A stretch of 64,000 nt of DNA from Phyllobacterium endophyticum (GTDB taxonomy: Bacteria; Pseudomonadota; Alphaproteobacteria; Rhizobiales; Rhizobiaceae): NCBI RefSeq assembly GCF_003010935.1, contig NZ_PGGN01000001.1, positions 930,001 through 994,000 on the forward strand. Reading direction: 5' to 3'. Below, one piece after another: positions 1-64,000 of the stretch (position 1 is its first letter; each line of letters begins with the position of its first letter). The notes beneath the pieces are model-generated. The model searched no databases and was not told the origin of the DNA. It was given only the letters and a program-made list of their open reading frames with translations. The translations under genes and the position numbers were made by a program.

Positions 1-464
1 CGGTACCCCACGTCGTCCTGGACGTGCCGCATACCTGGAATGGCTGGACACGCACGACCCTTGCCAGGGCCGACGAGGTTGTCATCGTTGCATCACCGGA
101 ACTGGCAAACTTGCGCAACACCAAGAACCTGCTCGATACGCTCAAGCAGCTCCGGCCCAATGATGCTCCGCCAAGGTTGATCCTCAACCAGGTCAATGTC
201 CCCAAGCGTCCGGAAATCGCACCTCTCGATTTTTGCAGTCCGCTCGGGCTTCTCCCCGTCGCGACGATCCCCTTCGATCCTGCGCTGTTCGGCAACGCGG
301 CGAACAATGGCCGGATGCTGGCGGAAACGGACGGGGCGAACCCCATCGTTCAGAGCATTAACGAGATCGCGCATATCCTGACGGGACGCATGACGCTGAA
401 GCCCAAGCGCAAGCCGGGGCTTTCTTCCGTCCTTTCCCGGTTGAAGCGCAAGAAACAGTCGTGA
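1..464 (+). CDS. cpaE: CpaE/TadZ-like pilus assembly ATPase, 3' end only
   Basis: The reading frame is already open at the left edge (VVLDVPHTWNGWTRTTLARA...), so only about 154 C-terminal residues are present. The segment has the end of a ParA/MinD-type fold: a beta strand with LDVPH, then VVIVASPELANLRNTKNLLD and RLILNQV, as in CpaE/TadZ proteins, which localise the Flp/Tad pilus machinery at the inner membrane. The Walker A motif would lie before the window. The tail is lysine and arginine rich (LSRLKRKKQS). The stop lies 16 bases before cpaF, in the same direction, which supports one pilus operon. The assignment rests mainly on this context plus the MinD-like strands. Confidence 0.85.
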   Translation, partial: VPHVVLDVPHTWNGWTRTTLARADEVVIVASPELANLRNTKNLLDTLKQLRPNDAPPRLILNQVNVPKRPEIAPLDFCSPLGLLPVATIPFDPALFGNAANNGRMLAETDGANPIVQSINEIAHILTGRMTLKPKRKPGLSSVLSRLKRKKQS

Positions 465-480
465 ACGAGTAAGAGACATC

Positions 481-1962
481 ATGTTTGGCAAACGCGGCAA
501 TTCCCAGTTCGGCGGTGGTGGTGCAAACCAGACGCAGGAGTTTCGCTCGCCGGTACTCGAGACCGCAATGCCCGTCGCGGCCGGGCTGAGCGCCCCTGCA
601 GGACTACCGCGCGATATATTGGAGCCGAAGCGTTCACCGGTCGAAACCGTCAAGCCAGTGGTGCCGCTCCGGGAAAAGAACGAAGCCTATTACGATACAA
701 AGTCGCAGGTTTTCGCCGCATTGATCGATACGATCGATCTTGCGCAACTATCGAAGCTGGACCCCGAGGTCGCCCGCGAGGAAATTCGCGACATCGTCAA
801 CGATATCATCGCGATCAAGAACTTCGCCATGTCGATATCAGAGCAGGAAGAACTCCTCGACGATATCTGCAATGATGTTCTCGGCTATGGCCCGCTCGAG
901 CCGTTACTGGCTCGCGATGACATTGCCGACATCATGGTCAACGGCGCGCGAAAGACATATATCGAAGTGCTCGGGAAGGTGCAGGAATCCGGCGTCCGCT
1001 TCCGCGACAATCAACAATTGCTCAACATCTGCCAACGCATCGTGAGTCAGGTCGGACGGCGTGTCGATGAGTCCAGCCCGATCTGCGACGCTCGTCTGCC
1101 AGACGGATCGCGCGTCAACGTCATCGCGCCGCCGCTGGCCATCGACGGGCCGGTCCTGACCATTCGAAAGTTCAAGAAGGACAAGCTGACACTCGACCAG
1201 CTTGTTCGCTTTGGTGCCATATCTCCTGCAGGCGCCGAATTGTTACAGATCATTGGCCGCGTACGCTGCAATATCGTGATCTCGGGGGGCACAGGCTCGG
1301 GCAAGACGACGCTTCTCAACTGCCTGACCAATTATATTGACAAGGACGAGCGTATCATCACCTGCGAGGACTCTGCCGAGTTGCAGCTCCAGCAGCCGCA
1401 TGTCGTCCGTCTTGAAACAAGGCCGGCGAACCTTGAAGGCGAGGGCGAGATCACCATGCGCGATCTCGTCAAGAACTGCCTGCGCATGCGCCCCGAGCGG
1501 ATCATCGTCGGCGAAGTCCGCGGGCCTGAAGTATTCGATCTGCTTTCAGCGATGAACACGGGTCATGACGGTTCCATGGGAACGATCCACTCCAACAGCC
1601 CGCGTGAATGCCTCAGCCGCATGGAATCCATGATTGCCATGGGCGGCTTCGCGCTTCCTCAAAAAACGGTCCGCGAGATCATCGTCGGGTCGGTCGACAT
1701 CATCATCCAGGCGGCTCGCCTGCGCGATGGTTCCCGGCGTATCACCCATATCACCGAGGTGGTTGGCATGGAGGGCGAGGTCGTCATCACGCAGGATCTC
1801 GTCGTCTACGAAATCACCGGTGAGGATGCAAACGGCCGCCTGATCGGCAAGCATGTATCCACCGGCATCGCCCGGCCGCATATGTGGGAAAGGGCGCGGT
1901 ACTACAACGAAGATCGCCGCCTCGCCAATGCGCTCGACTCCATGGAAACGGCAAAGCCATGA
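481..1962 (+). CDS. cpaF: CpaF/TadA secretion ATPase of the Flp/Tad pilus
   Basis: A hexameric type II/IV secretion-family ATPase (493 residues) that powers Flp pilin assembly from the cytoplasmic side. Walker A GGTGSGKT is at residues 269-276, and the Walker B-like segment RIIVGEVRG at about 340-348. Between them lie the Asp box (EDSAELQL) and a His-box-type region ([20 protein letters not shown] follows at about 358-377). The first 100 residues are a low-complexity, proline-rich lead typical of rhizobial CpaF. It sits between cpaE and tadB in the usual cpa order. A general VirB11-type ATPase is the alternative, but the flanking tad genes make CpaF secure. Confidence 0.97.
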
Positions 1963-1983
1963 TGGCGCGACCGGGGCTCAATC

Positions 1984-2997
1984 ATGTTCGGGCTTGATCT
2001 CGCGCAGCTTGGTTTCGTTGCTCTGGTGGTGGTTGCCGTTGCGGCTCTGGCTTACGTCTTCTTTTTCGAATCCATCGCCTCGCAGAAAAAGACCGAGGAG
2101 CGGTTGAATGAGGTAAAGCTCGCCGCGACGGACAGCCTTGGCAAGTTCACCGTGCGTGACAAGCAGGCGGAGGCAATCAAACGCCGCAAGTCTGTTCAGG
2201 ACACATTGAAGGACCTCGAGCAGCGCCAGAAGCTGCGGGACAAGAACATCAAATCGCCGCCATTGAAGATGCTGATCCAGCAGGCAGGCATGAAAGTGAC
2301 GATGCCGAGGTTCTACCTCTACTCGGCGCTTGCAGGCATCGTCGCCACTGTTCTCGGCCTCTTGTTCGGATCGCCTCTCTATCTCGCTCCTGGCCTGTTT
2401 CTGGCGGGGGCTCTCGGCCTGCCGCGCTGGTTCATCTATTTCCGCCGCCGCCGCCGCATCAAGGCATTTCTCAATGAATTCCCGAATGCCATCGATGTAA
2501 TCGTCCGCGCCATTCGATCCGGCCTTCCGTTGAACGACGGAATTCGCTTGATCGCACAGGAAGCTCAGGAGCCCGTGCGCGGTGAATTCCGTCGTATCGT
2601 CGATAATCAACAGGTTGGCGTCAGCATTCCCGAGGCTGCGATGCGCATGTCGGAATACATGCCATGCGCAGAAGCGAGTTTCTTCGGCATCGTGATCCAG
2701 ATCCAGTCGCAGGCCGGTGGCAACCTTTCGGAAGCTTTGGGCAATCTTTCCCGCGTTCTGCGCGACCGGAAAAAAATGGCGGCCAAGGTCCAGGCGCTGT
2801 CGATGGAAGCCAAGGCCTCGGCGTATATCATCGGAGCGCTGCCGTTCATCGTCGCGTTCCTGGTGTATCTGACGAGCCCGAAATACATAATGATCCTATT
2901 CAACACCAGCTCCGGCAACTTCTTGCTGGCCTGTGCCGGCGCGTGGATGTCGATCGGTATCATGGTGATGAAGAAGATGATCAACTTCAAATTCTAG
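1984..2997 (+). CDS. tadB: TadB, inner-membrane platform protein of the Tad pilus
   Basis: A polytopic type II secretion F-domain protein of 337 residues. An N-terminal membrane segment (LGFVALVVVAVAALAYVFFF, about residues 8-27) is followed by a charged cytoplasmic stretch, two hydrophobic helices around 105-145, the T2SF domain (NAIDVIVRAIRSGLPLNDGIRLIAQE..., from about 165), and C-terminal helices. GspF/PilC-type platform proteins recruit the ATPase and extract pilin; in Tad systems the job is split between TadB and TadC. It follows cpaF by 21 bases and precedes tadC by 10, so co-transcription is very likely. Confidence 0.94.
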   Translation: MFGLDLAQLGFVALVVVAVAALAYVFFFESIASQKKTEERLNEVKLAATDSLGKFTVRDKQAEAIKRRKSVQDTLKDLEQRQKLRDKNIKSPPLKMLIQQAGMKVTMPRFYLYSALAGIVATVLGLLFGSPLYLAPGLFLAGALGLPRWFIYFRRRRRIKAFLNEFPNAIDVIVRAIRSGLPLNDGIRLIAQEAQEPVRGEFRRIVDNQQVGVSIPEAAMRMSEYMPCAEASFFGIVIQIQSQAGGNLSEALGNLSRVLRDRKKMAAKVQALSMEAKASAYIIGALPFIVAFLVYLTSPKYIMILFNTSSGNFLLACAGAWMSIGIMVMKKMINFKF

Positions 2998-3007
2998 CGA
3001 GAGATGC

Positions 3008-4036
3008 ATGGTAGACGCCTTTGCTAAAGCCATCCAGGACCCGGCATTCCTCTTTGCGATCCTCGTCGGGGTGTCGATCTTTGCGACGCTCGTCACGTTT
3101 CTCATGCCCATGCTTTCGGGAGCAGGCCTCAAGTCGCGCATGAAATCGGTTGCCCTTGAGCGTGACCAGATCAGATCTCGAGAGCGGGCGCGGCTTGCTT
3201 CGGAAAGCGACAACCGGCGTAAGAATGCGGGCGGTTCGCTCCGAATGACAGAACGACAGGGCGTCCGGCAATTCGTTGAACGGCTCGATCTCCAGCGGGC
3301 ACTCGCCGACGAGAAGACCCTTTCCGCGCTTCGTATGGCGGGATTTCGCGGGCAGAATGCCTTGAACATCTTTCTTGCGGCGCGCTTTGGTCTGCCGTTC
3401 GTCACGCTTGGTCTGGCAGTCTTCTATATATTCGGCCTTGGGGGGCTTGCCGACAAGTCGACGCTCATCCGGCTGGTCGCGTGCTTTGCGGGCGCCTATG
3501 TCGGCTTCTACCTGCCGAACCTCTATGTCAGGAATGTCGCCAGCAAGCGCAAGCAGTCGATCCAGGAGGCCTGGCCCGACGCGTTGGACCTGATGCTGAT
3601 CTGCGTAGAATCCGGCATGTCGATCGAGGCCGCTTTCAAGAAGGTCTCGGAGGAGATCGGTGTCCAATCCGGCGATCTGGCGGAGGAACTTGTGCTCACC
3701 AATGCTGAGCTTTCCTTTCTGCCGGAACGCCGCCAGGCTTATGACAATCTCGCGATCCGTACCGGACTCGAAACCGTGAAATCCGTCGTGCAGGCGCTGG
3801 TCCAGTCCGAGCGCTATGGCACATCTATCGGCAGCGCATTGCGCGTTCTTTCCGATGAGAGCCGCGAGATGCGCCTGATGGCTGCCGAAAAAAAGGCCGC
3901 GGCACTGCCGCCGAAGCTGACAGTGCCGATGATCCTGTTTTTGCTTCCCGTGCTATTCTGCGTCATTCTGGGCCCGGCTGTAATCCAGATACAGCAGCAA
4001 GGCGGCATATTCGGCCCGGCAACAACAAAGAAGTAG
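3008..4036 (+). CDS. tadC: TadC, second inner-membrane platform protein of the Tad pilus
   Basis: The second GspF-like protein of the Tad machine (342 residues), paralogous in its C-terminal half to TadB. It shows an N-terminal membrane helix (FLFAILVGVSIFATLVTFLM), a basic cytoplasmic loop, paired hydrophobic segments around 115-175, the F-domain (DALDLMLICVESGMSIEAAFKKVSEEIG, about residues 190-220) and a C-terminal helix (MILFLLPVLFCVILGPAVIQI). It is the last plus-strand gene of the pilus operon; a symmetrical hairpin follows 22 bases after the stop. TadB and TadC are thought to form a hetero-oligomeric platform. Confidence 0.94.
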   Translation: MVDAFAKAIQDPAFLFAILVGVSIFATLVTFLMPMLSGAGLKSRMKSVALERDQIRSRERARLASESDNRRKNAGGSLRMTERQGVRQFVERLDLQRALADEKTLSALRMAGFRGQNALNIFLAARFGLPFVTLGLAVFYIFGLGGLADKSTLIRLVACFAGAYVGFYLPNLYVRNVASKRKQSIQEAWPDALDLMLICVESGMSIEAAFKKVSEEIGVQSGDLAEELVLTNAELSFLPERRQAYDNLAIRTGLETVKSVVQALVQSERYGTSIGSALRVLSDESREMRLMAAEKKAAALPPKLTVPMILFLLPVLFCVILGPAVIQIQQQGGIFGPATTKK

Positions 4037-4057
4037 CCGCGTTACCGGCACATCAAA

Positions 4058-4080
4058 AAGCCGCCTCAATGGGCGGCTTT
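4058..4080. terminator. Bidirectional hairpin between tadC and tadD
   Basis: The arms AAAGCCGCC and GGCGGCTTT form a perfect 9-bp stem around the loop TCAAT. It lies in the 68-base gap between the convergent tadC and tadD stops, and the A-run before and T-run after the GC core make it usable from both strands. Confidence 0.7.
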
Positions 4081-4104
4081 CACAATCGAGTTGGTGCCGG
4101 ACGT

Positions 4105-4938
4105 TCAACTCTTCGGTTGTTTCTTGTCTTTCAGCATTTTCCAGGAATTCTGCTGTGACAGCATCGCGCGCAGATACTGCACATTGGCCTGCGCCTGCTG
4201 CGGCGAAAGCTCCTGCTTTGCAATGTTCTCGGCTTCGTCGAAACGGCCCTGCAGACCAACGACCAGCGCCAGATTTTGACGCACTCGGCTGTCCGAGCCT
4301 GTTCCGTTATTGGCTTGCCGCATGTACTTTTCCGCCGTCGCAAGTTCGCCGGAGAGCACATACGACATGCCCATGTTTGAAAGGATCGAGGCCTCGTTGG
4401 GGCTGATGATCAGCGCCTGCTTGTATAGGTCCCGCGCCTCGCCCGTCTTGCCCATCTGGTCGAGGATCGCGCCTTGCGCCGAAAGCAGTTTCCAGTCCGG
4501 ATATTCCGGCGTCTGCGCGCGTCGAAGCGCGTCGAGCGCCGCATCGAACTCGCCGGTGCTCGCAAGCGCCTTGCCATAGGCGGCGAGTACCTGGCGATCC
4601 TTGGGGTACGCGATCGCGAGGCTGCGCATGACGGCAAGCGCCTGATCGCTGCGTCCGGTCATACGCAAGACGGTGGCGAAGTTCAATGCAGCAGCCTGGT
4701 CTTTCGGATTTGCCTCGTAGCGCTTTCCGAGGCTGGCTGACGCCTGCATCAGTTGCTCTTGATTCATCTGATCGAAATTGCCCGTAGGAAGCGAGCCAGC
4801 GCTGACCGCGGCCGGGGAGATCGATCCTGTCGTGGTCTTGTCGGTCGTTGAGCAGCCGGAAATTCCGGACGCCAGAGCGACGATTGCAGCGGCGTAAATG
4901 AAGCGGCGATTACATTGAATAATGCCAGCTTTTGTCAT
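4105..4938 (-). CDS. tadD: TadD-like tetratricopeptide lipoprotein of the pilus locus
   Basis: A predicted outer-membrane lipoprotein with TPR repeats. The ATG at 4938 is preferred over an in-frame GTG seven codons upstream because GTGGGG sits just ahead of it. Starting there, a basic n-region (MTKAGIIQCNRR) and a hydrophobic stretch end in the lipobox ISGC. The rest is a run of helical TPR units (for example ALAVMRSLAIAYPKDRQVLAAYGKAL and ARDLYKQALIISPNEASILSNMGMSYVL). TadD proteins act as pilotins or assembly scaffolds for the RcpA/TadG outer-membrane part of the Flp machine. It is convergent with tadC, so it has its own promoter, but the locus position supports the pilus role. Confidence 0.85.
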   Translation of the reverse strand: MTKAGIIQCNRRFIYAAAIVALASGISGCSTTDKTTTGSISPAAVSAGSLPTGNFDQMNQEQLMQASASLGKRYEANPKDQAAALNFATVLRMTGRSDQALAVMRSLAIAYPKDRQVLAAYGKALASTGEFDAALDALRRAQTPEYPDWKLLSAQGAILDQMGKTGEARDLYKQALIISPNEASILSNMGMSYVLSGELATAEKYMRQANNGTGSDSRVRQNLALVVGLQGRFDEAENIAKQELSPQQAQANVQYLRAMLSQQNSWKMLKDKKQPKS

Positions 4939-5070
4939 AATTTGCCCCACCTGCAGCACAAAATCACCTGTGCGTTAACAATTCCCATGGCTTAGAAATA
5001 TTCTGTTAACCCTAACGGACCGTTAATGATGCGAGGCGCTGCGAAAAAGTATGATTGAGAAGAGAGTGTC

Positions 5071-6441
5071 ATGGCTACCGATATCAAAGTGGGGACGACA
5101 GGGGACAGCAAACCAGTCTGGTTCGTGAAAAGTGGCGGATTGGAGAGCTCCGGTGTCAGCAGTGCTGCACTGGCATGGGCAAAGGCCAACGGTTTTGACG
5201 GCCAGGCGGCCCGCGTTCTGACCATTCCGGGAGATGACGGCGAGATTTCAGGCGCTCTGTTCGGCATTGGCAAGGACGACGTTCGGCTCGTCGCGGGCAA
5301 ACTCGCCAGCGGCTTGCCAAAAGGTGAGTGGCACATTGCCGGCGCAGTCAGGGAGCCGGAACTTACCGCGCTGGCGTTTCTTCTGGGCGGATATAAGTTC
5401 ACCCGCTACACCAAGAAGGACGACGCCGAGGTCACGCTGACATTCCCGGATGGCGCCGACCAGAAAGAAGTGAAGCGTCTTGCCAAGGCTGTCACGCTGG
5501 CGCGCGATCTCATCAATACGCCAACCAACGACATGGGTCCCATGGCGCTCGAGGCAGTTGTCCGAACCATTGCCGAGGAACACAACGCAACTTTGAGCGT
5601 GGTCAAAGGCGATGATCTGCTCACGAAGAATTTCCCCATGATCCATGCGGTGGGCCGCGCAGGAAGCCAGGAGCCTCGGCTGATCGATCTCGCTTGGGGC
5701 GACAGGAATGCGCCAAGGGTGACGCTTGTCGGCAAGGGGGTGTGCTTCGACACCGGGGGCCTCGATATAAAGACGTCAAGCGGCATGCTCCTGATGAAGA
5801 AGGATATGGGCGGCGCTGCGAATGTATTGGCGCTGGCCGGGCTGATCATGGATGCGAAGCTGCCGGTCAGATTGCGCGTGCTGATTCCGGCGGTGGAAAA
5901 TTCGATTTCCGCCAACGCGTTCCGCCCTGGAGATGTATTGACCAGCCGCAAGGGCCTGACGGTCGAGATCGGAAACACGGATGCGGAGGGACGCTTGGTC
6001 CTCGCCGATGCGCTCGCGCTGGCCGATGATGACGAACCTGAACTCCTGATCGATATGGCAACCCTGACCGGCGCGGCGCGCGTGGCACTCGGGCCGGACC
6101 TGCCACCATTCTACACGAACGACGATGCGTTCGCTCTCGAGGTTGCGACGGCGAGCGAGGCGGTGGCCGACCCGGTCTGGCGCATGCCGCTATGGCAGCC
6201 CTACGATGCCAAACTCTCCTCGCGCATTGCGGACATCAACAATGTGACAACCGATGGGTTTGCCGGATCGATCACGGCTGCGTTGTTCCTGCAACGCTTC
6301 GTGGCCAAGGCGAAGATATGGGCGCATTTCGACATTTTTGGCTGGAATCCGGTGGAAAAGCCCCACGCGCCAATAGGCGGTGAGGCTCAGGCGATTCGGG
6401 CGCTCTATCGTCTTCTTAAACAGCGCTACCCCGCGAGATAG
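5071..6441 (+). CDS. M17 family leucyl aminopeptidase
   Basis: A cytoplasmic metallo-exopeptidase that removes N-terminal residues from peptides. The M17 signature NTDAEGRL is at residues 302-309, and the upstream metal-binding segment GKGVCFDTGGLDIK at about 221-235 supplies the Lys and Asp ligands. At 456 residues it is a little shorter than E. coli PepA, with a compact N-terminal domain, as in the rhizobial 'leucyl aminopeptidase family' group. It starts at an ATG preceded by GAGAAGAGAG. It is divergent from tadD and functionally unrelated to it. The family assignment is certain; choosing between PepA and PepB is not. Confidence 0.93.
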   Translation: MATDIKVGTTGDSKPVWFVKSGGLESSGVSSAALAWAKANGFDGQAARVLTIPGDDGEISGALFGIGKDDVRLVAGKLASGLPKGEWHIAGAVREPELTALAFLLGGYKFTRYTKKDDAEVTLTFPDGADQKEVKRLAKAVTLARDLINTPTNDMGPMALEAVVRTIAEEHNATLSVVKGDDLLTKNFPMIHAVGRAGSQEPRLIDLAWGDRNAPRVTLVGKGVCFDTGGLDIKTSSGMLLMKKDMGGAANVLALAGLIMDAKLPVRLRVLIPAVENSISANAFRPGDVLTSRKGLTVEIGNTDAEGRLVLADALALADDDEPELLIDMATLTGAARVALGPDLPPFYTNDDAFALEVATASEAVADPVWRMPLWQPYDAKLSSRIADINNVTTDGFAGSITAALFLQRFVAKAKIWAHFDIFGWNPVEKPHAPIGGEAQAIRALYRLLKQRYPAR

Positions 6442-6541
6442 GGTCGCTTCTTTGTAAAACTGGAGCAATGCACGACCTGCTTGTATCCTGGAACAGGATG
6501 GCTAGAATGGAACGGAACCGAAATGATCCCGGGCGCCGTTC

Positions 6542-6892
6542 ATGAACGTGGAGCTGAGACCGCTTCAGGCACTGACACTGTGGAAGGAAATAGCCCTTTC
6601 GGAAGTGCGGGACGACGCTCACGATCTGACCATGCGCCAACTAGCCATTCTCCTGACAGTCTATCTGGAGCCGCCGCCGCACACGATACGCGCCATGGCG
6701 GCGAAGCTCGGCGTAACAAAGCCCGTCATCACCCGCGCTCTCGACACAATGGGTTCCTATGGTCTGGTTGATCGGCACCGCGACGAGAAGGACCGGCGCA
6801 ATGTTCTCGTCAAGAGAACGGTAAAGGGTGCGCTTTATGTTGAACGGCTCGGTGATCTGGTGATCGCCAAAGCGAGAGGATTGCCGCTTTGA
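6542..6892 (+). CDS. Small MarR-type winged-helix regulator
   Basis: A 116-residue protein that is mostly a winged-helix domain: the helix-turn-helix is TIRAMAAKLGVTKPVITRALDTMGSYGLV, followed by the wing RHRDEKDRRNVLVKRTVKG, the classic MarR DxRD-type wing. The dimerisation helices are short, so it is a reduced family member. Its stop overlaps the TTG start of the NlpC/P60 gene (TTGA), implying translational coupling. The pairing suggests that it controls expression of this hydrolase or responds to cell-wall state, but no ligand can be inferred. Confidence 0.8.
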   Translation: MNVELRPLQALTLWKEIALSEVRDDAHDLTMRQLAILLTVYLEPPPHTIRAMAAKLGVTKPVITRALDTMGSYGLVDRHRDEKDRRNVLVKRTVKGALYVERLGDLVIAKARGLPL

Positions 6893-7761
6893 ACGTTGTA
6901 AGTGTAGATCTGGACAAGCGCCTGAATGCATTCCGCCCCGACCTTGCGGATGAAACTCTGCGCGGTCTGGTAGAAGCGGATCGGTTTGTCGCCGGAGAGC
7001 CGATGCGCATCGCCGACCCGGTCGTGGATGTCCGCTCCGAGCCGCGCGGCAATGCGAGCATAACGACGCAGTTCCTCCATGGGGACGATGTGCTCGTTTT
7101 CGAAGACGACAATGGCTGGTGCTGGATTCAGAACGAACGAGACGGCTATGTCGGCTACGTGATCGATACGGCGCTCGACGTCCGAACCGATGAACCGACG
7201 CATATCGTCATCGCACCGAGAACCTTTGTATACCCTGGCTCAGACCTGAAGCTGCCTCGTACCAGGGAGTTGTCCATGGGATCCCTGGTTACGGTGACGG
7301 GCGGGCAGGAGAGACGAGGCACGCTATATGCCATGCTGCCAAGCGGCGAGGCGATCATCGCCAAACATCTTGTACCAATGGATGAGGTGACGGATGATCA
7401 TGTCGCAGTCGCGGAGACCCTTATGCACACGCCCTATCTCTGGGGCGGTGTTTCCGGTTTTGGCATCGATTGCTCGGGCCTCATCCAGCTCTCGTTGCTG
7501 ATGACAGGGCAAAGTGTCTTGCGCGATTCGGATATGCAGGCGGCGTCGATCGGCGATGTGATCGAACCGGACAGCAATTACCATAACCTGCAGCGGGGAG
7601 ATTTCCTGTTCTGGGCCGGTCACGCCGCGATGATGGCCAGCCACTCCATGGTACTGCATGCGAGTGGCCACACGATGAGTGTGACCCTCGAACCGCTGCG
7701 CGAGGCGATCGATCGCATCGCCTACCTTTACGGCAAGCCGACGGCGGTACGGCGGCTATAG
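6889..7761 (+). CDS. NlpC/P60 (C40) peptidoglycan hydrolase with SH3 domains
   Basis: A putative cell-wall cysteine endopeptidase. N-terminal SH3-like repeats (ADPVVDVRSEPRGNASITTQFLHGDDVLV, then a second around residues 105-165) precede the C40 domain: catalytic Cys195 in the motif DCSGLIQ, His245 in GHAAMM and a polar residue further on (LHASGH). C40 enzymes cleave D-Glu-meso-DAP bonds of stem peptides. No signal peptide is visible from the TTG start, as in other rhizobial homologues; how it reaches its substrate is unclear, and a role on recycled muropeptides in the cytoplasm is possible. The TTG overlaps the preceding stop in a TTGA arrangement. Confidence 0.9.
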   Translation: MNVVSVDLDKRLNAFRPDLADETLRGLVEADRFVAGEPMRIADPVVDVRSEPRGNASITTQFLHGDDVLVFEDDNGWCWIQNERDGYVGYVIDTALDVRTDEPTHIVIAPRTFVYPGSDLKLPRTRELSMGSLVTVTGGQERRGTLYAMLPSGEAIIAKHLVPMDEVTDDHVAVAETLMHTPYLWGGVSGFGIDCSGLIQLSLLMTGQSVLRDSDMQAASIGDVIEPDSNYHNLQRGDFLFWAGHAAMMASHSMVLHASGHTMSVTLEPLREAIDRIAYLYGKPTAVRRL

Positions 7762-7770
7762 CCTCCGATA

Positions 7771-9147
7771 CTAGAGCGATTTCATGATTGCCTGGACCAT
7801 TGCCTGCGGTTTGTACCGTGCCGAATCCGGCGTTAGACCGAGGCGCACGATGACAAGAGCTTGTGACGGTATGACCGTCACGCTTTGCCCCATGAAGCCA
7901 AGCAGCCAGAAAGTATCAGCGGGAAGGTCATAGCCTTTATCGGGGTTCTCATCGTCGGCAACGCCGCCATCCGGACCCTTTACCCATACCTGTCCTCTGC
8001 CGTAGCGTTTGCTGGCTTCGCTTGGATCGTGCATCCAGCTGACAAAGCCTTCGGGGAGGATTCGATTGCCGTTCCAGACGCCATCCTGCAACAGAAACTG
8101 GCCGAAACGGGCGTAGTCGCGCGCGGAGGCATAAACATAGCTTCCGCCGGCAAATGTGCCGCTCTCATCCGTTTCCAAAACGGAACTGTGCATGGCAAGG
8201 GGTTCGAACAACACTTTTCTTGGCCATTCGAGTGCGGCGGCGGGATCGCCGATTGCGTTCTGCCAGATACGTGACAAGAGCACGCTTGTGCCAGTTGAAT
8301 AGTTGAAGACTTGCCCGATTGGATGAACAAGTGGAAACGATGCGATAAAGCCCGCCATGTCCGACTTAAGGAAAAGCATCTGATTGCGGGTGTTGAGATC
8401 GCCGGTTTCTTCATTGTAGTCCAGGCCGCTCGACATCGACATCAGGTCGGCAATACGGATTTGCGACCGCTCATCATTTTTCCAGCTGTCAAACAAGCCC
8501 TTATCTTCAGGCGATAATTTGCCGTTCTTTATCAGCGTTCCCAAGAGAGCGGCGTTGATCGTTTTCGCCACGGAATAGCTGATATGCGGGGTCTCCTTGG
8601 AAAAGCCCTTCGCATAATGCTCAGCGACGATTTGGCCATTCTTGACAACGACGGCGGCGCGAAAGCCAGGTCCGGTCAGGCTTGAATCGTCGAGAATGTT
8701 TGCCACTTTGGTGGATTGGGCATTGGAGACGGTGTCGCCCTGTGGCCAGGGTGCATTGCCGTCCATGACCGGGGAGGCTGCCGGGATGTCAATCGCTTTG
8801 ACAGCCGCCACGTCGCCATCGGGAGCCAGCGTGCAGCCAAGGCCGGGACGATAGACGGCGGTCTGTCTGCCGACGAAGCCCAAAAGCCCCGCGGAAACCG
8901 TGGCTGCCTTTTCATCGACCGAATAGGATATCAGCTTCAAAACGGGATTGCCGACAGATTGCACGTCTTGCGCAAGCACCTCATCGGGATTTCTATGGCC
9001 CAGGAACACATTAGAGCACAGGATCTTTGCGGTGAAACCCGCGGCGATCCGGCTTATTGGTGGCGGCGCGACATAGAGCCAGCCAGCAGCCGAAATAATA
9101 GCAAGCGCAATGACGGCGAAAAGCCATCGCAGGATTTTTGAAAACAT
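7771..9147 (-). CDS. Membrane-anchored serine hydrolase of the beta-lactamase/esterase (class C-like) family
   Basis: The protein begins with a membrane anchor or signal (ILRWLFAVIALAIISAAGWLYV). The penicillin-binding fold is shown by SVAK at residues 192-195 (nucleophile Ser and Lys), after the strand AAVVVKNGQIVAEHYAKG, and by YSTG in the position of the YSN triad, with Thr in place of Asn. The family includes esterases such as EstB, D-aminopeptidases and AmpC. The Asn replacement argues against a classical beta-lactamase. The ATG at 9147 was chosen over an in-frame TTG four codons earlier; GGTGGAG lies very close upstream. It is convergent with the NlpC/P60 gene. Confidence 0.85.
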   Translation of the reverse strand: MFSKILRWLFAVIALAIISAAGWLYVAPPPISRIAAGFTAKILCSNVFLGHRNPDEVLAQDVQSVGNPVLKLISYSVDEKAATVSAGLLGFVGRQTAVYRPGLGCTLAPDGDVAAVKAIDIPAASPVMDGNAPWPQGDTVSNAQSTKVANILDDSSLTGPGFRAAVVVKNGQIVAEHYAKGFSKETPHISYSVAKTINAALLGTLIKNGKLSPEDKGLFDSWKNDERSQIRIADLMSMSSGLDYNEETGDLNTRNQMLFLKSDMAGFIASFPLVHPIGQVFNYSTGTSVLLSRIWQNAIGDPAAALEWPRKVLFEPLAMHSSVLETDESGTFAGGSYVYASARDYARFGQFLLQDGVWNGNRILPEGFVSWMHDPSEASKRYGRGQVWVKGPDGGVADDENPDKGYDLPADTFWLLGFMGQSVTVIPSQALVIVRLGLTPDSARYKPQAMVQAIMKSL

Positions 9148-9248
9148 TACTCCACCCAAAAATTGTTATTTAAAATACCACATTTACGTAAACGTCATAG
9201 CCGATCCGTGTCAATCCACAACTGACGATCCAAGGCAACAAGGTTCGG

Positions 9249-10205
9249 CTAATATTGTGCGGCTTTGTCCACGATGTTCTTCAATGGTTCGCCGCGCTCA
9301 TAGGATTCAAGCTGCGCCACGATTTCCGGAACGAGCGCCTGCGGGCTGGAGCTTGCGGCCGCATGGGGCGTGATAACAACTTGCGGATGGGTCCATAACG
9401 GACTGGTCTTCGGCAGGGGCTCGGTTTTGAACACGTCGAGCGTCACGGCCGAGAGCATTCCCCGATCGAGCGCGGCAAGAATATCGGGCTCGTTTTGCAA
9501 GCCGCCGCGACCGGCGTTGATCAATACGGGAGCGCCAAGCGGACCCTCGGCCTTCATCTGTGCGAACATGGTCATCGACAGAATGCCCTTGGTTTCGGGC
9601 GTCAATGGCAGCAGGCAGACGACGATGTCGACATCCCTCAGGAAATCCTTGAGTCCGTCCTTGCCGAAATGGCTCGTGACGCCCTCGATCGTTTGCAGCC
9701 GGCGGCTCCATCCGCTGACGCGGAAGCCGAGATTTCGCAGTTTCTGCGCGGCATCACGTCCAAGCACACCAAGACCCAGAATACCGACGGTCACCTCATG
9801 GGCTGCAGGTTGACGGCGATCCTCGTGCCAGACTTTTTGCGCCTGCTGCTGGCGATAGCGCAGGCCGAGCCTGTGATGGTCGAGCACCTGCCACACGACA
9901 TATTCGCTCATGCGCATCGTGAGATCCGGCGAGACGATGCGTACGATAGGAACATCCGGGATTTGATGATCATGGAAGATATGATCAACGCCGGCACCCA
10001 AGGAGAAGATGACCTCAAGCTTGGGCAAGCCCATGAGAGATCCGGGCCGTTGCTTCCATACCAGGGCGTAGCGAATCTTTTCGTTTGCATCTTTGGTATC
10101 GAGCACAAGCTTGCGGCCAGGTGCAGCCTTGGCGAATTCGCTTTGCCAGACATCCGGGTCCCAGCCTGTCACCGCCAACAATATCGTGCTATCGCTGCCC
10201 GTCAT
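9249..10205 (-). CDS. D-2-hydroxyacid dehydrogenase, GhrA-like (glyoxylate/hydroxypyruvate reductase)
   Basis: An NAD(P)-dependent reductase of 318 residues. The Rossmann motif LGLGVLGRDAAQKL is in the central domain. Catalytic residues of the family are visible: Arg in INAGRGGLQNE, Glu in DVFKTEPLP and His in ITPHAAA. The short N-terminal catalytic domain and the sequence RHRQQQAQKVW-like region (LGLRYRQQQAQKVWHEDR) resemble GhrA, which reduces glyoxylate and hydroxypyruvate. Its ATG overlaps the yejF stop by four bases (ATGA), making it the last gene of the yej operon. This linkage to a peptide importer is unexplained. Confidence 0.88.
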   Translation of the reverse strand: MTGSDSTILLAVTGWDPDVWQSEFAKAAPGRKLVLDTKDANEKIRYALVWKQRPGSLMGLPKLEVIFSLGAGVDHIFHDHQIPDVPIVRIVSPDLTMRMSEYVVWQVLDHHRLGLRYRQQQAQKVWHEDRRQPAAHEVTVGILGLGVLGRDAAQKLRNLGFRVSGWSRRLQTIEGVTSHFGKDGLKDFLRDVDIVVCLLPLTPETKGILSMTMFAQMKAEGPLGAPVLINAGRGGLQNEPDILAALDRGMLSAVTLDVFKTEPLPKTSPLWTHPQVVITPHAAASSSPQALVPEIVAQLESYERGEPLKNIVDKAAQY

Positions 10206-11833
10206 TCGCTCACCGCTCCCTGTTCAGCCGTTTCTATCCTGAAAGCCGCCGCCATCAGGGCTTTTGTGTAGTCGCTCTTGGGCCGTTCGAAGATCTCCTG
10301 CGAAGGCCCATATTCCACTGCCTTGCCATTGCGCATGACCAGAACGTCATTGGCAAGTGCCTTGACCACCTTGAGGTCGTGGCTGATGAAAAGATAAGCC
10401 AGATTATGCTTGAGCTGCAACGAGCGCAGGAGATCGACGACCTGTGCTTGAACACTCATGTCCAGTGCCGATGTAGGCTCATCCAGCATGACGAAACGCG
10501 GGTTCAACACCATGGCACGGGCAATTGCGATGCGCTGGCGCTGGCCACCGGAGAACTCGTGCGGATAACGGAATCGGTGTTCAGGATCGAGATTGACTTC
10601 TTTGAGCGCGGCGACCACACGCGCATCCCGCTGATCCGCCGAAAGCTTCGGCTCATGCACCTGCAGGCCTTCAGCAATGATGTCCGTAACCGACATGCGT
10701 GGTGAAAGAGAGCCGTAAGGATCCTGAAAAACGATTTGTAGTTCGCGCCGCAGTGGCCGCATCTGCTTGAACGAATATTGATTGATGTCCTTCTCGCCGA
10801 ACCGGATCACACCTTCCGACGAGATCATCCGCGAGAGCGCGAGACCAAGCGTCGTCTTGCCCGAACCTGATTCCCCCACCACACCGAGCGTCTGTCCGGC
10901 GCGGATGGTCACGTCGATACCATCGACCGCCTTCACGTGATCAACGGTCCTGCGCAGGAAGCCCTGCTTGATCGGGAACCACACTTTCACGTTCTCACCG
11001 CGCATGACCGGATCAGCCGAAAGATCGGCGGCTGGCGGGTTTCCCTTCGGTTCTGCCGCAAGCAGGTGTTTCGTGTACGCGTGTTGCGGGTTATCGAATA
11101 TCTGTTTCGTCGGGCCGGTCTCGACGATCTTGCCCCCGGTCATCACGCAGACGCGGTCCGCGATCTTGCGCACGATGCCAAGATCATGGGTGATGAAGAG
11201 CATCGACATGCCCTGCGCGGCTTTCAAGTCCGCCAGCAGCTTGAGGATTTGCGCCTGCACGGTCACATCGAGCGCGGTGGTCGGCTCATCGGCGATGAGC
11301 AGCTTCGGCTTGTTTGCAAGCGCCATGGCGATCATCACGCGCTGACGCTGACCGCCGGAAAGCTGGTGCGGATAAGCATTCATGCGCTTTTCCGGCTCGC
11401 GAATGCCTACCTCTTCGAGAAGCGCCAAAGTACGCTGCCGCGCTGCCTTGTCGCCCATACCCTGGTGCAATTTCAGCACTTCGCTGATCTGTTTTTCAAT
11501 CGGATGAAGCGGATTGAGCGACGTCATCGGCTCCTGGAAGATCATCGTAATGTCGTTGCCACGAACACGGCGCAGGTCTGTTTCGTCCTTGTCGAGCAAA
11601 TCCTCTCCTTCGAAGAGGATTTTACCGGAGGGATGGGAAGCCGGTGGGTATGGCAGCAGCTTGAGCACCGAGAGCGCGGTCACCGACTTGCCGGAACCGG
11701 ATTCGCCGACCAGCGCAACCGTTTCGCCCTGAGCAATATCGAACGAGATGCGATCGACAGCGATCGACTCGCGGCCGTTCTGGGTGAAGGCGACCGAGAG
11801 ATCGCGGACGGAAAGGAGGGGAGCTTCATTCAT
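10202..11833 (-). CDS. yejF: YejF-like peptide ABC transporter ATPase with two nucleotide-binding domains
   Basis: The fused ATPase of a peptide importer (543 residues). First domain: Walker A GESGSGKS 43-50, signature LSGGQRQR from 158, Walker B LLIADEP 178-184. Second domain: Walker A GESGSGKT about 320-327, followed by a second SGGQRQRIAIARAM and MLDEPTSALD. The double ATPase with a single gene is diagnostic of YejF rather than the separate DppD/DppF pair. The start overlaps the yejE stop by four bases. YejABEF imports microcin C in enterobacteria and contributes to antimicrobial-peptide tolerance in Brucella and Sinorhizobium. Confidence 0.95.
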   Translation of the reverse strand: MNEAPLLSVRDLSVAFTQNGRESIAVDRISFDIAQGETVALVGESGSGKSVTALSVLKLLPYPPASHPSGKILFEGEDLLDKDETDLRRVRGNDITMIFQEPMTSLNPLHPIEKQISEVLKLHQGMGDKAARQRTLALLEEVGIREPEKRMNAYPHQLSGGQRQRVMIAMALANKPKLLIADEPTTALDVTVQAQILKLLADLKAAQGMSMLFITHDLGIVRKIADRVCVMTGGKIVETGPTKQIFDNPQHAYTKHLLAAEPKGNPPAADLSADPVMRGENVKVWFPIKQGFLRRTVDHVKAVDGIDVTIRAGQTLGVVGESGSGKTTLGLALSRMISSEGVIRFGEKDINQYSFKQMRPLRRELQIVFQDPYGSLSPRMSVTDIIAEGLQVHEPKLSADQRDARVVAALKEVNLDPEHRFRYPHEFSGGQRQRIAIARAMVLNPRFVMLDEPTSALDMSVQAQVVDLLRSLQLKHNLAYLFISHDLKVVKALANDVLVMRNGKAVEYGPSQEIFERPKSDYTKALMAAAFRIETAEQGAVSE

Positions 11834-12969
11834 TTGAAGGCCTTGCGCGGGTCAAAGGCGTCACGGGTCGCTTCACCGACGAAGATCAGCAGCGAGAGCA
11901 TGAGCGATATGACGATGAAACCTGTGAGGCCAAGCCACGGCGCCTGAAGGTTGTTCTTGCCCTGCGCCAGCAACTCGCCGAGCGATGGCGAACCGGGCGG
12001 CAGGCCGAAGCCGAGAAAATCGAGCGAGGTCAGGGTAGTGATCGATCCATTGAGAATAAAGGGGAGGAACGTCAAGGTCGTCACCATGGCATTGGGTAAC
12101 AGATGACGGAACATGATCGTACGGTCCCGCACTCCAAGGGCGCGCGCTGCATTGACATATTCGAAATTGCGCGCGCGCAGGAATTCCGCCCGGACGATGC
12201 CAACGAAGCTGACCCAGGAGAACAGAAGCATGATGCAAAGCAGGATCCAGAAGCCGGGCGGCAGGATGGAAGCCATGATCAAGAGCAGGTAGAGAGTGGG
12301 AACCGAGGACCATATCTCGATGAAGCGCTGCGCGACAAGGTCAAGCCAGCCGCCGAAATAACCCTGCAAAGCGCCGGCGGTGACGCCAATCACAGCGGAA
12401 GCAGCAGTGAGGATGAGGCCGAACAGCACGGAGATGCGGAAGCCATATAGGGCACGGGCAAAGACATCGCGCGCCTGGTCGTCGGTACCGAAGACATTCA
12501 TGTTGCCAAAGGTGCAATTGGGATCGTTGACGCCCTGCGGATAGCGGGCGCAACGCTCTTCGGCCGTATAAAGCCAAAAGGGCTTGGATGGCGCAGTATC
12601 GGGCAGCTCGTTGTTGACGGTGCGGTATGAGTATCGCACAGGCGGCCAGATCGCCCAGCCATTGGCATTGATCTCGTCCTGGATTACCGGGTCTCGATAG
12701 TCGGTAACCGCGTAGAAGCCACCAAACTTCTCCTCCGGGTAATCAACGAGAACCGGGAAGAGAATATCACCCTTGTAAGAAACGAGGATCGGCCTGTCGT
12801 TGGCGATGAACTCGGCAAACAGCGAGGCAATGAACAGGAAAAGAAATATCCACAACGCCCACCAGCCGCGGCGGTTGGCCTTGAAATTCTGCCAGCGCCG
12901 GGCATTGAGCGGCGACAGGCGTGGACGTCGAACCGGAATGGCTGGCGCGCGCAAGACCTCGCTCGTCAT
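11830..12969 (-). CDS. yejE: YejE-like peptide ABC transporter permease
   Basis: An inner-membrane permease (379 residues) with an N-terminal membrane segment (GWWALWIFLFLFIASLFAEFI), a large periplasmic insert (about residues 60-165, VLVDYPEEKFGGFYAVTDYRDP..., CNFG-type loop PNCTFGNMNVFG) characteristic of YejE, and a C-terminal transport domain with the EAA-type loop YVNAARALGVRDRTIMFRHLLPNAM. Its ATG shares one base with the yejB stop (TGATG). It pairs with YejB to form the translocation channel. Confidence 0.95.
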   Translation of the reverse strand: MTSEVLRAPAIPVRRPRLSPLNARRWQNFKANRRGWWALWIFLFLFIASLFAEFIANDRPILVSYKGDILFPVLVDYPEEKFGGFYAVTDYRDPVIQDEINANGWAIWPPVRYSYRTVNNELPDTAPSKPFWLYTAEERCARYPQGVNDPNCTFGNMNVFGTDDQARDVFARALYGFRISVLFGLILTAASAVIGVTAGALQGYFGGWLDLVAQRFIEIWSSVPTLYLLLIMASILPPGFWILLCIMLLFSWVSFVGIVRAEFLRARNFEYVNAARALGVRDRTIMFRHLLPNAMVTTLTFLPFILNGSITTLTSLDFLGFGLPPGSPSLGELLAQGKNNLQAPWLGLTGFIVISLMLSLLIFVGEATRDAFDPRKAFK

Positions 12970-14072
12970 CAGACATCCCTCCGTTCAAAATCGATACGCG
13001 GGTCGATCCATGTATAGAGGAGATCGGAAAGGAGACTGACGACGACTCCCACAAGCGCGAAGATATAAACGGTTGCGATGACCACGGGATAATCCCGGTT
13101 GATGATCGATTCGTAGCCGAGCAGACCGAGCCCATCCAGTGAGAATATTGCCTCTATCAAGAGCTGGCCGGTAAAGAAGATGGAAATGAAGGCGCTCGGA
13201 AAACCGGAAATGACGATGAGCATTGCATTGCGGAATACATGCCCATAGAGGATCTTGCGTTCACTCAGTCCCTTGGCACGCGCGGTTGTGACGTACTGCT
13301 TGCGAATCTCGTCGAGGAACGAATTTTTGGTAAGCAGAGTTGTTGTGGCAAAGGCGGACAGCAGCATGGCTGTTAGCGGCAGCGCCAGGTGCCACGCATA
13401 GTCGACGATCTTGCCGATGAGCGATAGCTCGGCGAAGTTGTTCGAGGTCAGCCCGCGCAAGGGGAACCAGTCGAAGAACGAACCCCCGGCGAAGAAAACG
13501 ATCAGCATAATGCCGAACAGAAAGCCCGGGATCGCATAGCCCACGATGATGATTCCGCTGGTCCAGATATCGAAGGTCGATCCGTCCTTGATCGCCTTGC
13601 GAATTCCAAGCGGTATGGAGATCATATAGGAAAGCAACGTCATCCATAGGCCGAGAGATATGGAGACGGGAAGCTTCTCCTTGATGAGATCGATGACGCT
13701 GATATCGCGGAAATAGCTCTTGCCGAAATCAAAACGGACATAGTTCCACATCAGAAGACCGAAGCGTTCCAGCGGCGGCTTGTCGAGACCGAATTGCTTT
13801 TCCAGGCTGGCGATGAAAGCCGGGTCAAGCCCCTGTGCGCCGCGATATTTCGAGTTGCCCTCGCCAAGGCCGAGCTGGTCCTGACCCTGACCCAGGTCCG
13901 CACCGCCACCGCCAATGCGGTCCAGGGCATTGCCGCCCTGGCCGGTCAACTGGCCGATAATGCGCTCTACCGGGCCGCCGGGAACAAATTGTACGATGAC
14001 GAAACAGACAAGTAGAACCCCAAATAGCGTGGGAACCATCAAAACAAGGCGGCGGAGAATATAGGCTCCCAT
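12969..14072 (-). CDS. yejB: YejB-like peptide ABC transporter permease
   Basis: The second permease (367 residues) starts with MGAYILRRLVLMVPTLFGVLLVCFVIVQFVPGG, the standard N-terminus of DppB/OppB-type subunits. It then has a glycine-rich periplasmic insert (about 45-75) and the conserved EAA region YVTTARAKGLSERKILYGHVFRNAMLIVISG near residue 260. The insert and neighbours identify it as YejB. It lies 30 bases after yejA2 and overlaps yejE by one base. Confidence 0.95.
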   Translation of the reverse strand: MGAYILRRLVLMVPTLFGVLLVCFVIVQFVPGGPVERIIGQLTGQGGNALDRIGGGGADLGQGQDQLGLGEGNSKYRGAQGLDPAFIASLEKQFGLDKPPLERFGLLMWNYVRFDFGKSYFRDISVIDLIKEKLPVSISLGLWMTLLSYMISIPLGIRKAIKDGSTFDIWTSGIIIVGYAIPGFLFGIMLIVFFAGGSFFDWFPLRGLTSNNFAELSLIGKIVDYAWHLALPLTAMLLSAFATTTLLTKNSFLDEIRKQYVTTARAKGLSERKILYGHVFRNAMLIVISGFPSAFISIFFTGQLLIEAIFSLDGLGLLGYESIINRDYPVVIATVYIFALVGVVVSLLSDLLYTWIDPRIDFERRDV

Positions 14073-14102
14073 CAGGAGCTCCCTCTCATCGTCGCTGAAC
14101 CA

Positions 14103-15974
14103 TCAAACCCTGCCAATTGCCTTCGCCTTTGCTTCGTCGAACCACCACAACGTTTCGACCGGAAAACCGTAATCGGGCTTTGGCTCCTTGAAGCCGAACA
14201 TGTCCCAATAGGCGACCGGATGATTCGCTGAGTACCAATTTGGAATCCAGTCGCGTCTTACACGCAAGAGGCGATCAAGAACACGCAGGATCGAAATCAA
14301 TTCCGCCCGGGAGTGTGCCTCACTGACTTTCGCTATCAGCGCGTCCACGACTGGATCCGCGATGCCGGGAAAATTCGTCGTACCCGGAATACCGGCCGCA
14401 CGGGAGCCGAACATCGTCTCCAGCGACTCTCTCGTCGGCGTGGCGCTTAGCGAATAGGCGATCCCGATCACATCGAAATCGAAGTCCTGCAAGCGGATTT
14501 GATATTGCGCGGGATCGACCAGACGTAGCGACGCATTGATGCCGATGGCCTTCAAGTTGTTTATGAAGGGTGAGTAGACGCGGCTGAAGACCTCGGCCTG
14601 GATGAGCATTTCGAAATTCAGCGTTTTGCCCGCGCCGTCGACCAAGCGGTTGCCGTCGCGTTTGAACCCCGCCTCGCTTACGAGTTCCACGGCCCTTCGT
14701 AGGTTTTTCCGGTCTCGTCCGGAGCCGTCCGAGGGCGTCTGAACGACGGCATCACCAAAAATACCCTCAGGCAATCGGTCCCGAAAGGGTTCCATGAGAG
14801 CCAGCTCTTCCGGCGACGGCTTTCCCGATGCACGGAAATCGGAATTCTCGAACAGCGATTGCGAGCGCTCGTACATTCCGTAGAAGAGGTTTTTCTGCGT
14901 CCATTCGAAATCGAAGCACAGCGCAATGGCTTCGCGAACACGCGGATCGCGGAAATGTTCGCGGCGCTGGTTGATGGCCCATGCCTGCATCTGCGGCCGC
15001 TTTTCGCTCGGGAACTGTCGTTTCACCACGCGGTTCTGTTGTACAGCCGGAAAGTTGTACTCGGTAGTCCACGTCTTGGCCGTGGCCTCCTTGCGCCAGA
15101 AGATATCGCCCTTCTTGAAAGCTTCGAACTCCGGCTGTCGATCCCGATAGAACTCGATCTTGATCCGGGCGAAATGGTTGAAGCCGCGCTGTATCGGCAA
15201 ATTCTGTGCCCAATAATCAGTGACCCGCTCGTATTCGATGCTTTGGCCTACGGCAACCCTCGCGACGCGATAGGCGCCGGACCCGAGTGGCGGCTCAAGA
15301 GTGGACGCTTCGAAATCACGGGTTGCGTACCAGTTCCTGGACAGAACTGGCATGGCCGCGGCGATGTCGAGAATGGCGCGATCCGAATGCTTGCCGGTGA
15401 AGGCGAGACGCACGGTGTGCTCATCCTCGGCCACGACCTCCTTCATCTCGGTCAGGAGGAGCAGTAGCTCGGGGTGCCCCTTCTTTTGCATCGTCTGGTA
15501 GCTGAAAACGACATCCTCAGCGATGATCGGCGTTCCATCATGAAAACGCGCTTCCCGCCGCAGCTTGAACGTGAAGGTGTTTCGATCCGCGGAAACAGTG
15601 ACTGTTTCCGCCACAAGTCCATAAATGGAGTCAGGTTCATCGAGTGCGGAAGCCATCAGCGTGTCAAAGCACAGTTCCATGCGCGGTGGAGCATCACCCT
15701 TGGGCGAAAACGTGTTCAGCGTATTGAAGGTCTGCGGCGACTGGTTGAAAATCCAGGTGGGCGGCGAAAAGGCAAAGGTGCCGCCCTTCGGCGCGTCGGG
15801 GCTGGCATAGTCGAAATGGGCAAAATCCTTCGGGTATTTCAGTTCACCAAATGCGGATAGCCCATGCAAGGGAACGTCCGTCGCCACCTCTGCAAGCGCA
15901 AGGCGCGGTGCCATTGCCGTCAGCATCGTCGCACTCGAAACCTTCAGGAGATCACGGCGGGTGAGGCGCGTCAT
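14103..15974 (-). CDS. YejA-like solute-binding protein with a twin-arginine signal (second copy)
   Basis: A family 5 extracellular binding protein (SBP_bac_5), 623 residues. The start at 15974 is favoured: it overlaps the preceding binding-protein stop by four bases (ATGA) and begins directly with a Tat-type signal, MTRLTRRDLLKVSSATMLTAMAPRLALA. Family 5 landmarks follow: DFAHFDYASPDAPKGGTF, the ligand-domain segment REARFHDGTPIIAEDVVFSYQTM, and ALCFDFEWTQKNLFYGMYERSQS. It is paralogous to the upstream binding protein. Export by Tat rather than Sec would imply folding before export. It probably delivers oligopeptides to YejBEF. Confidence 0.93.
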   Translation of the reverse strand: MTRLTRRDLLKVSSATMLTAMAPRLALAEVATDVPLHGLSAFGELKYPKDFAHFDYASPDAPKGGTFAFSPPTWIFNQSPQTFNTLNTFSPKGDAPPRMELCFDTLMASALDEPDSIYGLVAETVTVSADRNTFTFKLRREARFHDGTPIIAEDVVFSYQTMQKKGHPELLLLLTEMKEVVAEDEHTVRLAFTGKHSDRAILDIAAAMPVLSRNWYATRDFEASTLEPPLGSGAYRVARVAVGQSIEYERVTDYWAQNLPIQRGFNHFARIKIEFYRDRQPEFEAFKKGDIFWRKEATAKTWTTEYNFPAVQQNRVVKRQFPSEKRPQMQAWAINQRREHFRDPRVREAIALCFDFEWTQKNLFYGMYERSQSLFENSDFRASGKPSPEELALMEPFRDRLPEGIFGDAVVQTPSDGSGRDRKNLRRAVELVSEAGFKRDGNRLVDGAGKTLNFEMLIQAEVFSRVYSPFINNLKAIGINASLRLVDPAQYQIRLQDFDFDVIGIAYSLSATPTRESLETMFGSRAAGIPGTTNFPGIADPVVDALIAKVSEAHSRAELISILRVLDRLLRVRRDWIPNWYSANHPVAYWDMFGFKEPKPDYGFPVETLWWFDEAKAKAIGRV

Positions 15975-17860
15975 TCGGCGCGCGCCTTCAGGGCTTGTTC
16001 CTTGGCTGTATCGATCCACCACGAGAACGGGTCGATGCCTATATATTCCGGTTGCTTTTCCGGAATGCCGAATTTGTTCCAGTAGGCGATTTTTATCCGG
16101 TCATCGTACCATTGAGGGACCACGTAATAATTCCAGAGGAGCACCCTGTCGAGCGCATGCGTGGCTGCGACAAGCTCGTCGCGATCCTTCGCGAAAATCA
16201 CCCGGTCGACGAGCTTGTCGATGGCCGGGTTCTTGATGCCCATGTAGTTCCGGCTCCCCGGCGTGTCCGCTGCGGCCGAACCCCAGAAGTCGCGCTGCTC
16301 GTTGCCCGGCGACAGGCTCTGGGCCAGTACACCCGGCGTCGTGATATCGAAATCGAAATCGTTGATCCTTGCCGTGTATTGAGCGCTGTCGACGACGCGA
16401 ATGTTCGCTTCGATGCCGAGCTTGCGCAAATTACCAATGAAAGGACCGATGATGCGCTCGTCCGAGGGATCATCCGCCAGAAACTCGATCGTCAGCGGCT
16501 GCCCGGTCTGGGTGTTGACGAGCTTGCCGTTCTTTTGCTCGTAACCGGCGTTCCGCAACAGCTGCACTGCATGGCGCAGATTCTCGCGCTGTGATTGCGG
16601 AGTGTCGTAGACCGGCAATCTGAATTCCTTGGTGAAGACTTCTTCAGGCACGTCACCTTTCACGCTCTGCAGGATCTCGAGTTCCTTGCCGCCCGGCAAA
16701 CCGCTGGATGCGAGCTCGGACCCGGCAAAATAGCTGTTGATACGCTTGTACTGGCCGAAGAACAGATTCTTGCTCATGCTCTCGAAGTCATAGATCCAGT
16801 TCAAGGCTTCACGCACCTTCGGGTCTTTGAACTTGTCGCGCCGCGTGTTGATGAGGAAGCCTTGCATGCGGCCGGAGGATCGCAGCGGGAATACCGCCTT
16901 GATCACGTCGCCTCTTTTGAAGGCCGGAAAGTCATAACCGCGCATCCAGCGGCCAATGCTTGGTTCGCCGCGGTAGTCCTCGAAGCCGCCTTTCTTGAAA
17001 GCTTCCCAGGAGGCATTCTGGTCGAGAAAATACTCATAGCGAATGCGATCGAAATTGTTACGGCCGATCTCCTGGGGAAGGTCCTTGCCCCAGTAATCGG
17101 CAACCCTGCTCCAGACGATCGTCTTGCCGGGTGCCACACTCTCGATCTTGTAGGCGGAGGATCCAAGCGGGATCTCCATCGTGGGTTTGGTGATATCGCG
17201 TTTTTTGCCAGCCGAATCGGTCCCCTCCCACCAGTGTTTGGGCAGCACAGGAAAATCGCCCATGATGCTTGGCAATTCGCGATTGCCGCCACTGGAAAAC
17301 GTGAACGTCACTTCACGCTCCCCGGTTTTCTCGGCCTTGGTCACGTCATGATAGTATTTGTTGTAAAGGGGTGTTTGCTTCTTCAGGACGTCGAACGACC
17401 ATATGACATCCTCGACCGTGATAGGCTGTCCATCGTGCCATTTGGCCAGCGGGTTGAGCCGGAATTTCACCCATGAATAATCGTCAGGATAGGCGATTGC
17501 CTCTGAGATCAGCGGATAATTGGTCGCCGGCTGATCGAGCGACTGACTAAGAAGCGTATCGTAAAGGAGGCCGCCGCCGATCGGATTGCCCGAGGGTGGC
17601 AGGCCGGCTGCCGCGTTACCCTGAACGACGAACGGGTTGAGACTATCGAATGATCCGTTGGCGGTCTGGTTGAGGGTTCCGCCTTTCGGGGCGCTCGGGT
17701 TTACATGATCGTAGTGCTTGAACTCCGTCCCGTATTTGGGCTCGCCCAAAACACTTGTCGCGCTGCGCCACTCCGGTTCGGCCGCCTGTGCAATCTGAAA
17801 GGTGCCGGCCACAGCAACGGCGAGAAGGGCGAGGCTGGCTAGGAAAGGGCGAAATCGCAA
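15971..17860 (-). CDS. yejA: YejA-like solute-binding protein with a Sec signal (first copy)
   Basis: A family 5 extracellular binding protein of 629 residues with a Sec signal peptide (MRFRPFLASLALLAVAVAGTFQIAQAAEPEW; cleavage after AQA). Conserved blocks are YDHVNPSAPKGGTLNQTANGSFDSLNPF, FRLNPLAKWHDGQPITVEDVIWSF and LNWIYDFESMSKNLFFGQYKRINSYF, typical of YejA. It is the first gene of the yejAABEF-ghrA operon; its start faces a region with no other gene up to the cytochrome c terminator. Two consecutive binding proteins on one permease suggest two ligand ranges. Confidence 0.94.
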   Translation of the reverse strand: MRFRPFLASLALLAVAVAGTFQIAQAAEPEWRSATSVLGEPKYGTEFKHYDHVNPSAPKGGTLNQTANGSFDSLNPFVVQGNAAAGLPPSGNPIGGGLLYDTLLSQSLDQPATNYPLISEAIAYPDDYSWVKFRLNPLAKWHDGQPITVEDVIWSFDVLKKQTPLYNKYYHDVTKAEKTGEREVTFTFSSGGNRELPSIMGDFPVLPKHWWEGTDSAGKKRDITKPTMEIPLGSSAYKIESVAPGKTIVWSRVADYWGKDLPQEIGRNNFDRIRYEYFLDQNASWEAFKKGGFEDYRGEPSIGRWMRGYDFPAFKRGDVIKAVFPLRSSGRMQGFLINTRRDKFKDPKVREALNWIYDFESMSKNLFFGQYKRINSYFAGSELASSGLPGGKELEILQSVKGDVPEEVFTKEFRLPVYDTPQSQRENLRHAVQLLRNAGYEQKNGKLVNTQTGQPLTIEFLADDPSDERIIGPFIGNLRKLGIEANIRVVDSAQYTARINDFDFDITTPGVLAQSLSPGNEQRDFWGSAAADTPGSRNYMGIKNPAIDKLVDRVIFAKDRDELVAATHALDRVLLWNYYVVPQWYDDRIKIAYWNKFGIPEKQPEYIGIDPFSWWIDTAKEQALKARAE

Positions 17861-17953
17861 ATCAGGTCTCCACAGGTTCTCTTTGCGGATCAGTCTAAGA
17901 GAAAATGCGGCAGAGAACAGGCCTCCAAGGAAAAAACACCCTATAGAAACGCA

Positions 17954-17979
17954 AAAAGCCGGGCGATGACCCGGCTTTT
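17954..17979 (-). terminator. Rho-independent terminator of the cytochrome c gene
   Basis: The arms AAAAGCCGGG and CCCGGCTTTT give a perfect 10-bp stem with a 6-base loop. Read on the minus strand it ends in a T-run (CTTTTTG), 20 bases after the cytochrome stop. It also insulates the yej operon from cytochrome transcription. Confidence 0.82.
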
Positions 17980-17999
17980 CGACGATTTAGCTATTCGGC

Positions 18000-18704
18000 T
18001 TAGTTGGCAGGCGCAGGCTGAGCGGGAGCAGCAGGCGCGGCTCCTTCGGCTGGTGTTCCGCCAGCGGGTGCGGCGGGTGCAGCGCCCTCGGCGGGCTTGG
18101 CAGCATCTCCGGCAGGCGCAGCCGCGTCGCCCGCAGGCGCAGCAGCATCGGCAGCGGGCAGAGGCTTCGGGTTGTCCGAGAGTGTGCGCAGATAAGCGAT
18201 CAGGTCAGCCCGCTCGTTGTCCTTCTTGTCACCGGCAAAGCCCATCGCCGTGCCCTTGATATAGCCCTTCGGCGAGGTCAAGAAATGGTTGAGGTGATCA
18301 TAGGTCCATTTTTCCTGACCGCCTTTGGAGAAATCCTTCATCGGGCCGGAATAGGCAAAGCCTGGATGCGTTGCAATCGGGCGGTCGACGATGTCCCAGA
18401 GATTGGGGCCTACCTTGTTCGCCCCATCCTTTTCGCCGGTATGGCAGGCCTGGCAGCGCTTGAAGACTGCTTCGCCGCGCGTGGCATCGGCGGAGGCGAG
18501 CAGCGTTGCAATAGGAACCGCCGCGACCGGGGCAGCTTCGCCGCCTGCGCCGCCTGCTTCGGGCTCGGCCGCCTGGATAATAAAGCCGGGCTTTTCAGGA
18601 GCATGCGTATCGAAAAGGGCATCGGACAGGATGCCTGCCGACATGACAACGAAAACGGTTGCCAGAAACGCCATGGCATATTTGTTGAACGCGCTCGATT
18701 CCAT
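18000..18704 (-). CDS. Membrane-anchored c-type cytochrome (CycM-like) with Ala/Pro-rich tail
   Basis: A class I cytochrome c of 234 residues. An uncleaved N-terminal anchor ([23 protein letters not shown]) leads into a linker rich in Ala/Gly/Pro, then the haem site C84-Q-A-C87-H88 and the axial Met154 in [28 protein letters not shown] is the typical c2/CycM helix. After residue about 178 the protein carries some 55 residues of repetitive [16 protein letters not shown] sequence that is not part of the haem domain. CycM-type cytochromes pass electrons from the bc1 complex to terminal oxidases. It is divergent from kdsB, an arrangement common in rhizobia. Confidence 0.93.
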
Positions 18705-18961
18705 CGTCGATCATTGCTCCACTTGTGTCCTGTTCAAGTACACTGGATACAAAGTTCATGACGGCGCTTGCTTGCGCAATGCCGGAGCTTTGTGTTCAGC
18801 GCACTTGCTTAGGTTCTCAATATCTGGTCAATGCAGGTCACTGCATTTTTCGACAAGAGTCCCCTCGTGATCGCGCGGAAACTAGGTCTTTTGCTCAACA
18901 CTTGCAACACATATAAGGGCGGTTCTGCCTGAGACTTTTTGACACCGTAGGTGTGTTTGGG

Positions 18962-19696
18962 ATGATGAAAATACTGACACTTATACCGGCGAGAATGGCT
19001 TCGACGCGGCTCCCGGACAAGCCTCTGGCCGACATCGCCGGCAAGCCGATGATCGTGCATGTCGCGGAACGCGCGATGGCTTCCGGTCTGGGTCGCACCG
19101 TGGTCGCAACGGATAGTTTGGAGGTCAAGGCAGCCGTTGAAGCCTACGGACTCGAGGCTGTCATGACGCGCAATGATCACGAATCCGGTTCCGACCGCAT
19201 TTATGAAGCCTTGCTTGCGCTCGATCCCGAAAGGAACATCGACGCGATAGTCAATGTCCAGGGCGACTTGCCGACCATCGAGGCGGAGATCATAAGGCGC
19301 GCGCTACTGCCGCTTCAAAATGGTCCCGCCGACATCGGTACGCTCGGGGTCGAAATCCGCCGGGACGACGAGAAAACCAATCCCAACGTCGTGAAGATCG
19401 TCGGCTCGCCGAAAGGCAAGGACCAACTGCGTGCGCTCTATTTCACCCGCGCGACCGCGCCTTGGGGCGAAGGGCCGCTTTACCATCACATCGGGCTTTA
19501 CGCCTACCGCCGCGCGGCCCTCGAGCGCTTTGTTGGCCTCGGACCGTCGCCGCTGGAACGCCGCGAGCGGCTGGAGCAGTTACGCGCGCTGGAAGCTGGC
19601 ATGCGCATCGATGTGGAAATTGTCGATTCGGTGCCGCTTGGCGTCGACACCCCTGAAGACCTCGAACGGGCACGAGATATTCTGACCTCCCACTAA
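18962..19696 (+). CDS. kdsB: 3-deoxy-manno-octulosonate cytidylyltransferase
   Basis: Forms CMP-Kdo from CTP and Kdo, the activation step for lipid A core assembly, in the cytoplasm. The nucleotide-binding N-terminus [35 protein letters not shown] is diagnostic, and [15 protein letters not shown] provides the metal-binding Asp. The ATG at 18962 was chosen because TAGGTG lies upstream with good spacing; an ATG three bases later or a GTG at 18953 are alternatives. The length (244 residues) is normal. pheA follows 12 bases later, probably in the same transcript. Confidence 0.96.
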
Positions 19697-19708
19697 GGCA
19701 TTTTCATC

Positions 19709-20572
19709 ATGGCAAAGACCAATCGCATCTCCTTCCAGGGCGAACCGGGCGCGAACTCCGATACGGCGTGCCGCGACATGTTCCCGAATATGGAACCCAT
19801 GCCCTGTCCGACCTTCGAGGATGCCTTCAACGCGGTGGAAAGCGGCACGGCCGACCTCGCCATGATTCCCATCGAGAACACCATTGCCGGTCGTGTCGCC
19901 GACATCCATCACCTCTTGCCGGAATCACGCCTGCATATCGTCGGCGAATATTTCCTGCCGATCCATTTCCAGCTGATGGTGCTGCCAGGCACAACACGCA
20001 GCGAGATCACCTCGGTCCACAGTCATATCCATGCGCTCGGCCAATGCCGCAAATATATCCGCCAAAACGGCTGGAAGCCGGTGATCGCCGGCGATACGGC
20101 GGGAGCGGCGCGTCTCGTGGCGGAGGTCAAGGACAAGACAATGGCGGCCCTGGCGCCGCGGCTCGCCTCAAGTCTTTATGGTCTCGACATCCTGGAAGAA
20201 GATGTCGAAGACACCGAAAACAATGTAACCCGCTTTGTTGTGTTGACCAAAACCAAGGAATGGGCCCCGCGCACGTCCGACAAGTTGATGATGACAACTT
20301 TCGTCTTCCGGGTCCGCAACGTTCCGGCGGCGCTCTATAAGGCGATGGGCGGTTTCGCCACCAATATGGTGAACATGACGAAGCTCGAGAGCTACCAGAT
20401 CGACGGAAAGTTCACGGCAACGCAGTTTTATGCCGACATCGAAGGTCATCCGGATGACAAGAATGTCGCTCATGCACTCGACGAACTGGAGTTCTTTTCC
20501 AGAGAAGTGCGCATTCTGGGCGTGTATCCTGCTGACACGACGTTCCGGAGCACTCAAGGCGCGGAAGATTAG
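19709..20572 (+). CDS. pheA: Prephenate dehydratase with C-terminal ACT domain
   Basis: Converts prephenate to phenylpyruvate in phenylalanine synthesis. This is the monofunctional form (287 residues, no chorismate mutase domain). The PDT domain starts ISFQGEPGANSDTACRDMFP, contains VESGTADLAMIPIENTIAGRV and ends in the catalytic TRF motif (ENNVTRFVVL). The ACT domain for phenylalanine feedback begins near residue 195 (MMTTFVFRVRNVPAALYKAMGGFATNMVNMTKLESYQI). It is coupled to kdsB by a 12-base gap and convergent with nudC, whose stop is 3 bases beyond. Confidence 0.96.
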   Translation: MAKTNRISFQGEPGANSDTACRDMFPNMEPMPCPTFEDAFNAVESGTADLAMIPIENTIAGRVADIHHLLPESRLHIVGEYFLPIHFQLMVLPGTTRSEITSVHSHIHALGQCRKYIRQNGWKPVIAGDTAGAARLVAEVKDKTMAALAPRLASSLYGLDILEEDVEDTENNVTRFVVLTKTKEWAPRTSDKLMMTTFVFRVRNVPAALYKAMGGFATNMVNMTKLESYQIDGKFTATQFYADIEGHPDDKNVAHALDELEFFSREVRILGVYPADTTFRSTQGAED

Positions 20573-20575
20573 CGC

Positions 20576-21517
20576 TTAGCCCCGGCTCTCTACCCAGCTG
20601 CGGATGAGGTGTGCTGCAATCGCTCCGGGAGGCGGGGTCATCAGCCCGCCGGGATGGGTGCGATCGAGCATCGTAACCACCTCGTCGCGGGAGAACCAGC
20701 GTCCATCCTCAAGTTCGGCCTTGTCCAGAGTGAACTCGTCTGACAGCGCCTCCGCATGACAGCCGATCATCAATGAATAAGGGAAGGGCCAAGGCTGGCT
20801 GGCGTGATAAAGCACGCGCCCTACCGGCAGGTTCGTTTCCTCGAACGTCTCCCGGCGAACGGCATTTTCAATCGTCTCGCCTGGCTCGATGAACCCAGCC
20901 AGGCAGGAATACATTCCAGGGCCGAAATGTGCGCCGCGGGCGAGGAGGCATTTTTCCCCGCGCACCACCATCATGATCGCGACCGGATCGGTCCGGGGAA
21001 AATGCTGCGCTTCGCAATTGGGACACGTGCGCCGGTAACCGCCATCCCGCATAAGGGTTTCGGTGCCGCAACGGCCACAATATCTATGGTTCTCGTGCCA
21101 TGCCAGCAGCGACACGGCCTGCGCCATCGCGCCAAGCTGCTCTGGCGGGATAAGGCCCTGCGTATAGACCGAGCGGTAGTCGAAAGCCTTGATAGTATCC
21201 GGCAAACCGGCAAAGTCGAAATCGCTTGGAGACGCAAGGATTGGGGCATCGTCCAGCATACCAAGATAGATAGTCCTCTCCGGGAGGGGCAGCAGTGGCT
21301 CCGCCTCTTGCAAACTGAACAGCGCGCTTGCCATGTTGCCGCCCATGACCAGTACCTGGCCTTGGCCGGTGAGCAGAATACGAGCTTTGCCGTTGGCGAG
21401 TGCAGTGGCCACTACATCGTCGCTTCGCTTTTCTGAATGACGGTTGATCCTGTTTCCGGCGAAGCCGACGAAGTGGCTTGGCTCCATATCGGGAGCATCG
21501 AAGAGGCGAAAAGGCAT
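20576..21517 (-). CDS. nudC: NAD(H)/NADH pyrophosphatase of the Nudix family
   Basis: Hydrolyses NADH (and NAD caps on RNA in NudC homologues) to NMNH plus AMP. The zinc ribbon CGRCG...CPNC lies in the middle (YCGRCGTETLMRDGGYRRTCPNC). The Nudix box starts at GFIEPGETIENAVRRETFEE and is followed by the SQPWPFPYSLMIG motif that is specific for the NADH pyrophosphatase subfamily. At 313 residues the length is as expected. It is convergent with pheA and precedes the HIT gene on the same strand by some 50 bases in reverse order, so the two may be co-transcribed. Confidence 0.94.
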   Translation of the reverse strand: MPFRLFDAPDMEPSHFVGFAGNRINRHSEKRSDDVVATALANGKARILLTGQGQVLVMGGNMASALFSLQEAEPLLPLPERTIYLGMLDDAPILASPSDFDFAGLPDTIKAFDYRSVYTQGLIPPEQLGAMAQAVSLLAWHENHRYCGRCGTETLMRDGGYRRTCPNCEAQHFPRTDPVAIMMVVRGEKCLLARGAHFGPGMYSCLAGFIEPGETIENAVRRETFEETNLPVGRVLYHASQPWPFPYSLMIGCHAEALSDEFTLDKAELEDGRWFSRDEVVTMLDRTHPGGLMTPPPGAIAAHLIRSWVESRG

Positions 21518-21568
21518 GGATGGGAACTCCAGAAAGTCCCGAGTGCGGGAGCCAGGTACATTGTTTGA

Positions 21569-21970
21569 TCAAATAGCCTTGAGTATGGCGTCCGCAAAGT
21601 CCTTTGCTGCTTTCTCCGCATAGGGCTCGCGCGTTCCAAAACCCCAGACCGGTCCGGGCCAGCCCGGATCCCCGCTGTTGCGCGCAATGACATGCAAATG
21701 CAACTGCCGGACGATATTGCCGATCGCGGCGGTGTTGATCTTTTCGCAGTTGGTTACCGCTTTGAGAGCTTGCGCGGCTATTCCCGCCTCAAACGTGAGC
21801 ATCGTCTGATCGAGCGGTGTCAGTTCGTGGATTTCGCAGATGCTCGGGCGCATCGGAACCAGGATCAGCCATGGCCAGCGGCAATCATTCATCAGGCGCA
21901 GGTCGCACAGACCCAGCCGGGCAATGGAAAACGTATCAGTTGCAAGCTTGCTATTGAGTTCGAACACCAT
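21569..21970 (-). CDS. HIT family protein
   Basis: A small histidine-triad protein, 133 residues from the ATG at 21970 (MVFELNSKLATDTFSIARLGLCDLRLMND). The catalytic triad reads QLHLHVIAR near residue 96, preceded by the substrate-helix region ICEIHELTPLDQTMLTFE. HIT proteins hydrolyse or transfer nucleotides; this subgroup (with NDCRWPWLILVPMR) is common in alphaproteobacteria but of undefined substrate. The longer open frame upstream overlaps the SRP RNA in antisense and is not coding. Confidence 0.87.
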   Translation of the reverse strand: MVFELNSKLATDTFSIARLGLCDLRLMNDCRWPWLILVPMRPSICEIHELTPLDQTMLTFEAGIAAQALKAVTNCEKINTAAIGNIVRQLHLHVIARNSGDPGWPGPVWGFGTREPYAEKAAKDFADAILKAI

Positions 21971-22040
21971 GATTGCGAAAAGTATCAGTTTTTTTGGCTG
22001 CATGCTTGCTTTTTGCATACGAATTGCCGATATGAGCCTC

Positions 22041-22136
22041 GGGAGGTTGGTGGTGGACGAGCCACTCGCCAACCGGGTCAGGTCCGGAAGGAAGCAGCCC
22101 CAACGAGCCTGGCACGGGTCGCCGTGCCAGCCTCCC
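22041..22136 (+). ncRNA. ffs: Signal recognition particle RNA, small bacterial (4.5S) type
   Basis: The conserved apical element GTCCGGAAGGAAGCAGCC is at 22082-22099 and gives the GGAA tetraloop and asymmetric loop bound by Ffh. The ends GGGAGG (22041-22046) and CCTCCC (22131-22136) pair, as do inner arms GGTTGG/CCAAC-type and GGCACG/CGTGCC segments, forming the single long hairpin. The T-rich TTTCTTCTTT after 22140 would end transcription. The position just upstream of dnaX is the usual one in this order. Confidence 0.93.
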
Positions 22137-22243
22137 ACCCTTTCTTCTTTGTCACCTTGCCTGTGTCAAAGCCATCGATGGCATTGACGCTGCGGTGCAT
22201 GGCGGTCCAAAGTTGGCGCAACGCGAGACCAATCAGGAGCGGA

Positions 22244-24052
22244 ATGATCACCATGACGGCAGACAGCGCCTATCGCGTGCTCGCCCGCAAATATCGCCCG
22301 CAGAATTTCGCTGATCTGATCGGGCAGGAGCCGATGGTCCGTACGCTGACCAACGCGTTCGAGACCGGTCGCATTGCGCAGGCGTGGATGCTGACCGGCG
22401 TCCGCGGCGTCGGAAAGACAACAACGGCGCGTATCCTCGCGCGCGCACTCAATTACAAAACCGCCGGAACCGACAAGCCGACAATCGATCTTTCCGTGCT
22501 GGGAGAACACTGCCAGCCGATCATGGAAGGCAGGCACGTCGACGTCATCGAAATGGATGCGGCGTCTCATACGGGTATCGACGATATTCGCGAGATCATC
22601 GAGCAGGTGCGTTATCGCCCAGTCTCGGCGCGCTACAAGGTCTATATCATCGACGAAGTGCACATGCTCTCCAATCAGGCCTTCAACGGCTTGTTGAAAA
22701 CGCTCGAAGAGCCGCCACCCCACGTAAAATTCATCTTTGCCACCACGGAAATCCGCAAGGTCCCAATAACGGTTTTGTCGCGCTGCCAGCGCTTTGATCT
22801 GCGCCGCATCGAGACAAGTTTGCTGATCGGGCATTTGAAGAAGATTGCCAATCTCGAAGCAATCAGCGTCGACGACGCTTCGCTCAGCATGATTGCACGG
22901 GCGGGCGAAGGTTCGGTGCGTGATTCGCTCTCGATCTTCGACCAGGCCATTGCTCACGGCGCGGGCACCGTCGGTGCCGAGGCGGTCCGTTCAATGCTGG
23001 GCCTCGCGGATAGGGCCCGCATCATCGATTTGTTTGAAATGCTGATGCGCGGCGATGTTGCGTCTGCCTTGCGCGAATTCCGTGCGCAATATGATGTGGG
23101 TGCAGACCCGAGCGTTGTGCTGACCGATCTCGCCGATTTCAATCATCTGGTGACGCGTATCCGTTTTACGCCCGACGTGGCCGATGACATTTCCCTATCG
23201 GAAGATGAGCGTCTTCGCGGCAGGGATTTTGCCGAAAAGCTGTCCATTCGGGTTTTGTCGCGCACCTGGCAGATGCTGCTTAAAGGCATAACCGAGGTAG
23301 ACAATTCCAACCGTCCTGTGCAGGCGGCAGAGATGCTGCTGATCCGGATTGCCCACGCCGCCGACCTGCCAACACTGGACGAGGCGTTGAAATCACTGGA
23401 GGAGAGTGGACCACTTACCGCTTCGGCTCCGCGGAGTGATGGGCCGCGTCCCGGCAATGGCGGTGGGGCCATGGCACATTCTGCAGATGCGGTCGCTTCG
23501 GCGCGCGGTTCTGTCAGCTCAAATGGTGGCGCCACCATGCGTCTTGTAGAGCAAGAACCAAGGCCAGAGCCGATCGCTCCGACGGTAGTTGAAGAGCCGG
23601 CGCCTGCGGTGCCTGTCAACAGCATAGAGGATATTATTGCGCTGGCGGAAAAGCACCGCGACATGCAGTTCAAGATCATGGTCAAGAATTGTGTGCGGCT
23701 CGTCAGCATGAGGCCCGGGCGGCTTGAAATCAATTTGACGGATAATGCGCCGAAGACTCTGTTGGCTGATCTGTCGCTGAGGCTGAGTGAATGGACCGGC
23801 ATTCGCTGGATGGTGTCGCTGTCGCGCGAGCAGGGCAGAGCGACGATCAACGAAACTGAAACCGCGAAACGCGATTCACTTTTGAGCGATGCAAGGTCAG
23901 ATCCGGATGTTGCGGCTATCTTGTCGAGATTCCCAGGCGCGAAGATTATAAATGTGCGCATTTCCACGCCAGCGGGACTGACGGACAGCGAAATGATCGA
24001 AGGTGCGGCTACTGGTGGTGATACACTGGCGCCCATCGAAGAAGACGATTGA
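22244..24052 (+). CDS. dnaX: DNA polymerase III subunit gamma/tau
   Basis: The clamp-loader ATPase (602 residues). The N-terminus [28 protein letters not shown], Walker [10 protein letters not shown] (52-60), [22 protein letters not shown] (Walker B and SRC region) and [22 protein letters not shown] are canonical. The middle helical domain is followed by a low-complexity linker (about 395-460) and a C-terminal tau domain that contacts polymerase and helicase. The start at 22244 has AGGAG four bases upstream; ATG 22253 is the alternative. It forms an operon with ybaB and probably recR. Confidence 0.97.
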
Positions 24053-24069
24053 ACAACAGGAGTTTTCCC

Positions 24070-24393
24070 ATGCGTGACATTATGGGCATGATGAAACAGG
24101 CCAAGGAAATGCAGGCCAAGATGGCGGCCATGCAGGAAGAAATTTCGGCACTTGAGGCGGAGGGTCAGGCCGGCGGCGGCCTTGTGACTGTTAAGCTCTC
24201 CGGCAAGGGAGCGCTGACCGCCCTTAGCATCGATCCGTCGCTGTTCAAGGAAGACGACATCGAGGTCATCGAAGATCTGATCATCGCGGCGCACAACGAA
24301 GCCAAGTCGAAGGTCGAAGCCATCATGGCTGAGAAAACGCAGGCGCTGACCGCCGGTCTGCCGATACCGCCAGGATTTAAGCTTCCGTTCTAG
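24070..24393 (+). CDS. ybaB: YbaB/EbfC family nucleoid-associated protein
   Basis: A small dimeric DNA-binding protein (107 residues) of unknown precise role, nearly always located between dnaX and recR. The sequence [47 protein letters not shown] is typical: an N-terminal coiled-coil helix followed by the small beta sheet and PPGFKLPF at the end. The ATG at 24070 is preceded by AGGAG with seven bases of spacing. Confidence 0.95.
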
Positions 24394-24562
24394 CGCAGGC
24401 GGCAACCACACGTTTATTGGAAGAGATGACAGTATCGGCTGGACATACTGAAGGTTGGCAGCAACGCATGCAGGGTTGTGCTCTTCAGCAGCACTTTCGC
24501 AACAGTTGTGCGCCGAGCGGTCTCTAATTCCCTAATAGGCTAAATTGCTCTAAACCCACGCC

Positions 24563-25168
24563 ATGTCGAAACGAATCGCCGGTCCCGAAATCGAACGCCT
24601 GATCCAGCTCCTGGCGAAAGTGCCGGGGCTCGGGCCGCGTTCTGCGCGCCGTGCCGCCTTGCATCTCATCAAGAAGAAGGAAGCGCTGCTGATCCCGCTT
24701 GGTTCTGCCATGCAGGATGCTGCCGACAAGGTTCGCATCTGTTCGGTCTGCGGCAATGTCGATACGTCCGACCCCTGCATGATCTGCACAGATCCGCGCC
24801 GCGAACGGGCAACGCTCATCGTCGTAGAAGATGTCTCCGACCTCTGGGCGCTCGAGCGTGCCGGGTCGATGAACGTGCGCTATCACGTGCTTGGAGGAAG
24901 GCTGTCGCCGCTGGACGGCATCGGCCCCGATGACCTCAACATCTCGACGCTCGTCGGCCGGATAGCGGAAGGCGAGATCAAGGAGGTGATTCTGGCGGTG
25001 AACGCCACAGTCGAAGGACAGACGACTGCGCACTATATCACCGACCAGCTTTCGAGCTTCGACGTGAGAATCACGCGACTCGCCCACGGCGTACCTGTCG
25101 GCGGCGAACTCGACTATCTCGACGAAGGAACATTGACGGCGGCTCTGCGCGCCCGAACATCGCTATAG
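24563..25168 (+). CDS. recR: Recombination mediator RecR
   Basis: Works with RecF/RecO to load RecA on gapped DNA. The N-terminal helix-hairpin-helix ([21 protein letters not shown]), the four-Cys zinc site C60/C63/C72/C75 ([16 protein letters not shown]) and the Toprim domain ([14 protein letters not shown]..., [18 protein letters not shown]) are all present, as is the C-terminal [20 protein letters not shown]. Length 201 is standard. A 169-base gap separates it from ybaB; I see no gene or clear signal there. Confidence 0.97.
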
Positions 25169-25178
25169 GGAGAACGCC

Positions 25179-26426
25179 TTGATCAGACGCCCGTTGAGTT
25201 TCGTCCTTGTGGCGTCGATCGCAATATTCTCTTGCTTTTCAGCCCTGGCCGCAACGAAACCGGAACTTCAGGCACAATTTCGAACTTGGCTCACTCGGGA
25301 TTTTTGGCCGGAAGCCGAGGCAAAAGGCATATCGAAGGCTACCTTCGACCGGGCCTTTGCGGGTGTATCGCTCAATTTTGACCTGCCAGATCTGGTTGTG
25401 CCGGGCGAAAAGGCTCAGACGCCAAAGAAGCAGACACAATCCGAGTTCGGTTCGCCCGGCAAATATTTCAACGACAAGACCATCAACGCCGTCACTGCGG
25501 GCGGGACTGCTCGCGCCGGTCAATACGCACGCATCCTCAATGCAGTCGAGAGCAAATATGGCGTTCCGGGTGAGATCGTGCTTGCAATCTGGGGCCGCGA
25601 AAGCGGCTATGGCAGCGTCAAAATCCCCAATAATGCATTTACAGTGCTCGGCACGAAGGCTTTCATGGCGACGCGCAGGGAAATGTTCCGCGAGGAACTT
25701 CTGGCCGCTCTGGAGATCGTGCAAAAAGGTTTTATCGATGCGCCTAGCATGAAGAGTTCCTGGGCGGGGGCCTTGGGCCAGCCCCAGTTCATGCCAAGCT
25801 CGTACTTGGCACATGCGGTGGATTTCGATGGTGACGGCAAGCGTGACATCTGGAATTCAGTGCCGGATACACTCGGGTCCATAGGGCATTACCTTGCGCA
25901 GTATGGATGGCAGAAGGGCCGTGATTGGGGATATGAGGTGACGGTGCCAGCCAGTGTCAGTTGTGCTCTGGAGGGCCCAGACCAGGGCAAACCTTTTGCC
26001 GCATGGAAAAAGCTCGGCATTGCCAGAGTTAACGGAACGGAGTTTCCATCCGGCGAGGCCAAACGTGAAGGCTTCCTGTTGATGCCGGCGGGACGTCACG
26101 GTCCAGCCTTCATTGTCACCAAGAATTTCTATGTGCTCAAGGAATACAACATGAGCGATCTCTACGCGCTGTTCATCGGGCATGTTGGAGATCGTATTGC
26201 GCATGGCGCAAAAGGATTCTCGACCGTTTGGGGCGACGTCGGCGGATTATATCGGTCGGATATTGCAGGGCTTCAGCGAAAGCTCGAAACGAAGGGCTAT
26301 GATGCCGGCGGCGCCGATGGTTTCCCAGGTTTCAAGACCCGCCGCTCCATCGGAGACTGGCAGGAAAAACAGGGCTTGGCGCCAACCTGCTTTCCCGACA
26401 AAGATCTTATCCAGGCGATCAGGTAA
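25179..26426 (+). CDS. MltB-type lytic murein transglycosylase with peptidoglycan-binding domain
   Basis: Cleaves glycan strands of peptidoglycan to 1,6-anhydro ends in the periplasm. The TTG at 25179 is preceded by AGGGAGAA and starts a signal peptide ([23 protein letters not shown]). The GH103 catalytic domain shows the active Glu in IWGRESGYG and the family motif [34 protein letters not shown]-terminal PG-binding_1 domain ([30 protein letters not shown]) completes the 415 residues. It lies 10 bases after recR and may be co-transcribed. Confidence 0.94.
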
Positions 26427-26483
26427 CCGGTCAGCCGGGCCCTCCCTCTCTTGCCTTGCACAACCTGACCCTGCCACGGGATA

Positions 26484-26501
26484 GACAGGCGTACGCCTGT
26501 C
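26484..26501. repeat. 18-bp perfect palindrome in the gap before the CoA-transferase gene
   Basis: GACAGGCGTACGCCTGTC is its own reverse complement. It lies in the 262-base gap (26427-26688) where I see no gene, 58 bases after the lytic transglycosylase stop and about 190 bases before the CoA-transferase. There is no T-run, so an intrinsic terminator is unlikely; a regulator-binding site is possible. Confidence 0.4.
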
Positions 26502-26688
26502 CGTCTGACCGGGTGATTTACCGGCGACGATTTTCGAGCTTGCCATCAATACTCATATGTGAAAATATTATTCACAAGAGAAGATGTGGGAGGTTGTGTT
26601 ACGAGGTCGAGCTCGTTCTCTACCGCGAGCACCTCCAGACGGCGAAATACAAAAATCCTGCTGACTTCGTTGGAAAGACCGAGAAACG

Positions 26689-27849
26689 ATGACCACCGAA
26701 AATGACCTGCCACTGGCTGGACTGCTCGTCGTCGACATGAGCCAGTTCCTTTCGGGGCCCTATGCTTCGCTGCGCTTGATGGATCTCGGAGCGCGAGTCA
26801 TCAAGATCGAACGGCCGGATGGCGGCGATCTCTCACGCAGGCTCTACCTGAGCGATACAGAAATTGGCGGCGATTCGACGATATTTCATGCCATAAATCG
26901 CGCAAAGGAGAGCCTTGCGATCGATCTGAAGAATGATGCAGATCTCTTTGCCCTGAGGACCCTGCTGGGCAAGGCCGACGTGCTCATCCAGAATTTTCGG
27001 CCCGGTGTCATTCAGCGCCTGGGTCTCGATTACGAAGCGGTGAAGGCGCTCAACCCGCGTCTCGTTTATGCGAGTATTAGCGGCTATGGCGATGAAGGAC
27101 CGTGGGTTTCTCGTCCCGGCCAGGATCTTTTGGCGCAATCGCGTTCGGGCCTGATGTGGCTGAATGGCGATGAGAGTCAAGGTCCTGTACCATTCGGCCT
27201 CGCAGTCGGCGATATGCTGGCGGGCGCGGCAATCGTGCAAGGCATATTGGCCTGCCTGGTGCGGCGCGGCGTCACCGGTAAGGGCAGTCACATCGAAACA
27301 AGCCTCATGGAATCGCTGGTGGACTTCCAGTTCGAAGTGTTGACGACGCATCTCAACGATGGCCGCCGCCCACCGAAGCGTTCGGATTTTCGCAGCGCTC
27401 ACGCCTATCTTTCTGCGCCATACGGCGTTTATCAAACGAAGGACAGTTATCTGGCGCTTGCCATGACGCCTCTACCGAAGCTTGCTGACCTCCTCATGCT
27501 GGACGAACTGGCACCGTACCGTGATAAACCCGCCTCTTGGTTTACCGCCCGCGACGACATCAAGCGTATCATCGCCGCAAAACTCGAGACCCAGACCACC
27601 GGATATTGGCTTGCCATCCTGGAGCCGGCGGACATCTGGTGCGCCAAGGTGCTGAACTGGGAAGAACTTTTGCAAAGCGAAGGCTTCAAGGTGCTCGACA
27701 TGCTTCAGACGGTCAGTCGGGACGATGATGTTTCCATTCTCACAACCCGCTCGCCGATCCGGGTCAACGGCCTGCGCCCAAAATTCGACCGCGCAGCACC
27801 GCGCATCGGCGAACACAGCGAAGCCCTTCGCAAGGAGTTTGGCCTTTGA
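26689..27849 (+). CDS. Class III (CaiB/BaiF family) CoA-transferase
   Basis: Transfers CoA between organic acids. The N-terminus [43 protein letters not shown] and the segment [37 protein letters not shown] are family hallmarks. The predicted catalytic Asp is D175 in [12 protein letters not shown], followed by [20 protein letters not shown]. At 386 residues the length is normal. The stop overlaps the TTG of the next gene (TTGA). The substrate is not evident; the coupled binding-protein-like gene suggests an organic acid or acyl compound sensed or handled together. Confidence 0.92.
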
Positions 27850-28991
27850 CCATAAAGCTGAAAGGCATGACTTGGAGTCATCCGCGCGGCTATGACCCGA
27901 TGGTGGCCTGTTCGAGGCTTTGGAAAGAACAGACCGGCGTGGCTATCGACTGGGAGAAGCGCTCCCTGCAGGATTTCGAGTCATTTCCCGTCGAGGAACT
28001 GGCGCGTGAATATGATCTGATCGTCATCGATCATCCACATGTCGGGCAGATCACTGCCGAAAATTGTCTCGCGCCGCTTGATGTCCCGGGGAGAGAGGCC
28101 GAACTGCGATCCCTTGCCACGGGCAGTGTCGGGCAATCGTTCCCAAGCTATAACTGGCACGGAAGACAATGGGCGTTTCCAATCGATACGGCGGCGCAGG
28201 TTTGTGCATGGCGTCCTGATCTGCTCGAATCTCCGCCCGCGAGCTGGGACCATTTAGGTCCCCTGGCGCGGGCGGGAACAGTCCTTTTGCCGATGCGTCC
28301 GCCCCACTCACTGATGACATTTTATACATTGACCGGCAATCTCGGCAGGCCTTGTGCTGTCACCGGCGAGTTGATCAGCAGGGAGAGCGGCATTCGCGCG
28401 GTGGAGATGATCGGTGAGATCATTTCGATGATCGAACCGGCGTGCTTCGAAATGGATCCCATTGCCGTGCTGGAGAGAATGGCTGAGCCCGGCTCGCGCA
28501 TCGCCTGTTCGCCGTTGATCTATGGCTACGTCAACTACGCCATCAAGGGTTTCGGGAATCACCTCGTGGCCTTTGCCAATATCCCCGCCGCAGGTTACGG
28601 GGGGCCAGCCGGTTCGGCGCTTGGGGGCACTGGCATCGGGGTTTCGGCGTTCTCGCCAAACCAGGACGTTGCAATCGACTTTGCCTACTGGATAGCCCGC
28701 GGCGACATACAACGAGGACCCTATGCATTCGCCGGCGGTCAGCCTGGCCATGCGGATGCTTGGGAGGACGACATCGTCAACGCAAGAACGACGAACTTTT
28801 ATGCCGCAACGCGTGATACGCTCGAGCTTGCCTGGGTGCGTCCGCGTCACAATGGGTATATGGGCTTTCAGCACGCCGCTTCCGACCGCCTCAACGTCGG
28901 TCTTCTCAAACGGCACGGTGCTTCAGATATCGTCGACGATCTGAATAGACTTTATCAGCAAAGCTGGGCAGATCATTCCCGGCGCATCTGA
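27846..28991 (+). CDS. Solute-binding-protein-like (family 1 fold) protein without signal peptide
   Basis: A 381-residue protein resembling family 1 extracellular solute-binding proteins: WSHPRGYDPMVACSRLWKEQTGVAIDWEKRSLQDFESFP at the start, then DLIVIDHPHVGQI, WAFPIDTAAQVCAWRPDLL (hinge region) and GPAGSALGGTGIGVSAFSPNQDVAIDFAYWIARGDIQR near the end. It begins directly with the mature fold, with no hydrophobic leader at the TTG or at the next ATG (27867), so it appears cytoplasmic. There is no permease or ATPase beside it. Translation is coupled to the CoA-transferase by TTGA. A cytoplasmic ligand carrier or an enzyme built on this fold are both possible. Confidence 0.75.
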   Translation: MTIKLKGMTWSHPRGYDPMVACSRLWKEQTGVAIDWEKRSLQDFESFPVEELAREYDLIVIDHPHVGQITAENCLAPLDVPGREAELRSLATGSVGQSFPSYNWHGRQWAFPIDTAAQVCAWRPDLLESPPASWDHLGPLARAGTVLLPMRPPHSLMTFYTLTGNLGRPCAVTGELISRESGIRAVEMIGEIISMIEPACFEMDPIAVLERMAEPGSRIACSPLIYGYVNYAIKGFGNHLVAFANIPAAGYGGPAGSALGGTGIGVSAFSPNQDVAIDFAYWIARGDIQRGPYAFAGGQPGHADAWEDDIVNARTTNFYAATRDTLELAWVRPRHNGYMGFQHAASDRLNVGLLKRHGASDIVDDLNRLYQQSWADHSRRI

Positions 28992-29152
28992 GCTGCGCGT
29001 CCGTACTGACCCGGGCATACGCCGACGCCCTTCTGGCAATCGGCGGGGTTGACGACGGACCTCTCGGCTTCCCTCGGTGTCCAGGTGGCGTAGGAACCGC
29101 AGCCGGATATAAGGACACAACTCATCAGCATTGCATAAATCACACGTTTCAT
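28973..29152 (-). CDS. Small predicted lipoprotein
   Basis: 59 residues from the ATG at 29152. MKRVIYAMLMSCVLISGC is a complete lipoprotein signal (lipobox ISGC) and the mature part GSYATWTPREAERSVVNPADCQKGVGVCPGQYGRAA has two further cysteines that could form a disulfide. The 3' end overlaps the tail of the convergent solute-binding-like gene by 19 bases. Similar short lipoproteins are frequent in rhizobia; the function is unknown. Confidence 0.62.
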   Translation of the reverse strand: MKRVIYAMLMSCVLISGCGSYATWTPREAERSVVNPADCQKGVGVCPGQYGRAAQMRRE

Positions 29153-29241
29153 TTCCCGCACCCGTCTGCAATTCAATGCATTTTGATGTGCCGGAATCAC
29201 GCGTGAAAGTCAAAGTTCTCGTGGATCAGTGAATGGCAACG

Positions 29242-29508
29242 CTACGCATATTTCTTTGGCTCATCGAGATGAAGCCCAGTAACGCCTGGGTGGGTGTTGA
29301 TCGCTGTGATCACCGCGAGAGCAGCCAGGGAATTGACGTCGCGGTTGCCGCGATTGAAAGCCGTCATCACGGTTTCCGCAATGATCTTTGCCTCTTCATC
29401 CGAGCTTGATTTCACCACAAGCGTCTGCGCCGCCTTGTTATATGCGGCCTGCATCATATTCCAGTCATCCTCGGAGTACATTGGTTTGTGGGGATTATCG
29501 AAAGGCAT
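29242..29508 (-). CDS. Conserved small hypothetical protein
   Basis: 88 residues, soluble and mainly helical (SEDDWNMMQAAYNKAAQTLVVKSSSDEEAKIIAETVMTAFNRGNRDVNSLAALAVITAI), ending LHLDEPKKYA. No motif I recognise. The helix pattern and amphipathic regularity argue for a real protein. About 90 bases separate it from the lipoprotein gene on the same strand. Confidence 0.6.
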   Translation of the reverse strand: MPFDNPHKPMYSEDDWNMMQAAYNKAAQTLVVKSSSDEEAKIIAETVMTAFNRGNRDVNSLAALAVITAINTHPGVTGLHLDEPKKYA

Positions 29509-29675
29509 GAAAACTTTACCCTTTTCAGTATTAATGTAGACCCCGACGAGGAATAAAATACCCGCTCAATTATGGCATGGCAAATCGAAAAAATTCACCC
29601 GCATTTGAGCGGCTTAAGGATTGTCGGCGCCCGAATGTGGCAAAGATGCCGTCAAATCGATTGCCGGGTCCATGA

Positions 29676-30602
29676 TCAGGTCGTGGGTTCGGCTTCCGAC
29701 CGTTCGCGAATGTGCCGGGACAATCGGGACCAGCGTTGGCTGAACCATGGCGTCACCAGTGAGATTTTCTCGAAGCGTTGACTGGCAAAGGAAGGATCGT
29801 GCTCCTCGAAGGTCCAGACCTTGAAAGTCGTGAGTTCATGTGGCCCGAACGTATGAATCAAAGGGATGTCGGCGGCGTCGCGGCCGCGAGCAACCACGAT
29901 CCTGCCGATGCGGCGCTGGTTGTGACGAGCGTCGAACGTATGCCATTTCCCACCAAGATAGACTTCGAACCAAGCATTGAAATCCATTGGTGCCGGATCG
30001 GCCGGAACGCCGATATCTCCCATATAGCCGTTCACGTAACGCGCGGGTATGTTCATGCAGCGGCAGAAGGCGACGGCGAGATGTGCAAAGTCCCGGCAAA
30101 CGCCAACCCGCTCTTCATGGGCCTGAGCCGCCGTGCGCGTCGAGCGGGCGAAGCCATAGCTGAACGTAAGGCGCTGGTTGACATAATCGGTGATCGCCTG
30201 GACCCGCGCCCAACCCGGTTTCATGTGTCCAAACAGACCCCATGCCAGATTGCTCAACTCGTCCGTTTCGCAATAGCGGCTGGCTGAGAGATAGGGCAGA
30301 CACTCGGTCGGGAGCTGATCGACGCGATGCTCCTGTGCATTCTCATCGACGGCATCCGGCAGCCCGTCGTCCTTTACTACGGCATCGTATTTCAACGACA
30401 GATTCCCGGAGGGCGCGAGCATTCTTATGCAGTTGTTTCCGAAGAGATCACGGAATGTTTCGAGCTTCACTCCTGGCGTCGCAGTTGGTCCGCGCTCGCA
30501 CTGAACGTCTGATACGCGTGCTGATTCAAGGTTGAGATAAGTCGTCATAGGGGTAGGTACGTTGCATCGAATTGCTATCTCATAACCGACACGGATCAAC
30601 AT
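29676..30602 (-). CDS. Transglutaminase-like cysteine peptidase
   Basis: 308 residues from the ATG at 30602, which has AGGAAAG upstream. The N-terminal beta domain (LIRVGYEIAIRCNVPTPMTTYLNLESAR) precedes the transglutaminase core with the triad Cys169 (RVGVCRDFAHLAVAFCRCMNIPARYVNGY), His221 and Asp224 (GGKWHTFDARHN). Bacterial proteins of this group are thought to be peptidases rather than cross-linking enzymes. There is no signal peptide. The longer upstream reading frame is discarded because it is unlike protein and lacks a ribosome site. I see no gene in 30603-30808. Confidence 0.88.
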   Translation of the reverse strand: MLIRVGYEIAIRCNVPTPMTTYLNLESARVSDVQCERGPTATPGVKLETFRDLFGNNCIRMLAPSGNLSLKYDAVVKDDGLPDAVDENAQEHRVDQLPTECLPYLSASRYCETDELSNLAWGLFGHMKPGWARVQAITDYVNQRLTFSYGFARSTRTAAQAHEERVGVCRDFAHLAVAFCRCMNIPARYVNGYMGDIGVPADPAPMDFNAWFEVYLGGKWHTFDARHNQRRIGRIVVARGRDAADIPLIHTFGPHELTTFKVWTFEEHDPSFASQRFEKISLVTPWFSQRWSRLSRHIRERSEAEPTT

Positions 30603-30808
30603 CAGCGCTTTCCTTTTGAGCTTTTGATGAGAACGCGACTGACGGTCGCAAGTTCCGCGGCGGGGAATTTTATGGACCTGCAAGGAAAATGATCGATTCA
30701 GCTTTTGTTGACCATAAAGCGGGAGAATTTGAAACAAATCTGCCGGACCAAAGTTAATCGGTGAGAAAGGTTGCCGGTTCAGACTGTACCGGCACAGGAG
30801 TGACCGGG

Positions 30809-31006
30809 ATGATGATGACTGCAAAGTATCAAGGTGCCCGCCCGCGTACCGCAGATGTGTTACGCCGGCAGGTCATGGACCCGGACTTTCGGAGCGTGGC
30901 CGAGACGGCCAAGCCGTCGCAGGCAGATCGCAGCATTCCCAAAGCGCTCCAGGACCTTCTGGACAGGCTGGATGCGGCGGAGAAGGCATGGCATGATCGA
31001 CGCTAG
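30809..31006 (+). CDS. Small hypothetical protein
   Basis: 65 residues: MMMTAKYQGARPRTADVLRRQVMDPDFRSVAETAKPSQADRSIPKALQDLLDRLDAAEKAWHDRR. AGGAG is 8-12 bases upstream of the ATG. It is charged and helical at the C-terminus, with no known motif. It overlaps the convergent small membrane-protein gene by four bases. It could be a false call, but the ribosome site and composition favour a real gene. Confidence 0.45.
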   Translation: MMMTAKYQGARPRTADVLRRQVMDPDFRSVAETAKPSQADRSIPKALQDLLDRLDAAEKAWHDRR

Positions 31007-31137
31007 TTGTGCACCTGGATCAAATTGCCAGACTGATGACCGCCACGGCCTGACTTTGCGTGGTTGATGAAACTGCCGAACGATAATGCAAACGTAACGA
31101 AAATCAGGAAAACGATGCCAAGACGCTGAACAAGCAT
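31003..31137 (-). CDS. Small single-span membrane protein
   Basis: 44 residues from the ATG at 31137, preceded by AAAGGGG. One transmembrane helix (RLGIVFLIFVTFALSFGSFI) is followed by a short basic, polar tail (NHAKSGRGGHQSGNLIQVHN). No family recognised. Rhizobial genomes carry many such short membrane proteins. Confidence 0.5.
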   Translation of the reverse strand: MLVQRLGIVFLIFVTFALSFGSFINHAKSGRGGHQSGNLIQVHN

Positions 31138-31284
31138 GACAGATACCCCTTTGTAATTTGGCAAAGCGTATCGTCGTGCATGTGAACGTCGGCTGAACCC
31201 CGCGTTCACACGTCATTTATGTTCATTACTAAATCTAGCAATCGGACGGGTGACGTAACATCGGTCGTGATTTATGGTGCCTGG

Positions 31285-32664
31285 ATGACGAAAGCCTTCG
31301 ATGCAATCATCATTGGAGCCGGGCAGGCGGGACCGTCACTGGCGGGGCGCCTGACGGGCGCCGGCATGAACGTGCTCATGGTCGAGCGCAAGTTGTTTGG
31401 GGGCACCTGCGTCAATACCGGTTGCATGCCCACCAAAACCCTCGTCGCCAGCGCATATGCTGCGCATCTGGCACGGCGGAGCGCCGATTTCGGGGTGATC
31501 ATCGATACGCCTGTTGGCATTGACATGAGGCGCATCAAGGAACGGGCAGACACAGTGACCCACAATGCGCGCACTGGCGTTGAAAATTACCTGCGCGGCA
31601 TGCAAAACTGCACCGTTATCCAGGGCCACGCTCGTTTTACAGGGCCCCGCATGATCGAAATTGACGGCGAAGCTTTCGCAGCGGAGCGCATTTTCATCAA
31701 TGTCGGCGGTCGGGCCAACGTTCCGGCAATGCCTGGTATCAATGACGTCGACATCCTGACCAATACGTCCATGCTGGCGCTCGACAGGGTGCCGAAACAT
31801 CTTGTCGTCGTCGGCGGCAGCTATATAGGCCTTGAATTCGCGCAAATGTATCGGCGCTTCGGCGCTGAGGTGACCATCGTCGAGAAGGGTCCCAGGCTAA
31901 TTTCACGCGAGGACGAGGACGTATCCGAAGCCATCAAGGGCATTATCGAGGGCGAGGGAATTTCCATACGGCTCGATGCCGAATGTATATCGTTCAAGCG
32001 TCATTCTGAGGGCGCGGAAGTCGGTGTCGATTGCAGGGCCGGTTCGCCGACCGTGATTGGCTCAGATGTTCTTCTGGCGATTGGCCGTCGGCCCAACACG
32101 GATGATCTGGGACTTGAGCGCGCTGGCATCGAGACCGATGATCGCGGCTATATACAGGTGAACGATGGGCTCGAAACGAATGTAGCCGGCGTGTGGGCGC
32201 TCGGCGACTGCAACGGGCGCGGCGCGTTCACGCACACCGCCTACAATGACTTTGAGATCATAGCTGCAAACCTCCTGGACGGCGCAGACCGTAAGGTCAG
32301 CGATCGTATTCTCGGCTACGCGCTCTATATAGATCCGCCGCTTGGCCGGGTGGGCCTCACCGAGGCACAGGCGCGAAAAACAGGGCGGCCAACACTGATT
32401 TCCAAAAGGCCGATGACCCGCGTCGGTCGAGCAGTGGAAAAGGATGAGACGCAGGGCTTCATGAAAGTCTTGGCGGATGCCGATACGCAAAAAATTCTTG
32501 GTGCCGCCATACTTGGGACTGGTGGCGACGAGGCGATCCACGGCATTCTCGATATCATGAACGTGGACGCGACATATGCCCAGTTGAAATGGGCCGTTCC
32601 CATACACCCTACGGTCTCCGAATTGATACCGACGCTGCTGGGCGATCTCAAGGAAGCCAACTGA
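31285..32664 (+). CDS. FAD-dependent pyridine nucleotide-disulfide oxidoreductase (mercuric reductase-like)
   Basis: A flavin disulfide reductase of 459 residues from the ATG at 31285. Motifs: FAD-binding GAGQAGPSLAGRL, redox-active C42/C47 in GGTCVNTGCMPTKT, NAD-binding VVVGGSYIGLEFAQMYRRFGAEVT, the second FAD motif VWALGDCNGRGAFTH and the dimer-interface His in IHPTVSELIPTLLG. It lacks the N-terminal metal-binding domain and the C-terminal vicinal cysteines of true MerA, and no lipoamide complex genes are near, so the electron acceptor is unknown. The first 22 codons of the longer frame are dropped because they are unlike the family. Confidence 0.9.
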   Translation: MTKAFDAIIIGAGQAGPSLAGRLTGAGMNVLMVERKLFGGTCVNTGCMPTKTLVASAYAAHLARRSADFGVIIDTPVGIDMRRIKERADTVTHNARTGVENYLRGMQNCTVIQGHARFTGPRMIEIDGEAFAAERIFINVGGRANVPAMPGINDVDILTNTSMLALDRVPKHLVVVGGSYIGLEFAQMYRRFGAEVTIVEKGPRLISREDEDVSEAIKGIIEGEGISIRLDAECISFKRHSEGAEVGVDCRAGSPTVIGSDVLLAIGRRPNTDDLGLERAGIETDDRGYIQVNDGLETNVAGVWALGDCNGRGAFTHTAYNDFEIIAANLLDGADRKVSDRILGYALYIDPPLGRVGLTEAQARKTGRPTLISKRPMTRVGRAVEKDETQGFMKVLADADTQKILGAAILGTGGDEAIHGILDIMNVDATYAQLKWAVPIHPTVSELIPTLLGDLKEAN

Positions 32665-32677
32665 CGTGTAAGCGGTT

Positions 32678-32697
32678 GATTGACGTTTAGGTCAATC
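32678..32697. repeat. Inverted repeat upstream of the ialB-tpsB-cdiA genes
   Basis: GATTGAC and GTCAATC flank a 6-base spacer, just after the oxidoreductase stop and about 135 bases before the ialB-like start. It could be an operator of the secretion locus or a weak hairpin of the upstream gene. A second small hairpin with a T-rich loop (GGCGG...CCGCC, 32774-32790) follows. Confidence 0.35.
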
Positions 32698-32832
32698 TGA
32701 CTGTAACCTTTGCTATATTGATGCGGGCGTTTGCCTGTTCGCGCTTGAGTTATTGCTGATCACCGACGTAAGCGGCGGTTTTTTGCCGCCTTTGAATACT
32801 CGATTTTTCAATAGAATTTTAAATGTGAGATT

Positions 32833-33441
32833 ATGTATTTGAGAAATTTTTGCGGTCTCATTGCGTTAGCCTTTCTGGCTACTATCAACACGGTTTCTGC
32901 ACAGCAAGCGCCCGAATTGGTTCCGCAATCTCCGAAGACGCCGACTCAAACAGCCATTCAGCCGGAAGTGCGATCGGTCCAGTATCAGGATTGGTCTTAT
33001 CGTTGCTTAGGCGTCAGGGCTGCTGACAATTCAATTGTTCCAAATTGCGAAGTTGCGCAAGTCGCTCAGGTCAAGCAAGGCGACAAAGACGTCAACGTCT
33101 TGACGCTTGCCATCGCCAGAACAGTGGCGGATCCGGCAAAGAAGCAAGCGGCGGGCCTTCTCCTGACGGCGTTGGTGCCGCTCAATGTTTTCCTGCCTTC
33201 AGGGTTCATGATCGATGTCGACGGTATCTCCGTTAGTGAATCCAGCTACCGCAACTGCAACGAATCGGGATGCTGGATTCAGCAGAAGCTGGACACGAAA
33301 GTCGTCGCTGCCCTGCAGAAGGGAGCGAGTGGCGGTGCTCGCCTGCGCCTGATGAATGGACAGAACGTCAACATCAAATTTTCGCTGAAGGGCCTGACGG
33401 ACGCATTGACCGCTCTGCAGAAACCTGCGGGTTCCGAATAA
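32833..33441 (+). CDS. IalB-like (invasion-associated locus B family) periplasmic protein
   Basis: 202 residues with a Sec signal (FCGLIALAFLATINTVSAQQ). The family pattern is clear: an aromatic start YQDWSYRC, paired cysteines (RCLGV...PNCEVAQVAQVK), a hydrophobic LLLTALVPLNVFLPSGFMIDVDG, then SYRNCNESGCWIQQKLD and the closing RLMNGQNVNIKFSLKGLTDAL. IalB was named in Bartonella; the rhizobial paralogues are of unknown function. It precedes tpsB by 15 bases, so it is probably part of the secretion operon. It may help outer-membrane or exoprotein folding; that is inference. Confidence 0.85.
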   Translation: MYLRNFCGLIALAFLATINTVSAQQAPELVPQSPKTPTQTAIQPEVRSVQYQDWSYRCLGVRAADNSIVPNCEVAQVAQVKQGDKDVNVLTLAIARTVADPAKKQAAGLLLTALVPLNVFLPSGFMIDVDGISVSESSYRNCNESGCWIQQKLDTKVVAALQKGASGGARLRLMNGQNVNIKFSLKGLTDALTALQKPAGSE

Positions 33442-33456
33442 AATGAGGGCTAGGCC

Positions 33457-35178
33457 ATGACCTTCCGGCTCCGCATCGTGACCGCCGCCGTCATTTTGCA
33501 ACTGTTCGCAATAGCGCAGGGTATCGCCCAGACACCCGCGGATGATTTCGCAAGAGAGAAGGCTCTCCAGGAGCAGACGCAGCGAATTGAGGCGTTGAAG
33601 AAGATGACGCCGCAGAACGCAGTCACGTCTACGCAAGAGGTGGACACTCTGCAGCCTGCCGCGGGCAAGTGCTTCGCCGTTGACCGGGTCGAGGTGGAGG
33701 GCATCAGCCAATTCTCGGCTGAGAGGGTCGCACCACTTGTCAAGCCATACGAGAAAACATGCGTCGGGCTCGCCGAGATCAATGCAGTGCTGCGCGATCT
33801 GACCTACCTCTATTTGGACAAAGGTTTCATCACATCGCGCGCCTATGTGCCGGAACAGGATATTGGCAAGACGCGGTTGCTGCGCCTGGTCGTCGTCGAG
33901 GGTAGGCTCGCAGACATCTACCTCAATGGCCATCCGGCGCCAAAATCCCATCTTTTGGCCACGGCTTTTCCGGCCCTGCGAGGAACGCTGACGAATATAC
34001 GCGACGTCGAACAGGGGCTGGACCAAATCAACCGGCTCGCTTCCAACAACGCCAAGACCGCGATGCTGCCCGGCAAAAACGTGGACACGTCGATACTGAA
34101 CGTTGAAAACAATCCGGGTTTTCCGCTGCACTTCTCAACGTCGAACAGCAATCTCGGGCAGTATTCAACGGGGCTTTCCAAGAGCGCGGCGTCGATTACG
34201 GGGGACAGCCTGCTCGGGCTCAATGAACAGCTTTCACTCGCGTACGAACACTCGGGACCTGATTACCCCTGGGGCAATGATGGTCACGGCAAAAGTGACA
34301 GCTATTCGGGTAGTTTCAGTATTCCTTATGGCTACTGGACGTTCTCGGCCAATGGCTCCTGGTACGAGTATAAGAGCAGCGTTCCGGCCAACTTCTCGAC
34401 ACCCGATACTTCTGGAGATTCCGGGCAGGCGGGAATTGGTGTCGACCGCGTCGTGGGGCGCGACAAGGATTCCATCACGACCGTCAAAACCAGTCTGACC
34501 TACAAGCAAACCAACAATTTCATGCTTGGCAGCAAGATCGATGTCGGTACTCGACAGTACACGGTCGGCAGCCTCGGCATCTCCCATTCGCGCCGAATGG
34601 GAAATGGGTTCTGGGTCTTCGATGCAAGCTTCGATCAAGGGATCGACCTGTTCGGATCTGTCGAAAAAGGTGAACCCGGAGCCGGAGAGGCCGATCCCCG
34701 TTTTTCCAAATTCAGCGCCACGATCAATGCAACGCGCCCCTTTGAACTAGTCCAGCAGCGATTTGAGCTGAGTTCAACAATAACGGGCCAATATTCACCG
34801 GATAATCTATTTGGCGCCGAGCAAATTTCCCTTGGCAGCAGCAGCAATGTGCGTGGCGCACGCGAAGCTCAGCTCTTCGGCAATAACGGCTTCTTCGTGC
34901 GCAATGAACTCCTTTGGCGCATCACGCCGTGGCAAGCCAGTCCTGCAATGGTGAAAGTTGTTGGCGAACTGCGCCCCTATGTCGGTATCGACTACGGCCA
35001 TATCTATTCTCGACACCGGTTTGGCGTGGATGGCGGAGACATCACGGGCTGGACTGGCGGTATTCGAACTGCCGGCGGAAGACTGGGCGTCGACATAGGT
35101 TACTCGGACATTTTGGCGAGCAGCACCGGAACAGGGAATGGCGGCCTCCTATATTTCAACACCTCTTTACGGTTTTAG
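33457..35178 (+). CDS. cdiB: TpsB/ShlB/FhaC-type outer-membrane transporter (CdiB)
   Basis: The two-partner secretion pore (573 residues) that exports the giant TpsA protein encoded next. A signal peptide (LRIVTAAVILQLFAIAQGIAQ) is followed by a helical plug-linker region (REKALQEQTQRIEALKK), POTRA_2 with KCFAVDRVEVEGISQFSAERVAPLVKPYEKTCVGLAEINAVLRDLTYLYLDKGFITSRAYVPEQDIGKTRLLRLVVVEG, a second POTRA, and a C-terminal barrel ending in the aromatic LLYFNTSLRF, as outer-membrane proteins do. The barrel motif SLGSSSNVRGARE corresponds to the VRGY/F element of loop L6. The gap to the exoprotein is 57 bases. Confidence 0.95.
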   Translation: MTFRLRIVTAAVILQLFAIAQGIAQTPADDFAREKALQEQTQRIEALKKMTPQNAVTSTQEVDTLQPAAGKCFAVDRVEVEGISQFSAERVAPLVKPYEKTCVGLAEINAVLRDLTYLYLDKGFITSRAYVPEQDIGKTRLLRLVVVEGRLADIYLNGHPAPKSHLLATAFPALRGTLTNIRDVEQGLDQINRLASNNAKTAMLPGKNVDTSILNVENNPGFPLHFSTSNSNLGQYSTGLSKSAASITGDSLLGLNEQLSLAYEHSGPDYPWGNDGHGKSDSYSGSFSIPYGYWTFSANGSWYEYKSSVPANFSTPDTSGDSGQAGIGVDRVVGRDKDSITTVKTSLTYKQTNNFMLGSKIDVGTRQYTVGSLGISHSRRMGNGFWVFDASFDQGIDLFGSVEKGEPGAGEADPRFSKFSATINATRPFELVQQRFELSSTITGQYSPDNLFGAEQISLGSSSNVRGAREAQLFGNNGFFVRNELLWRITPWQASPAMVKVVGELRPYVGIDYGHIYSRHRFGVDGGDITGWTGGIRTAGGRLGVDIGYSDILASSTGTGNGGLLYFNTSLRF

Positions 35179-35235
35179 CCGCCCCTGACCAGGCGCCCAC
35201 AGCTTGATAACACTTTTGAAAAACGAGACTATTTC

Positions 35236-38200
35236 ATGACGAAGCAATATGTGCCCAAGGGCGCGACGTTGTCCCGCAGTCGCAAGCCGCTCCAGCAGTT
35301 TCTTGCCATGCTTCTCAGCGGTCTCCTCGGCCTGCAACCAGCATTGGTTCAGGCCCAGCAAATCACTCCAGATGGCAGTGCACCCGCCAGCAACCAACCG
35401 ACCGTCACAACAGCGCCCAACAATGTGCCTCTGGTTGATATTGTTGCGCCAAATTCGATGGGTCTTTCCCACAACAAGTACAACGCGTTCAACGTTGACC
35501 AGCCAGGCGTCATTCTCAACAACTTCAAAAGCGAGGTTGGCGGTCCTTCGGTACTCGGTGGAACTTTGCCTGGCAATCCGCACTTGCGATCCTCCAGACC
35601 CGCTAGTGTCATTCTCAATGAGGTGACGAGCGGTAGTCGTAGCGCCTTGAACGGCCCCATCGAAATCTTCGGCACAAAAGCCGACCTGATCATCGCCAAT
35701 CCGAACGGTATCACCTGTGATGGCTGCGGCTTTATCAATACACCGCGCATGACACTGACAACGGGCAAGCCTGACATTACCTCCGACGGTAGGTTGGGCG
35801 GCTTTAATGTTGATGGCGGCGATATCACGTTTAGCGGCAGAGACGCCAATTTTGCTACGGGCGATGGCAAGGTCGATCTGTTCGACGTCGTCTCCCGCAC
35901 GGTTCAGGTCAATGGCAAAATCTATGGCAAGGATCTTCGCCTGACGGCTGGCCGCAACAAGTTTAGCTACGCCACACGCGACGCGACGGCGCTGACTGCA
36001 ATTTCGGGTGCACCGGAATTTGCCATCGATGGTTCGGCCCTCGGCGCAATGCAAGCGGATACGATCAAGCTTGTCGTCACCGAAAAAGGCGCTGGTGTGC
36101 GCATGCGCGGCAACATGGCCGCGAGCGCGGGCGAACTGTCGCTTTCGGCCGATGGCAAAATCTCCATCGGCAGTGCTTCGGGAGCAGCGGGCGTCACCAT
36201 GCGCTCGCAAAACAGCGTTGCCGCCAAGAGTATCACGTCGAAAAAGCGTGTCCTGGTTCATGCCGACAAGGGAATTACGCTGGATACTGTCGCTGGCGAT
36301 GAGGAAATGGTGCTCGATGGAGGTCAGGGCCTGTTATCTATCACCGGTGAGGCAACAGTGCTGCACAATATCACGCTATCGGCGGCGGCAGGTGTCTCGG
36401 CTAAAAGACTGGATGCAGGACGTGACCTCGTTGTCGCCAGCACATCCGGGGATGTTGAGGTTGGCACCTTAGCCAAGAGCGGCAACAGCATGACGATCAA
36501 CGCCGCCGGATCGATCAGCGCCGCCTCGCTCATAAGCACGAACAGCATGAACTTGAAAGCGGCGCGCAAGATCGCTGTTGCCGGCGCAGCGCAGGCGACG
36601 AGCAATATCGCCGCGACAGCTGCTTCCATCGCAGCAAACAGCATTGTATCCGATGCGGGAGACGTTTCGCTGACCGCCACTTCAGGCTTGGTCAACGTGC
36701 GAACATTGCTGTCAGCGGCGGGCGATTTAACCCTGACCGCAAGTCGGATTGATGCGCAAGACGTCCGGGGTCAAAAGACCATCACACTAAGCGGCGCGGT
36801 AGCTGTCAGCGGACAAATCCTGGGCGGCGGGAACGTCGCGATAATCGGCAGTGGTATCTCCGCCGGCCTGATCGCATCGGGTGTCGATTTCGCGAAGACC
36901 TTCGACACACACAAGGCCGCGCCATCCATTGTTCTGGCCAAGAGTGGGAATCTGACGCTCAACGCCGCATCGGGCGCTATCGATTTCGCGACACTGCTCT
37001 CGGCAGGCGCACTAAACATTACCGCCGCCAGCTTGACCGGCAATACGATCACAGCCGACGAATCCATTGGCATCAACGGCAATATCAATATCAAAAATGT
37101 ACTGCGCGGCGGCCGCGATATCAGTGTTACCGGCTCGGGCATAAAAGCGGGGTCGATTATCTCCGGCATCGATTTTGCTGCAACGGAACGGTCGGGTTCC
37201 TTGGTGTTGACCAATACCGGTGATCTGACCCTAACCGCTTTGACGGGAAATATCGATGGCGGAGTATTGCTCTCAGCTGGCGCACTGACGGTCACCGCAG
37301 ACAATTTCGTCGCGCAAAGCGTGAAGGCCAAGCACAAGATCACCCTTAGCGCCAACACCAACGTCAGCGAGTATCTTCGTGGCGGGCACGATGTCAGCAT
37401 CACCGGTTCAGGCATCAGGGCCGGGTCAATTGTTTCGGGGGTGGATTTTCTCGCAACGGAAAAATCGGGTAAGGTGGTTCTCGGCACCACCGGCGATCTG
37501 ACGCTTGTTGCGACGGTGAATGATATCGACGCCGGTAGACTACTTTCGGCAGGCAGATCAAGCGCGACTGCGGCGCAGAATATTGCGGCTAATGCTGTCA
37601 GTCAGCAAGCCTTGAGCCTCATTGCTGGCAAGGCCATAAGCCTGACCGGACAATCGGTTTCCGGCTCTGCAACTATCTTGAAAGCGGCTTCGATAACGAT
37701 CGACAAGCTTATTTCCGGATACGATTTTGCTGCCAGCCGGAACGATCTGGTCGTGTCAAACGCGGGCTCCATGACATTGGAGGCGACAGCCGGATCCATC
37801 ACGGCGGACAGTCTCACCAGCGGCGGCGATCTCAACGCCCGGGCTTTGCTCAACCTCACCTATAATTCCATGCAAAGCCATGGCGCTGTCTCACTTGCTG
37901 CTGAACATGGGGCTATCAGCCTCGACAGAACCACGGTTGCACAAGGGGATATTTCGCTAAGAGCGAAGAGCATCGATCTCAGCAACAATCGCAGCAAAGT
38001 TGCCACATCGCAGATGCTTTTCATCAACGCGGCGAATGCAAAGCTTGATCACAGTGCGTTTACCTTCGGGGGATTGACGCTTTCCGGTGTCGATAACCTC
38101 GACTTGTCCGACACGGTGCTCAGTGCGATCACCACGGAAGGTGGCCCCGGCAATATCGATCTGAAAGCCGTAACAATCATCACCACGGCGGCAACAGCGG

Positions 38201-41200
38201 TTCTGGCGCAGAACGATTTGATTGTGACGCTCGCCTCGCTGCAGAACAGGGGACAATTTGCTGCCGGCAACGATCTGACGTTCAACATTGCCGGCAATTT
38301 TACCAACACGTCAGAAGGGCTCGTCTATTCCGGCAGGGACATGAAGCTCTTGGTCCCGGGCGATGTTGTGAATGATCAAGGCGCGATTCTTGCAGGGCGC
38401 GATCTCAAGATTGCCGCTAATGACAATGATGGCAAGAACCGTTCCATAACCAATATTTCCGGCACGATAAAAGCCGAAAACGATGCAAGGATTTTTACCG
38501 AAAAGCTGACGAACAGGCGGTCGGCAGCGCCGACCCGGGAAAGAGTTCTGGTTTCAGATGATGTTGTCACCAAATTCGTGATCAATCCGGAGACTTGGGG
38601 CAAGCCTGTGGGGATATTGTTTGACGATCCCGACTATAAACCGCAGCAGCCCTTTTTCCCCGGAGAGTCTCAACTAAGCTCCGCAGAGTGGGCAAACAGA
38701 CTCTACGGCATCATCACTTTTGCTGACGGTACTTCATTCCGTACCCGAGGAAACACGGCTCCGGACCGCGAGATGCCGTGGAATTGGACAAAGAGCTTTC
38801 ATGGCGATGGCGAAATGTTGGCTTGGCTACGCGCCGAGCTGCCGAAAGATCAAGATGGCAATCTTGTTGTTGATGCGAATCGACCAACCAAGATCTTACT
38901 GCGTCATAACAAGGCGAAACAATTCGCCTGGTCTTTCCGGTGGGACGACAATACGCAGCTTCGCCAGACGGTTCATGAAGACCGCCTGACGGGCGATGGC
39001 GGCCCACAGGCGCTTATCCAGACAGGTCGCAATCTGACTGTCGATGCGACAGAGTTGAACAATGAATATAGCTCGATCGAAGCCGGCGGCAATGCCACCT
39101 TCGCAGGCACGACACTTAATAATCTCGGTGTTGCCCTCCATCGTACCACTTTGACACAGTGTGAGGCAAAGGGCGGGTGCGAAGTCTACGATGCGGCAGG
39201 AAATCGCAATGTTTTGAACGATCTCGGCGAGGGCGTCTCGAAACTGACCCGGGATGAGATGATCAATGCCGTGCCAGGCACTATCAAGGCGGCAGGGGAG
39301 CTCAAGACAACATTCAATATCGTCAACAACGCCATACCCGAAAATTTGGCGAGCGGTACCAAGCTTTCCGAAAGGGTCGATCCCAGGCAGCCGATCTCTT
39401 CGCTGAGGGACCTGACCGCCGGGGCGGCTTTGTTCACGCCCAATCCGGCGCTGGCAAGTCTCGACGCGGGTGCTAATCCTTCGGCACCCCTTTCCCCCGC
39501 AGCCGTTGCAGCCTTCATGGAAAAGCTTTCCGCCATTTCGCCCAAACCGCAATCGGGCGGCTTTGGCGGGACGATACCGGGCCAGGTTTTTCTCTACGAA
39601 ACCCGCGCGGCCTTCCTCGACGTCGGCAAATTCTATGGCTCGAGCTATTTCATGAAGCGCATCGGCTATAAGCCCGAGCGCAGTGTTCCCTTTCTGGGCG
39701 ATGCTTATTTCGAGAACCAGCTGATCGACCAGCAAATGCGCCGGCTTGTCGGGCAGGGTCTTGGCAAGGGATCTTTCATCCCCGGCAGTGACGCAATCGA
39801 GCAGATGAAGACCTTGCTCGACAATGGCCTTGCCTATGCCCAAGCGCACAATCTCAAAATTGGCGAGCAGCTTTCGCCCGACCAGGTGGCGGCCCTGACG
39901 CAATCGGTCGTGCTTTATGTCAAGCAGACCGTAAAAGGCGTCCAGGTACTTGCGCCGGTCGTTTATCTTGCCAACACCGACAAAGCCAATTTGACCGTTG
40001 CCGGGGCACTCATCTCCGGTGGCTCGGTCGATATGAACGTCGGCAATGTCAATAATTCCGGTGTCATTGCCGCCAAGGCCAACCTCAAACTCGCCGCCAC
40101 CAATATCAAGGCGGATGGGGGCAGTTTCATCGCGGGCGGCAATGCCGATCTTTCCGCATCCGGATCGATGACATTAAAGGCCCGCACGCTGAATGTCGCC
40201 GGAACCAATGTGGTCATTCCTGATGGCGGTGTTCAGGCGGGCCGCAATGTGACACTGCACGCTAATGATAATCTCACCGTCCAGGGCGCGACGGTCGCGG
40301 CGGGCGGCAATGCGGCGCTGACAGGCAAAGGCATCACGCTTGATGTCGTGAAGGTTGACAACAAAGGCTCGCAATATGCGACCGGGGCAAAGGTCGAAAC
40401 TGGCGGCAGCCTGTCGATTGCGGCAAATGACAATGTCAATGTCATCGGCAGTTCCGTCAAGGCCGGAACATCGCTGGATGTAGCGGCCACCAACGGCTCG
40501 GCCAATGTCGTTACCGCCGATGTCACGCACAGAATAGGCAACAGAAATTCCACATGGCAGCAACAGTCGGAACTTCTCTCGGGCGCGGGTACGAAGATCA
40601 CGGCGGGCGACGATATTCTCCTGTCGGGCACCAAGCTCAGGGCTGGCGGCGATGTGGCGCTGAAAGCCGGTGACGACATCAATATCACCGCCGCGCAAAA
40701 TCAAAGCGCGACGAAGGCGGGCGGAAACTCTTCCTCTTCCATCAACCATACGGGCTCGGAAATCATTGCTGGCGGCAGCATCACTGCAAATGCCGGTAAT
40801 GATGCCAAGGACGGCGACCATGATCTTAGCATAATCGGCTCGAAGCTTCAGGCCGCCGGCAAGGTTGATCTTAAAGCTTCCGACGATGTTACAATTGCCG
40901 AAGCCACGGACAGCTCTGTCGTTGATACGGAAACCCGCAAGAAGCGCGTTTTTTCCTCCAGCAAGTCCTCCACCCACACCGAAACATCAACAGCTGTCGG
41001 TTCGTCCATCGCCGGCGGGCAGGGTATCGATGTCACCTCGGGCGGCGACACGACAATATCGGCATCGAAGCTGAGAGTGGGCAATGACAACGGAAAGGCG
41101 GACCTGAACATCACCACTGGTGGTGATCTCGTCGTCGCTTCGGGCAAGGACACGCGTGAACGCCATGACAAATCCAGCGGCAAGGGCTTCCTGACCAAGA

Positions 41201-44200
41201 AGTCCGCATCGCTCGACAGCTACGATGAACGCACTGTCGGATCTGACCTTGATGCCACGGGCAATGTCACCCTGAACGCAGGCAAAAACGCCGTCATCTC
41301 CGGCTCGAAGGTCACAGCGGGGGAAACAATCCATGTTGAAGGCGACAGCGTGTCGATCATCGGCGCGGAAGAAGACCATGCACTGCAAACGCAGCAGAAG
41401 AAATCCGGCCTGTTTGCCGGCTCCGGCGATGGCTTTTATTCGATCTGGGGCAAGTCGCAAAAAGACAATGCGAGTAGCTCGACACTGAATGCCGGGTCGC
41501 AGCTTTCTGCCGGTAAGGATGTGACGCTGAACGCGCGCTGGAGCGACATAAACATCATCGGTTCCAATGTCGATGCGAAGAACGACATCGTGCTCGATGC
41601 AACGCGCGATGTGAACATTCTCCCCGGCGCGGAAAGCATGTCGCAATCGGAGCAGCAGAAGCGCTCCGGCTTTGGCGTGCAAGTCAACTCCGGCGATGGC
41701 TCGGTCTCGATCGGCATAGGCTACGGCTCGGCGACCGACAGCACGCGGCAGGGATCGAACACCAATGCGGTGTCGTCGCTCTCCGCCGGACATGATCTGA
41801 AGATCACCGCTGGTAGGGATCTGAACAGCCAGGGCGGACAGCTTTCGGCGGAGCACGATCTTGCCCCGCGTGCCGGGCGCGATATGAACTTCTTGTCCGT
41901 TCAGGACAAGACCAATTACGAGGCGATGCATGAGAAGCTCTTCGCCGGGGTTTCGCTGTCAGTTTCATCAAGTGTTGCCTCCACCGCGCAGAGCGTCACC
42001 GATGCGGCGAAGAAAGTCAGCAAGGTCTCCGACGGCTATAGTGCTGCCAATGCCGCCTTTGCTTCCCTCAAGGCCTATGACGCGCTGGATAATATCGCCA
42101 AGGGCGGCAATCTTGCCTCGGTGTCGCTGACAGCAGGGTTTACCTATGAGAAGCAAAAAAGCCAGGGCGAGACCTCCATACCGATCCCGACCACGCTTCG
42201 CGCCGGACATATGATCGATTTCGATGCAGGGCGTGATCTCATCGGCAAGGGCGTGCAGATGACTGCCGGGGTCAATGCTGCAGGCAACGATATTTCCGAT
42301 CCCGCAGATGAGAACTCCGGCAAGATCAAGTTCAAGGTCGGGCGCGATCTTGTCCTCGAAAGCGCGCAGGCAACCAATTCAGCCTCATCCAGCAATAAAA
42401 GTGCGGGTGCCAATCTCGGCGTCTCGGCTGGTCTTGGTATCACGGACCCGAATATCGGCCTCACCGGCGGCTTCAACTTTGGCTCGGGCAGTTCCAATTC
42501 CAACGGCACCACGCAGCTTAACGCCCATGTCAACGCCAAACATATTGAGCTTGATGTCGGCAATGACGCGATTTTGCGGGGCGCGGTGGTTTCCGCCGAT
42601 GATGTCAAGGCGAGGATCGGCGGGGACCTGACGATCATCTCCGTGCCCGATACGGGCACCAGCAAAGACAAATCCGCCGGTTTCGGCATGCAATTTTCAA
42701 GCTCGCTCGATCTCGGCTCGTCTCTGTCGGGTGGCATGCCGGACCTTGGCGATCAGCTTTCCAATCTCTCTCCCTCCTCGCTCAACCCATCCGGTGGGCG
42801 CGGTTCGGGCACCACCAGCTGGATCACCGAGCAGTCAGGCCTCGTATCGAAACACAGGATGGATGTGGAGGTCGAAGGCGACACGCTGATCGACGCCGGC
42901 AAGATCGTCTCGGACGATGGCGATCTCAAGCTCAAGACCGCAACGCTGACCCACAAGGATTTTGACGGCGAGAAGCGGTTCGAGGGCGGCAGCCTCGATC
43001 TTTCCATTGATGTGACCGGCAAATCGCACAAGCCGGACCCGGACAATCCCGCGCGCAACGATACACTTGAGGGCAGCTTTAAGCTCGACGACACGCGCCA
43101 GAAAGTGCGCGCGACGGTGGGGCCGGGCGTGATCGAAATCACCGATCCGCAAAAACAGGCAAAGCTTGAGGAAGCGGGCACAACCCCTCCGCTGTCCGAA
43201 CTCAACCGCGACCCCGATGCGGCGATGGAGATCACCAGGGACAAGCATGTCGATCTCGAGGTGTATCTGTCGAGCGAGAGCGTGAAGGCGGCAGCAGATG
43301 CGCTCGATGTGATCGGCAAATCGCTTAGTCACATCATTACTGAAATGACCGGCAGCCTCAAAGACAGCGGCAACCTGTCAGCAGAAGCTGCCAAGAAGCT
43401 GACGAATATTTTTGAGGGGATTGAAAGCAAGAACCTTGATCTTGCACAGGTGCTGGGCTGTGCAGGCGGGAAACAGGGATTCAATCTGCTCGATCTCATT
43501 GTATCGAGTGCGCACGCCCAGACTGCAGGATGCGCTTACACCGGCGTCGACGGACGCGGCTACACGCTCTCCGATGACGAGTACGAGAAATGCCTGCAAA
43601 TCCTCGCCAATGGCGTTCGTCTGCGCGTGCAAGGCGGCGGTACCGAAGACTCCTGGTTGCCGAGAATAGCCGACATTGCCAATGCAATCCGCAAACTCGA
43701 CGGCACGATCGGTATCGGCGATCACAGCGGCAGCGAAACAGCTCTGGCGTGGAGCGGACTAACGCATCAATTGACGCGCGGTGCTATCTTAAAGGCGCTC
43801 GGCAATGACGGACTTGCTGCTTACGACAAATATACGGCGGACGTCGCATCCGGTCTTGGCACGGTCAAGGACGAGCTTAGTCAATATCTGACGAAGCTTG
43901 GCGAGCGGAACGGCTTCAGCGCTACTGAAATCGCGGACATGAAATATATCGCTGGCGCGGGTATCACTGCGGTCTCGGTGATCGTGCGTGCCAAGGGAGA
44001 ACATGAGCATCATATCTGCACCAACAAGAATTGCATTTCAACCGCGGCTGGGGGACCATGGACACCGCTCTTCAAACAGATATTCAAAGATGCGGATATG
44101 AATTTGGAGGATGCCGTCAATAAAGTGCATGTGCCCGGGCATAAAGGACCACATCCGCGGGAATACCATGAATATGTGTTTGATAAGCTTAAAGATGCCT

Positions 44201-44328
44201 TATCCGGCATAAAGCCTCACACTCCAGAATACCGAACCGCGTTAGAAAACACATTGAACAAAATTCGGCAAGAAGCAGTTACCCCGGGGACGCAGGTCAA
44301 TAACTGGCTGACAAAAGGGCGTGGATGA
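35236..44328 (+). CDS. cdiA: CdiA-like filamentous exoprotein (TpsA) with AHH-nuclease-like toxin tail
   Basis: A 3030-residue contact-inhibition effector. After a long signal region (MLLSGLLGLQPALVQAQQ) comes the TPS secretion domain with ADLIIANPNGITCDGCGF (NPNG plus the CDGC pair). Residues about 300-1070 are beta-helical repeats, 1100-1330 a non-repeat segment (RVLVSDDVV...) that may be the receptor-binding part, and 1590-2510 hemagglutinin-type repeats. The constant part ends at VDLEVYLSSESVKAA, about residue 2686; beyond it the sequence is unique to this copy. The last ~110 residues (EHHICTNKN at 2924, then VHVPGHKGPHPREYHEYVFDKLKDAL) resemble AHH-type HNH nucleases, with Glu for the first Ala. 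The immunity gene starts 2 bases downstream. The tail is richer in A+T than the body. Confidence 0.9.
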   Translation: MTKQYVPKGATLSRSRKPLQQFLAMLLSGLLGLQPALVQAQQITPDGSAPASNQPTVTTAPNNVPLVDIVAPNSMGLSHNKYNAFNVDQPGVILNNFKSEVGGPSVLGGTLPGNPHLRSSRPASVILNEVTSGSRSALNGPIEIFGTKADLIIANPNGITCDGCGFINTPRMTLTTGKPDITSDGRLGGFNVDGGDITFSGRDANFATGDGKVDLFDVVSRTVQVNGKIYGKDLRLTAGRNKFSYATRDATALTAISGAPEFAIDGSALGAMQADTIKLVVTEKGAGVRMRGNMAASAGELSLSADGKISIGSASGAAGVTMRSQNSVAAKSITSKKRVLVHADKGITLDTVAGDEEMVLDGGQGLLSITGEATVLHNITLSAAAGVSAKRLDAGRDLVVASTSGDVEVGTLAKSGNSMTINAAGSISAASLISTNSMNLKAARKIAVAGAAQATSNIAATAASIAANSIVSDAGDVSLTATSGLVNVRTLLSAAGDLTLTASRIDAQDVRGQKTITLSGAVAVSGQILGGGNVAIIGSGISAGLIASGVDFAKTFDTHKAAPSIVLAKSGNLTLNAASGAIDFATLLSAGALNITAASLTGNTITADESIGINGNINIKNVLRGGRDISVTGSGIKAGSIISGIDFAATERSGSLVLTNTGDLTLTALTGNIDGGVLLSAGALTVTADNFVAQSVKAKHKITLSANTNVSEYLRGGHDVSITGSGIRAGSIVSGVDFLATEKSGKVVLGTTGDLTLVATVNDIDAGRLLSAGRSSATAAQNIAANAVSQQALSLIAGKAISLTGQSVSGSATILKAASITIDKLISGYDFAASRNDLVVSNAGSMTLEATAGSITADSLTSGGDLNARALLNLTYNSMQSHGAVSLAAEHGAISLDRTTVAQGDISLRAKSIDLSNNRSKVATSQMLFINAANAKLDHSAFTFGGLTLSGVDNLDLSDTVLSAITTEGGPGNIDLKAVTIITTAATAVLAQNDLIVTLASLQNRGQFAAGNDLTFNIAGNFTNTSEGLVYSGRDMKLLVPGDVVNDQGAILAGRDLKIAANDNDGKNRSITNISGTIKAENDARIFTEKLTNRRSAAPTRERVLVSDDVVTKFVINPETWGKPVGILFDDPDYKPQQPFFPGESQLSSAEWANRLYGIITFADGTSFRTRGNTAPDREMPWNWTKSFHGDGEMLAWLRAELPKDQDGNLVVDANRPTKILLRHNKAKQFAWSFRWDDNTQLRQTVHEDRLTGDGGPQALIQTGRNLTVDATELNNEYSSIEAGGNATFAGTTLNNLGVALHRTTLTQCEAKGGCEVYDAAGNRNVLNDLGEGVSKLTRDEMINAVPGTIKAAGELKTTFNIVNNAIPENLASGTKLSERVDPRQPISSLRDLTAGAALFTPNPALASLDAGANPSAPLSPAAVAAFMEKLSAISPKPQSGGFGGTIPGQVFLYETRAAFLDVGKFYGSSYFMKRIGYKPERSVPFLGDAYFENQLIDQQMRRLVGQGLGKGSFIPGSDAIEQMKTLLDNGLAYAQAHNLKIGEQLSPDQVAALTQSVVLYVKQTVKGVQVLAPVVYLANTDKANLTVAGALISGGSVDMNVGNVNNSGVIAAKANLKLAATNIKADGGSFIAGGNADLSASGSMTLKARTLNVAGTNVVIPDGGVQAGRNVTLHANDNLTVQGATVAAGGNAALTGKGITLDVVKVDNKGSQYATGAKVETGGSLSIAANDNVNVIGSSVKAGTSLDVAATNGSANVVTADVTHRIGNRNSTWQQQSELLSGAGTKITAGDDILLSGTKLRAGGDVALKAGDDINITAAQNQSATKAGGNSSSSINHTGSEIIAGGSITANAGNDAKDGDHDLSIIGSKLQAAGKVDLKASDDVTIAEATDSSVVDTETRKKRVFSSSKSSTHTETSTAVGSSIAGGQGIDVTSGGDTTISASKLRVGNDNGKADLNITTGGDLVVASGKDTRERHDKSSGKGFLTKKSASLDSYDERTVGSDLDATGNVTLNAGKNAVISGSKVTAGETIHVEGDSVSIIGAEEDHALQTQQKKSGLFAGSGDGFYSIWGKSQKDNASSSTLNAGSQLSAGKDVTLNARWSDINIIGSNVDAKNDIVLDATRDVNILPGAESMSQSEQQKRSGFGVQVNSGDGSVSIGIGYGSATDSTRQGSNTNAVSSLSAGHDLKITAGRDLNSQGGQLSAEHDLAPRAGRDMNFLSVQDKTNYEAMHEKLFAGVSLSVSSSVASTAQSVTDAAKKVSKVSDGYSAANAAFASLKAYDALDNIAKGGNLASVSLTAGFTYEKQKSQGETSIPIPTTLRAGHMIDFDAGRDLIGKGVQMTAGVNAAGNDISDPADENSGKIKFKVGRDLVLESAQATNSASSSNKSAGANLGVSAGLGITDPNIGLTGGFNFGSGSSNSNGTTQLNAHVNAKHIELDVGNDAILRGAVVSADDVKARIGGDLTIISVPDTGTSKDKSAGFGMQFSSSLDLGSSLSGGMPDLGDQLSNLSPSSLNPSGGRGSGTTSWITEQSGLVSKHRMDVEVEGDTLIDAGKIVSDDGDLKLKTATLTHKDFDGEKRFEGGSLDLSIDVTGKSHKPDPDNPARNDTLEGSFKLDDTRQKVRATVGPGVIEITDPQKQAKLEEAGTTPPLSELNRDPDAAMEITRDKHVDLEVYLSSESVKAAADALDVIGKSLSHIITEMTGSLKDSGNLSAEAAKKLTNIFEGIESKNLDLAQVLGCAGGKQGFNLLDLIVSSAHAQTAGCAYTGVDGRGYTLSDDEYEKCLQILANGVRLRVQGGGTEDSWLPRIADIANAIRKLDGTIGIGDHSGSETALAWSGLTHQLTRGAILKALGNDGLAAYDKYTADVASGLGTVKDELSQYLTKLGERNGFSATEIADMKYIAGAGITAVSVIVRAKGEHEHHICTNKNCISTAAGGPWTPLFKQIFKDADMNLEDAVNKVHVPGHKGPHPREYHEYVFDKLKDALSGIKPHTPEYRTALENTLNKIRQEAVTPGTQVNNWLTKGRG
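36823..37563 (+). repeat. Three tandem ~91-95-residue repeats inside CdiA
   Basis: Units begin at 36823, 37108 and 37381 with GG-x-x-x-x-x-x-GSGI-x-AG-x-I-x-SG-x-DF, continue with a hydrophobic L-T-L stretch (GDLTLTA) and LLSAGAL, and are 285, 273 and about 180+ bases long. A weaker fourth unit (TIDKLISGYDFAASRNDLVVSNAGSMTLEA) follows. They presumably stack as turns of the beta-helical filament. Confidence 0.75.
42469..43293 (+). repeat. Homology arm in resident cdiA (copy 1)
   Basis: This 825-bp block, from GGCTTCAACTTTGGCTCGGG to AAGGCGGCA, recurs at 49034-49858 with the same spacing throughout (offset 6565, no indels) and only scattered substitutions, and its last 498 bp recur at 46809-47306. 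The right edge coincides with the end of the CdiA constant region. It is the tract through which the toxin tail could be swapped. Confidence 0.9.
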
Positions 44329-44329
44329 T

Positions 44330-44929
44330 ATGGCAAGATTTTATCGTTTACGCGATGACATTGATTTTCCATGCCGCTGGTATCTGGGGCATGTCAGAGG
44401 AATGAAACTTAAATCAGGCGATGACTGGAAGTTTACAACAGCAGATGGAGTGGCGCATTTGTCGGCTTTAGGAGAGGATAAATTCATCCTCGACATGAAC
44501 GAATTTGGTCCGGCCGACGGTAGTGCGATGGACTTTACCATAGCGGCACACGATGTACCCATCGTGAGCGCCACGTTGAAGGACGCTTTGTTCTTTGTCG
44601 ATGGGTTGTATTATTATGCAGTCGCTATTCCTGAAAAGCCATCAGCAAGTCCACACTACTATGCGATGGCAACTGATAACTTTATCGATTGTTTTGATGA
44701 GAGAAAATCCGTTTTTAGTATCTTTACTCCCGACGACCCGGTCCGCCCGGATAGAGCGGGCGATTATCATTCGGTCATCAAGCTGATCATAGATCCAGCG
44801 AAAGCTGTTGGGCACGACATTTTCCGTATCAAACGATATCCAACAGCCCTCATCGTCAGCGAACGCGTCAAAATAACACTTGAACGGGGTGGCTTCACCG
44901 GACTGGACTTTCGGCTTTGCACAGAATGA
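44330..44929 (+). CDS. cdiI: Putative CdiI immunity protein for the resident CdiA toxin
   Basis: 199 residues from the ATG at 44330, two bases after the cdiA stop, with AAGGGCGTGG upstream. The C-terminal HDIFRIKRYPTALIVSERVKITLERGGFTGLDFRLC resembles the DUF1629/Imm11-Imm43 type of immunity proteins, where a short strand-helix unit ending in TGL-x-F is typical. It is soluble, with no signal peptide, as expected for protection in the cytoplasm. Base composition is lower in GC than the cdiA body. The position and size make immunity the likely role; the specific family is tentative. Confidence 0.75.
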   Translation: MARFYRLRDDIDFPCRWYLGHVRGMKLKSGDDWKFTTADGVAHLSALGEDKFILDMNEFGPADGSAMDFTIAAHDVPIVSATLKDALFFVDGLYYYAVAIPEKPSASPHYYAMATDNFIDCFDERKSVFSIFTPDDPVRPDRAGDYHSVIKLIIDPAKAVGHDIFRIKRYPTALIVSERVKITLERGGFTGLDFRLCTE

Positions 44930-45022
44930 TTGAGCTTTGATGCGTCAGCGGTCTACGTGCTTAGGGCTCTCATGTGCCAACGACAATCGTCCGCTTCGGT
45001 TGATCATCGGGCCCTGGTACCA

Positions 45023-45263
45023 TCACCCTGAACGCGGGCAAAAACGCCGTCATCTCCGGCTTGAAGGTCACAGCCGGCGAAACGATCCATGTCGAAGGCG
45101 ACAGCGTTTCGGTGATCGGCGCGGAAGAAGGCCATGCGCTTCAGACGCAGCAGAAGAAATCCGGCCTGTTTGCCGGCTCCGGCGATGGCTTTTATTCGAT
45201 CTGGATATAGAACAGCGCTTCAACAATCAGATTATCAAATGGGCTAAGGAGCGGGGGGGATGA
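45023..45263 (+). pseudogene. cdiA fragment fused to the last codons of a lost toxin
   Basis: 45023-45204 (182 bp) repeats cdiA 41267-41448 without indels (TLNAGKNAVISGLKVTAGETIHVEGDSVSVIG..., ending FYSIW). At 45205 the match stops and the cdiA frame hits TAG. In another frame the remaining bases read IEQRFNNQIIKWAKERGG and stop at 45263, overlapping the next ATG in ATGA. So almost an entire toxin has been deleted, leaving about 18 C-terminal codons. The 44930-45022 spacer before it contains GCCAACGACAATC. Confidence 0.8.
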
Positions 45264-46180
45264 CTTATGCTCAAATCTCCCAAGCGGATTTTTTGAAAGG
45301 TGGTCTCTACACGGAGGTTCTCGGTTGCTGGACGCACATCTCTGATTTTTCCGGCGATGTGAAGGATGCAATTTTTGGACGGTCCGACGATGTAGCACCC
45401 GATTACTATACGCCGATCGCAAAAGGCAAGGAGTGGCTGTTCGAACTGACCTGCAAGCACCAGCCGCGCACCGGCGCGCTTTTGATGGCGGGCGGGCCGC
45501 TGTTTGTGCGCGTTAAACGACGCAGTGACGGCGGCTTGCCAGCATTGCATATGGGTCTTGAGGTGCGCGACAAGGTGGTGCTTATCAGCCGCGATTTCTG
45601 GGGCGATAATCCCTCCGATCCCGACTATCAGGCGAATATTGACCGAATAACGGCGTTTCTCACCAAGCGCGACGGCAAACCCAATCACGCTGAACAGCGT
45701 CAACTCAGCCTGCCGCTGCCGATCCGCGAGGCCTATTATACCCGCTTCGATGGCATGGATATTCCGGACGATGAGGTCGTTGGCATATATTCGCGCTTTC
45801 TGCCATATCCCGTCGGCAGGCCATGGCAATCTTGGGATGGTTATCTCAAGAATTTCCGCGGCTACAAGAAGCGCTATATCCCCTGGCTGGAGGATCGGCT
45901 TGGCATTGTGCCGACGCCGTTCGACCGCAAATACGCCTATATCAGCTTCATGATGTTCATGGCGGCGGGCCCCAACCCCGCCGGGCGCGAGGGCGATGTG
46001 TTCTTCGTGAAAAACGCGGATGGCATGCAAGACGGCGTAATCTATCACATCAAGGATGCACATATCGAGAACATGCGCATTCTTTCCGAGCCGGCCGAAG
46101 CCATCGATCGTTATTGCGAACATGTACTGCTGGAGCGCGAGGGAAGATTCGATTTCCTGCCCTATACCAGCGAGATGTAA
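45260..46180 (+). CDS. Putative immunity protein of a deleted toxin (306 residues, family not recognised)
   Basis: An intact open frame beginning at an ATG that overlaps the toxin-remnant stop, with GGAGCGGGGGG upstream. The sequence is soluble and rich in aromatic and charged residues (GLYTEVLGCWTHISDFSGDVKDAIF, PIREAYYTRFDGMDIPDDEVVGIYSRFLPYPVGRPWQSWDGYLKNF, DRKYAYISFMMFMAAGPNPAGREGDVFFVKNADG). I do not recognise a family. The position right after a CdiA tail is that of an immunity gene, but it is longer than most. If so it is an orphan immunity, protecting against a toxin this strain no longer encodes. Confidence 0.65.
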   Translation: MTYAQISQADFLKGGLYTEVLGCWTHISDFSGDVKDAIFGRSDDVAPDYYTPIAKGKEWLFELTCKHQPRTGALLMAGGPLFVRVKRRSDGGLPALHMGLEVRDKVVLISRDFWGDNPSDPDYQANIDRITAFLTKRDGKPNHAEQRQLSLPLPIREAYYTRFDGMDIPDDEVVGIYSRFLPYPVGRPWQSWDGYLKNFRGYKKRYIPWLEDRLGIVPTPFDRKYAYISFMMFMAAGPNPAGREGDVFFVKNADGMQDGVIYHIKDAHIENMRILSEPAEAIDRYCEHVLLEREGRFDFLPYTSEM

Positions 46181-46231
46181 GGTCTGAACACTCCGTCCGT
46201 AGCAGCCGAATAGCTAGCGCACGTCCGCCCG

Positions 46232-46808
46232 CATGCGAGCCACCGATGGCTTTGATATCAATGTGGCGGGCAAGACCAAGCTTACCGGCGGCCTGATTAC
46301 TTCGAAGGCACCGAAAGAGGCGAACCTGCTTCAAACTGGCACGCTGGAAACCGCAGATATCGACACTCATTTCCACATGGAACGCCGATAGCTGGGGCGG
46401 GGGGATAAACGGGACGGCTCTCATTGTCTCGCCACATCTGCATCAGGGAGAAAATGAAACCGGCAAAGCGCTTTCGGCGATTTCTCCGGGCGAAATCATC
46501 ATCACGAATCCTGACCATCAGACGCAGGATATCGCCTCTCTCAACCGCGATACCAGCGATACCAACACCTCACTGCCGGATGTTCCCGAGCTAAAATCCA
46601 TCCTTGCCGAGCAATACAAGACGCAAAAGCTCTATGACGACGCTGCCGCTAAGGCCGCCAGGGTTACCGGCGATTGGGCGAGCCAGCTCGAACATGGTGC
46701 CACCAGCGATGCGGACAAGGCATTCTGGGCCGAAGGCGGGCCTGGCCGGGTGGCGCTGCATGCGCTGGCTGGCGGGCTTTTAGGCGGTGTGAACGATCTT
46801 TCCGGTGT
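46232..46808 (+). pseudogene. Fragment of a second, canonical TpsA/CdiA pretoxin region
   Basis: Frame one (46232-46391) reads GFDINVAGKTKLTGGLITSKAPKEANLLQTGTLETADIDTH, a hemagglutinin repeat; an extra T in CATTTCC shifts the frame, after which TWNADSWGGGINGT... continues with DHQTQDIASLNRDTSDTNTSLPDVPELKSILAEQYKTQ and DKAFWAEGGPGRVALHALAGGLLGGV, the standard segment before the toxin in many CdiA/FHA proteins. The resident cdiA has no counterpart. It ends within GTGGGCGCGGTTCGGGC, where it is joined out of frame to the next cassette. Confidence 0.75.
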
Positions 46809-47306
46809 GGGCGCGGTTCGGGCACCACCAGCTGGATCACCGAGCAGTCAGGCCTCGTGTCGAAACACAGGATGGATGTGGAGGTCAAAGGCGACACGCT
46901 GATCGACGCCGGCAAGATCGTCTCGGACGATGGTGACCTAAAGCTCAAGACCGCAACGCTGACCCACAAGGGCTTCGAGGGCGAGAAGCGGTTCGAGGGC
47001 GGCAGCGTCGATCTTTCCATCGATGTGACCGGCAAATCCGACAAGCGGGACCCGGACAATCCAACGCGCAATGATATGCTGGAGGGCAGCTACAAGCTCG
47101 ACGACACGCGCCAGAAAGTGCGCGCGACGGTGGGGCCGGGCGTGATCGAGATCACCGATCCCACGAAACAGGCAAAGCTTGAGGAAGCGGGCACAACCCC
47201 ACCGCTGTCCGAACTCAACCGCGACCCCGATGCGGCGATGGAGATCACCAGGGACAAGCATGTCGATCTCGAGGTGTATCTGTCGGGGGAGAGTGTGAAG
47301 GCGGCA
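46809..47306 (+). repeat. Homology arm, partial copy 2 (cassette A)
   Basis: Matches cdiA 42796-43293 and cassette B 49361-49858 (offset 2552 to B), with a few substitutions. The left edge is the joint with the pretoxin pseudogene. Confidence 0.88.
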
Positions 47307-48389
47307 TTGAAGGCCGGGGCTGCCGTCACGGAAATCATCGGCGGCGTGCTCGAACATGTACGCGAACCGGCGCTGGCAAAGGCGATCCGCAGTAAGGATA
47401 TCGACCCGGCCGATGCTTTGCGGCAATTGCAGTCGGGTGCATGCGGCGAGCAACGCGGCGATACATTCTTTCTGTGGGAATGGATTGTGCCGTCCGCTCA
47501 TGCCGCTGATTGCATCATCAAGACAATCAAGGGCGATGCGATTGTCATCCATGACCGCCTTGGCTGCATCGAAGCGCTGGGACTGACGCTTTACAATCAG
47601 GTCGCTGGCGTTCCGCTGAATGGCGACAAGTTTGCCAAGGGGTTAATCAAGGGCGCGGGCGAGCAGGGCGAGGAATTCATCGCTCTGGTATCGAACCCAT
47701 CCGGGTTGATGAAGACCACGTCCGGCGTCGCGTTCGAGTTCTACCAGGACCCGAAGGCGGCGGCGCTGAAATATGGCGTGGAAACGGCCGCTGGCTTGCA
47801 GGAAAAATCCCTGCTTTATGTCAAATCGCTGGCCAATGGTGATTATGAAGCGGCCGGCAAGGCGCTTTCCGGGCTAGCCATTGACCTTGCCGTCAAGGTC
47901 GCCGCACCGGCGGCAGGCGCTGGCCTTGCAACGCTGAAAATTGCCGATAAAATCACGGCGCTGAAGAAGATCGAGGCGGTCGAGAAGGCGGCTGTGCTTG
48001 AAAGGGCGGCGCGGCCAAAGCTGACGATCAAGGACCATAAGGTCGATCATCAGGCATTTGTGAATGATCTGGTCAAGCAATTAAAGGATCTAGGTTATCA
48101 AGTTGGAGCGAACCCATATTTCAAAGTTGCCTGTGGAACAAGCCACTGCAAACCGGACATCATCTACAGAACACCAAGCGGCAAGGTTAGCATTGTCGAA
48201 GTGAAGACAGGAGATGCCAGCCTTTCAATCAGGCAAAGTGAAATCTTCCCGCAAATTAGGGATGGGAATTCTGTTCCGACAGGAAAAACAGCCGCTGATC
48301 TCGGTTTAATTCCGGGAGTTCCTCTAAAAGATCAAGGTTATCCTAACGGTATTCCAATCTATGAGCAACGTTTCCCAGGACCACATTGA
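46809..48389 (+). CDS. Orphan cdiA 3' cassette A: constant linker plus PD-(D/E)XK-like toxin
   Basis: The open frame reads GRGSGTTSWITEQSGLVSKHRMDVEV... like the resident cdiA up to VDLEVYLSGESVKAA (47306), then a cassette-specific linker with LWEWIVPSAHAADC, a hydrophobic helix-rich pretoxin (GLTLYNQVAG..., LIKGAGEQGEEFIALVSNPSG) and a toxin core. The core has PD at 48153-48158 and E-V-K at 48198-48206 (CKPDIIYRTPSGKVSIVEVKTG), the PD-(D/E)XK nuclease pattern, then RQSEIFPQI. There is no authentic start, signal or secretion domain; a TTG at 46674 opens the frame only by passing through the pretoxin pseudogene out of frame. It is therefore probably silent until recombined into cdiA. Confidence 0.75.
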   Translation, partial: GRGSGTTSWITEQSGLVSKHRMDVEVKGDTLIDAGKIVSDDGDLKLKTATLTHKGFEGEKRFEGGSVDLSIDVTGKSDKRDPDNPTRNDMLEGSYKLDDTRQKVRATVGPGVIEITDPTKQAKLEEAGTTPPLSELNRDPDAAMEITRDKHVDLEVYLSGESVKAALKAGAAVTEIIGGVLEHVREPALAKAIRSKDIDPADALRQLQSGACGEQRGDTFFLWEWIVPSAHAADCIIKTIKGDAIVIHDRLGCIEALGLTLYNQVAGVPLNGDKFAKGLIKGAGEQGEEFIALVSNPSGLMKTTSGVAFEFYQDPKAAALKYGVETAAGLQEKSLLYVKSLANGDYEAAGKALSGLAIDLAVKVAAPAAGAGLATLKIADKITALKKIEAVEKAAVLERAARPKLTIKDHKVDHQAFVNDLVKQLKDLGYQVGANPYFKVACGTSHCKPDIIYRTPSGKVSIVEVKTGDASLSIRQSEIFPQIRDGNSVPTGKTAADLGLIPGVPLKDQGYPNGIPIYEQRFPGPH

Positions 48390-48964
48390 TGCTGCAGAAT
48401 GATATTGTTTTGGCCTTTAAAAAGCTGGGTTGGCAAACCGGCAAAGACGATGCTGGTGATAATTATGCCATTTTTGATATTGGGAATATTCAACTGCAAA
48501 TAATTCCACGATTACGTCCCATATGGGGAGGCAAGAGGCTTGCATGCGTCAGATCAGTCACAACAAAAAAATTTACGAGTGCTTGCACAAAAATATTTCA
48601 TAGAAATACTGAGAAGCACCCGCATAATCCGTTGGTACGTGGTGACGAAGATTTAATCCAGCAAGATTACACGTTCAAAGATATCAGGGCATTGTCAGAA
48701 CGTCTGATCGAATGGGCAAAAATCCAGGACGTTGATCCGGCGCTGAAACGCCTGCGTGAGTTGCCGACTGATTCAAAAGGCACGGAACCGTTGTATCACC
48801 TCGCCGCGCTTGCCCTCGCTGGCGATGTGGACAAACTTGAATATTACCAGCGTAGCTTCGAGGCGGGCGACCGACTGGGCTTTGTGCCGTATATCTCGAA
48901 GGAAATGATCGACCGCGCTGTGGAGATCGCAAAAGATACCTCTTCACGCATATCTACGGAGTAG
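48389..48964 (+). CDS. Putative immunity protein for cassette A
   Basis: 191 residues. The ATG at 48389 shares one base with the toxin stop (TGATG). The N-terminal ~110 residues (MLQNDIVLAFKKLGWQTGKDDAGDNYAIFDIGNIQLQIIPRL...) are AT-rich and differ from cassette B, while the C-terminal ~75 residues from KRLRELP to SSRISTE are nearly identical. No known family. The variable half is presumably the part that recognises the toxin. Confidence 0.72.
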   Translation: MLQNDIVLAFKKLGWQTGKDDAGDNYAIFDIGNIQLQIIPRLRPIWGGKRLACVRSVTTKKFTSACTKIFHRNTEKHPHNPLVRGDEDLIQQDYTFKDIRALSERLIEWAKIQDVDPALKRLRELPTDSKGTEPLYHLAALALAGDVDKLEYYQRSFEAGDRLGFVPYISKEMIDRAVEIAKDTSSRISTE

Positions 48965-49033
48965 CGTTGGCGTGTCAACGGTTGTCAATGGCTTCCCGCC
49001 AACGACAATCTAGTTGCGCCTAGCGTTGCGCTT
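48965..49033 (+). repeat. Inter-cassette spacer with inverted repeat (copy 1)
   Basis: CGTTGGCG (48965-48972) and CGCCAACG (48997-49004) can pair. GCCAACGACAATC at 48998-49010 recurs at 44976-44988 and 51544-51556. The spacer has no stop in the frame of the preceding immunity gene, so that frame runs on into cassette B. Confidence 0.65.
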
Positions 49034-49858
49034 GGCTTCAACTTTGGCTCGGGCAGTTCCAATTCCAACGGCACCACGCAGCTTAACGCCCATGTCAACG
49101 CCAAACATATTGAGCTTGATGTCGGCAATGACGCGATTTTGCGGGGCGCGGTGGTTTCCGCCGATGATGTCAAGGCGAGGATCGGCGGGGACCTGACGAT
49201 CATCTCCGTGCCCGATACGGGCACCAGCAAAGACAAATCCGCCGGTTTCGGCATGCAATTTTCAAGCTCGCTCGATCTCGGCTCGTCTCTGTCGGGTGGC
49301 ATGCCGGACCTTGGCGATCAGCTTTCCAATCTCTCTCCCTCCTCGCTCAACCCATCCGGTGGGCGCGGTTCGGGCACCACCAGCTGGATCACCGAGCAGT
49401 CAGGCCTCGTGTCGAAACACAGGATGGATGTGGAGGTCAAAGGCGACACGCTGATCGACGCCGGCCAGATCGTCTCGGACGATGGTGACCTAAAGCTCAA
49501 GACCGCAACGCTGACCCACAAGGGTTTTGACGGCGAGAAGCGGTTCGAGGGCGGCAGCGTCGATCTTTCCATCGATGTGACCGGCAAATCGCACAAGCCG
49601 GACCCGGACAATCCAACGCGCAATGATGTGCTGGAGGGCAGCTACAAGCTCGACGACACGCGCCAGAAGGTGCGCGCGACGGTGGGGCCGGGAACGATCG
49701 AAATCACCGATCTGCAAAAACAGGCAAAGCTTGAGGAAGCGGGCACAACCCCACCGCTGTCCGAACTCAACCGCGACCCCGACGCGGCGATGGAGATCAC
49801 CAGGGACAAGCACGTCGATCTCGAAGTGTATCTGTCGGGGGAGAGTGTGAAGGCGGCA
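49034..49858 (+). repeat. Homology arm, copy 3 (cassette B)
   Basis: Full-length 825-bp copy of cdiA 42469-43293. Left of 49034 the match stops at once (spacer sequence), and right of 49858 cdiA and the cassette diverge completely. Confidence 0.9.
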
Positions 49859-50941
49859 TTGAAGGCCGGGGCTGCCGTCACGGAAATCATCGGCGGCGTG
49901 CTCGAACATGTACGCGAACCGGCGCTGGCAAAGGCGATCCGCAGTAAGGATATCGACCCGGCCGATGCTTTGCGGCAATTGCAGTCGGGTGCATGCGGCG
50001 AGCAACGCGGCGATACATTCTTTCTGTGGGAATGGATTGTGCCGTCCGCTCATGCCGCTGATTGCATCATCAAGACAATCAAGGGCGATGCGATTGTCAT
50101 CCATGACCGCCTTGGCTGCATCGAAGCGCTGGGACTGACGCTTTACAATCAGGTCGCTGGCGTTCCGCTGAATGGCGACAAGTTTGCCAAGGGGTTAATC
50201 AAGGGCGCGGGCGAGCAGGGCGAGGAATTCATCGCTCTGGTATCGAACCCATCCGGGTTGATGAAGACCACGTCCGGCGTCGCGTTCGAGTTCTACCAGG
50301 ACCCGAAGGCGGCGGCGCTGAAATATGGCGTGGAAACGGCCGCTGGCTTGCAGGAAAAATCCCTGCTTTATGTCAAGGCGCTGGCCAATAGCGATTATGA
50401 AGCGGCCGGCAAGGCGCTTTCCGGCCTTGTCGTTGACCTTGCCGTCAAGGTCGCCGCACCGGCGGCAGGCGCTGGCCTTGCAACGCTGAAAATTGCCGAT
50501 AAGATCAAAGCACTGAAGAAGATCGAGGCGGTCGAGAAGGCGGCGCAGCTTGAAAGGGCGGCGCGGCCAAAGCTGACGATCAAGGACCATTACGAACATC
50601 ACAAAGCTTTTGTCGATGATTTGGTCAAGCAACTGAAAAATGCGGGATATACTATTGGAGAGAACCCGATTTTCAAAAGTGCCTGCGGGGTAGGCTACTG
50701 CAAACCGGATATCATCTTCAGAACGCCAAGTGGCAAGGTGAGTATTATCGAGGTCAAGACCGGTGATGCCGGTCTTTCAATCCGACAAAGCGATATCTTC
50801 CCGCAGATACGGGACGGGAATTCGATCCCGACTGGACATGTCGCATTTCAGCTTAAGTTGACGCCCGGCGTAGCCTTAAAAGACCAAGGTTACCCAAATG
50901 GCATCTCAATATTCGAACAACGTTTTCCGGGGGCGCTGTGA
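49034..50941 (+). CDS. Orphan cdiA 3' cassette B: constant linker plus PD-(D/E)XK-like toxin
   Basis: Starts abruptly in the cdiA-like sequence GFNFGSGSSNSNGTTQLNAHVNAK and follows cdiA to 49858, then the same linker and pretoxin as cassette A with very few changes. From about 50580 it diverges (EHHKAFVDDLVKQLKNAGYTIGENPIFKSACGVGY), yet keeps the active-site pattern PD (50705-50710) and E-V-K (50750-50758), CKPDIIFRTPSGKVSIIEVKTG. The frame is open from the upstream immunity stop at 48962, but the first usable initiator is a TTG at 49139; no signal or TPS domain. It is best read as a silent toxin cassette. Confidence 0.75.
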   Translation, partial: GFNFGSGSSNSNGTTQLNAHVNAKHIELDVGNDAILRGAVVSADDVKARIGGDLTIISVPDTGTSKDKSAGFGMQFSSSLDLGSSLSGGMPDLGDQLSNLSPSSLNPSGGRGSGTTSWITEQSGLVSKHRMDVEVKGDTLIDAGQIVSDDGDLKLKTATLTHKGFDGEKRFEGGSVDLSIDVTGKSHKPDPDNPTRNDVLEGSYKLDDTRQKVRATVGPGTIEITDLQKQAKLEEAGTTPPLSELNRDPDAAMEITRDKHVDLEVYLSGESVKAALKAGAAVTEIIGGVLEHVREPALAKAIRSKDIDPADALRQLQSGACGEQRGDTFFLWEWIVPSAHAADCIIKTIKGDAIVIHDRLGCIEALGLTLYNQVAGVPLNGDKFAKGLIKGAGEQGEEFIALVSNPSGLMKTTSGVAFEFYQDPKAAALKYGVETAAGLQEKSLLYVKALANSDYEAAGKALSGLVVDLAVKVAAPAAGAGLATLKIADKIKALKKIEAVEKAAQLERAARPKLTIKDHYEHHKAFVDDLVKQLKNAGYTIGENPIFKSACGVGYCKPDIIFRTPSGKVSIIEVKTGDAGLSIRQSDIFPQIRDGNSIPTGHVAFQLKLTPGVALKDQGYPNGISIFEQRFPGAL

Positions 50942-51507
50942 TGCTTAAAAATGATGTTCACCTTGCCTTTAAAGAACTCGGTTGGCGTATAGGAAAAGAC
51001 GAGGGCAGAGATCATTATGCCATTTATGGTCTTGGCAAAACTCTCGTTCAAGTCATTTTGCGATTGGAGCCAAGAAGAGAGGGAAAGAGACTTTTATGTT
51101 ATTTCTCTATGTCACCATCGGATTTCATTAGTGCTGTTGCAGAGATATCCTCCAGAAAATGGGAGCATGTGCCATTCATCACAGGACAGGAAGACCTTCG
51201 CCAGACCGACTTTACATTTGAAGACATTCGCGTTTTATCTAATCGTTTGATCGAATGGTCGAGACAACAAGACATTGAATCCTCCATGAAACGGCTGCGT
51301 GAGTTGCCGGCTGATTCAAAAGGCACGGAACCTTTGTATCACCTCGCCGCGCTTGCCCTCGCTGGCGATGTGGACAAACTTGATTATTACCAGCGTAGCT
51401 TCGAGGCGGGCGACAGACTGGGCTTTGTGCCGTATATCTCGAAGGAAATGATCGACCGCGCTGTGGAGATCGCAAAAGATACCTCTTCACGCATATCTAC
51501 GGAGTAG
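50941..51507 (+). CDS. Putative immunity protein for cassette B
   Basis: 188 residues, ATG at 50941 sharing one base with the toxin stop. The N-terminal half (MLKNDVHLAFKELGWRIGKDEGRDHYAIYGLGKTLVQVILRL...) is alignable to but clearly divergent from cassette A; from MKRLRELPADSKG on the two are almost identical. Soluble, no known family. Confidence 0.72.
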   Translation: MLKNDVHLAFKELGWRIGKDEGRDHYAIYGLGKTLVQVILRLEPRREGKRLLCYFSMSPSDFISAVAEISSRKWEHVPFITGQEDLRQTDFTFEDIRVLSNRLIEWSRQQDIESSMKRLRELPADSKGTEPLYHLAALALAGDVDKLDYYQRSFEAGDRLGFVPYISKEMIDRAVEIAKDTSSRISTE

Positions 51508-51606
51508 CGTTGGCGGGTCAACGGTTGTCAAGGGGGCTTTCCCGCCAACGACAATCTAGTTGCGCCTAGTCGTTGCGTTTGGCTTCAACGTTGGCTCGGG
51601 CAGTTC
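51508..51606 (+). repeat. Inter-cassette spacer copy 2 and stump of another cdiA arm
   Basis: CGTTGGCGGG (51508-51517) and CCCGCCAACG (51541-51550) are a perfect 10-bp inverted repeat with a 23-base loop; the 13-mer GCCAACGACAATC is at 51544-51556. About 25 bases of the arm follow (TTGGCTTCAACgTTGGCTCGGGCAG), degenerate, marking the end of the array. The rest of the 230-base gap to emrB holds no gene I can support. Confidence 0.65.
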
Positions 51607-51736
51607 GTGCGTTACGGGCGATCGTCACTGACGGTAAGCTTTGCATTTTTAACAATCGGGCGGATCCGTCATGATATTGGCCCGCTGAACTATGGCCCCG
51701 CCCCTTCCGAGACCTGTCTATGTCACCGCCTGCGGC

Positions 51737-53290
51737 CTATTCCATCACCGCGGCATGGTCGGCGGAGGCGGTACTTGCGGATGGTTTGCGCAGGAGCAAG
51801 ACAAGCGGGATGGATACCAGTGACATGATCATGAGAAGTTTGAAATCGTCCATATAGGCGATGATCGTTGCTTGCGTGGTGATCATGGCGTCAAGGGCAG
51901 CGCGACCTGTTGCATTCAGCGGATCGAGGTTCTGCATCACCGCCGGCGCGTTGAACGCGTGGTTGAAAGGCGTCACATAGGCGGCAATCGAGGCGTGGTT
52001 GCTTTGCACATTTTCGGTGATCAGGGCGGCGACGACGGCTATGCCGACACTTGAGCCGATATTGCGCGACAGATTATAGAGGCCGGTGCCTTCGCCGCGC
52101 ATCGATGCGGGGAGGGTAGCAAAGGCTATGGTCGTCAAAGGCACGAACAGGAAACCCAGTCCCGCACCCTGGATGAAGCCCACATACACAATGGTCCATT
52201 GTGACACGTCGGGTGTCCACCCCGTCATGTCGTACATGGCCCATGCGGTGAGGCTGAAGCCGAGAACCAGAAGCAGCCGGGTATCCACCTTGCCGATCAA
52301 CCGTCCGACGATAAACATGCATGCCATCGTGCCGAGGCCACGCGGTCCCATGACAATGCCGGCAGTGATGACAGGATAGCCCATCAGCGTCTGCAGGTAG
52401 GGGGTCATCAGTGCAAGCGAAGCGAGATATGTTACACCTATGACGAAAATGAAGAACATGCTGACCGAAAAATTCCGATCGAGAAAGAGACGCGGATTGA
52501 CGAAGGATTTCTTTGCAGTGAACGTGTGAACGAGAAAGAGATAGAACGCACCGGCGCATATCAGCGCCTCGATCTGGATTTCAGCCGACGAGAACCAGTC
52601 GAGCTGTTCGCCGCGGTCCAGGAAGAGCTGCAATGTCGCGATGGCCAGGCTCAAGGTTCCAAAGCCGAACCAGTCGAGTTTCGCGGCGGTTTCCTTTGCC
52701 GTTTCCGAAACGAAAGCCACGATGCCGAAGAATGCCAGTAGGCCGATGGGAACATTGATGTAAAACACCCAGCGCCAGCTGATATTGTCGGTGAGCCAGC
52801 CGCCGATGACCGGGCCGAGGACTGGACCCACCATGACCGAGACGCCGAAGAGCGCCATGGCTTTGCCGCGCTCTTCTACAGAGTAGATATCGAGCAATAT
52901 GCCTTGCGACAGCGGCACAAGCGATGCGCCGAAGAGGCCTTGCATCAGGCGGAAGACGACGATCTGCGGCAGCGACTGGGCGAGGCCGCACAATACCGAT
53001 GCAACGACGAAGCCAACGATGGCAGTCAAAAGCACGTTTTTGCGGCCGAAGCGTGCAGCGAGAAAACCCGAGGGCGGCGTCATGATCGCTGCAGCGACAA
53101 TATAGGAAGTGAGAACCCAATTGATCTGGTCCGCGCTAGCAGACACGCTGCCTTGAATGTAAGGCAGGGCCACATTGGCGATTGTGGTGTCAAGCGCCTG
53201 CATGATCACCGCGAGAATGACGCAGGCGGTTATTGCGCCGCGATTGGCAATGGCAGGCGCGTTATCCGGAACTGGACTGATGTCAGACAT
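51737..53290 (-). CDS. emrB: EmrB-like MFS multidrug exporter (DHA2 family, 14 TM)
   Basis: 517 residues from the ATG at 53290. About 14 hydrophobic helices; the motif PSGFLAARFGRKNVLL (motif A) between helices 2 and 3, the antiporter motif C region VSVMVGPVLGPVIGGWL, and IMQALDTTIANVALPYIQGS at helix 1 are typical of DHA2 drug:proton antiporters. It overlaps the emrA end by 8 bases and works with the HlyD-like EmrA to export drugs or phenolic compounds across both membranes. The 25 extra codons upstream of this ATG lie within emrA and are not used. Confidence 0.94.
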   Translation of the reverse strand: MSDISPVPDNAPAIANRGAITACVILAVIMQALDTTIANVALPYIQGSVSASADQINWVLTSYIVAAAIMTPPSGFLAARFGRKNVLLTAIVGFVVASVLCGLAQSLPQIVVFRLMQGLFGASLVPLSQGILLDIYSVEERGKAMALFGVSVMVGPVLGPVIGGWLTDNISWRWVFYINVPIGLLAFFGIVAFVSETAKETAAKLDWFGFGTLSLAIATLQLFLDRGEQLDWFSSAEIQIEALICAGAFYLFLVHTFTAKKSFVNPRLFLDRNFSVSMFFIFVIGVTYLASLALMTPYLQTLMGYPVITAGIVMGPRGLGTMACMFIVGRLIGKVDTRLLLVLGFSLTAWAMYDMTGWTPDVSQWTIVYVGFIQGAGLGFLFVPLTTIAFATLPASMRGEGTGLYNLSRNIGSSVGIAVVAALITENVQSNHASIAAYVTPFNHAFNAPAVMQNLDPLNATGRAALDAMITTQATIIAYMDDFKLLMIMSLVSIPLVLLLRKPSASTASADHAAVME

Positions 53291-54494
53291 GGTCCTTGCT
53301 GCCGAACAAGTCGATGAGATCAGTCGCGAATGAGGGAAGGCCGCGGGCATGGCCTGTATCCACACCGACAGTGACGCTCATGCCGACGCGCAATGGCGGC
53401 TTGCCTGCCATGTCATCGATGCTGACGAGCATGGGAATTCGCTGGACCACTTTTACCCAATTGCCCGTCGTGTTCTGGGCGGGGAGCAGCGAGAAGCTTG
53501 AGCCGGACGCCGGGCTGATGCTGGCGACCGTACCTTTCCACTCGACGCCGGGATAAGTATCGACGCTGATCGAGACTGGTTGGCCAGTTCGAACATAGGT
53601 CAGTTCGGTTTCCTTCGGACTGGCTGCGATCCACATGTGGGTCGTGGAAACAAGGCTGAAGCCCGCTTGCGATGCCTGAAGGTACGCGCCGGTCTGCAAC
53701 GAACTCACATTGGTGACAATGCCGTCGAACGGCGCACGAATGATTGTGTGGTCTAGATTGCGCTGGGCATTGTCGACAACCGATTGCTGCTGCAGATAAG
53801 AAGGGTTCTGCTCCACGCGCTGATCTGCATTGCCTCCAAGCTGCGCAAGGGTCGCCGCCGCTTCCGCCTTGGCCACGTCAACCTTTTGCAGTGCCGCGTC
53901 CAGGTCGTGCTTGGCCTGGTCATAGGTCGCGCGCGATGCGAAGGAACTCGCGTTCAGGTCTTGCTGGCGCTGCAACGATTTTTCAAAGAAAGGGATGTCG
54001 GCCTGGGCCTGCGTAATCTCGGCAAGGGACTGCCTATAGCTGGCTTCGAGGTTGAGAATCTGATTGCGCACGACGCCGAGCTGTGCCTTGGCGCCCGCAA
54101 GCGCAATCGCGTAAGGTGCGGGGTCCAGACGAAACAATACGTCGCCCTGCTTGACTTGCTGATTATCGCGAACATCCACAGACTGCACGATCCCGGAAAC
54201 ATCTGTTGAAACACCCACCATATCGGCTTGAACATAGGCGTTGTCGGTGGCCATCACTTGTCCGCCGGTCGCGTAGAGATAGCCGCCAATGATCAAAAGA
54301 GCGGGCAGAAGCGCGAACAGCAGCGGGCGCTTCAAGTTGCGCCGTGCTCGCCCGGGAGACACAGGCGTCGAACCGGCTTTAGTCGAGGGGTCTGCAGCCA
54401 CCGAATCGGCGGCCGTGCTAGGCTTCTCCATGGCGGCATCGCTGGGCGCGTTGGCTTCTTTACTGGCAGGAATGCGTGGTGAACCGTCAGCCAT
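53283..54494 (-). CDS. emrA: EmrA-like HlyD/membrane-fusion protein
   Basis: 403 residues: cytoplasmic N-terminal tail with low-complexity Ala/Ser/Pro, one membrane anchor (about 57-75, LLFALLPALLIIGGYLYA), a lipoyl half (TDVSGIVQSVDVRDNQQVKQGDVLFRLD), a long coiled-coil hairpin (residues about 130-240), and the second lipoyl half HTIIRAPFDGIVTNVSSLQTGAYL. It is the periplasmic adaptor between EmrB and an outer-membrane channel, which is not encoded here. Confidence 0.94.
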   Translation of the reverse strand: MADGSPRIPASKEANAPSDAAMEKPSTAADSVAADPSTKAGSTPVSPGRARRNLKRPLLFALLPALLIIGGYLYATGGQVMATDNAYVQADMVGVSTDVSGIVQSVDVRDNQQVKQGDVLFRLDPAPYAIALAGAKAQLGVVRNQILNLEASYRQSLAEITQAQADIPFFEKSLQRQQDLNASSFASRATYDQAKHDLDAALQKVDVAKAEAAATLAQLGGNADQRVEQNPSYLQQQSVVDNAQRNLDHTIIRAPFDGIVTNVSSLQTGAYLQASQAGFSLVSTTHMWIAASPKETELTYVRTGQPVSISVDTYPGVEWKGTVASISPASGSSFSLLPAQNTTGNWVKVVQRIPMLVSIDDMAGKPPLRVGMSVTVGVDTGHARGLPSFATDLIDLFGSKDHV

Positions 54495-54510
54495 GATTTT
54501 TCTCTTTGTC

Positions 54511-54951
54511 CTAAACCGGCGCTTGGCATGCGTCGATCAAATTCGATTTCATAGTGGTCAATGTTCGAATGAGATGCTCGCGGTCAGCATTAGGGACATC
54601 GGCGAGTGCTTCAGAGCGGGTTTGCTCTGCAACACGACGGATGCCTTCGAGCAGGGGCTTTGCCTCCTCCCGGGAGAACAGCAACCGGATGCGCCGGTCA
54701 GTTGGATGTCTACGGCGCTCGATCAAGCTACGCTCTTCAAGCTTGTCCAGAATACGCACCAACGTGATAGGCTCGATTTCCAGGAGTTCAGCCAGTCCAG
54801 CTTGATGGATCCCTTCGTTCTTGGAGAGGTACGCGAGCGTTTGCCATTGCGATCGGGTGAGACCGAGATCCTTGGCGCGCTGCTCGAAGCGTTTTCGCAA
54901 TAATCGTGCGACTTCGTGCAGCAGAAAGCTCAATGTCGGTGCATTGTCCAT
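54511..54951 (-). CDS. MarR family regulator of the emrAB operon
   Basis: 146 residues with the MarR fold: HTH GIHQAGLAELLEIEPITLVRILDKLEERSLIERRRHPTDRRIRLL, including the wing motif PTDRR. It is the first gene, 16 bases ahead of emrA, the usual layout of an autoregulated marR-emrAB operon in which exported phenolic or drug ligands release the repressor. Confidence 0.92.
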   Translation of the reverse strand: MDNAPTLSFLLHEVARLLRKRFEQRAKDLGLTRSQWQTLAYLSKNEGIHQAGLAELLEIEPITLVRILDKLEERSLIERRRHPTDRRIRLLFSREEAKPLLEGIRRVAEQTRSEALADVPNADREHLIRTLTTMKSNLIDACQAPV

Positions 54952-54967
54952 ATCGGGGCAAACTCGT

Positions 54968-55007
54968 AAGGGTGCTTATAACATTTATGCATATAGCAAG
55001 GGTGCTT
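54968..55007 (-). promoter_or_regulatory. Direct repeat in the marR-emrAB promoter region
   Basis: AAGGGTGCTT occurs at 54968-54977 and 54998-55007, exactly 30 bases apart (about three helical turns), around an AT-rich ATATGCAT core, 17-56 bases upstream of marR. A regulator site or promoter element is likely; the -35/-10 boxes are not clear. Confidence 0.45.
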
Positions 55008-55100
55008 GGGAGTTTAAAGGTGCGAACCGCGCCTCAGTCACAAAAAACCGAGGTCCGATTTTCAACAAATCGTGAAAGAAGGCCCGTCACGACCAAGCTA

Positions 55101-55601
55101 TCAATCTTTGCGTGGAAGGACCTTCTGCTCGAACCCGCTTATGAACTTGTCAAAGAGCGCCGCGAAGGCTTCGACCTCTTCGGCGGGCCAGTCTTCGACG
55201 ATACTTTGAACGATGGCGAGCTTCTGCGCTTTGATTTCTGAGAGCAGCTTGCGTCCAAGCGCCGTGATTACGACCACGATACGCCGCGCGTCAGCTTGCG
55301 AGGCTTTGCGGCGTATCACCCCGCGCGTCACCATTTCTGCAACGATGCGGCTGGCCCGCGATGGATCGATGCGAAGAATTTCAGCAATCGTACCAACCGT
55401 CACTTCGCCCGTCGTTTCGGCCCGTTTCACGGCGTCGAGTACGTCAAGGTGAGAGAGTTCGAGACCAGGCGCAACGTTCTGAACTGCCAGACGGCCGATA
55501 AGCCTCCGGCCCATCAAAAGACGCATTCGGGTCATTACCTGACCTATATGCACGATGTCGTGGTCGATCCGGTCGGTCGTTTCACTTTGATGTGTTGTCA
55601 T
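55101..55601 (-). CDS. MarR family regulator divergent from an MFS exporter
   Basis: 166 residues from the ATG at 55601, which has AAAGGTG upstream. Winged helix: VTVGTIAEILRIDPSRASRIVAEMVTRGVIRRKASQADARRIVVVITALGRKLL. The divergent exporter and the palindrome between them indicate that it represses both its own gene and the exporter. Confidence 0.9.
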   Translation of the reverse strand: MTTHQSETTDRIDHDIVHIGQVMTRMRLLMGRRLIGRLAVQNVAPGLELSHLDVLDAVKRAETTGEVTVGTIAEILRIDPSRASRIVAEMVTRGVIRRKASQADARRIVVVITALGRKLLSEIKAQKLAIVQSIVEDWPAEEVEAFAALFDKFISGFEQKVLPRKD

Positions 55602-55653
55602 GGCACCTTTCGTATTTTCCGCACATGGATACGTCAACCATCTGCAATATGCA

Positions 55654-55673
55654 AACAGCATTATAATGCTGTT
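55654..55673. promoter_or_regulatory. 20-bp perfect palindrome, likely MarR operator
   Basis: AACAGCATTATAATGCTGTT lies between the divergent marR and exporter genes. It embeds TATAAT on both strands, and TTGACA starts at 55672, so a dimer bound here would cover both promoters. Confidence 0.7.
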
Positions 55674-55731
55674 GACAATTGTATGCTAATAGCACAGGTA
55701 TTGCGAATATCAATTTCGGATACCCCAACCA

Positions 55732-57246
55732 ATGGACATGCAAGCATCTCCCGCGCCGCTCGTGACGGACCACCGTTTGCGGCTCGTCATCTACTTCTTC
55801 CTGAGTTCAGCCATGTTCATGGCGACACTGGACAATCAGATCGTTTCGACTGCCCTGCCGACAATCGTTGGCGAGTTCGGCCAGTTGGAACGGTTCGGCT
55901 GGATCGGTTCTTCCTACCTGCTTGCTTCAAGTGCCGTGATGCCAGTCTATGGCAAACTTGGAGACCTTTTTGGCCGCAAATATGTGATGATGTCGGCGGT
56001 AGCAATATTCACGGTGGGCTCTGCCGTGTGCGGCCTTGCCGTTTCGATGAACACGCTGATCGCGGCGCGAGTGCTGCAAGGGCTTGGCGGCGGCGGTATC
56101 ATGGTATCGATATTTTCAATCAACGCCGATCTGTTCGAGCCACGCGAACGGGCGCGTTACCAGAGCTATTCAAGTCTTGTACTCATGGCGTCGGGCGCCA
56201 TCGGACCAGTACTTGGCGGTGCAATGAGCGATCTTTTCGGCTGGCGATCGATATTTCTCGTGAATATCCCCGTCGGGATCATTGTCTTGGCCGGCCTTTT
56301 CACGACACTTCCCTATCGCAAACCCGAGCGGAAGCCAAAGATTGACTACGCTGGCGCGATATTACTGGCGCTGACCACAAGCAGCATCGTACTCGTTGCC
56401 GATAGCTCCGAACTGTTCGGATCGATCCTGTCGGCCCAAAGCTTCATCATTATTGCGCTTGGCCTCGTGTGCGCCACGAGCTGGGTTTTCGTAGAACGTC
56501 GCGCAATGGAGCCGATCGTTCCTCCTTCGCTTTTCCGGAATCCCACATTTTCCCTGCTACTTGTGATTTCGATTACCAGCGGGGCTATTGCTATCGGGAT
56601 GGTCAATTACTTCGCGCTCTACCTGCAGACGACAACGGGCCTGTCACCCTCGCAGGCGGGGGTGTTCTTCATCCTTTTGACCGGCGGCATTGTTTGTGGG
56701 TCTCTGATGGGCGGGCGGCTGATCTCGACGACGGGCCGCTACAAACCTCAATCCATTGCCAGTCTTTCCTTGAGCTTGCTCGCGTTTGTGCTGTTCACCC
56801 ACGTTGAGGCCGGAACCCCCGTGTTTTTCATAGGCATATTGATGGCCATGCATGGCATCGGAATCGGGCTTGGACAGCAGGTTCCCGTCATCGGCGTGCA
56901 AAACGCAGCGGAGAGCCGGGACGTCGGGGCAGCCACAGGAGCGGTGACGCTGTCGCGCATGGGTGGGGCCTCGATCGCCATTTCGATCTATGGCGCGATT
57001 GTCGCTGCCAGTCTTTCCCGCGTCGGAGTAACAATTCCCGGTGTCGGCAATATCGAACAGTTGACACCCAGAATGCTAAGCGCGTTGCCGGAGGCCGCAC
57101 GGCTAGCAGTTGCCGAAAGCTATACAGCGGCTTTTACGCCGCTCTTCCTGACCTCGGCCGGGTTTGCTTTGACGGGGCTGCTGGCGGCGCTCATGCTTAG
57201 GCCGACCCTTCTTCCGACTGCAATGAAAACTAAGGCCGGTGAATGA
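55732..57246 (+). CDS. DHA2-type MFS exporter
   Basis: 504 residues, about 14 helices. Helix 1 FFLSSAMFMATLDNQIVSTALPTIVGEFG, motif A GKLGDLFGRKYV, motif C-like LVLMASGAIGPVLGGAMSD. Related to EmrB/QacA-type drug:proton antiporters and to some siderophore exporters; the substrate is not predictable. Start ATG at 55732 (MDMQASPAP); the second Met two codons on is equally good. Regulated by the divergent MarR. Confidence 0.92.
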   Translation: MDMQASPAPLVTDHRLRLVIYFFLSSAMFMATLDNQIVSTALPTIVGEFGQLERFGWIGSSYLLASSAVMPVYGKLGDLFGRKYVMMSAVAIFTVGSAVCGLAVSMNTLIAARVLQGLGGGGIMVSIFSINADLFEPRERARYQSYSSLVLMASGAIGPVLGGAMSDLFGWRSIFLVNIPVGIIVLAGLFTTLPYRKPERKPKIDYAGAILLALTTSSIVLVADSSELFGSILSAQSFIIIALGLVCATSWVFVERRAMEPIVPPSLFRNPTFSLLLVISITSGAIAIGMVNYFALYLQTTTGLSPSQAGVFFILLTGGIVCGSLMGGRLISTTGRYKPQSIASLSLSLLAFVLFTHVEAGTPVFFIGILMAMHGIGIGLGQQVPVIGVQNAAESRDVGAATGAVTLSRMGGASIAISIYGAIVAASLSRVGVTIPGVGNIEQLTPRMLSALPEAARLAVAESYTAAFTPLFLTSAGFALTGLLAALMLRPTLLPTAMKTKAGE

Positions 57247-57340
57247 GCGAGTGGTGCGCGCTCCAGTTGAAGTGACCGATCAATGCAGCTATCACTTGAT
57301 GCGTCATCCGCTTGGGAGCGCTCATGAGAACGTTGCTGTC

Positions 57341-57985
57341 ATGATGAACCTGTTTCGCGCATTGTTGCCTCGCGAGGACCGTTTCTTCGATCTTTTCGCA
57401 CAACATTCTCGTGTGGTGGTCGAGGCCGCCGGTTCGCTGAAGTCTCTTCTAGCGGCGGAAGGCGACCTTGAGCGACATTGCCAACGAATCATCGAACTTG
57501 AAAATGAAGCAGACGAAATCACGCGTCAGGTTCTTCTCGCTGTAAGGCGCAGTTTCATCACACCGTTCGATCGCGGTGACATCAAGGATCTGATTCAATC
57601 GATGGATGATGCAATCGACATGATGCACAAAACGGTCAAGACAATCCGTCTGTTCGAGCAGAGCAGCTTCGATCCCCGCATGCGTGAGATGGGTGTGCTC
57701 ATCGTCGAGGCCGCCGGTCTAATTGCCGAGGCGGTTCCCCTTCTCAACCGGGTAGGGACCCATTCGGCACGATTGAGCGCCATTGCCGAAGAGGTCGTGC
57801 GCGTCGAAGGCCGGGCGGACGATCTCCATGATGAGGGGCTGAAGGACCTGTTTCAACGTTATGGCAACTCGAATCCGATGGCCTACTTCATAGGCAGCGA
57901 GATTTACAGCGAACTGGAGAAGGTGGTCGATCGCTTTGAAGACGTTGCAGATGAAATCAGCGGAATCGTGATCGAGAACGTTTGA
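57341..57985 (+). CDS. DUF47/PhoU-like accessory protein of the Pit phosphate transporter
   Basis: 214 residues from the ATG at 57341 (MMNLFRALLPREDRFFDLFAQHSRVVVEAAGSLKSLL), which matches the usual start of the family; a GTG/ATG-led longer frame of about 34 codons is discarded. The helical bundle carries the PhoU-type acidic motifs IIELENEADEITRQVLLAVRRSFITPFDRGDIKDLIQSMDDAID and VVDRFEDVADEISGIVIENV. Its stop shares a base with the pit start (TGATG). These proteins modulate low-affinity phosphate uptake by Pit. Confidence 0.92.
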   Translation: MMNLFRALLPREDRFFDLFAQHSRVVVEAAGSLKSLLAAEGDLERHCQRIIELENEADEITRQVLLAVRRSFITPFDRGDIKDLIQSMDDAIDMMHKTVKTIRLFEQSSFDPRMREMGVLIVEAAGLIAEAVPLLNRVGTHSARLSAIAEEVVRVEGRADDLHDEGLKDLFQRYGNSNPMAYFIGSEIYSELEKVVDRFEDVADEISGIVIENV

Positions 57986-58989
57986 TGGATGTCGCGCTGA
58001 GCTTCCCCCTCTTGGCAGGTCTCATCGCAGTTGCGCTTTTCTTTGACTTCCTTAACGGACTTCACGACGCGGCAAATTCAATCGCGACCATTGTGTCAAC
58101 GCGAGTGCTGCGGCCGCAATATGCTGTACTTTGGGCGGCGTTTTTCAACTTCATCGCTTTTTTGTTCTTCGGACTGCATGTGGCCGAAACACTCGGGACC
58201 GGGATTATCGATCCTCATATCGTCACGCCGCGCCTGATTTTTGCCGCGCTGATGGGCGCCATTATCTGGAACATCGTCACGTGGGTGTTCGGCATACCCT
58301 CGAGTTCGTCCCATGCCCTTGTTGGCGGCCTGGTCGGGGCGGGCCTGGTGCGAGCAGGGGGAGACGCCATCGTCTGGACAGGACTAATAAAGACTGTCGG
58401 CGCAATCTTCATGTCGCCGATGATCGGGTTCTTTCTTGCCCTTTTGCTCGTGATTATCGTGTCTTGGACGTTTGTTCGTCAGACACCCTTTGCCGTCGAC
58501 AGCACATTTCGCAACCTGCAGTTCGTGTCTGCTTCACTATACTCGCTCGGCCATGGCGGCAACGATGCACAGAAGACAATGGGCATAATTGCTGTCCTGC
58601 TTTTTTCTCAAGGACATCTTGGGACCGAATTCAGTGTTCCTTTCTGGGTGGTGATTTCCTGCCAATCGGCAATGGCCCTCGGTACGCTTTTTGGCGGGTG
58701 GCGCATCGTTCATACGATGGGATCGAAGATTACGCGGCTTAATCCGATGCAGGGTTTCTGTGCCGAAACTGGTGGTGCGTTGACATTGTTTGGTGCAACT
58801 TGGCTTGGTATTCCCGTCTCCACGACACATACGATTACGGGTGCGATCATCGGCGTTGGCGCGGCGCGCCGTGTCTCCGCGGTTCGCTGGGGATTGGCAG
58901 GCAATATCCTCATCGCTTGGCTCATTACCATGCCAGCAGCTGCTCTTATCTCGGCCCTGTTCTATTTGCTGGCTGGTGTTGGCAACTAG
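57985..58989 (+). CDS. pit: PiT family inorganic phosphate transporter
   Basis: 334 residues, polytopic. The duplicated PiT signature appears as FDFLNGLHDAANSIATIVSTR near the N-terminus and SLGHGGNDAQKTMGIIA in the second half, together with GIPSSSSHALVGGLVGAG and GIPVSTTHTITGAIIGVGAARR. It imports metal-phosphate with protons. It is translationally coupled to the DUF47 gene and convergent with lacI. Confidence 0.95.
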   Translation: MDVALSFPLLAGLIAVALFFDFLNGLHDAANSIATIVSTRVLRPQYAVLWAAFFNFIAFLFFGLHVAETLGTGIIDPHIVTPRLIFAALMGAIIWNIVTWVFGIPSSSSHALVGGLVGAGLVRAGGDAIVWTGLIKTVGAIFMSPMIGFFLALLLVIIVSWTFVRQTPFAVDSTFRNLQFVSASLYSLGHGGNDAQKTMGIIAVLLFSQGHLGTEFSVPFWVVISCQSAMALGTLFGGWRIVHTMGSKITRLNPMQGFCAETGGALTLFGATWLGIPVSTTHTITGAIIGVGAARRVSAVRWGLAGNILIAWLITMPAAALISALFYLLAGVGN

Positions 58990-58999
58990 ATTCGTGCTC

Positions 59000-60007
59000 T
59001 CATGACACCTTGCGCGCGATGGATTTTCGCCAGACAATCGGCGCGTGAAGCTCGATCGTACGGATACTCTCGCTATCATTGCCGGGACGTAGCCAAGCGA
59101 CGCTGTTTTCGACGATAGCGTCCACCGGCTGAGAGAACGTCGTCAGTTCATAGGAAGCCCAAGCCGACTGTTCTATGTTGTCGAAACCGATGACGCAGAC
59201 GTCCTCCGGGATTCGCAAACCGCAATCATGCCGCGCGCCATCCATCAGCCCGAACGCCATCAAGTCATTGACGCAGAAGACTGCATCAGGCGGGTCCAGC
59301 CGCGCAAAAAGACTTTGTGCGATATGGCGGCCGCTTTCATAAATCGTGTTGCCATGGCGCACAACCATCACATCTAACCCATAGTCCGCCGCGGCCGCAA
59401 CGAAGCCACGTTCCCTCGCCATCAGACTTGGTGTTCCAACATCGGAATTGGCTAGCGCGAGGCGGCGGCAGCCCGCACGCAAGAACGCGCTTACCGCTAC
59501 TCTCGCGGCCTGTTTGTCATCGATGTTTATCCGTAGCGGTCCGTCAATGTCATCGTCGCGATTAATCAGAACAATGCGCTGACCGCTGTCGAGACAAAGC
59601 TTGGTAATGGCCTTGTCAGGCAGGCCAGACAGCAGAATGGAGGCATCCGCGCGATAGTGCAGCGTCTGGCGTAGCGCGGCGTCGACGCTGCCGTCCGAAC
59701 GATCGGCATTGAGCAGCATCGAAATTTTGCCTGCCTTTTGAAGTTCGTGGGTCAGGGCCCGGACCAACTTTGAACGATATGGGGTATCCATTTCCGAGAC
59801 AACGAGACAGACGATTCCGGTTTCGCTGCGCATCAAACCACGCGCAAGCTGATTGACGTGGTAGCCCAATGTTTCAGCGGCTTCCATGACGCGCTGGCGC
59901 GTTTCGTCCGACACACTGGCGCCGGGAGTAAATGTACGAGATACCGCGGATCTGGAAACGCCGGCGCGCTTGGCCACGTCGTCGGCGCTGACAAATGTTT
60001 TAGTCAC
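59000..60007 (-). CDS. LacI/GalR family regulator of the adjacent ABC importer
   Basis: 335 residues. HTH and hinge: VSADDVAKRAGVSRSAVSRTFTPGASVSDETRQRVMEAAETLGYHVNQLARGLM, followed by the periplasmic-binding-like effector domain (IVCLVVSEMDTPYRSKLVRALTHELQKAG..., VFCVNDLMAFGLMDGAR, VCVIGFDNIEQSAWASYELTTFSQPVDAIVENSV). The start is a GTG without a good ribosome site of its own; an upstream 6-codon frame has the strong GGAGGAG (see separate entry). Divergent from the importer, so likely its repressor. Confidence 0.92.
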   Translation of the reverse strand: MTKTFVSADDVAKRAGVSRSAVSRTFTPGASVSDETRQRVMEAAETLGYHVNQLARGLMRSETGIVCLVVSEMDTPYRSKLVRALTHELQKAGKISMLLNADRSDGSVDAALRQTLHYRADASILLSGLPDKAITKLCLDSGQRIVLINRDDDIDGPLRINIDDKQAARVAVSAFLRAGCRRLALANSDVGTPSLMARERGFVAAAADYGLDVMVVRHGNTIYESGRHIAQSLFARLDPPDAVFCVNDLMAFGLMDGARHDCGLRIPEDVCVIGFDNIEQSAWASYELTTFSQPVDAIVENSVAWLRPGNDSESIRTIELHAPIVWRKSIARKVS

Positions 60008-60020
60008 TGGCTTTGATCAT
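60000..60020 (-). other. Six-codon leader frame overlapping the lacI start
   Basis: ATG ATC AAA GCC AGT GAC TAA encodes MIKASD, placed 7-8 bases after GGAGGAG, and it overlaps the GTG of the regulator. It may couple translation of lacI, or mark a small indel at the original start. Confidence 0.4.
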
Positions 60021-60033
60021 AAGGTTGCTCCTC

Positions 60034-60060
60034 CAAGCACATATTGCACGGGTGTGCTTG
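60034..60060. repeat. Inverted repeat in the lacI leader
   Basis: CAAGCACA and TGTGCTTG flank 11 bases. It lies 27-53 bases upstream of the lacI GTG and could be an autoregulatory site or an mRNA hairpin. Confidence 0.4.
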
Positions 60061-60112
60061 ACGCTGCAACCGTCATAATTGACTTATACGTGAGCTAAAG
60101 TCGCTTGCGGAC

Positions 60113-60160
60113 TTGACAAGCGCATGAATCATGTAGAAGTTTTGCACACGCTTGCAAAAC
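60113..60160 (+). promoter_or_regulatory. Promoter and LacI-type operator of the ABC importer
   Basis: TTGACA (60113-60118) and TAGAAG (60134-60139) form a plausible -35/-10 pair with short spacing. The operator 60139-60160 has arms GTTTTGCA and TGCAAAAC with a CG at the exact centre, the hallmark of LacI-family sites, and overlaps the start of transcription, which fits repression. Confidence 0.7.
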
Positions 60161-60202
60161 AGCGTCGGCATGGAGGTGCCGCTTTTCAAAGGGAGGATAA
60201 AC

Positions 60203-61231
60203 ATGCGTTCCACATTGGCCATAGCCGCCGCCTTCGCTGTCGGTTTTCAAATTGTACCAACCGAAGTGCGCGCTGCGGAGAACCTAAACCTGATCTGTTC
60301 GGCCGATGTCGTCATCTGTGAATTGATGAAGGGCATGTTCGAAAAGGAATCCGGTATTCAGGTTAACATGGTTCGCCTGTCTTCCGGGGAAACCTACGCC
60401 AAAATCCGGGCTGAAGCGCGCAATCCCAAGACCGATATCTGGTGGGCAGGCACGGGTGATCCGCATCTGCAAGCTGCAGCAGAAGGTCTCACGCAGGAAT
60501 ACAAGTCTCCAATGCTCGAGCAATTGCAGGATTGGGCCAAGAAGCAGGCAGAAAGTGCTGGCTACAAGACTGTAGGTGTCTACGCCGGTGCGCTCGGCTG
60601 GGGCTATAATACGGAGATCGTCAAGAAAAAGGGCCTGAAAGAAGCCAAGTGCTGGGCGGACCTCGTCGACCCATCTTTCAAGGGTGAAATCCAGATTGCC
60701 AATCCAAATTCATCCGGAACAGCGTACACGGCGCTAGCTTCCCTTGTACAAATCATGGGCGAGGACAAAGCTTTCGACTATCTCAAGCAATTGAACGCGA
60801 ATGTTTCGCAATATACCAAGTCGGGTTCCGCTCCGGTGAAGGCGGCCGCACGTGGAGAAACGGCGCTTGGCATCGTCTTCATGCATGATGCCGTTGCCCA
60901 AATTGCGGAAGGTTTTCCGGTCAAGGCGGTCGCCCCTTGCGAGGGTACTGGGTATGAAATCGGATCGATGTCGATCGTCAAGGGCGCGCGAAATCTCGAT
61001 GCGGCCAAGAAGTGGTATGACTGGGCTTTGACTGCCGAGGTACAATCGCACATGAAGGAGGCAAAGTCGTTTCAATTGCCTTCAAATAAATCGGCAACTG
61101 TCCCGCCAGAAGCGCCAAAATTCGAGGACATAAAACTGATCGATTACGATTTCAAAACGTATGGCGACCCTGACAAGCGGAAGGAATTGCTCGATCGCTG
61201 GGACAGGGAGATCGGCGCAAGCGCCAACTGA
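60203..61231 (+). CDS. ABC importer periplasmic binding protein (Fbp/Afu type)
   Basis: 342 residues from the ATG at 60203, with GGGAGG upstream. Signal peptide RSTLAIAAAFAVGFQIVPTEVRAA; mature part ENLNLICSADVVICELMKGMFEKESGIQVNMVRLSSGETYAKIRAEARNPKTDIWWAGTGDPHLQAA is the iron/thiamine/polyamine-like fold (SBP_bac_6/8 type). The family includes FbpA for ferric iron, AfuA for hexose phosphates and PhnS. No obvious Tyr-Tyr iron ligand pair is evident; the LacI neighbour points to a sugar or sugar-phosphate rather than iron. Inference only. Confidence 0.87.
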   Translation: MRSTLAIAAAFAVGFQIVPTEVRAAENLNLICSADVVICELMKGMFEKESGIQVNMVRLSSGETYAKIRAEARNPKTDIWWAGTGDPHLQAAAEGLTQEYKSPMLEQLQDWAKKQAESAGYKTVGVYAGALGWGYNTEIVKKKGLKEAKCWADLVDPSFKGEIQIANPNSSGTAYTALASLVQIMGEDKAFDYLKQLNANVSQYTKSGSAPVKAAARGETALGIVFMHDAVAQIAEGFPVKAVAPCEGTGYEIGSMSIVKGARNLDAAKKWYDWALTAEVQSHMKEAKSFQLPSNKSATVPPEAPKFEDIKLIDYDFKTYGDPDKRKELLDRWDREIGASAN

Positions 61232-61329
61232 TCCTCTGGCATTTTGCGATGCGCGTTCGGGTTCACAGAGGATCCGGACGTGCGATCGGCCACCAATATC
61301 TTTCATGAATTGCAACGGCGAGTGGCGTG

Positions 61330-63558
61330 ATGGAACGTAGCGACCGAAGACTTAGTATTGCGCTCGGAATTGGCTTGGCCGGTTTGGTCGCCGTGCCTTG
61401 GTACAGAATTGAAAGCGGCTTCTTCGCTTTGGACTGGGTTAGTAATTTCCCTGCCGGGTCTGCCGAGGGTCCAGCCCTCGTACAAGCTATCAGTCATGGC
61501 CGCTGGACGCTTGCCATCATCACACTCATCTTCGCCGCCGGCCTCGCGGCGAGAGCGTTCAGAGTTTCGTCGTTCCGTTCCCACTTGCTGGTCGCTGCGG
61601 GTGCCGCTGGTATTGTCTTTCTCGTATTGCAGGGCCTTGCTATCGGGTTCACTGGCTGGACCTGGACAATCAGCGAGAGTCTTTTTGGTGCCCTGGAGCA
61701 GGGACAACCCTCGATGGGAGCCGGGGCTGGATTGGTCGCGTTGTCGTTCATCCTGATGTCTTCTTTCGGTCTCGCGGAGCGGGGTGTTCTTCGCGGCGAC
61801 GCATTTGTCATCAGTTCGATCGCTCTTCTGATTTTCCTGGTAAGTATATTCGTGTTCTATCCGGTGGGCAGCATGTTCATTGGTGCCTTCCAGAGCTTTG
61901 ATGGCTCGTTCGATCCATCCGGCTTCGTCCGCAATATACAGGATCCATCCATCTGGAGTCTTGATTGTGTAATCGGCGGCGGTCGCTGTGGCATAGCTTG
62001 GCGGACCCTGCTACTTGCCATTCTCGCCGCCTTCGGTTCGACTATGGTTGGTCTTTGTTTTGCGCTCGTTGCAACACGCACGCGCTTCCCGTTTAAAAAG
62101 GGTTTGCGGCTTCTAACGATATTGCCGATCATCACGCCGCCATTCGTCATCGGGCTCGCACTGATCCTCCTGTTCGGTCGTGCCGGCGTGGTAACGCAGC
62201 AACTCTCGAATTTGTTCGGCATCGAGCCTGGGCGTTGGCTCTACGGCCTTACCGGGATCTTGATTGCACAGGTACTGTCGTTCACTCCAATCTCATTTCT
62301 CGTACTCATTGGTGTCGTCGAGGGTGTCAGCCCGTCCATGGAAGAAGCATCGCAGACCTTGCGTGCCGACCGTTGGCGCACATTCTGGAAGATATCCCTG
62401 CCGTTGATGAAGCCCGGGCTCGCCAATGCATTTCTGATTGGATTCATCGAGAGCATGGCAGATTTCGGCAACCCGCTGGTGCTTGGCGGCAGCCATGGCG
62501 TACTGTCTACCGAGATATTCTTCGCGGTGGTCGGCTCACAAAATGACCCGTCGCGTGCTGCGGTCCTGGCAATCATCCTCCTGTTCTTCACACTTTCGGC
62601 GTTCCTCGCGCAACGGGTGTGGCTTGCGGGGAAGAGCTTTGCGACTGTCACAGGGAAAGGCGACTCCGGCGCTCATATCGCACTGCCAAGGCCCCTTTCG
62701 ATCGGCATTCACGCAGTTGTAATACCTTGGGTTTTGTTCACGCTCGTGATCTATGGAATGATCTTCTTCGGTGGCTTCGTGCGTACCTGGGGCCTCGATA
62801 ATACGCTGACTTTCGAGCACTATCGCCGCGCATTCTCGTTCACCTTTGAGAATGGCGCTTTCGCTTGGACCGGGGTCGCATGGAATTCCTTCTGGACAAC
62901 TATCGAGATCGCCCTGATCTCAGCGCCGCTGACGGCAGCAGTAGGGCTCCTGACCGCCTATCTAATTGTCAGGCAGCGATTTGTCGGGCGCAACGTGTTC
63001 GAATTTGCGCTGATGATGAGCTTTGCCATTCCAGGCACCGTAATCGGCATAAGCTATATCATGGCCTTTAATCTGCCGCCGCTGGAGATGACTGGCACGG
63101 CGCTTATCCTCGTTGCGTGTTTCGTTTTTCGTAACATGCCAGTCGGCGTGCGAGGCGGTGTGGCAGCGATGAGCCAATTGGACAAAAGCCTGGACGAAGC
63201 CTCGTTGACACTGCGCGCCACAAGTTTCCGGACGATGCGCAAAGTGATCCTGCCATTGCTTCGCCCGGCAATCGTCGCGGCTCTCGTTTATTCGTTCGTA
63301 CGGGCGGTCACATCCATCAGCGCTGTGATATTTCTGGTCAGTGCCGAATACAACATGGCGACATCCTACATCGTGGGGCTCGTCGAGAATGGTGAATACG
63401 GTGTTGCCGTTGCATACTCGTCGATGCTCATCATTGTCATGATCGTCATCATCACATTTTTCCAACTATTGGTGGGGGAACGCAGGCTGCGTCGCGAAAA
63501 CCGGGTCGCGACAGCTTTCGTGCCATCTGCCACACCCCAAGAAAAGGCCGCATCATGA
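61330..63558 (+). CDS. Fused double-domain ABC importer permease (FbpB/AfuB type)
   Basis: 742 residues, with two BPD_transp_1 domains in one chain. The EAA loops are EEASQTLRADRWRTFWKISLPLMKPG (from residue 338) and DEASLTLRATSFRTMRKVILPLLRPA (from 622), where the coupling helices meet the ATPase. About 190 extra N-terminal residues with several membrane helices precede the first domain, longer than in classical FbpB (about 500). It begins at ATG 61330 (a GTG one codon earlier is possible) and ends overlapping the ATPase start (ATGA). Confidence 0.93.
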   Translation: MERSDRRLSIALGIGLAGLVAVPWYRIESGFFALDWVSNFPAGSAEGPALVQAISHGRWTLAIITLIFAAGLAARAFRVSSFRSHLLVAAGAAGIVFLVLQGLAIGFTGWTWTISESLFGALEQGQPSMGAGAGLVALSFILMSSFGLAERGVLRGDAFVISSIALLIFLVSIFVFYPVGSMFIGAFQSFDGSFDPSGFVRNIQDPSIWSLDCVIGGGRCGIAWRTLLLAILAAFGSTMVGLCFALVATRTRFPFKKGLRLLTILPIITPPFVIGLALILLFGRAGVVTQQLSNLFGIEPGRWLYGLTGILIAQVLSFTPISFLVLIGVVEGVSPSMEEASQTLRADRWRTFWKISLPLMKPGLANAFLIGFIESMADFGNPLVLGGSHGVLSTEIFFAVVGSQNDPSRAAVLAIILLFFTLSAFLAQRVWLAGKSFATVTGKGDSGAHIALPRPLSIGIHAVVIPWVLFTLVIYGMIFFGGFVRTWGLDNTLTFEHYRRAFSFTFENGAFAWTGVAWNSFWTTIEIALISAPLTAAVGLLTAYLIVRQRFVGRNVFEFALMMSFAIPGTVIGISYIMAFNLPPLEMTGTALILVACFVFRNMPVGVRGGVAAMSQLDKSLDEASLTLRATSFRTMRKVILPLLRPAIVAALVYSFVRAVTSISAVIFLVSAEYNMATSYIVGLVENGEYGVAVAYSSMLIIVMIVIITFFQLLVGERRLRRENRVATAFVPSATPQEKAAS

Positions 63559-64000
63559 CGACTCACAGCAACGGATCCGTCGTTTTCGACAATGTCAGAA
63601 AGCAGTTCGGGACCTTCACCGCAATCCATGGCCTCTCGCTCCACATTGAGCCCGGTACTTTGGTAACGTTGCTTGGACCTTCCGGCTGCGGCAAGACGAC
63701 GACATTGCGAATGCTGGCAGGACTTGAGCATCCGACCTCCGGGCGCATTCTCATCGGTGGCAAGGATGTCACCATGCTGCCCGCCAATGAGCGGGATGTT
63801 TCCATGGTGTTCCAATCCTATGCACTATTCCCGCACATGTCAGTGCTCGAGAATGTCGTGTACGGGCTTGAATCGTCCAAGATGAACAAGAATGAAGCCC
63901 GCTCTCGCGCCGAGGACGGATTGAAGCAAGTCGGACTGGCCGGGTATGGGCAAAGGCTACCGGCAGAACTTTCGGGTGGCCAGCAGCAGCGGGTCGCTGT
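63555..64000 (+). CDS. ABC importer ATPase, 5' part (FbpC/AfuC type)
   Basis: The first ~148 residues of the ATPase, cut by the window edge. VVFDNVRKQFGTFTAIHGLSLHIEPG, Walker A GPSGCGKTT, the Q-loop MVFQSYALFPHMSVLENVVYGL and the signature LSGGQQQR are present; Walker B, the H-loop and the regulatory domain lie beyond. It completes the binding protein-permease-ATPase operon. Confidence 0.93.
   Translation, partial: MTTHSNGSVVFDNVRKQFGTFTAIHGLSLHIEPGTLVTLLGPSGCGKTTTLRMLAGLEHPTSGRILIGGKDVTMLPANERDVSMVFQSYALFPHMSVLENVVYGLESSKMNKNEARSRAEDGLKQVGLAGYGQRLPAELSGGQQQRVA

What the first reader, a model, noticed from the sequence alone, without database searches (positions are those of the whole stretch)
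42469..51606. CDI locus with a four-module reservoir of toxin/immunity tails
The resident cdiA plus its immunity gene is followed by three displaced modules: a deleted toxin with intact putative immunity, and two full orphan toxin/immunity cassettes, separated by cdiA debris. All modules are in the same orientation, and none has a start, signal peptide or secretion domain. This matches the known idea of orphan cdiA-CT/cdiI modules (described in enterobacteria), but the stacked layout with arms, spacer repeats and scars of earlier exchanges preserves a readable history in an alphaproteobacterium.
Basis: partly seen in the sequence, partly recalled or inferred. Interest (0 to 1): 0.85.

Follow-up and report, generated by a model that had tools for sequence, protein, structure and literature searches.

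The report
CDI locus trailing stored toxin tails
Behind a predicted contact-killing toxin gene in a bacterium that is likely a Phyllobacterium lie three detached toxin/immunity tail modules facing the same way, one with its toxin mostly deleted, which likely serve as stored immunity and a silent toxin reserve; such arrays are known from other bacteria, so this is mainly a new case of a known arrangement.

Summary
The window carries ialB-cdiB-cdiA-cdiI (AHH nuclease tail, Imm11 immunity), then three modules in the same orientation: a deleted toxin with an intact putative immunity gene (45260-46180) and two orphan tail/immunity pairs (46807-48964; 49034-51507), joined by cdiA debris. The orphans share 500 and 825 bp arms with the resident cdiA, in the same reading phase, up to 43293. 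A full-length CdiA elsewhere (P0001) ends in the orphan tail type, so tails do differ across this border between genomes. Displaced CDI tail arrays are well documented (Poole 2011, Ruhe 2016) and usual in this family: 6 of 11 named related loci hold two or more arm copies. New detail: the two orphans have 36 mismatches in 1200 nt left of the toxin core and a near-identical immunity 3' end, but dS is 1.3-2.1 in the toxin core and first 118 codons of the immunity gene. Duplication alone cannot give that; it points to a second, nested exchange whose right edge lies inside the immunity gene. VENN is absent; an A[HY]A motif 62-72 residues past the arm may take its place. Toxicity, immunity and switching are untested.

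The parts
32833..33441 (+). ialB-like gene upstream of cdiB
   Evidence: IalB PF06776 E 2.9e-23; homologues upstream of cdiB in L016 and L017
33457..35178 (+). cdiB, outer-membrane two-partner transporter
   Evidence: ShlB and two POTRA families
35236..44328 (+). resident cdiA, 3030 aa
   Evidence: TPS domain, haemagglutinin repeats, AHH nuclease at 2914-3013
42469..43293 (+). arm in resident cdiA, shared with modules 3 and 4; right border = tail junction
44330..44929 (+). resident immunity gene, Imm11 type
   Evidence: PF07791 E 3.7e-11; start read
44976..44988 (+). 13-nt end signature shared with the 3' flanks of modules 3 and 4
45023..45204 (+). cdiA fragment (copy of 41267-41448) heading module 2
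45207..45263 (+). remnant of the deleted module 2 toxin
   Evidence: translation and ATGA overlap; similar end in L066
45260..46180 (+). module 2 putative immunity gene, 306 aa, no Pfam family
   Evidence: model pLDDT 91.6
46251..46806 (+). debris of arm and pretoxin from another CdiA lineage
46807..48389 (+). module 3 orphan tail: arm 46807-47306, pretoxin to 47996, toxin core 47997-48386
48389..48964 (+). module 3 immunity gene, DUF6990
   Evidence: PF22499 E 3.2e-78
48965..49033 (+). module 3 3' flank with predicted hairpin, fused to the cdiA arm of module 4
49034..50941 (+). module 4 orphan tail: arm 49034-49858, pretoxin to 50548, toxin core 50549-50938
50941..51507 (+). module 4 immunity gene, DUF6990
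   Evidence: PF22499 E 1.1e-76
51508..51606 (+). module 4 3' flank ending in a 26-nt piece of the arm start (51581-51606): scar of a further unit

Best explanation
This is a cdiB-cdiA-cdiI locus, predicted to mediate contact-dependent growth inhibition, followed by three detached tail modules in the same orientation, which likely store immunity and a silent reserve of toxin tails that homologous recombination through the shared arms would place on the resident cdiA. Shown by sequence: the arms and their phase, the missing secretion part, the AHH/Imm11 and DUF6990 modules, a relative whose full-length CdiA ends in the orphan tail type, and long identical runs between copies (377 and 551 nt) that point to recent exchange or copying. 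Inferred: each new tail entered at the cdiA arm and pushed the older one downstream; the orphan immunity genes still protect against kin that keep the old tail; the orphan toxins could return by crossing-over; and within modules 3 and 4 the toxin core plus the first two thirds of the immunity gene was exchanged separately between shared flanks.
For: Arms and single orientation; in-phase arms (arithmetic); one long frame plus short start-less frames here and in 5 of the 6 named loci with two or more arms (the sixth, L028, shows no long frame in the stretch held). P0001 matches module 3 over 3-526 of 527 (83.6%) and module 4 over 1-633 of 634 (82.6%) but the resident query over only 1-389 of 619 (64.3%). 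Other tails on related arms: PF13930 endonuclease (P0065, P0068), LHH (P0064). Module 3/4 dS 0 over 154 pretoxin codons, 1.29 in the toxin core, 2.07 in immunity N, 0.075 in immunity C; dN/dS about 0.13 and 0.19 in the two diverged parts, i.e. the proteins diverged under constraint. Identical runs of 551 and 377 nt, 0 of 20000 shuffles reach either. GC3 falls at the core and rises again inside the immunity gene. Immunity-type genes outlive cdiBA in G013.
Against: No strain with a switched tail was seen at DNA level; no expression data; the promoter scan does not exceed its shuffles clearly (8 sites against mean 5.3, sd 2.2). Module 2 has lost its toxin and module 3 its left arm part. In the core dS is near saturation, and flank homogenisation around an old core would look alike. 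VENN, the usual tail border, is absent. Fold support for the orphan toxin as a nuclease is weak.
Confidence: 0.7

Rival explanations
1. The stack is only an immunity memory: displaced modules are kept for their immunity genes and the orphan toxins are passengers that are not redeployed.
For: Module 2 keeps the immunity gene and lost the toxin. In G013 no cdiB or cdiA match remains in 17.5 kb while a SUKH_5 gene and the module 2 gene stay open. PMC4927057 (passages) and PMC5361080 (passages) describe retention for immunity.
Against: Both DUF6990 modules keep an open toxin frame, low dN/dS in the core and in-phase arms with long identical runs; a relative carries this tail type on a complete CdiA.
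Confidence: 0.2
2. Modules are mobile circles: the unit between the two copies of the 3'-flank/arm junction excises and re-enters at the arm.
For: Module 4 is flanked by two near-identical junctions (3' flank fused to cdiA position 42469), so a circle would carry one module.
Against: No Pfam family, hence no integrase or transposase, in the 6 spacer ORFs scanned; the arm copies start at different cdiA positions here and in relatives. A tandem duplication explains the junction more simply.
Confidence: 0.06
3. Simple decay of several complete cdiA genes.
For: P0001 shows this tail type on a complete cdiA elsewhere; debris of another CdiA lineage lies at 46251-46806.
Against: One cdiB in the genome; two of the junctions start at the same cdiA base, 42469; the arms stay in phase.
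Confidence: 0.03
4. Assembly artefact.
For: Long near-identical repeats are hard for short reads.
Against: The copies differ from each other. The window's contig is 1,685,424 bases, while the entries for the window's own proteins P0066 and P0093 list a longest contig of 2,119,450, which suggests a second assembly with the same proteins.
Confidence: 0.01

Closest known systems
Orphan cdiA-CT/cdiI arrays of CDI loci (PMC3150448, passages; PMC4927057, passages)
   Same: Start-less cdiA tail fragments plus immunity genes behind cdiBAI, same orientation, varying lengths of cdiA homology, tail differences between strains.
   Different: No VENN; no Pfam family, so no transposase or integrase, in the 6 spacer ORFs scanned; a diverged core between near-identical flanks whose right edge lies inside the immunity gene.
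Rhs orphan modules (Koskiniemi 2014, not read; as summarised in the PMC4927057 passage)
   Same: An orphan tail can recombine onto the upstream gene.
   Different: Rhs protein instead of two-partner secretion CdiA; switching was shown there, only inferred here.
Type VI effector/immunity arrays of Vibrio cholerae (PMC5361080, passages)
   Same: Sequential displacement that retains old immunity genes; recombination without specific integration sites.
   Different: Other secretion system; there mostly orphan immunity genes, here two toxin frames remain too.
Polymorphic toxin cassettes (PMC3482391, passages)
   Same: A 3' cassette brings toxin and immunity gene together.
   Different: Here the exchanged core ends within the immunity gene.

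Membership tests
CDI system (cdiBAI) | CdiB transporter next to CdiA with TPS domain and haemagglutinin repeats | tested here: met
CDI system (cdiBAI) | toxin domain at the C-terminus with an immunity gene directly behind | tested here: met
   AHH and Imm11, gap of 1 nt between stop and ATG
CDI system (cdiBAI) | polymorphic tail on a conserved body | tested here: met
CDI system (cdiBAI) | VENN motif at the tail border | tested here: not met
   no VENN in resident CdiA. The family test therefore gives a VENN-less variant; cdiBAI layout and domains are met
CDI system (cdiBAI) | contact-dependent killing and specific immunity | not testable with these tools
   needs the bench
orphan cdiA-CT/cdiI array | cdiA tail fragments without secretion part, each with an immunity gene, downstream of cdiI | tested here: met
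   module 2 keeps only the immunity gene
orphan cdiA-CT/cdiI array | fragments encode VENN | tested here: not met
   pretoxin of modules 3 and 4 read; they carry SAHA at 47493-47504 and 50045-50056 instead
orphan cdiA-CT/cdiI array | orphan tail found on a complete cdiA in a relative | tested here: met
   P0001, another genome, not a sister strain
PD-(D/E)XK nuclease (orphan toxin core) | core fold with D...ExK motif | tested here: inconclusive
SUKH / SMI1-KNR4 immunity superfamily (module 2 gene) | SUKH fold | tested here: inconclusive

The most novel reading that the evidence does not exclude
A two-tier cassette system: an outer unit (arm, tail, immunity gene) is stored and redeployed through the cdiA arm, and inside it an inner core (toxin catalytic domain plus the specificity part of the immunity gene) is swapped separately, with the last third of the immunity gene and its 3' flank as right-hand recombination arm, so that new toxin/immunity specificities are assembled in the silent store before use.
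Probability: 0.3. Interest if true: 0.65.

Novelty: new variant of a known kind. Interest (0 to 1): 0.45.

Why it matters
It extends CDI tail arrays to VENN-less systems of rhizobia and their relatives, gives a locus whose arms are long enough to test switching directly with long reads, and offers a footprint (diverged core between near-identical flanks, edge inside the immunity gene) for asking how new toxin/immunity pairs arise without losing their match.

Full report
Observation. The window holds a complete CDI-type cluster: ialB (32833-33441), cdiB (33457-35178), cdiA (35236-44328) and an Imm11-type immunity gene (44330-44929). All are direct. In the whole genome the arm occurs only in this locus. 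The orphan arms are in the same reading phase as the resident (arithmetic); their frames are open from an upstream stop and show no TPS domain.

Module 2. ORF 45260-46180 begins with an ATGA overlap to the stop of a toxin remnant. In relative G013 (L066) the homologous gene (78%) follows a longer remnant with a similar end. Its 72 database rows, the first being the window's own protein, include entries whose longest contig has the same length as that of other cdi proteins: P0108 with P0001 (783,483), P0096 with P0064 and P0069 (81,923), P0098 with P0063 (431,604, locus tags two apart in Phyllobacterium sp. 1468). That equal lengths mean the same contig is inferred. G013 shows no cdiB or cdiA match in 17.5 kb but an LHH-like toxin end (read by eye), a SUKH_5 immunity gene and this gene. 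In G010 the gene is followed by a DUF6990 C-terminal remnant. In the genus, 3 of 20 genomes, own included, have the gene. This fits an immunity gene; it has no Pfam family at E up to 10.

Modules 3 and 4. Both end in DUF6990 genes, each ATG lying on the toxin stop (TGATG). DUF6990 is rare in the family: 2 of 394 genomes, one the window's own, the other only the G010 remnant. P0001, a 2933-aa CdiA with TPS domain, matches the resident tail query over 1-389 of 619 (64.3%) but module 3 over 3-526 of 527 (83.6%) and module 4 over 1-633 of 634 (82.6%). So this tail type ends a full-length CdiA in another genome. Related arms also carry a PF13930 endonuclease (P0065, P0068; P0068 is named Phyllobacterium endophyticum) and an LHH nuclease (P0064).

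Nested exchange. Left of the core (46807-48006) modules 3 and 4 differ at 36 of 1200 positions, with one identical run of 551 nt (0 of 20000 shuffles reach it). Then identity is 43-83% in 60-nt steps over about 780 nt (toxin core and immunity N part) and returns to 97-100% in the last third of the immunity gene. dS: arm 0.097, first 154 pretoxin codons 0, rest of pretoxin 0.142, toxin core 1.29, immunity N (118 columns) 2.07, immunity C (74) 0.075 (the high values are near saturation). One duplication with selection cannot give this; either the core was replaced or the flanks were homogenised around it. Base composition leans towards replacement: GC3 is 39% and 38% in immunity N against 62% and 61% in immunity C (Fisher p 0.003 each, not independent because the C parts are near copies), and 70% in the pretoxin; the cores have 42% and 55%. 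The P0001 core is likewise its most diverged part (68-69%, against 92% in pretoxin and 84% in arm). Resident and module 4 share a 377-nt identical run at the left of the arm (0 of 20000 shuffles), so exchange between expressed and stored copies, or copying of one from the other, is recent.

Junction. Modules 3 and 4 end in the same 3' flank (a hairpin is predicted) fused to cdiA position 42469; the second copy is cut 26 nt later. I read this as the scar of a tandem duplication of the module unit. GCCAACGACAATC, the right side of that hairpin, also follows the resident immunity gene, which suggests that the AHH tail replaced a tail with the same 3' flank.

Debris. 46251-46551 contains short matches to arms of other CdiA proteins (12 of the fetched proteins at E 1e-4 or better) and 46591-46848 matches a reading frame behind the degenerate cdiA of G017 (48%, E 6e-22). 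The stack thus holds remains of another CdiA lineage.

Relatives. An alignment of arms found 11 named loci; 6 of 11 have two or more arm copies at E 1e-3 (L018, L020, L021, L026, L027, L028; some copies partial). In 5 of these 6 there is one long frame and one or more short ones; L028 shows only short ones. In the family, 14 of 394 genomes have the arm, and 8 of those 14, own included, have two or more matches, not always on one contig. Stacking is therefore usual in this CdiA family. The genus is inferred to be Phyllobacterium: G013, same genus, has a contig of 3,873,773 bases, the length listed for P0094 of Phyllobacterium zundukense.

Known or new. Poole 2011 (PMC3150448; passages) describes start-less orphan modules with VENN, working orphan toxins, expressed orphan immunity and an orphan fused to cdiA by a deletion; Ruhe 2016 (PMC4927057; passages) states the fossil and the silent-repository models; Zhang 2012 (PMC3482391; passages) describes toxin/immunity cassettes displacing tails. 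The layout is a known kind. Different here: VENN is absent, the 6 spacer ORFs scanned have no Pfam family, and there is a nested core. In place of VENN, 74 of 82 arm-bearing proteins with at least 150 residues behind the arm have [STP][AP][HY]A within those 150, against 16 of 290 control windows from the longer of these proteins; among 19 dissimilar tails 15 have it, at residue 62-72. The proteins are related, so these are not independent cases.

Noticed in passing
window 43507-43518, 47493-47504, 50045-50056; proteins: All three tails carry SAHA 63-72 residues behind the arm; 74 of 82 arm-bearing proteins have [STP][AP][HY]A there against 16 of 290 control windows. Usually a short hydrophobic stretch precedes it and a Cys follows: a candidate border or processing motif in place of VENN.
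   Followed up: partly
window 32833-33441; L016 524-1126; L017 18463-19206; L066 8675-9367: An IalB-like gene lies just upstream of cdiB in the window and two other genomes of the genus, and remains in G013 where cdiBA is gone.
   Followed up: partly
L066 8675-11691: Relic locus: ialB runs into an LHH-like toxin end, then a SUKH_5 immunity gene, toxin remnants and the module 2 gene homologue, with no cdiB or cdiA match in the stretch.
   Followed up: partly
L065 9036-9179 (- strand): A DUF6990 C-terminal piece (about 48 residues, 69% identical) stands alone just behind a module 2 gene homologue, as if the end of the immunity gene were a left-over recombination arm.
   Followed up: partly
window 46251-46806: Debris of an arm and pretoxin from other CdiA lineages between modules 2 and 3.
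   Followed up: partly
L016, L017: Two genomes of the genus have ialB-cdiB and a shortened cdiA frame (1664 and 1684 aa) with no match to the resident tail query.
   Followed up: no
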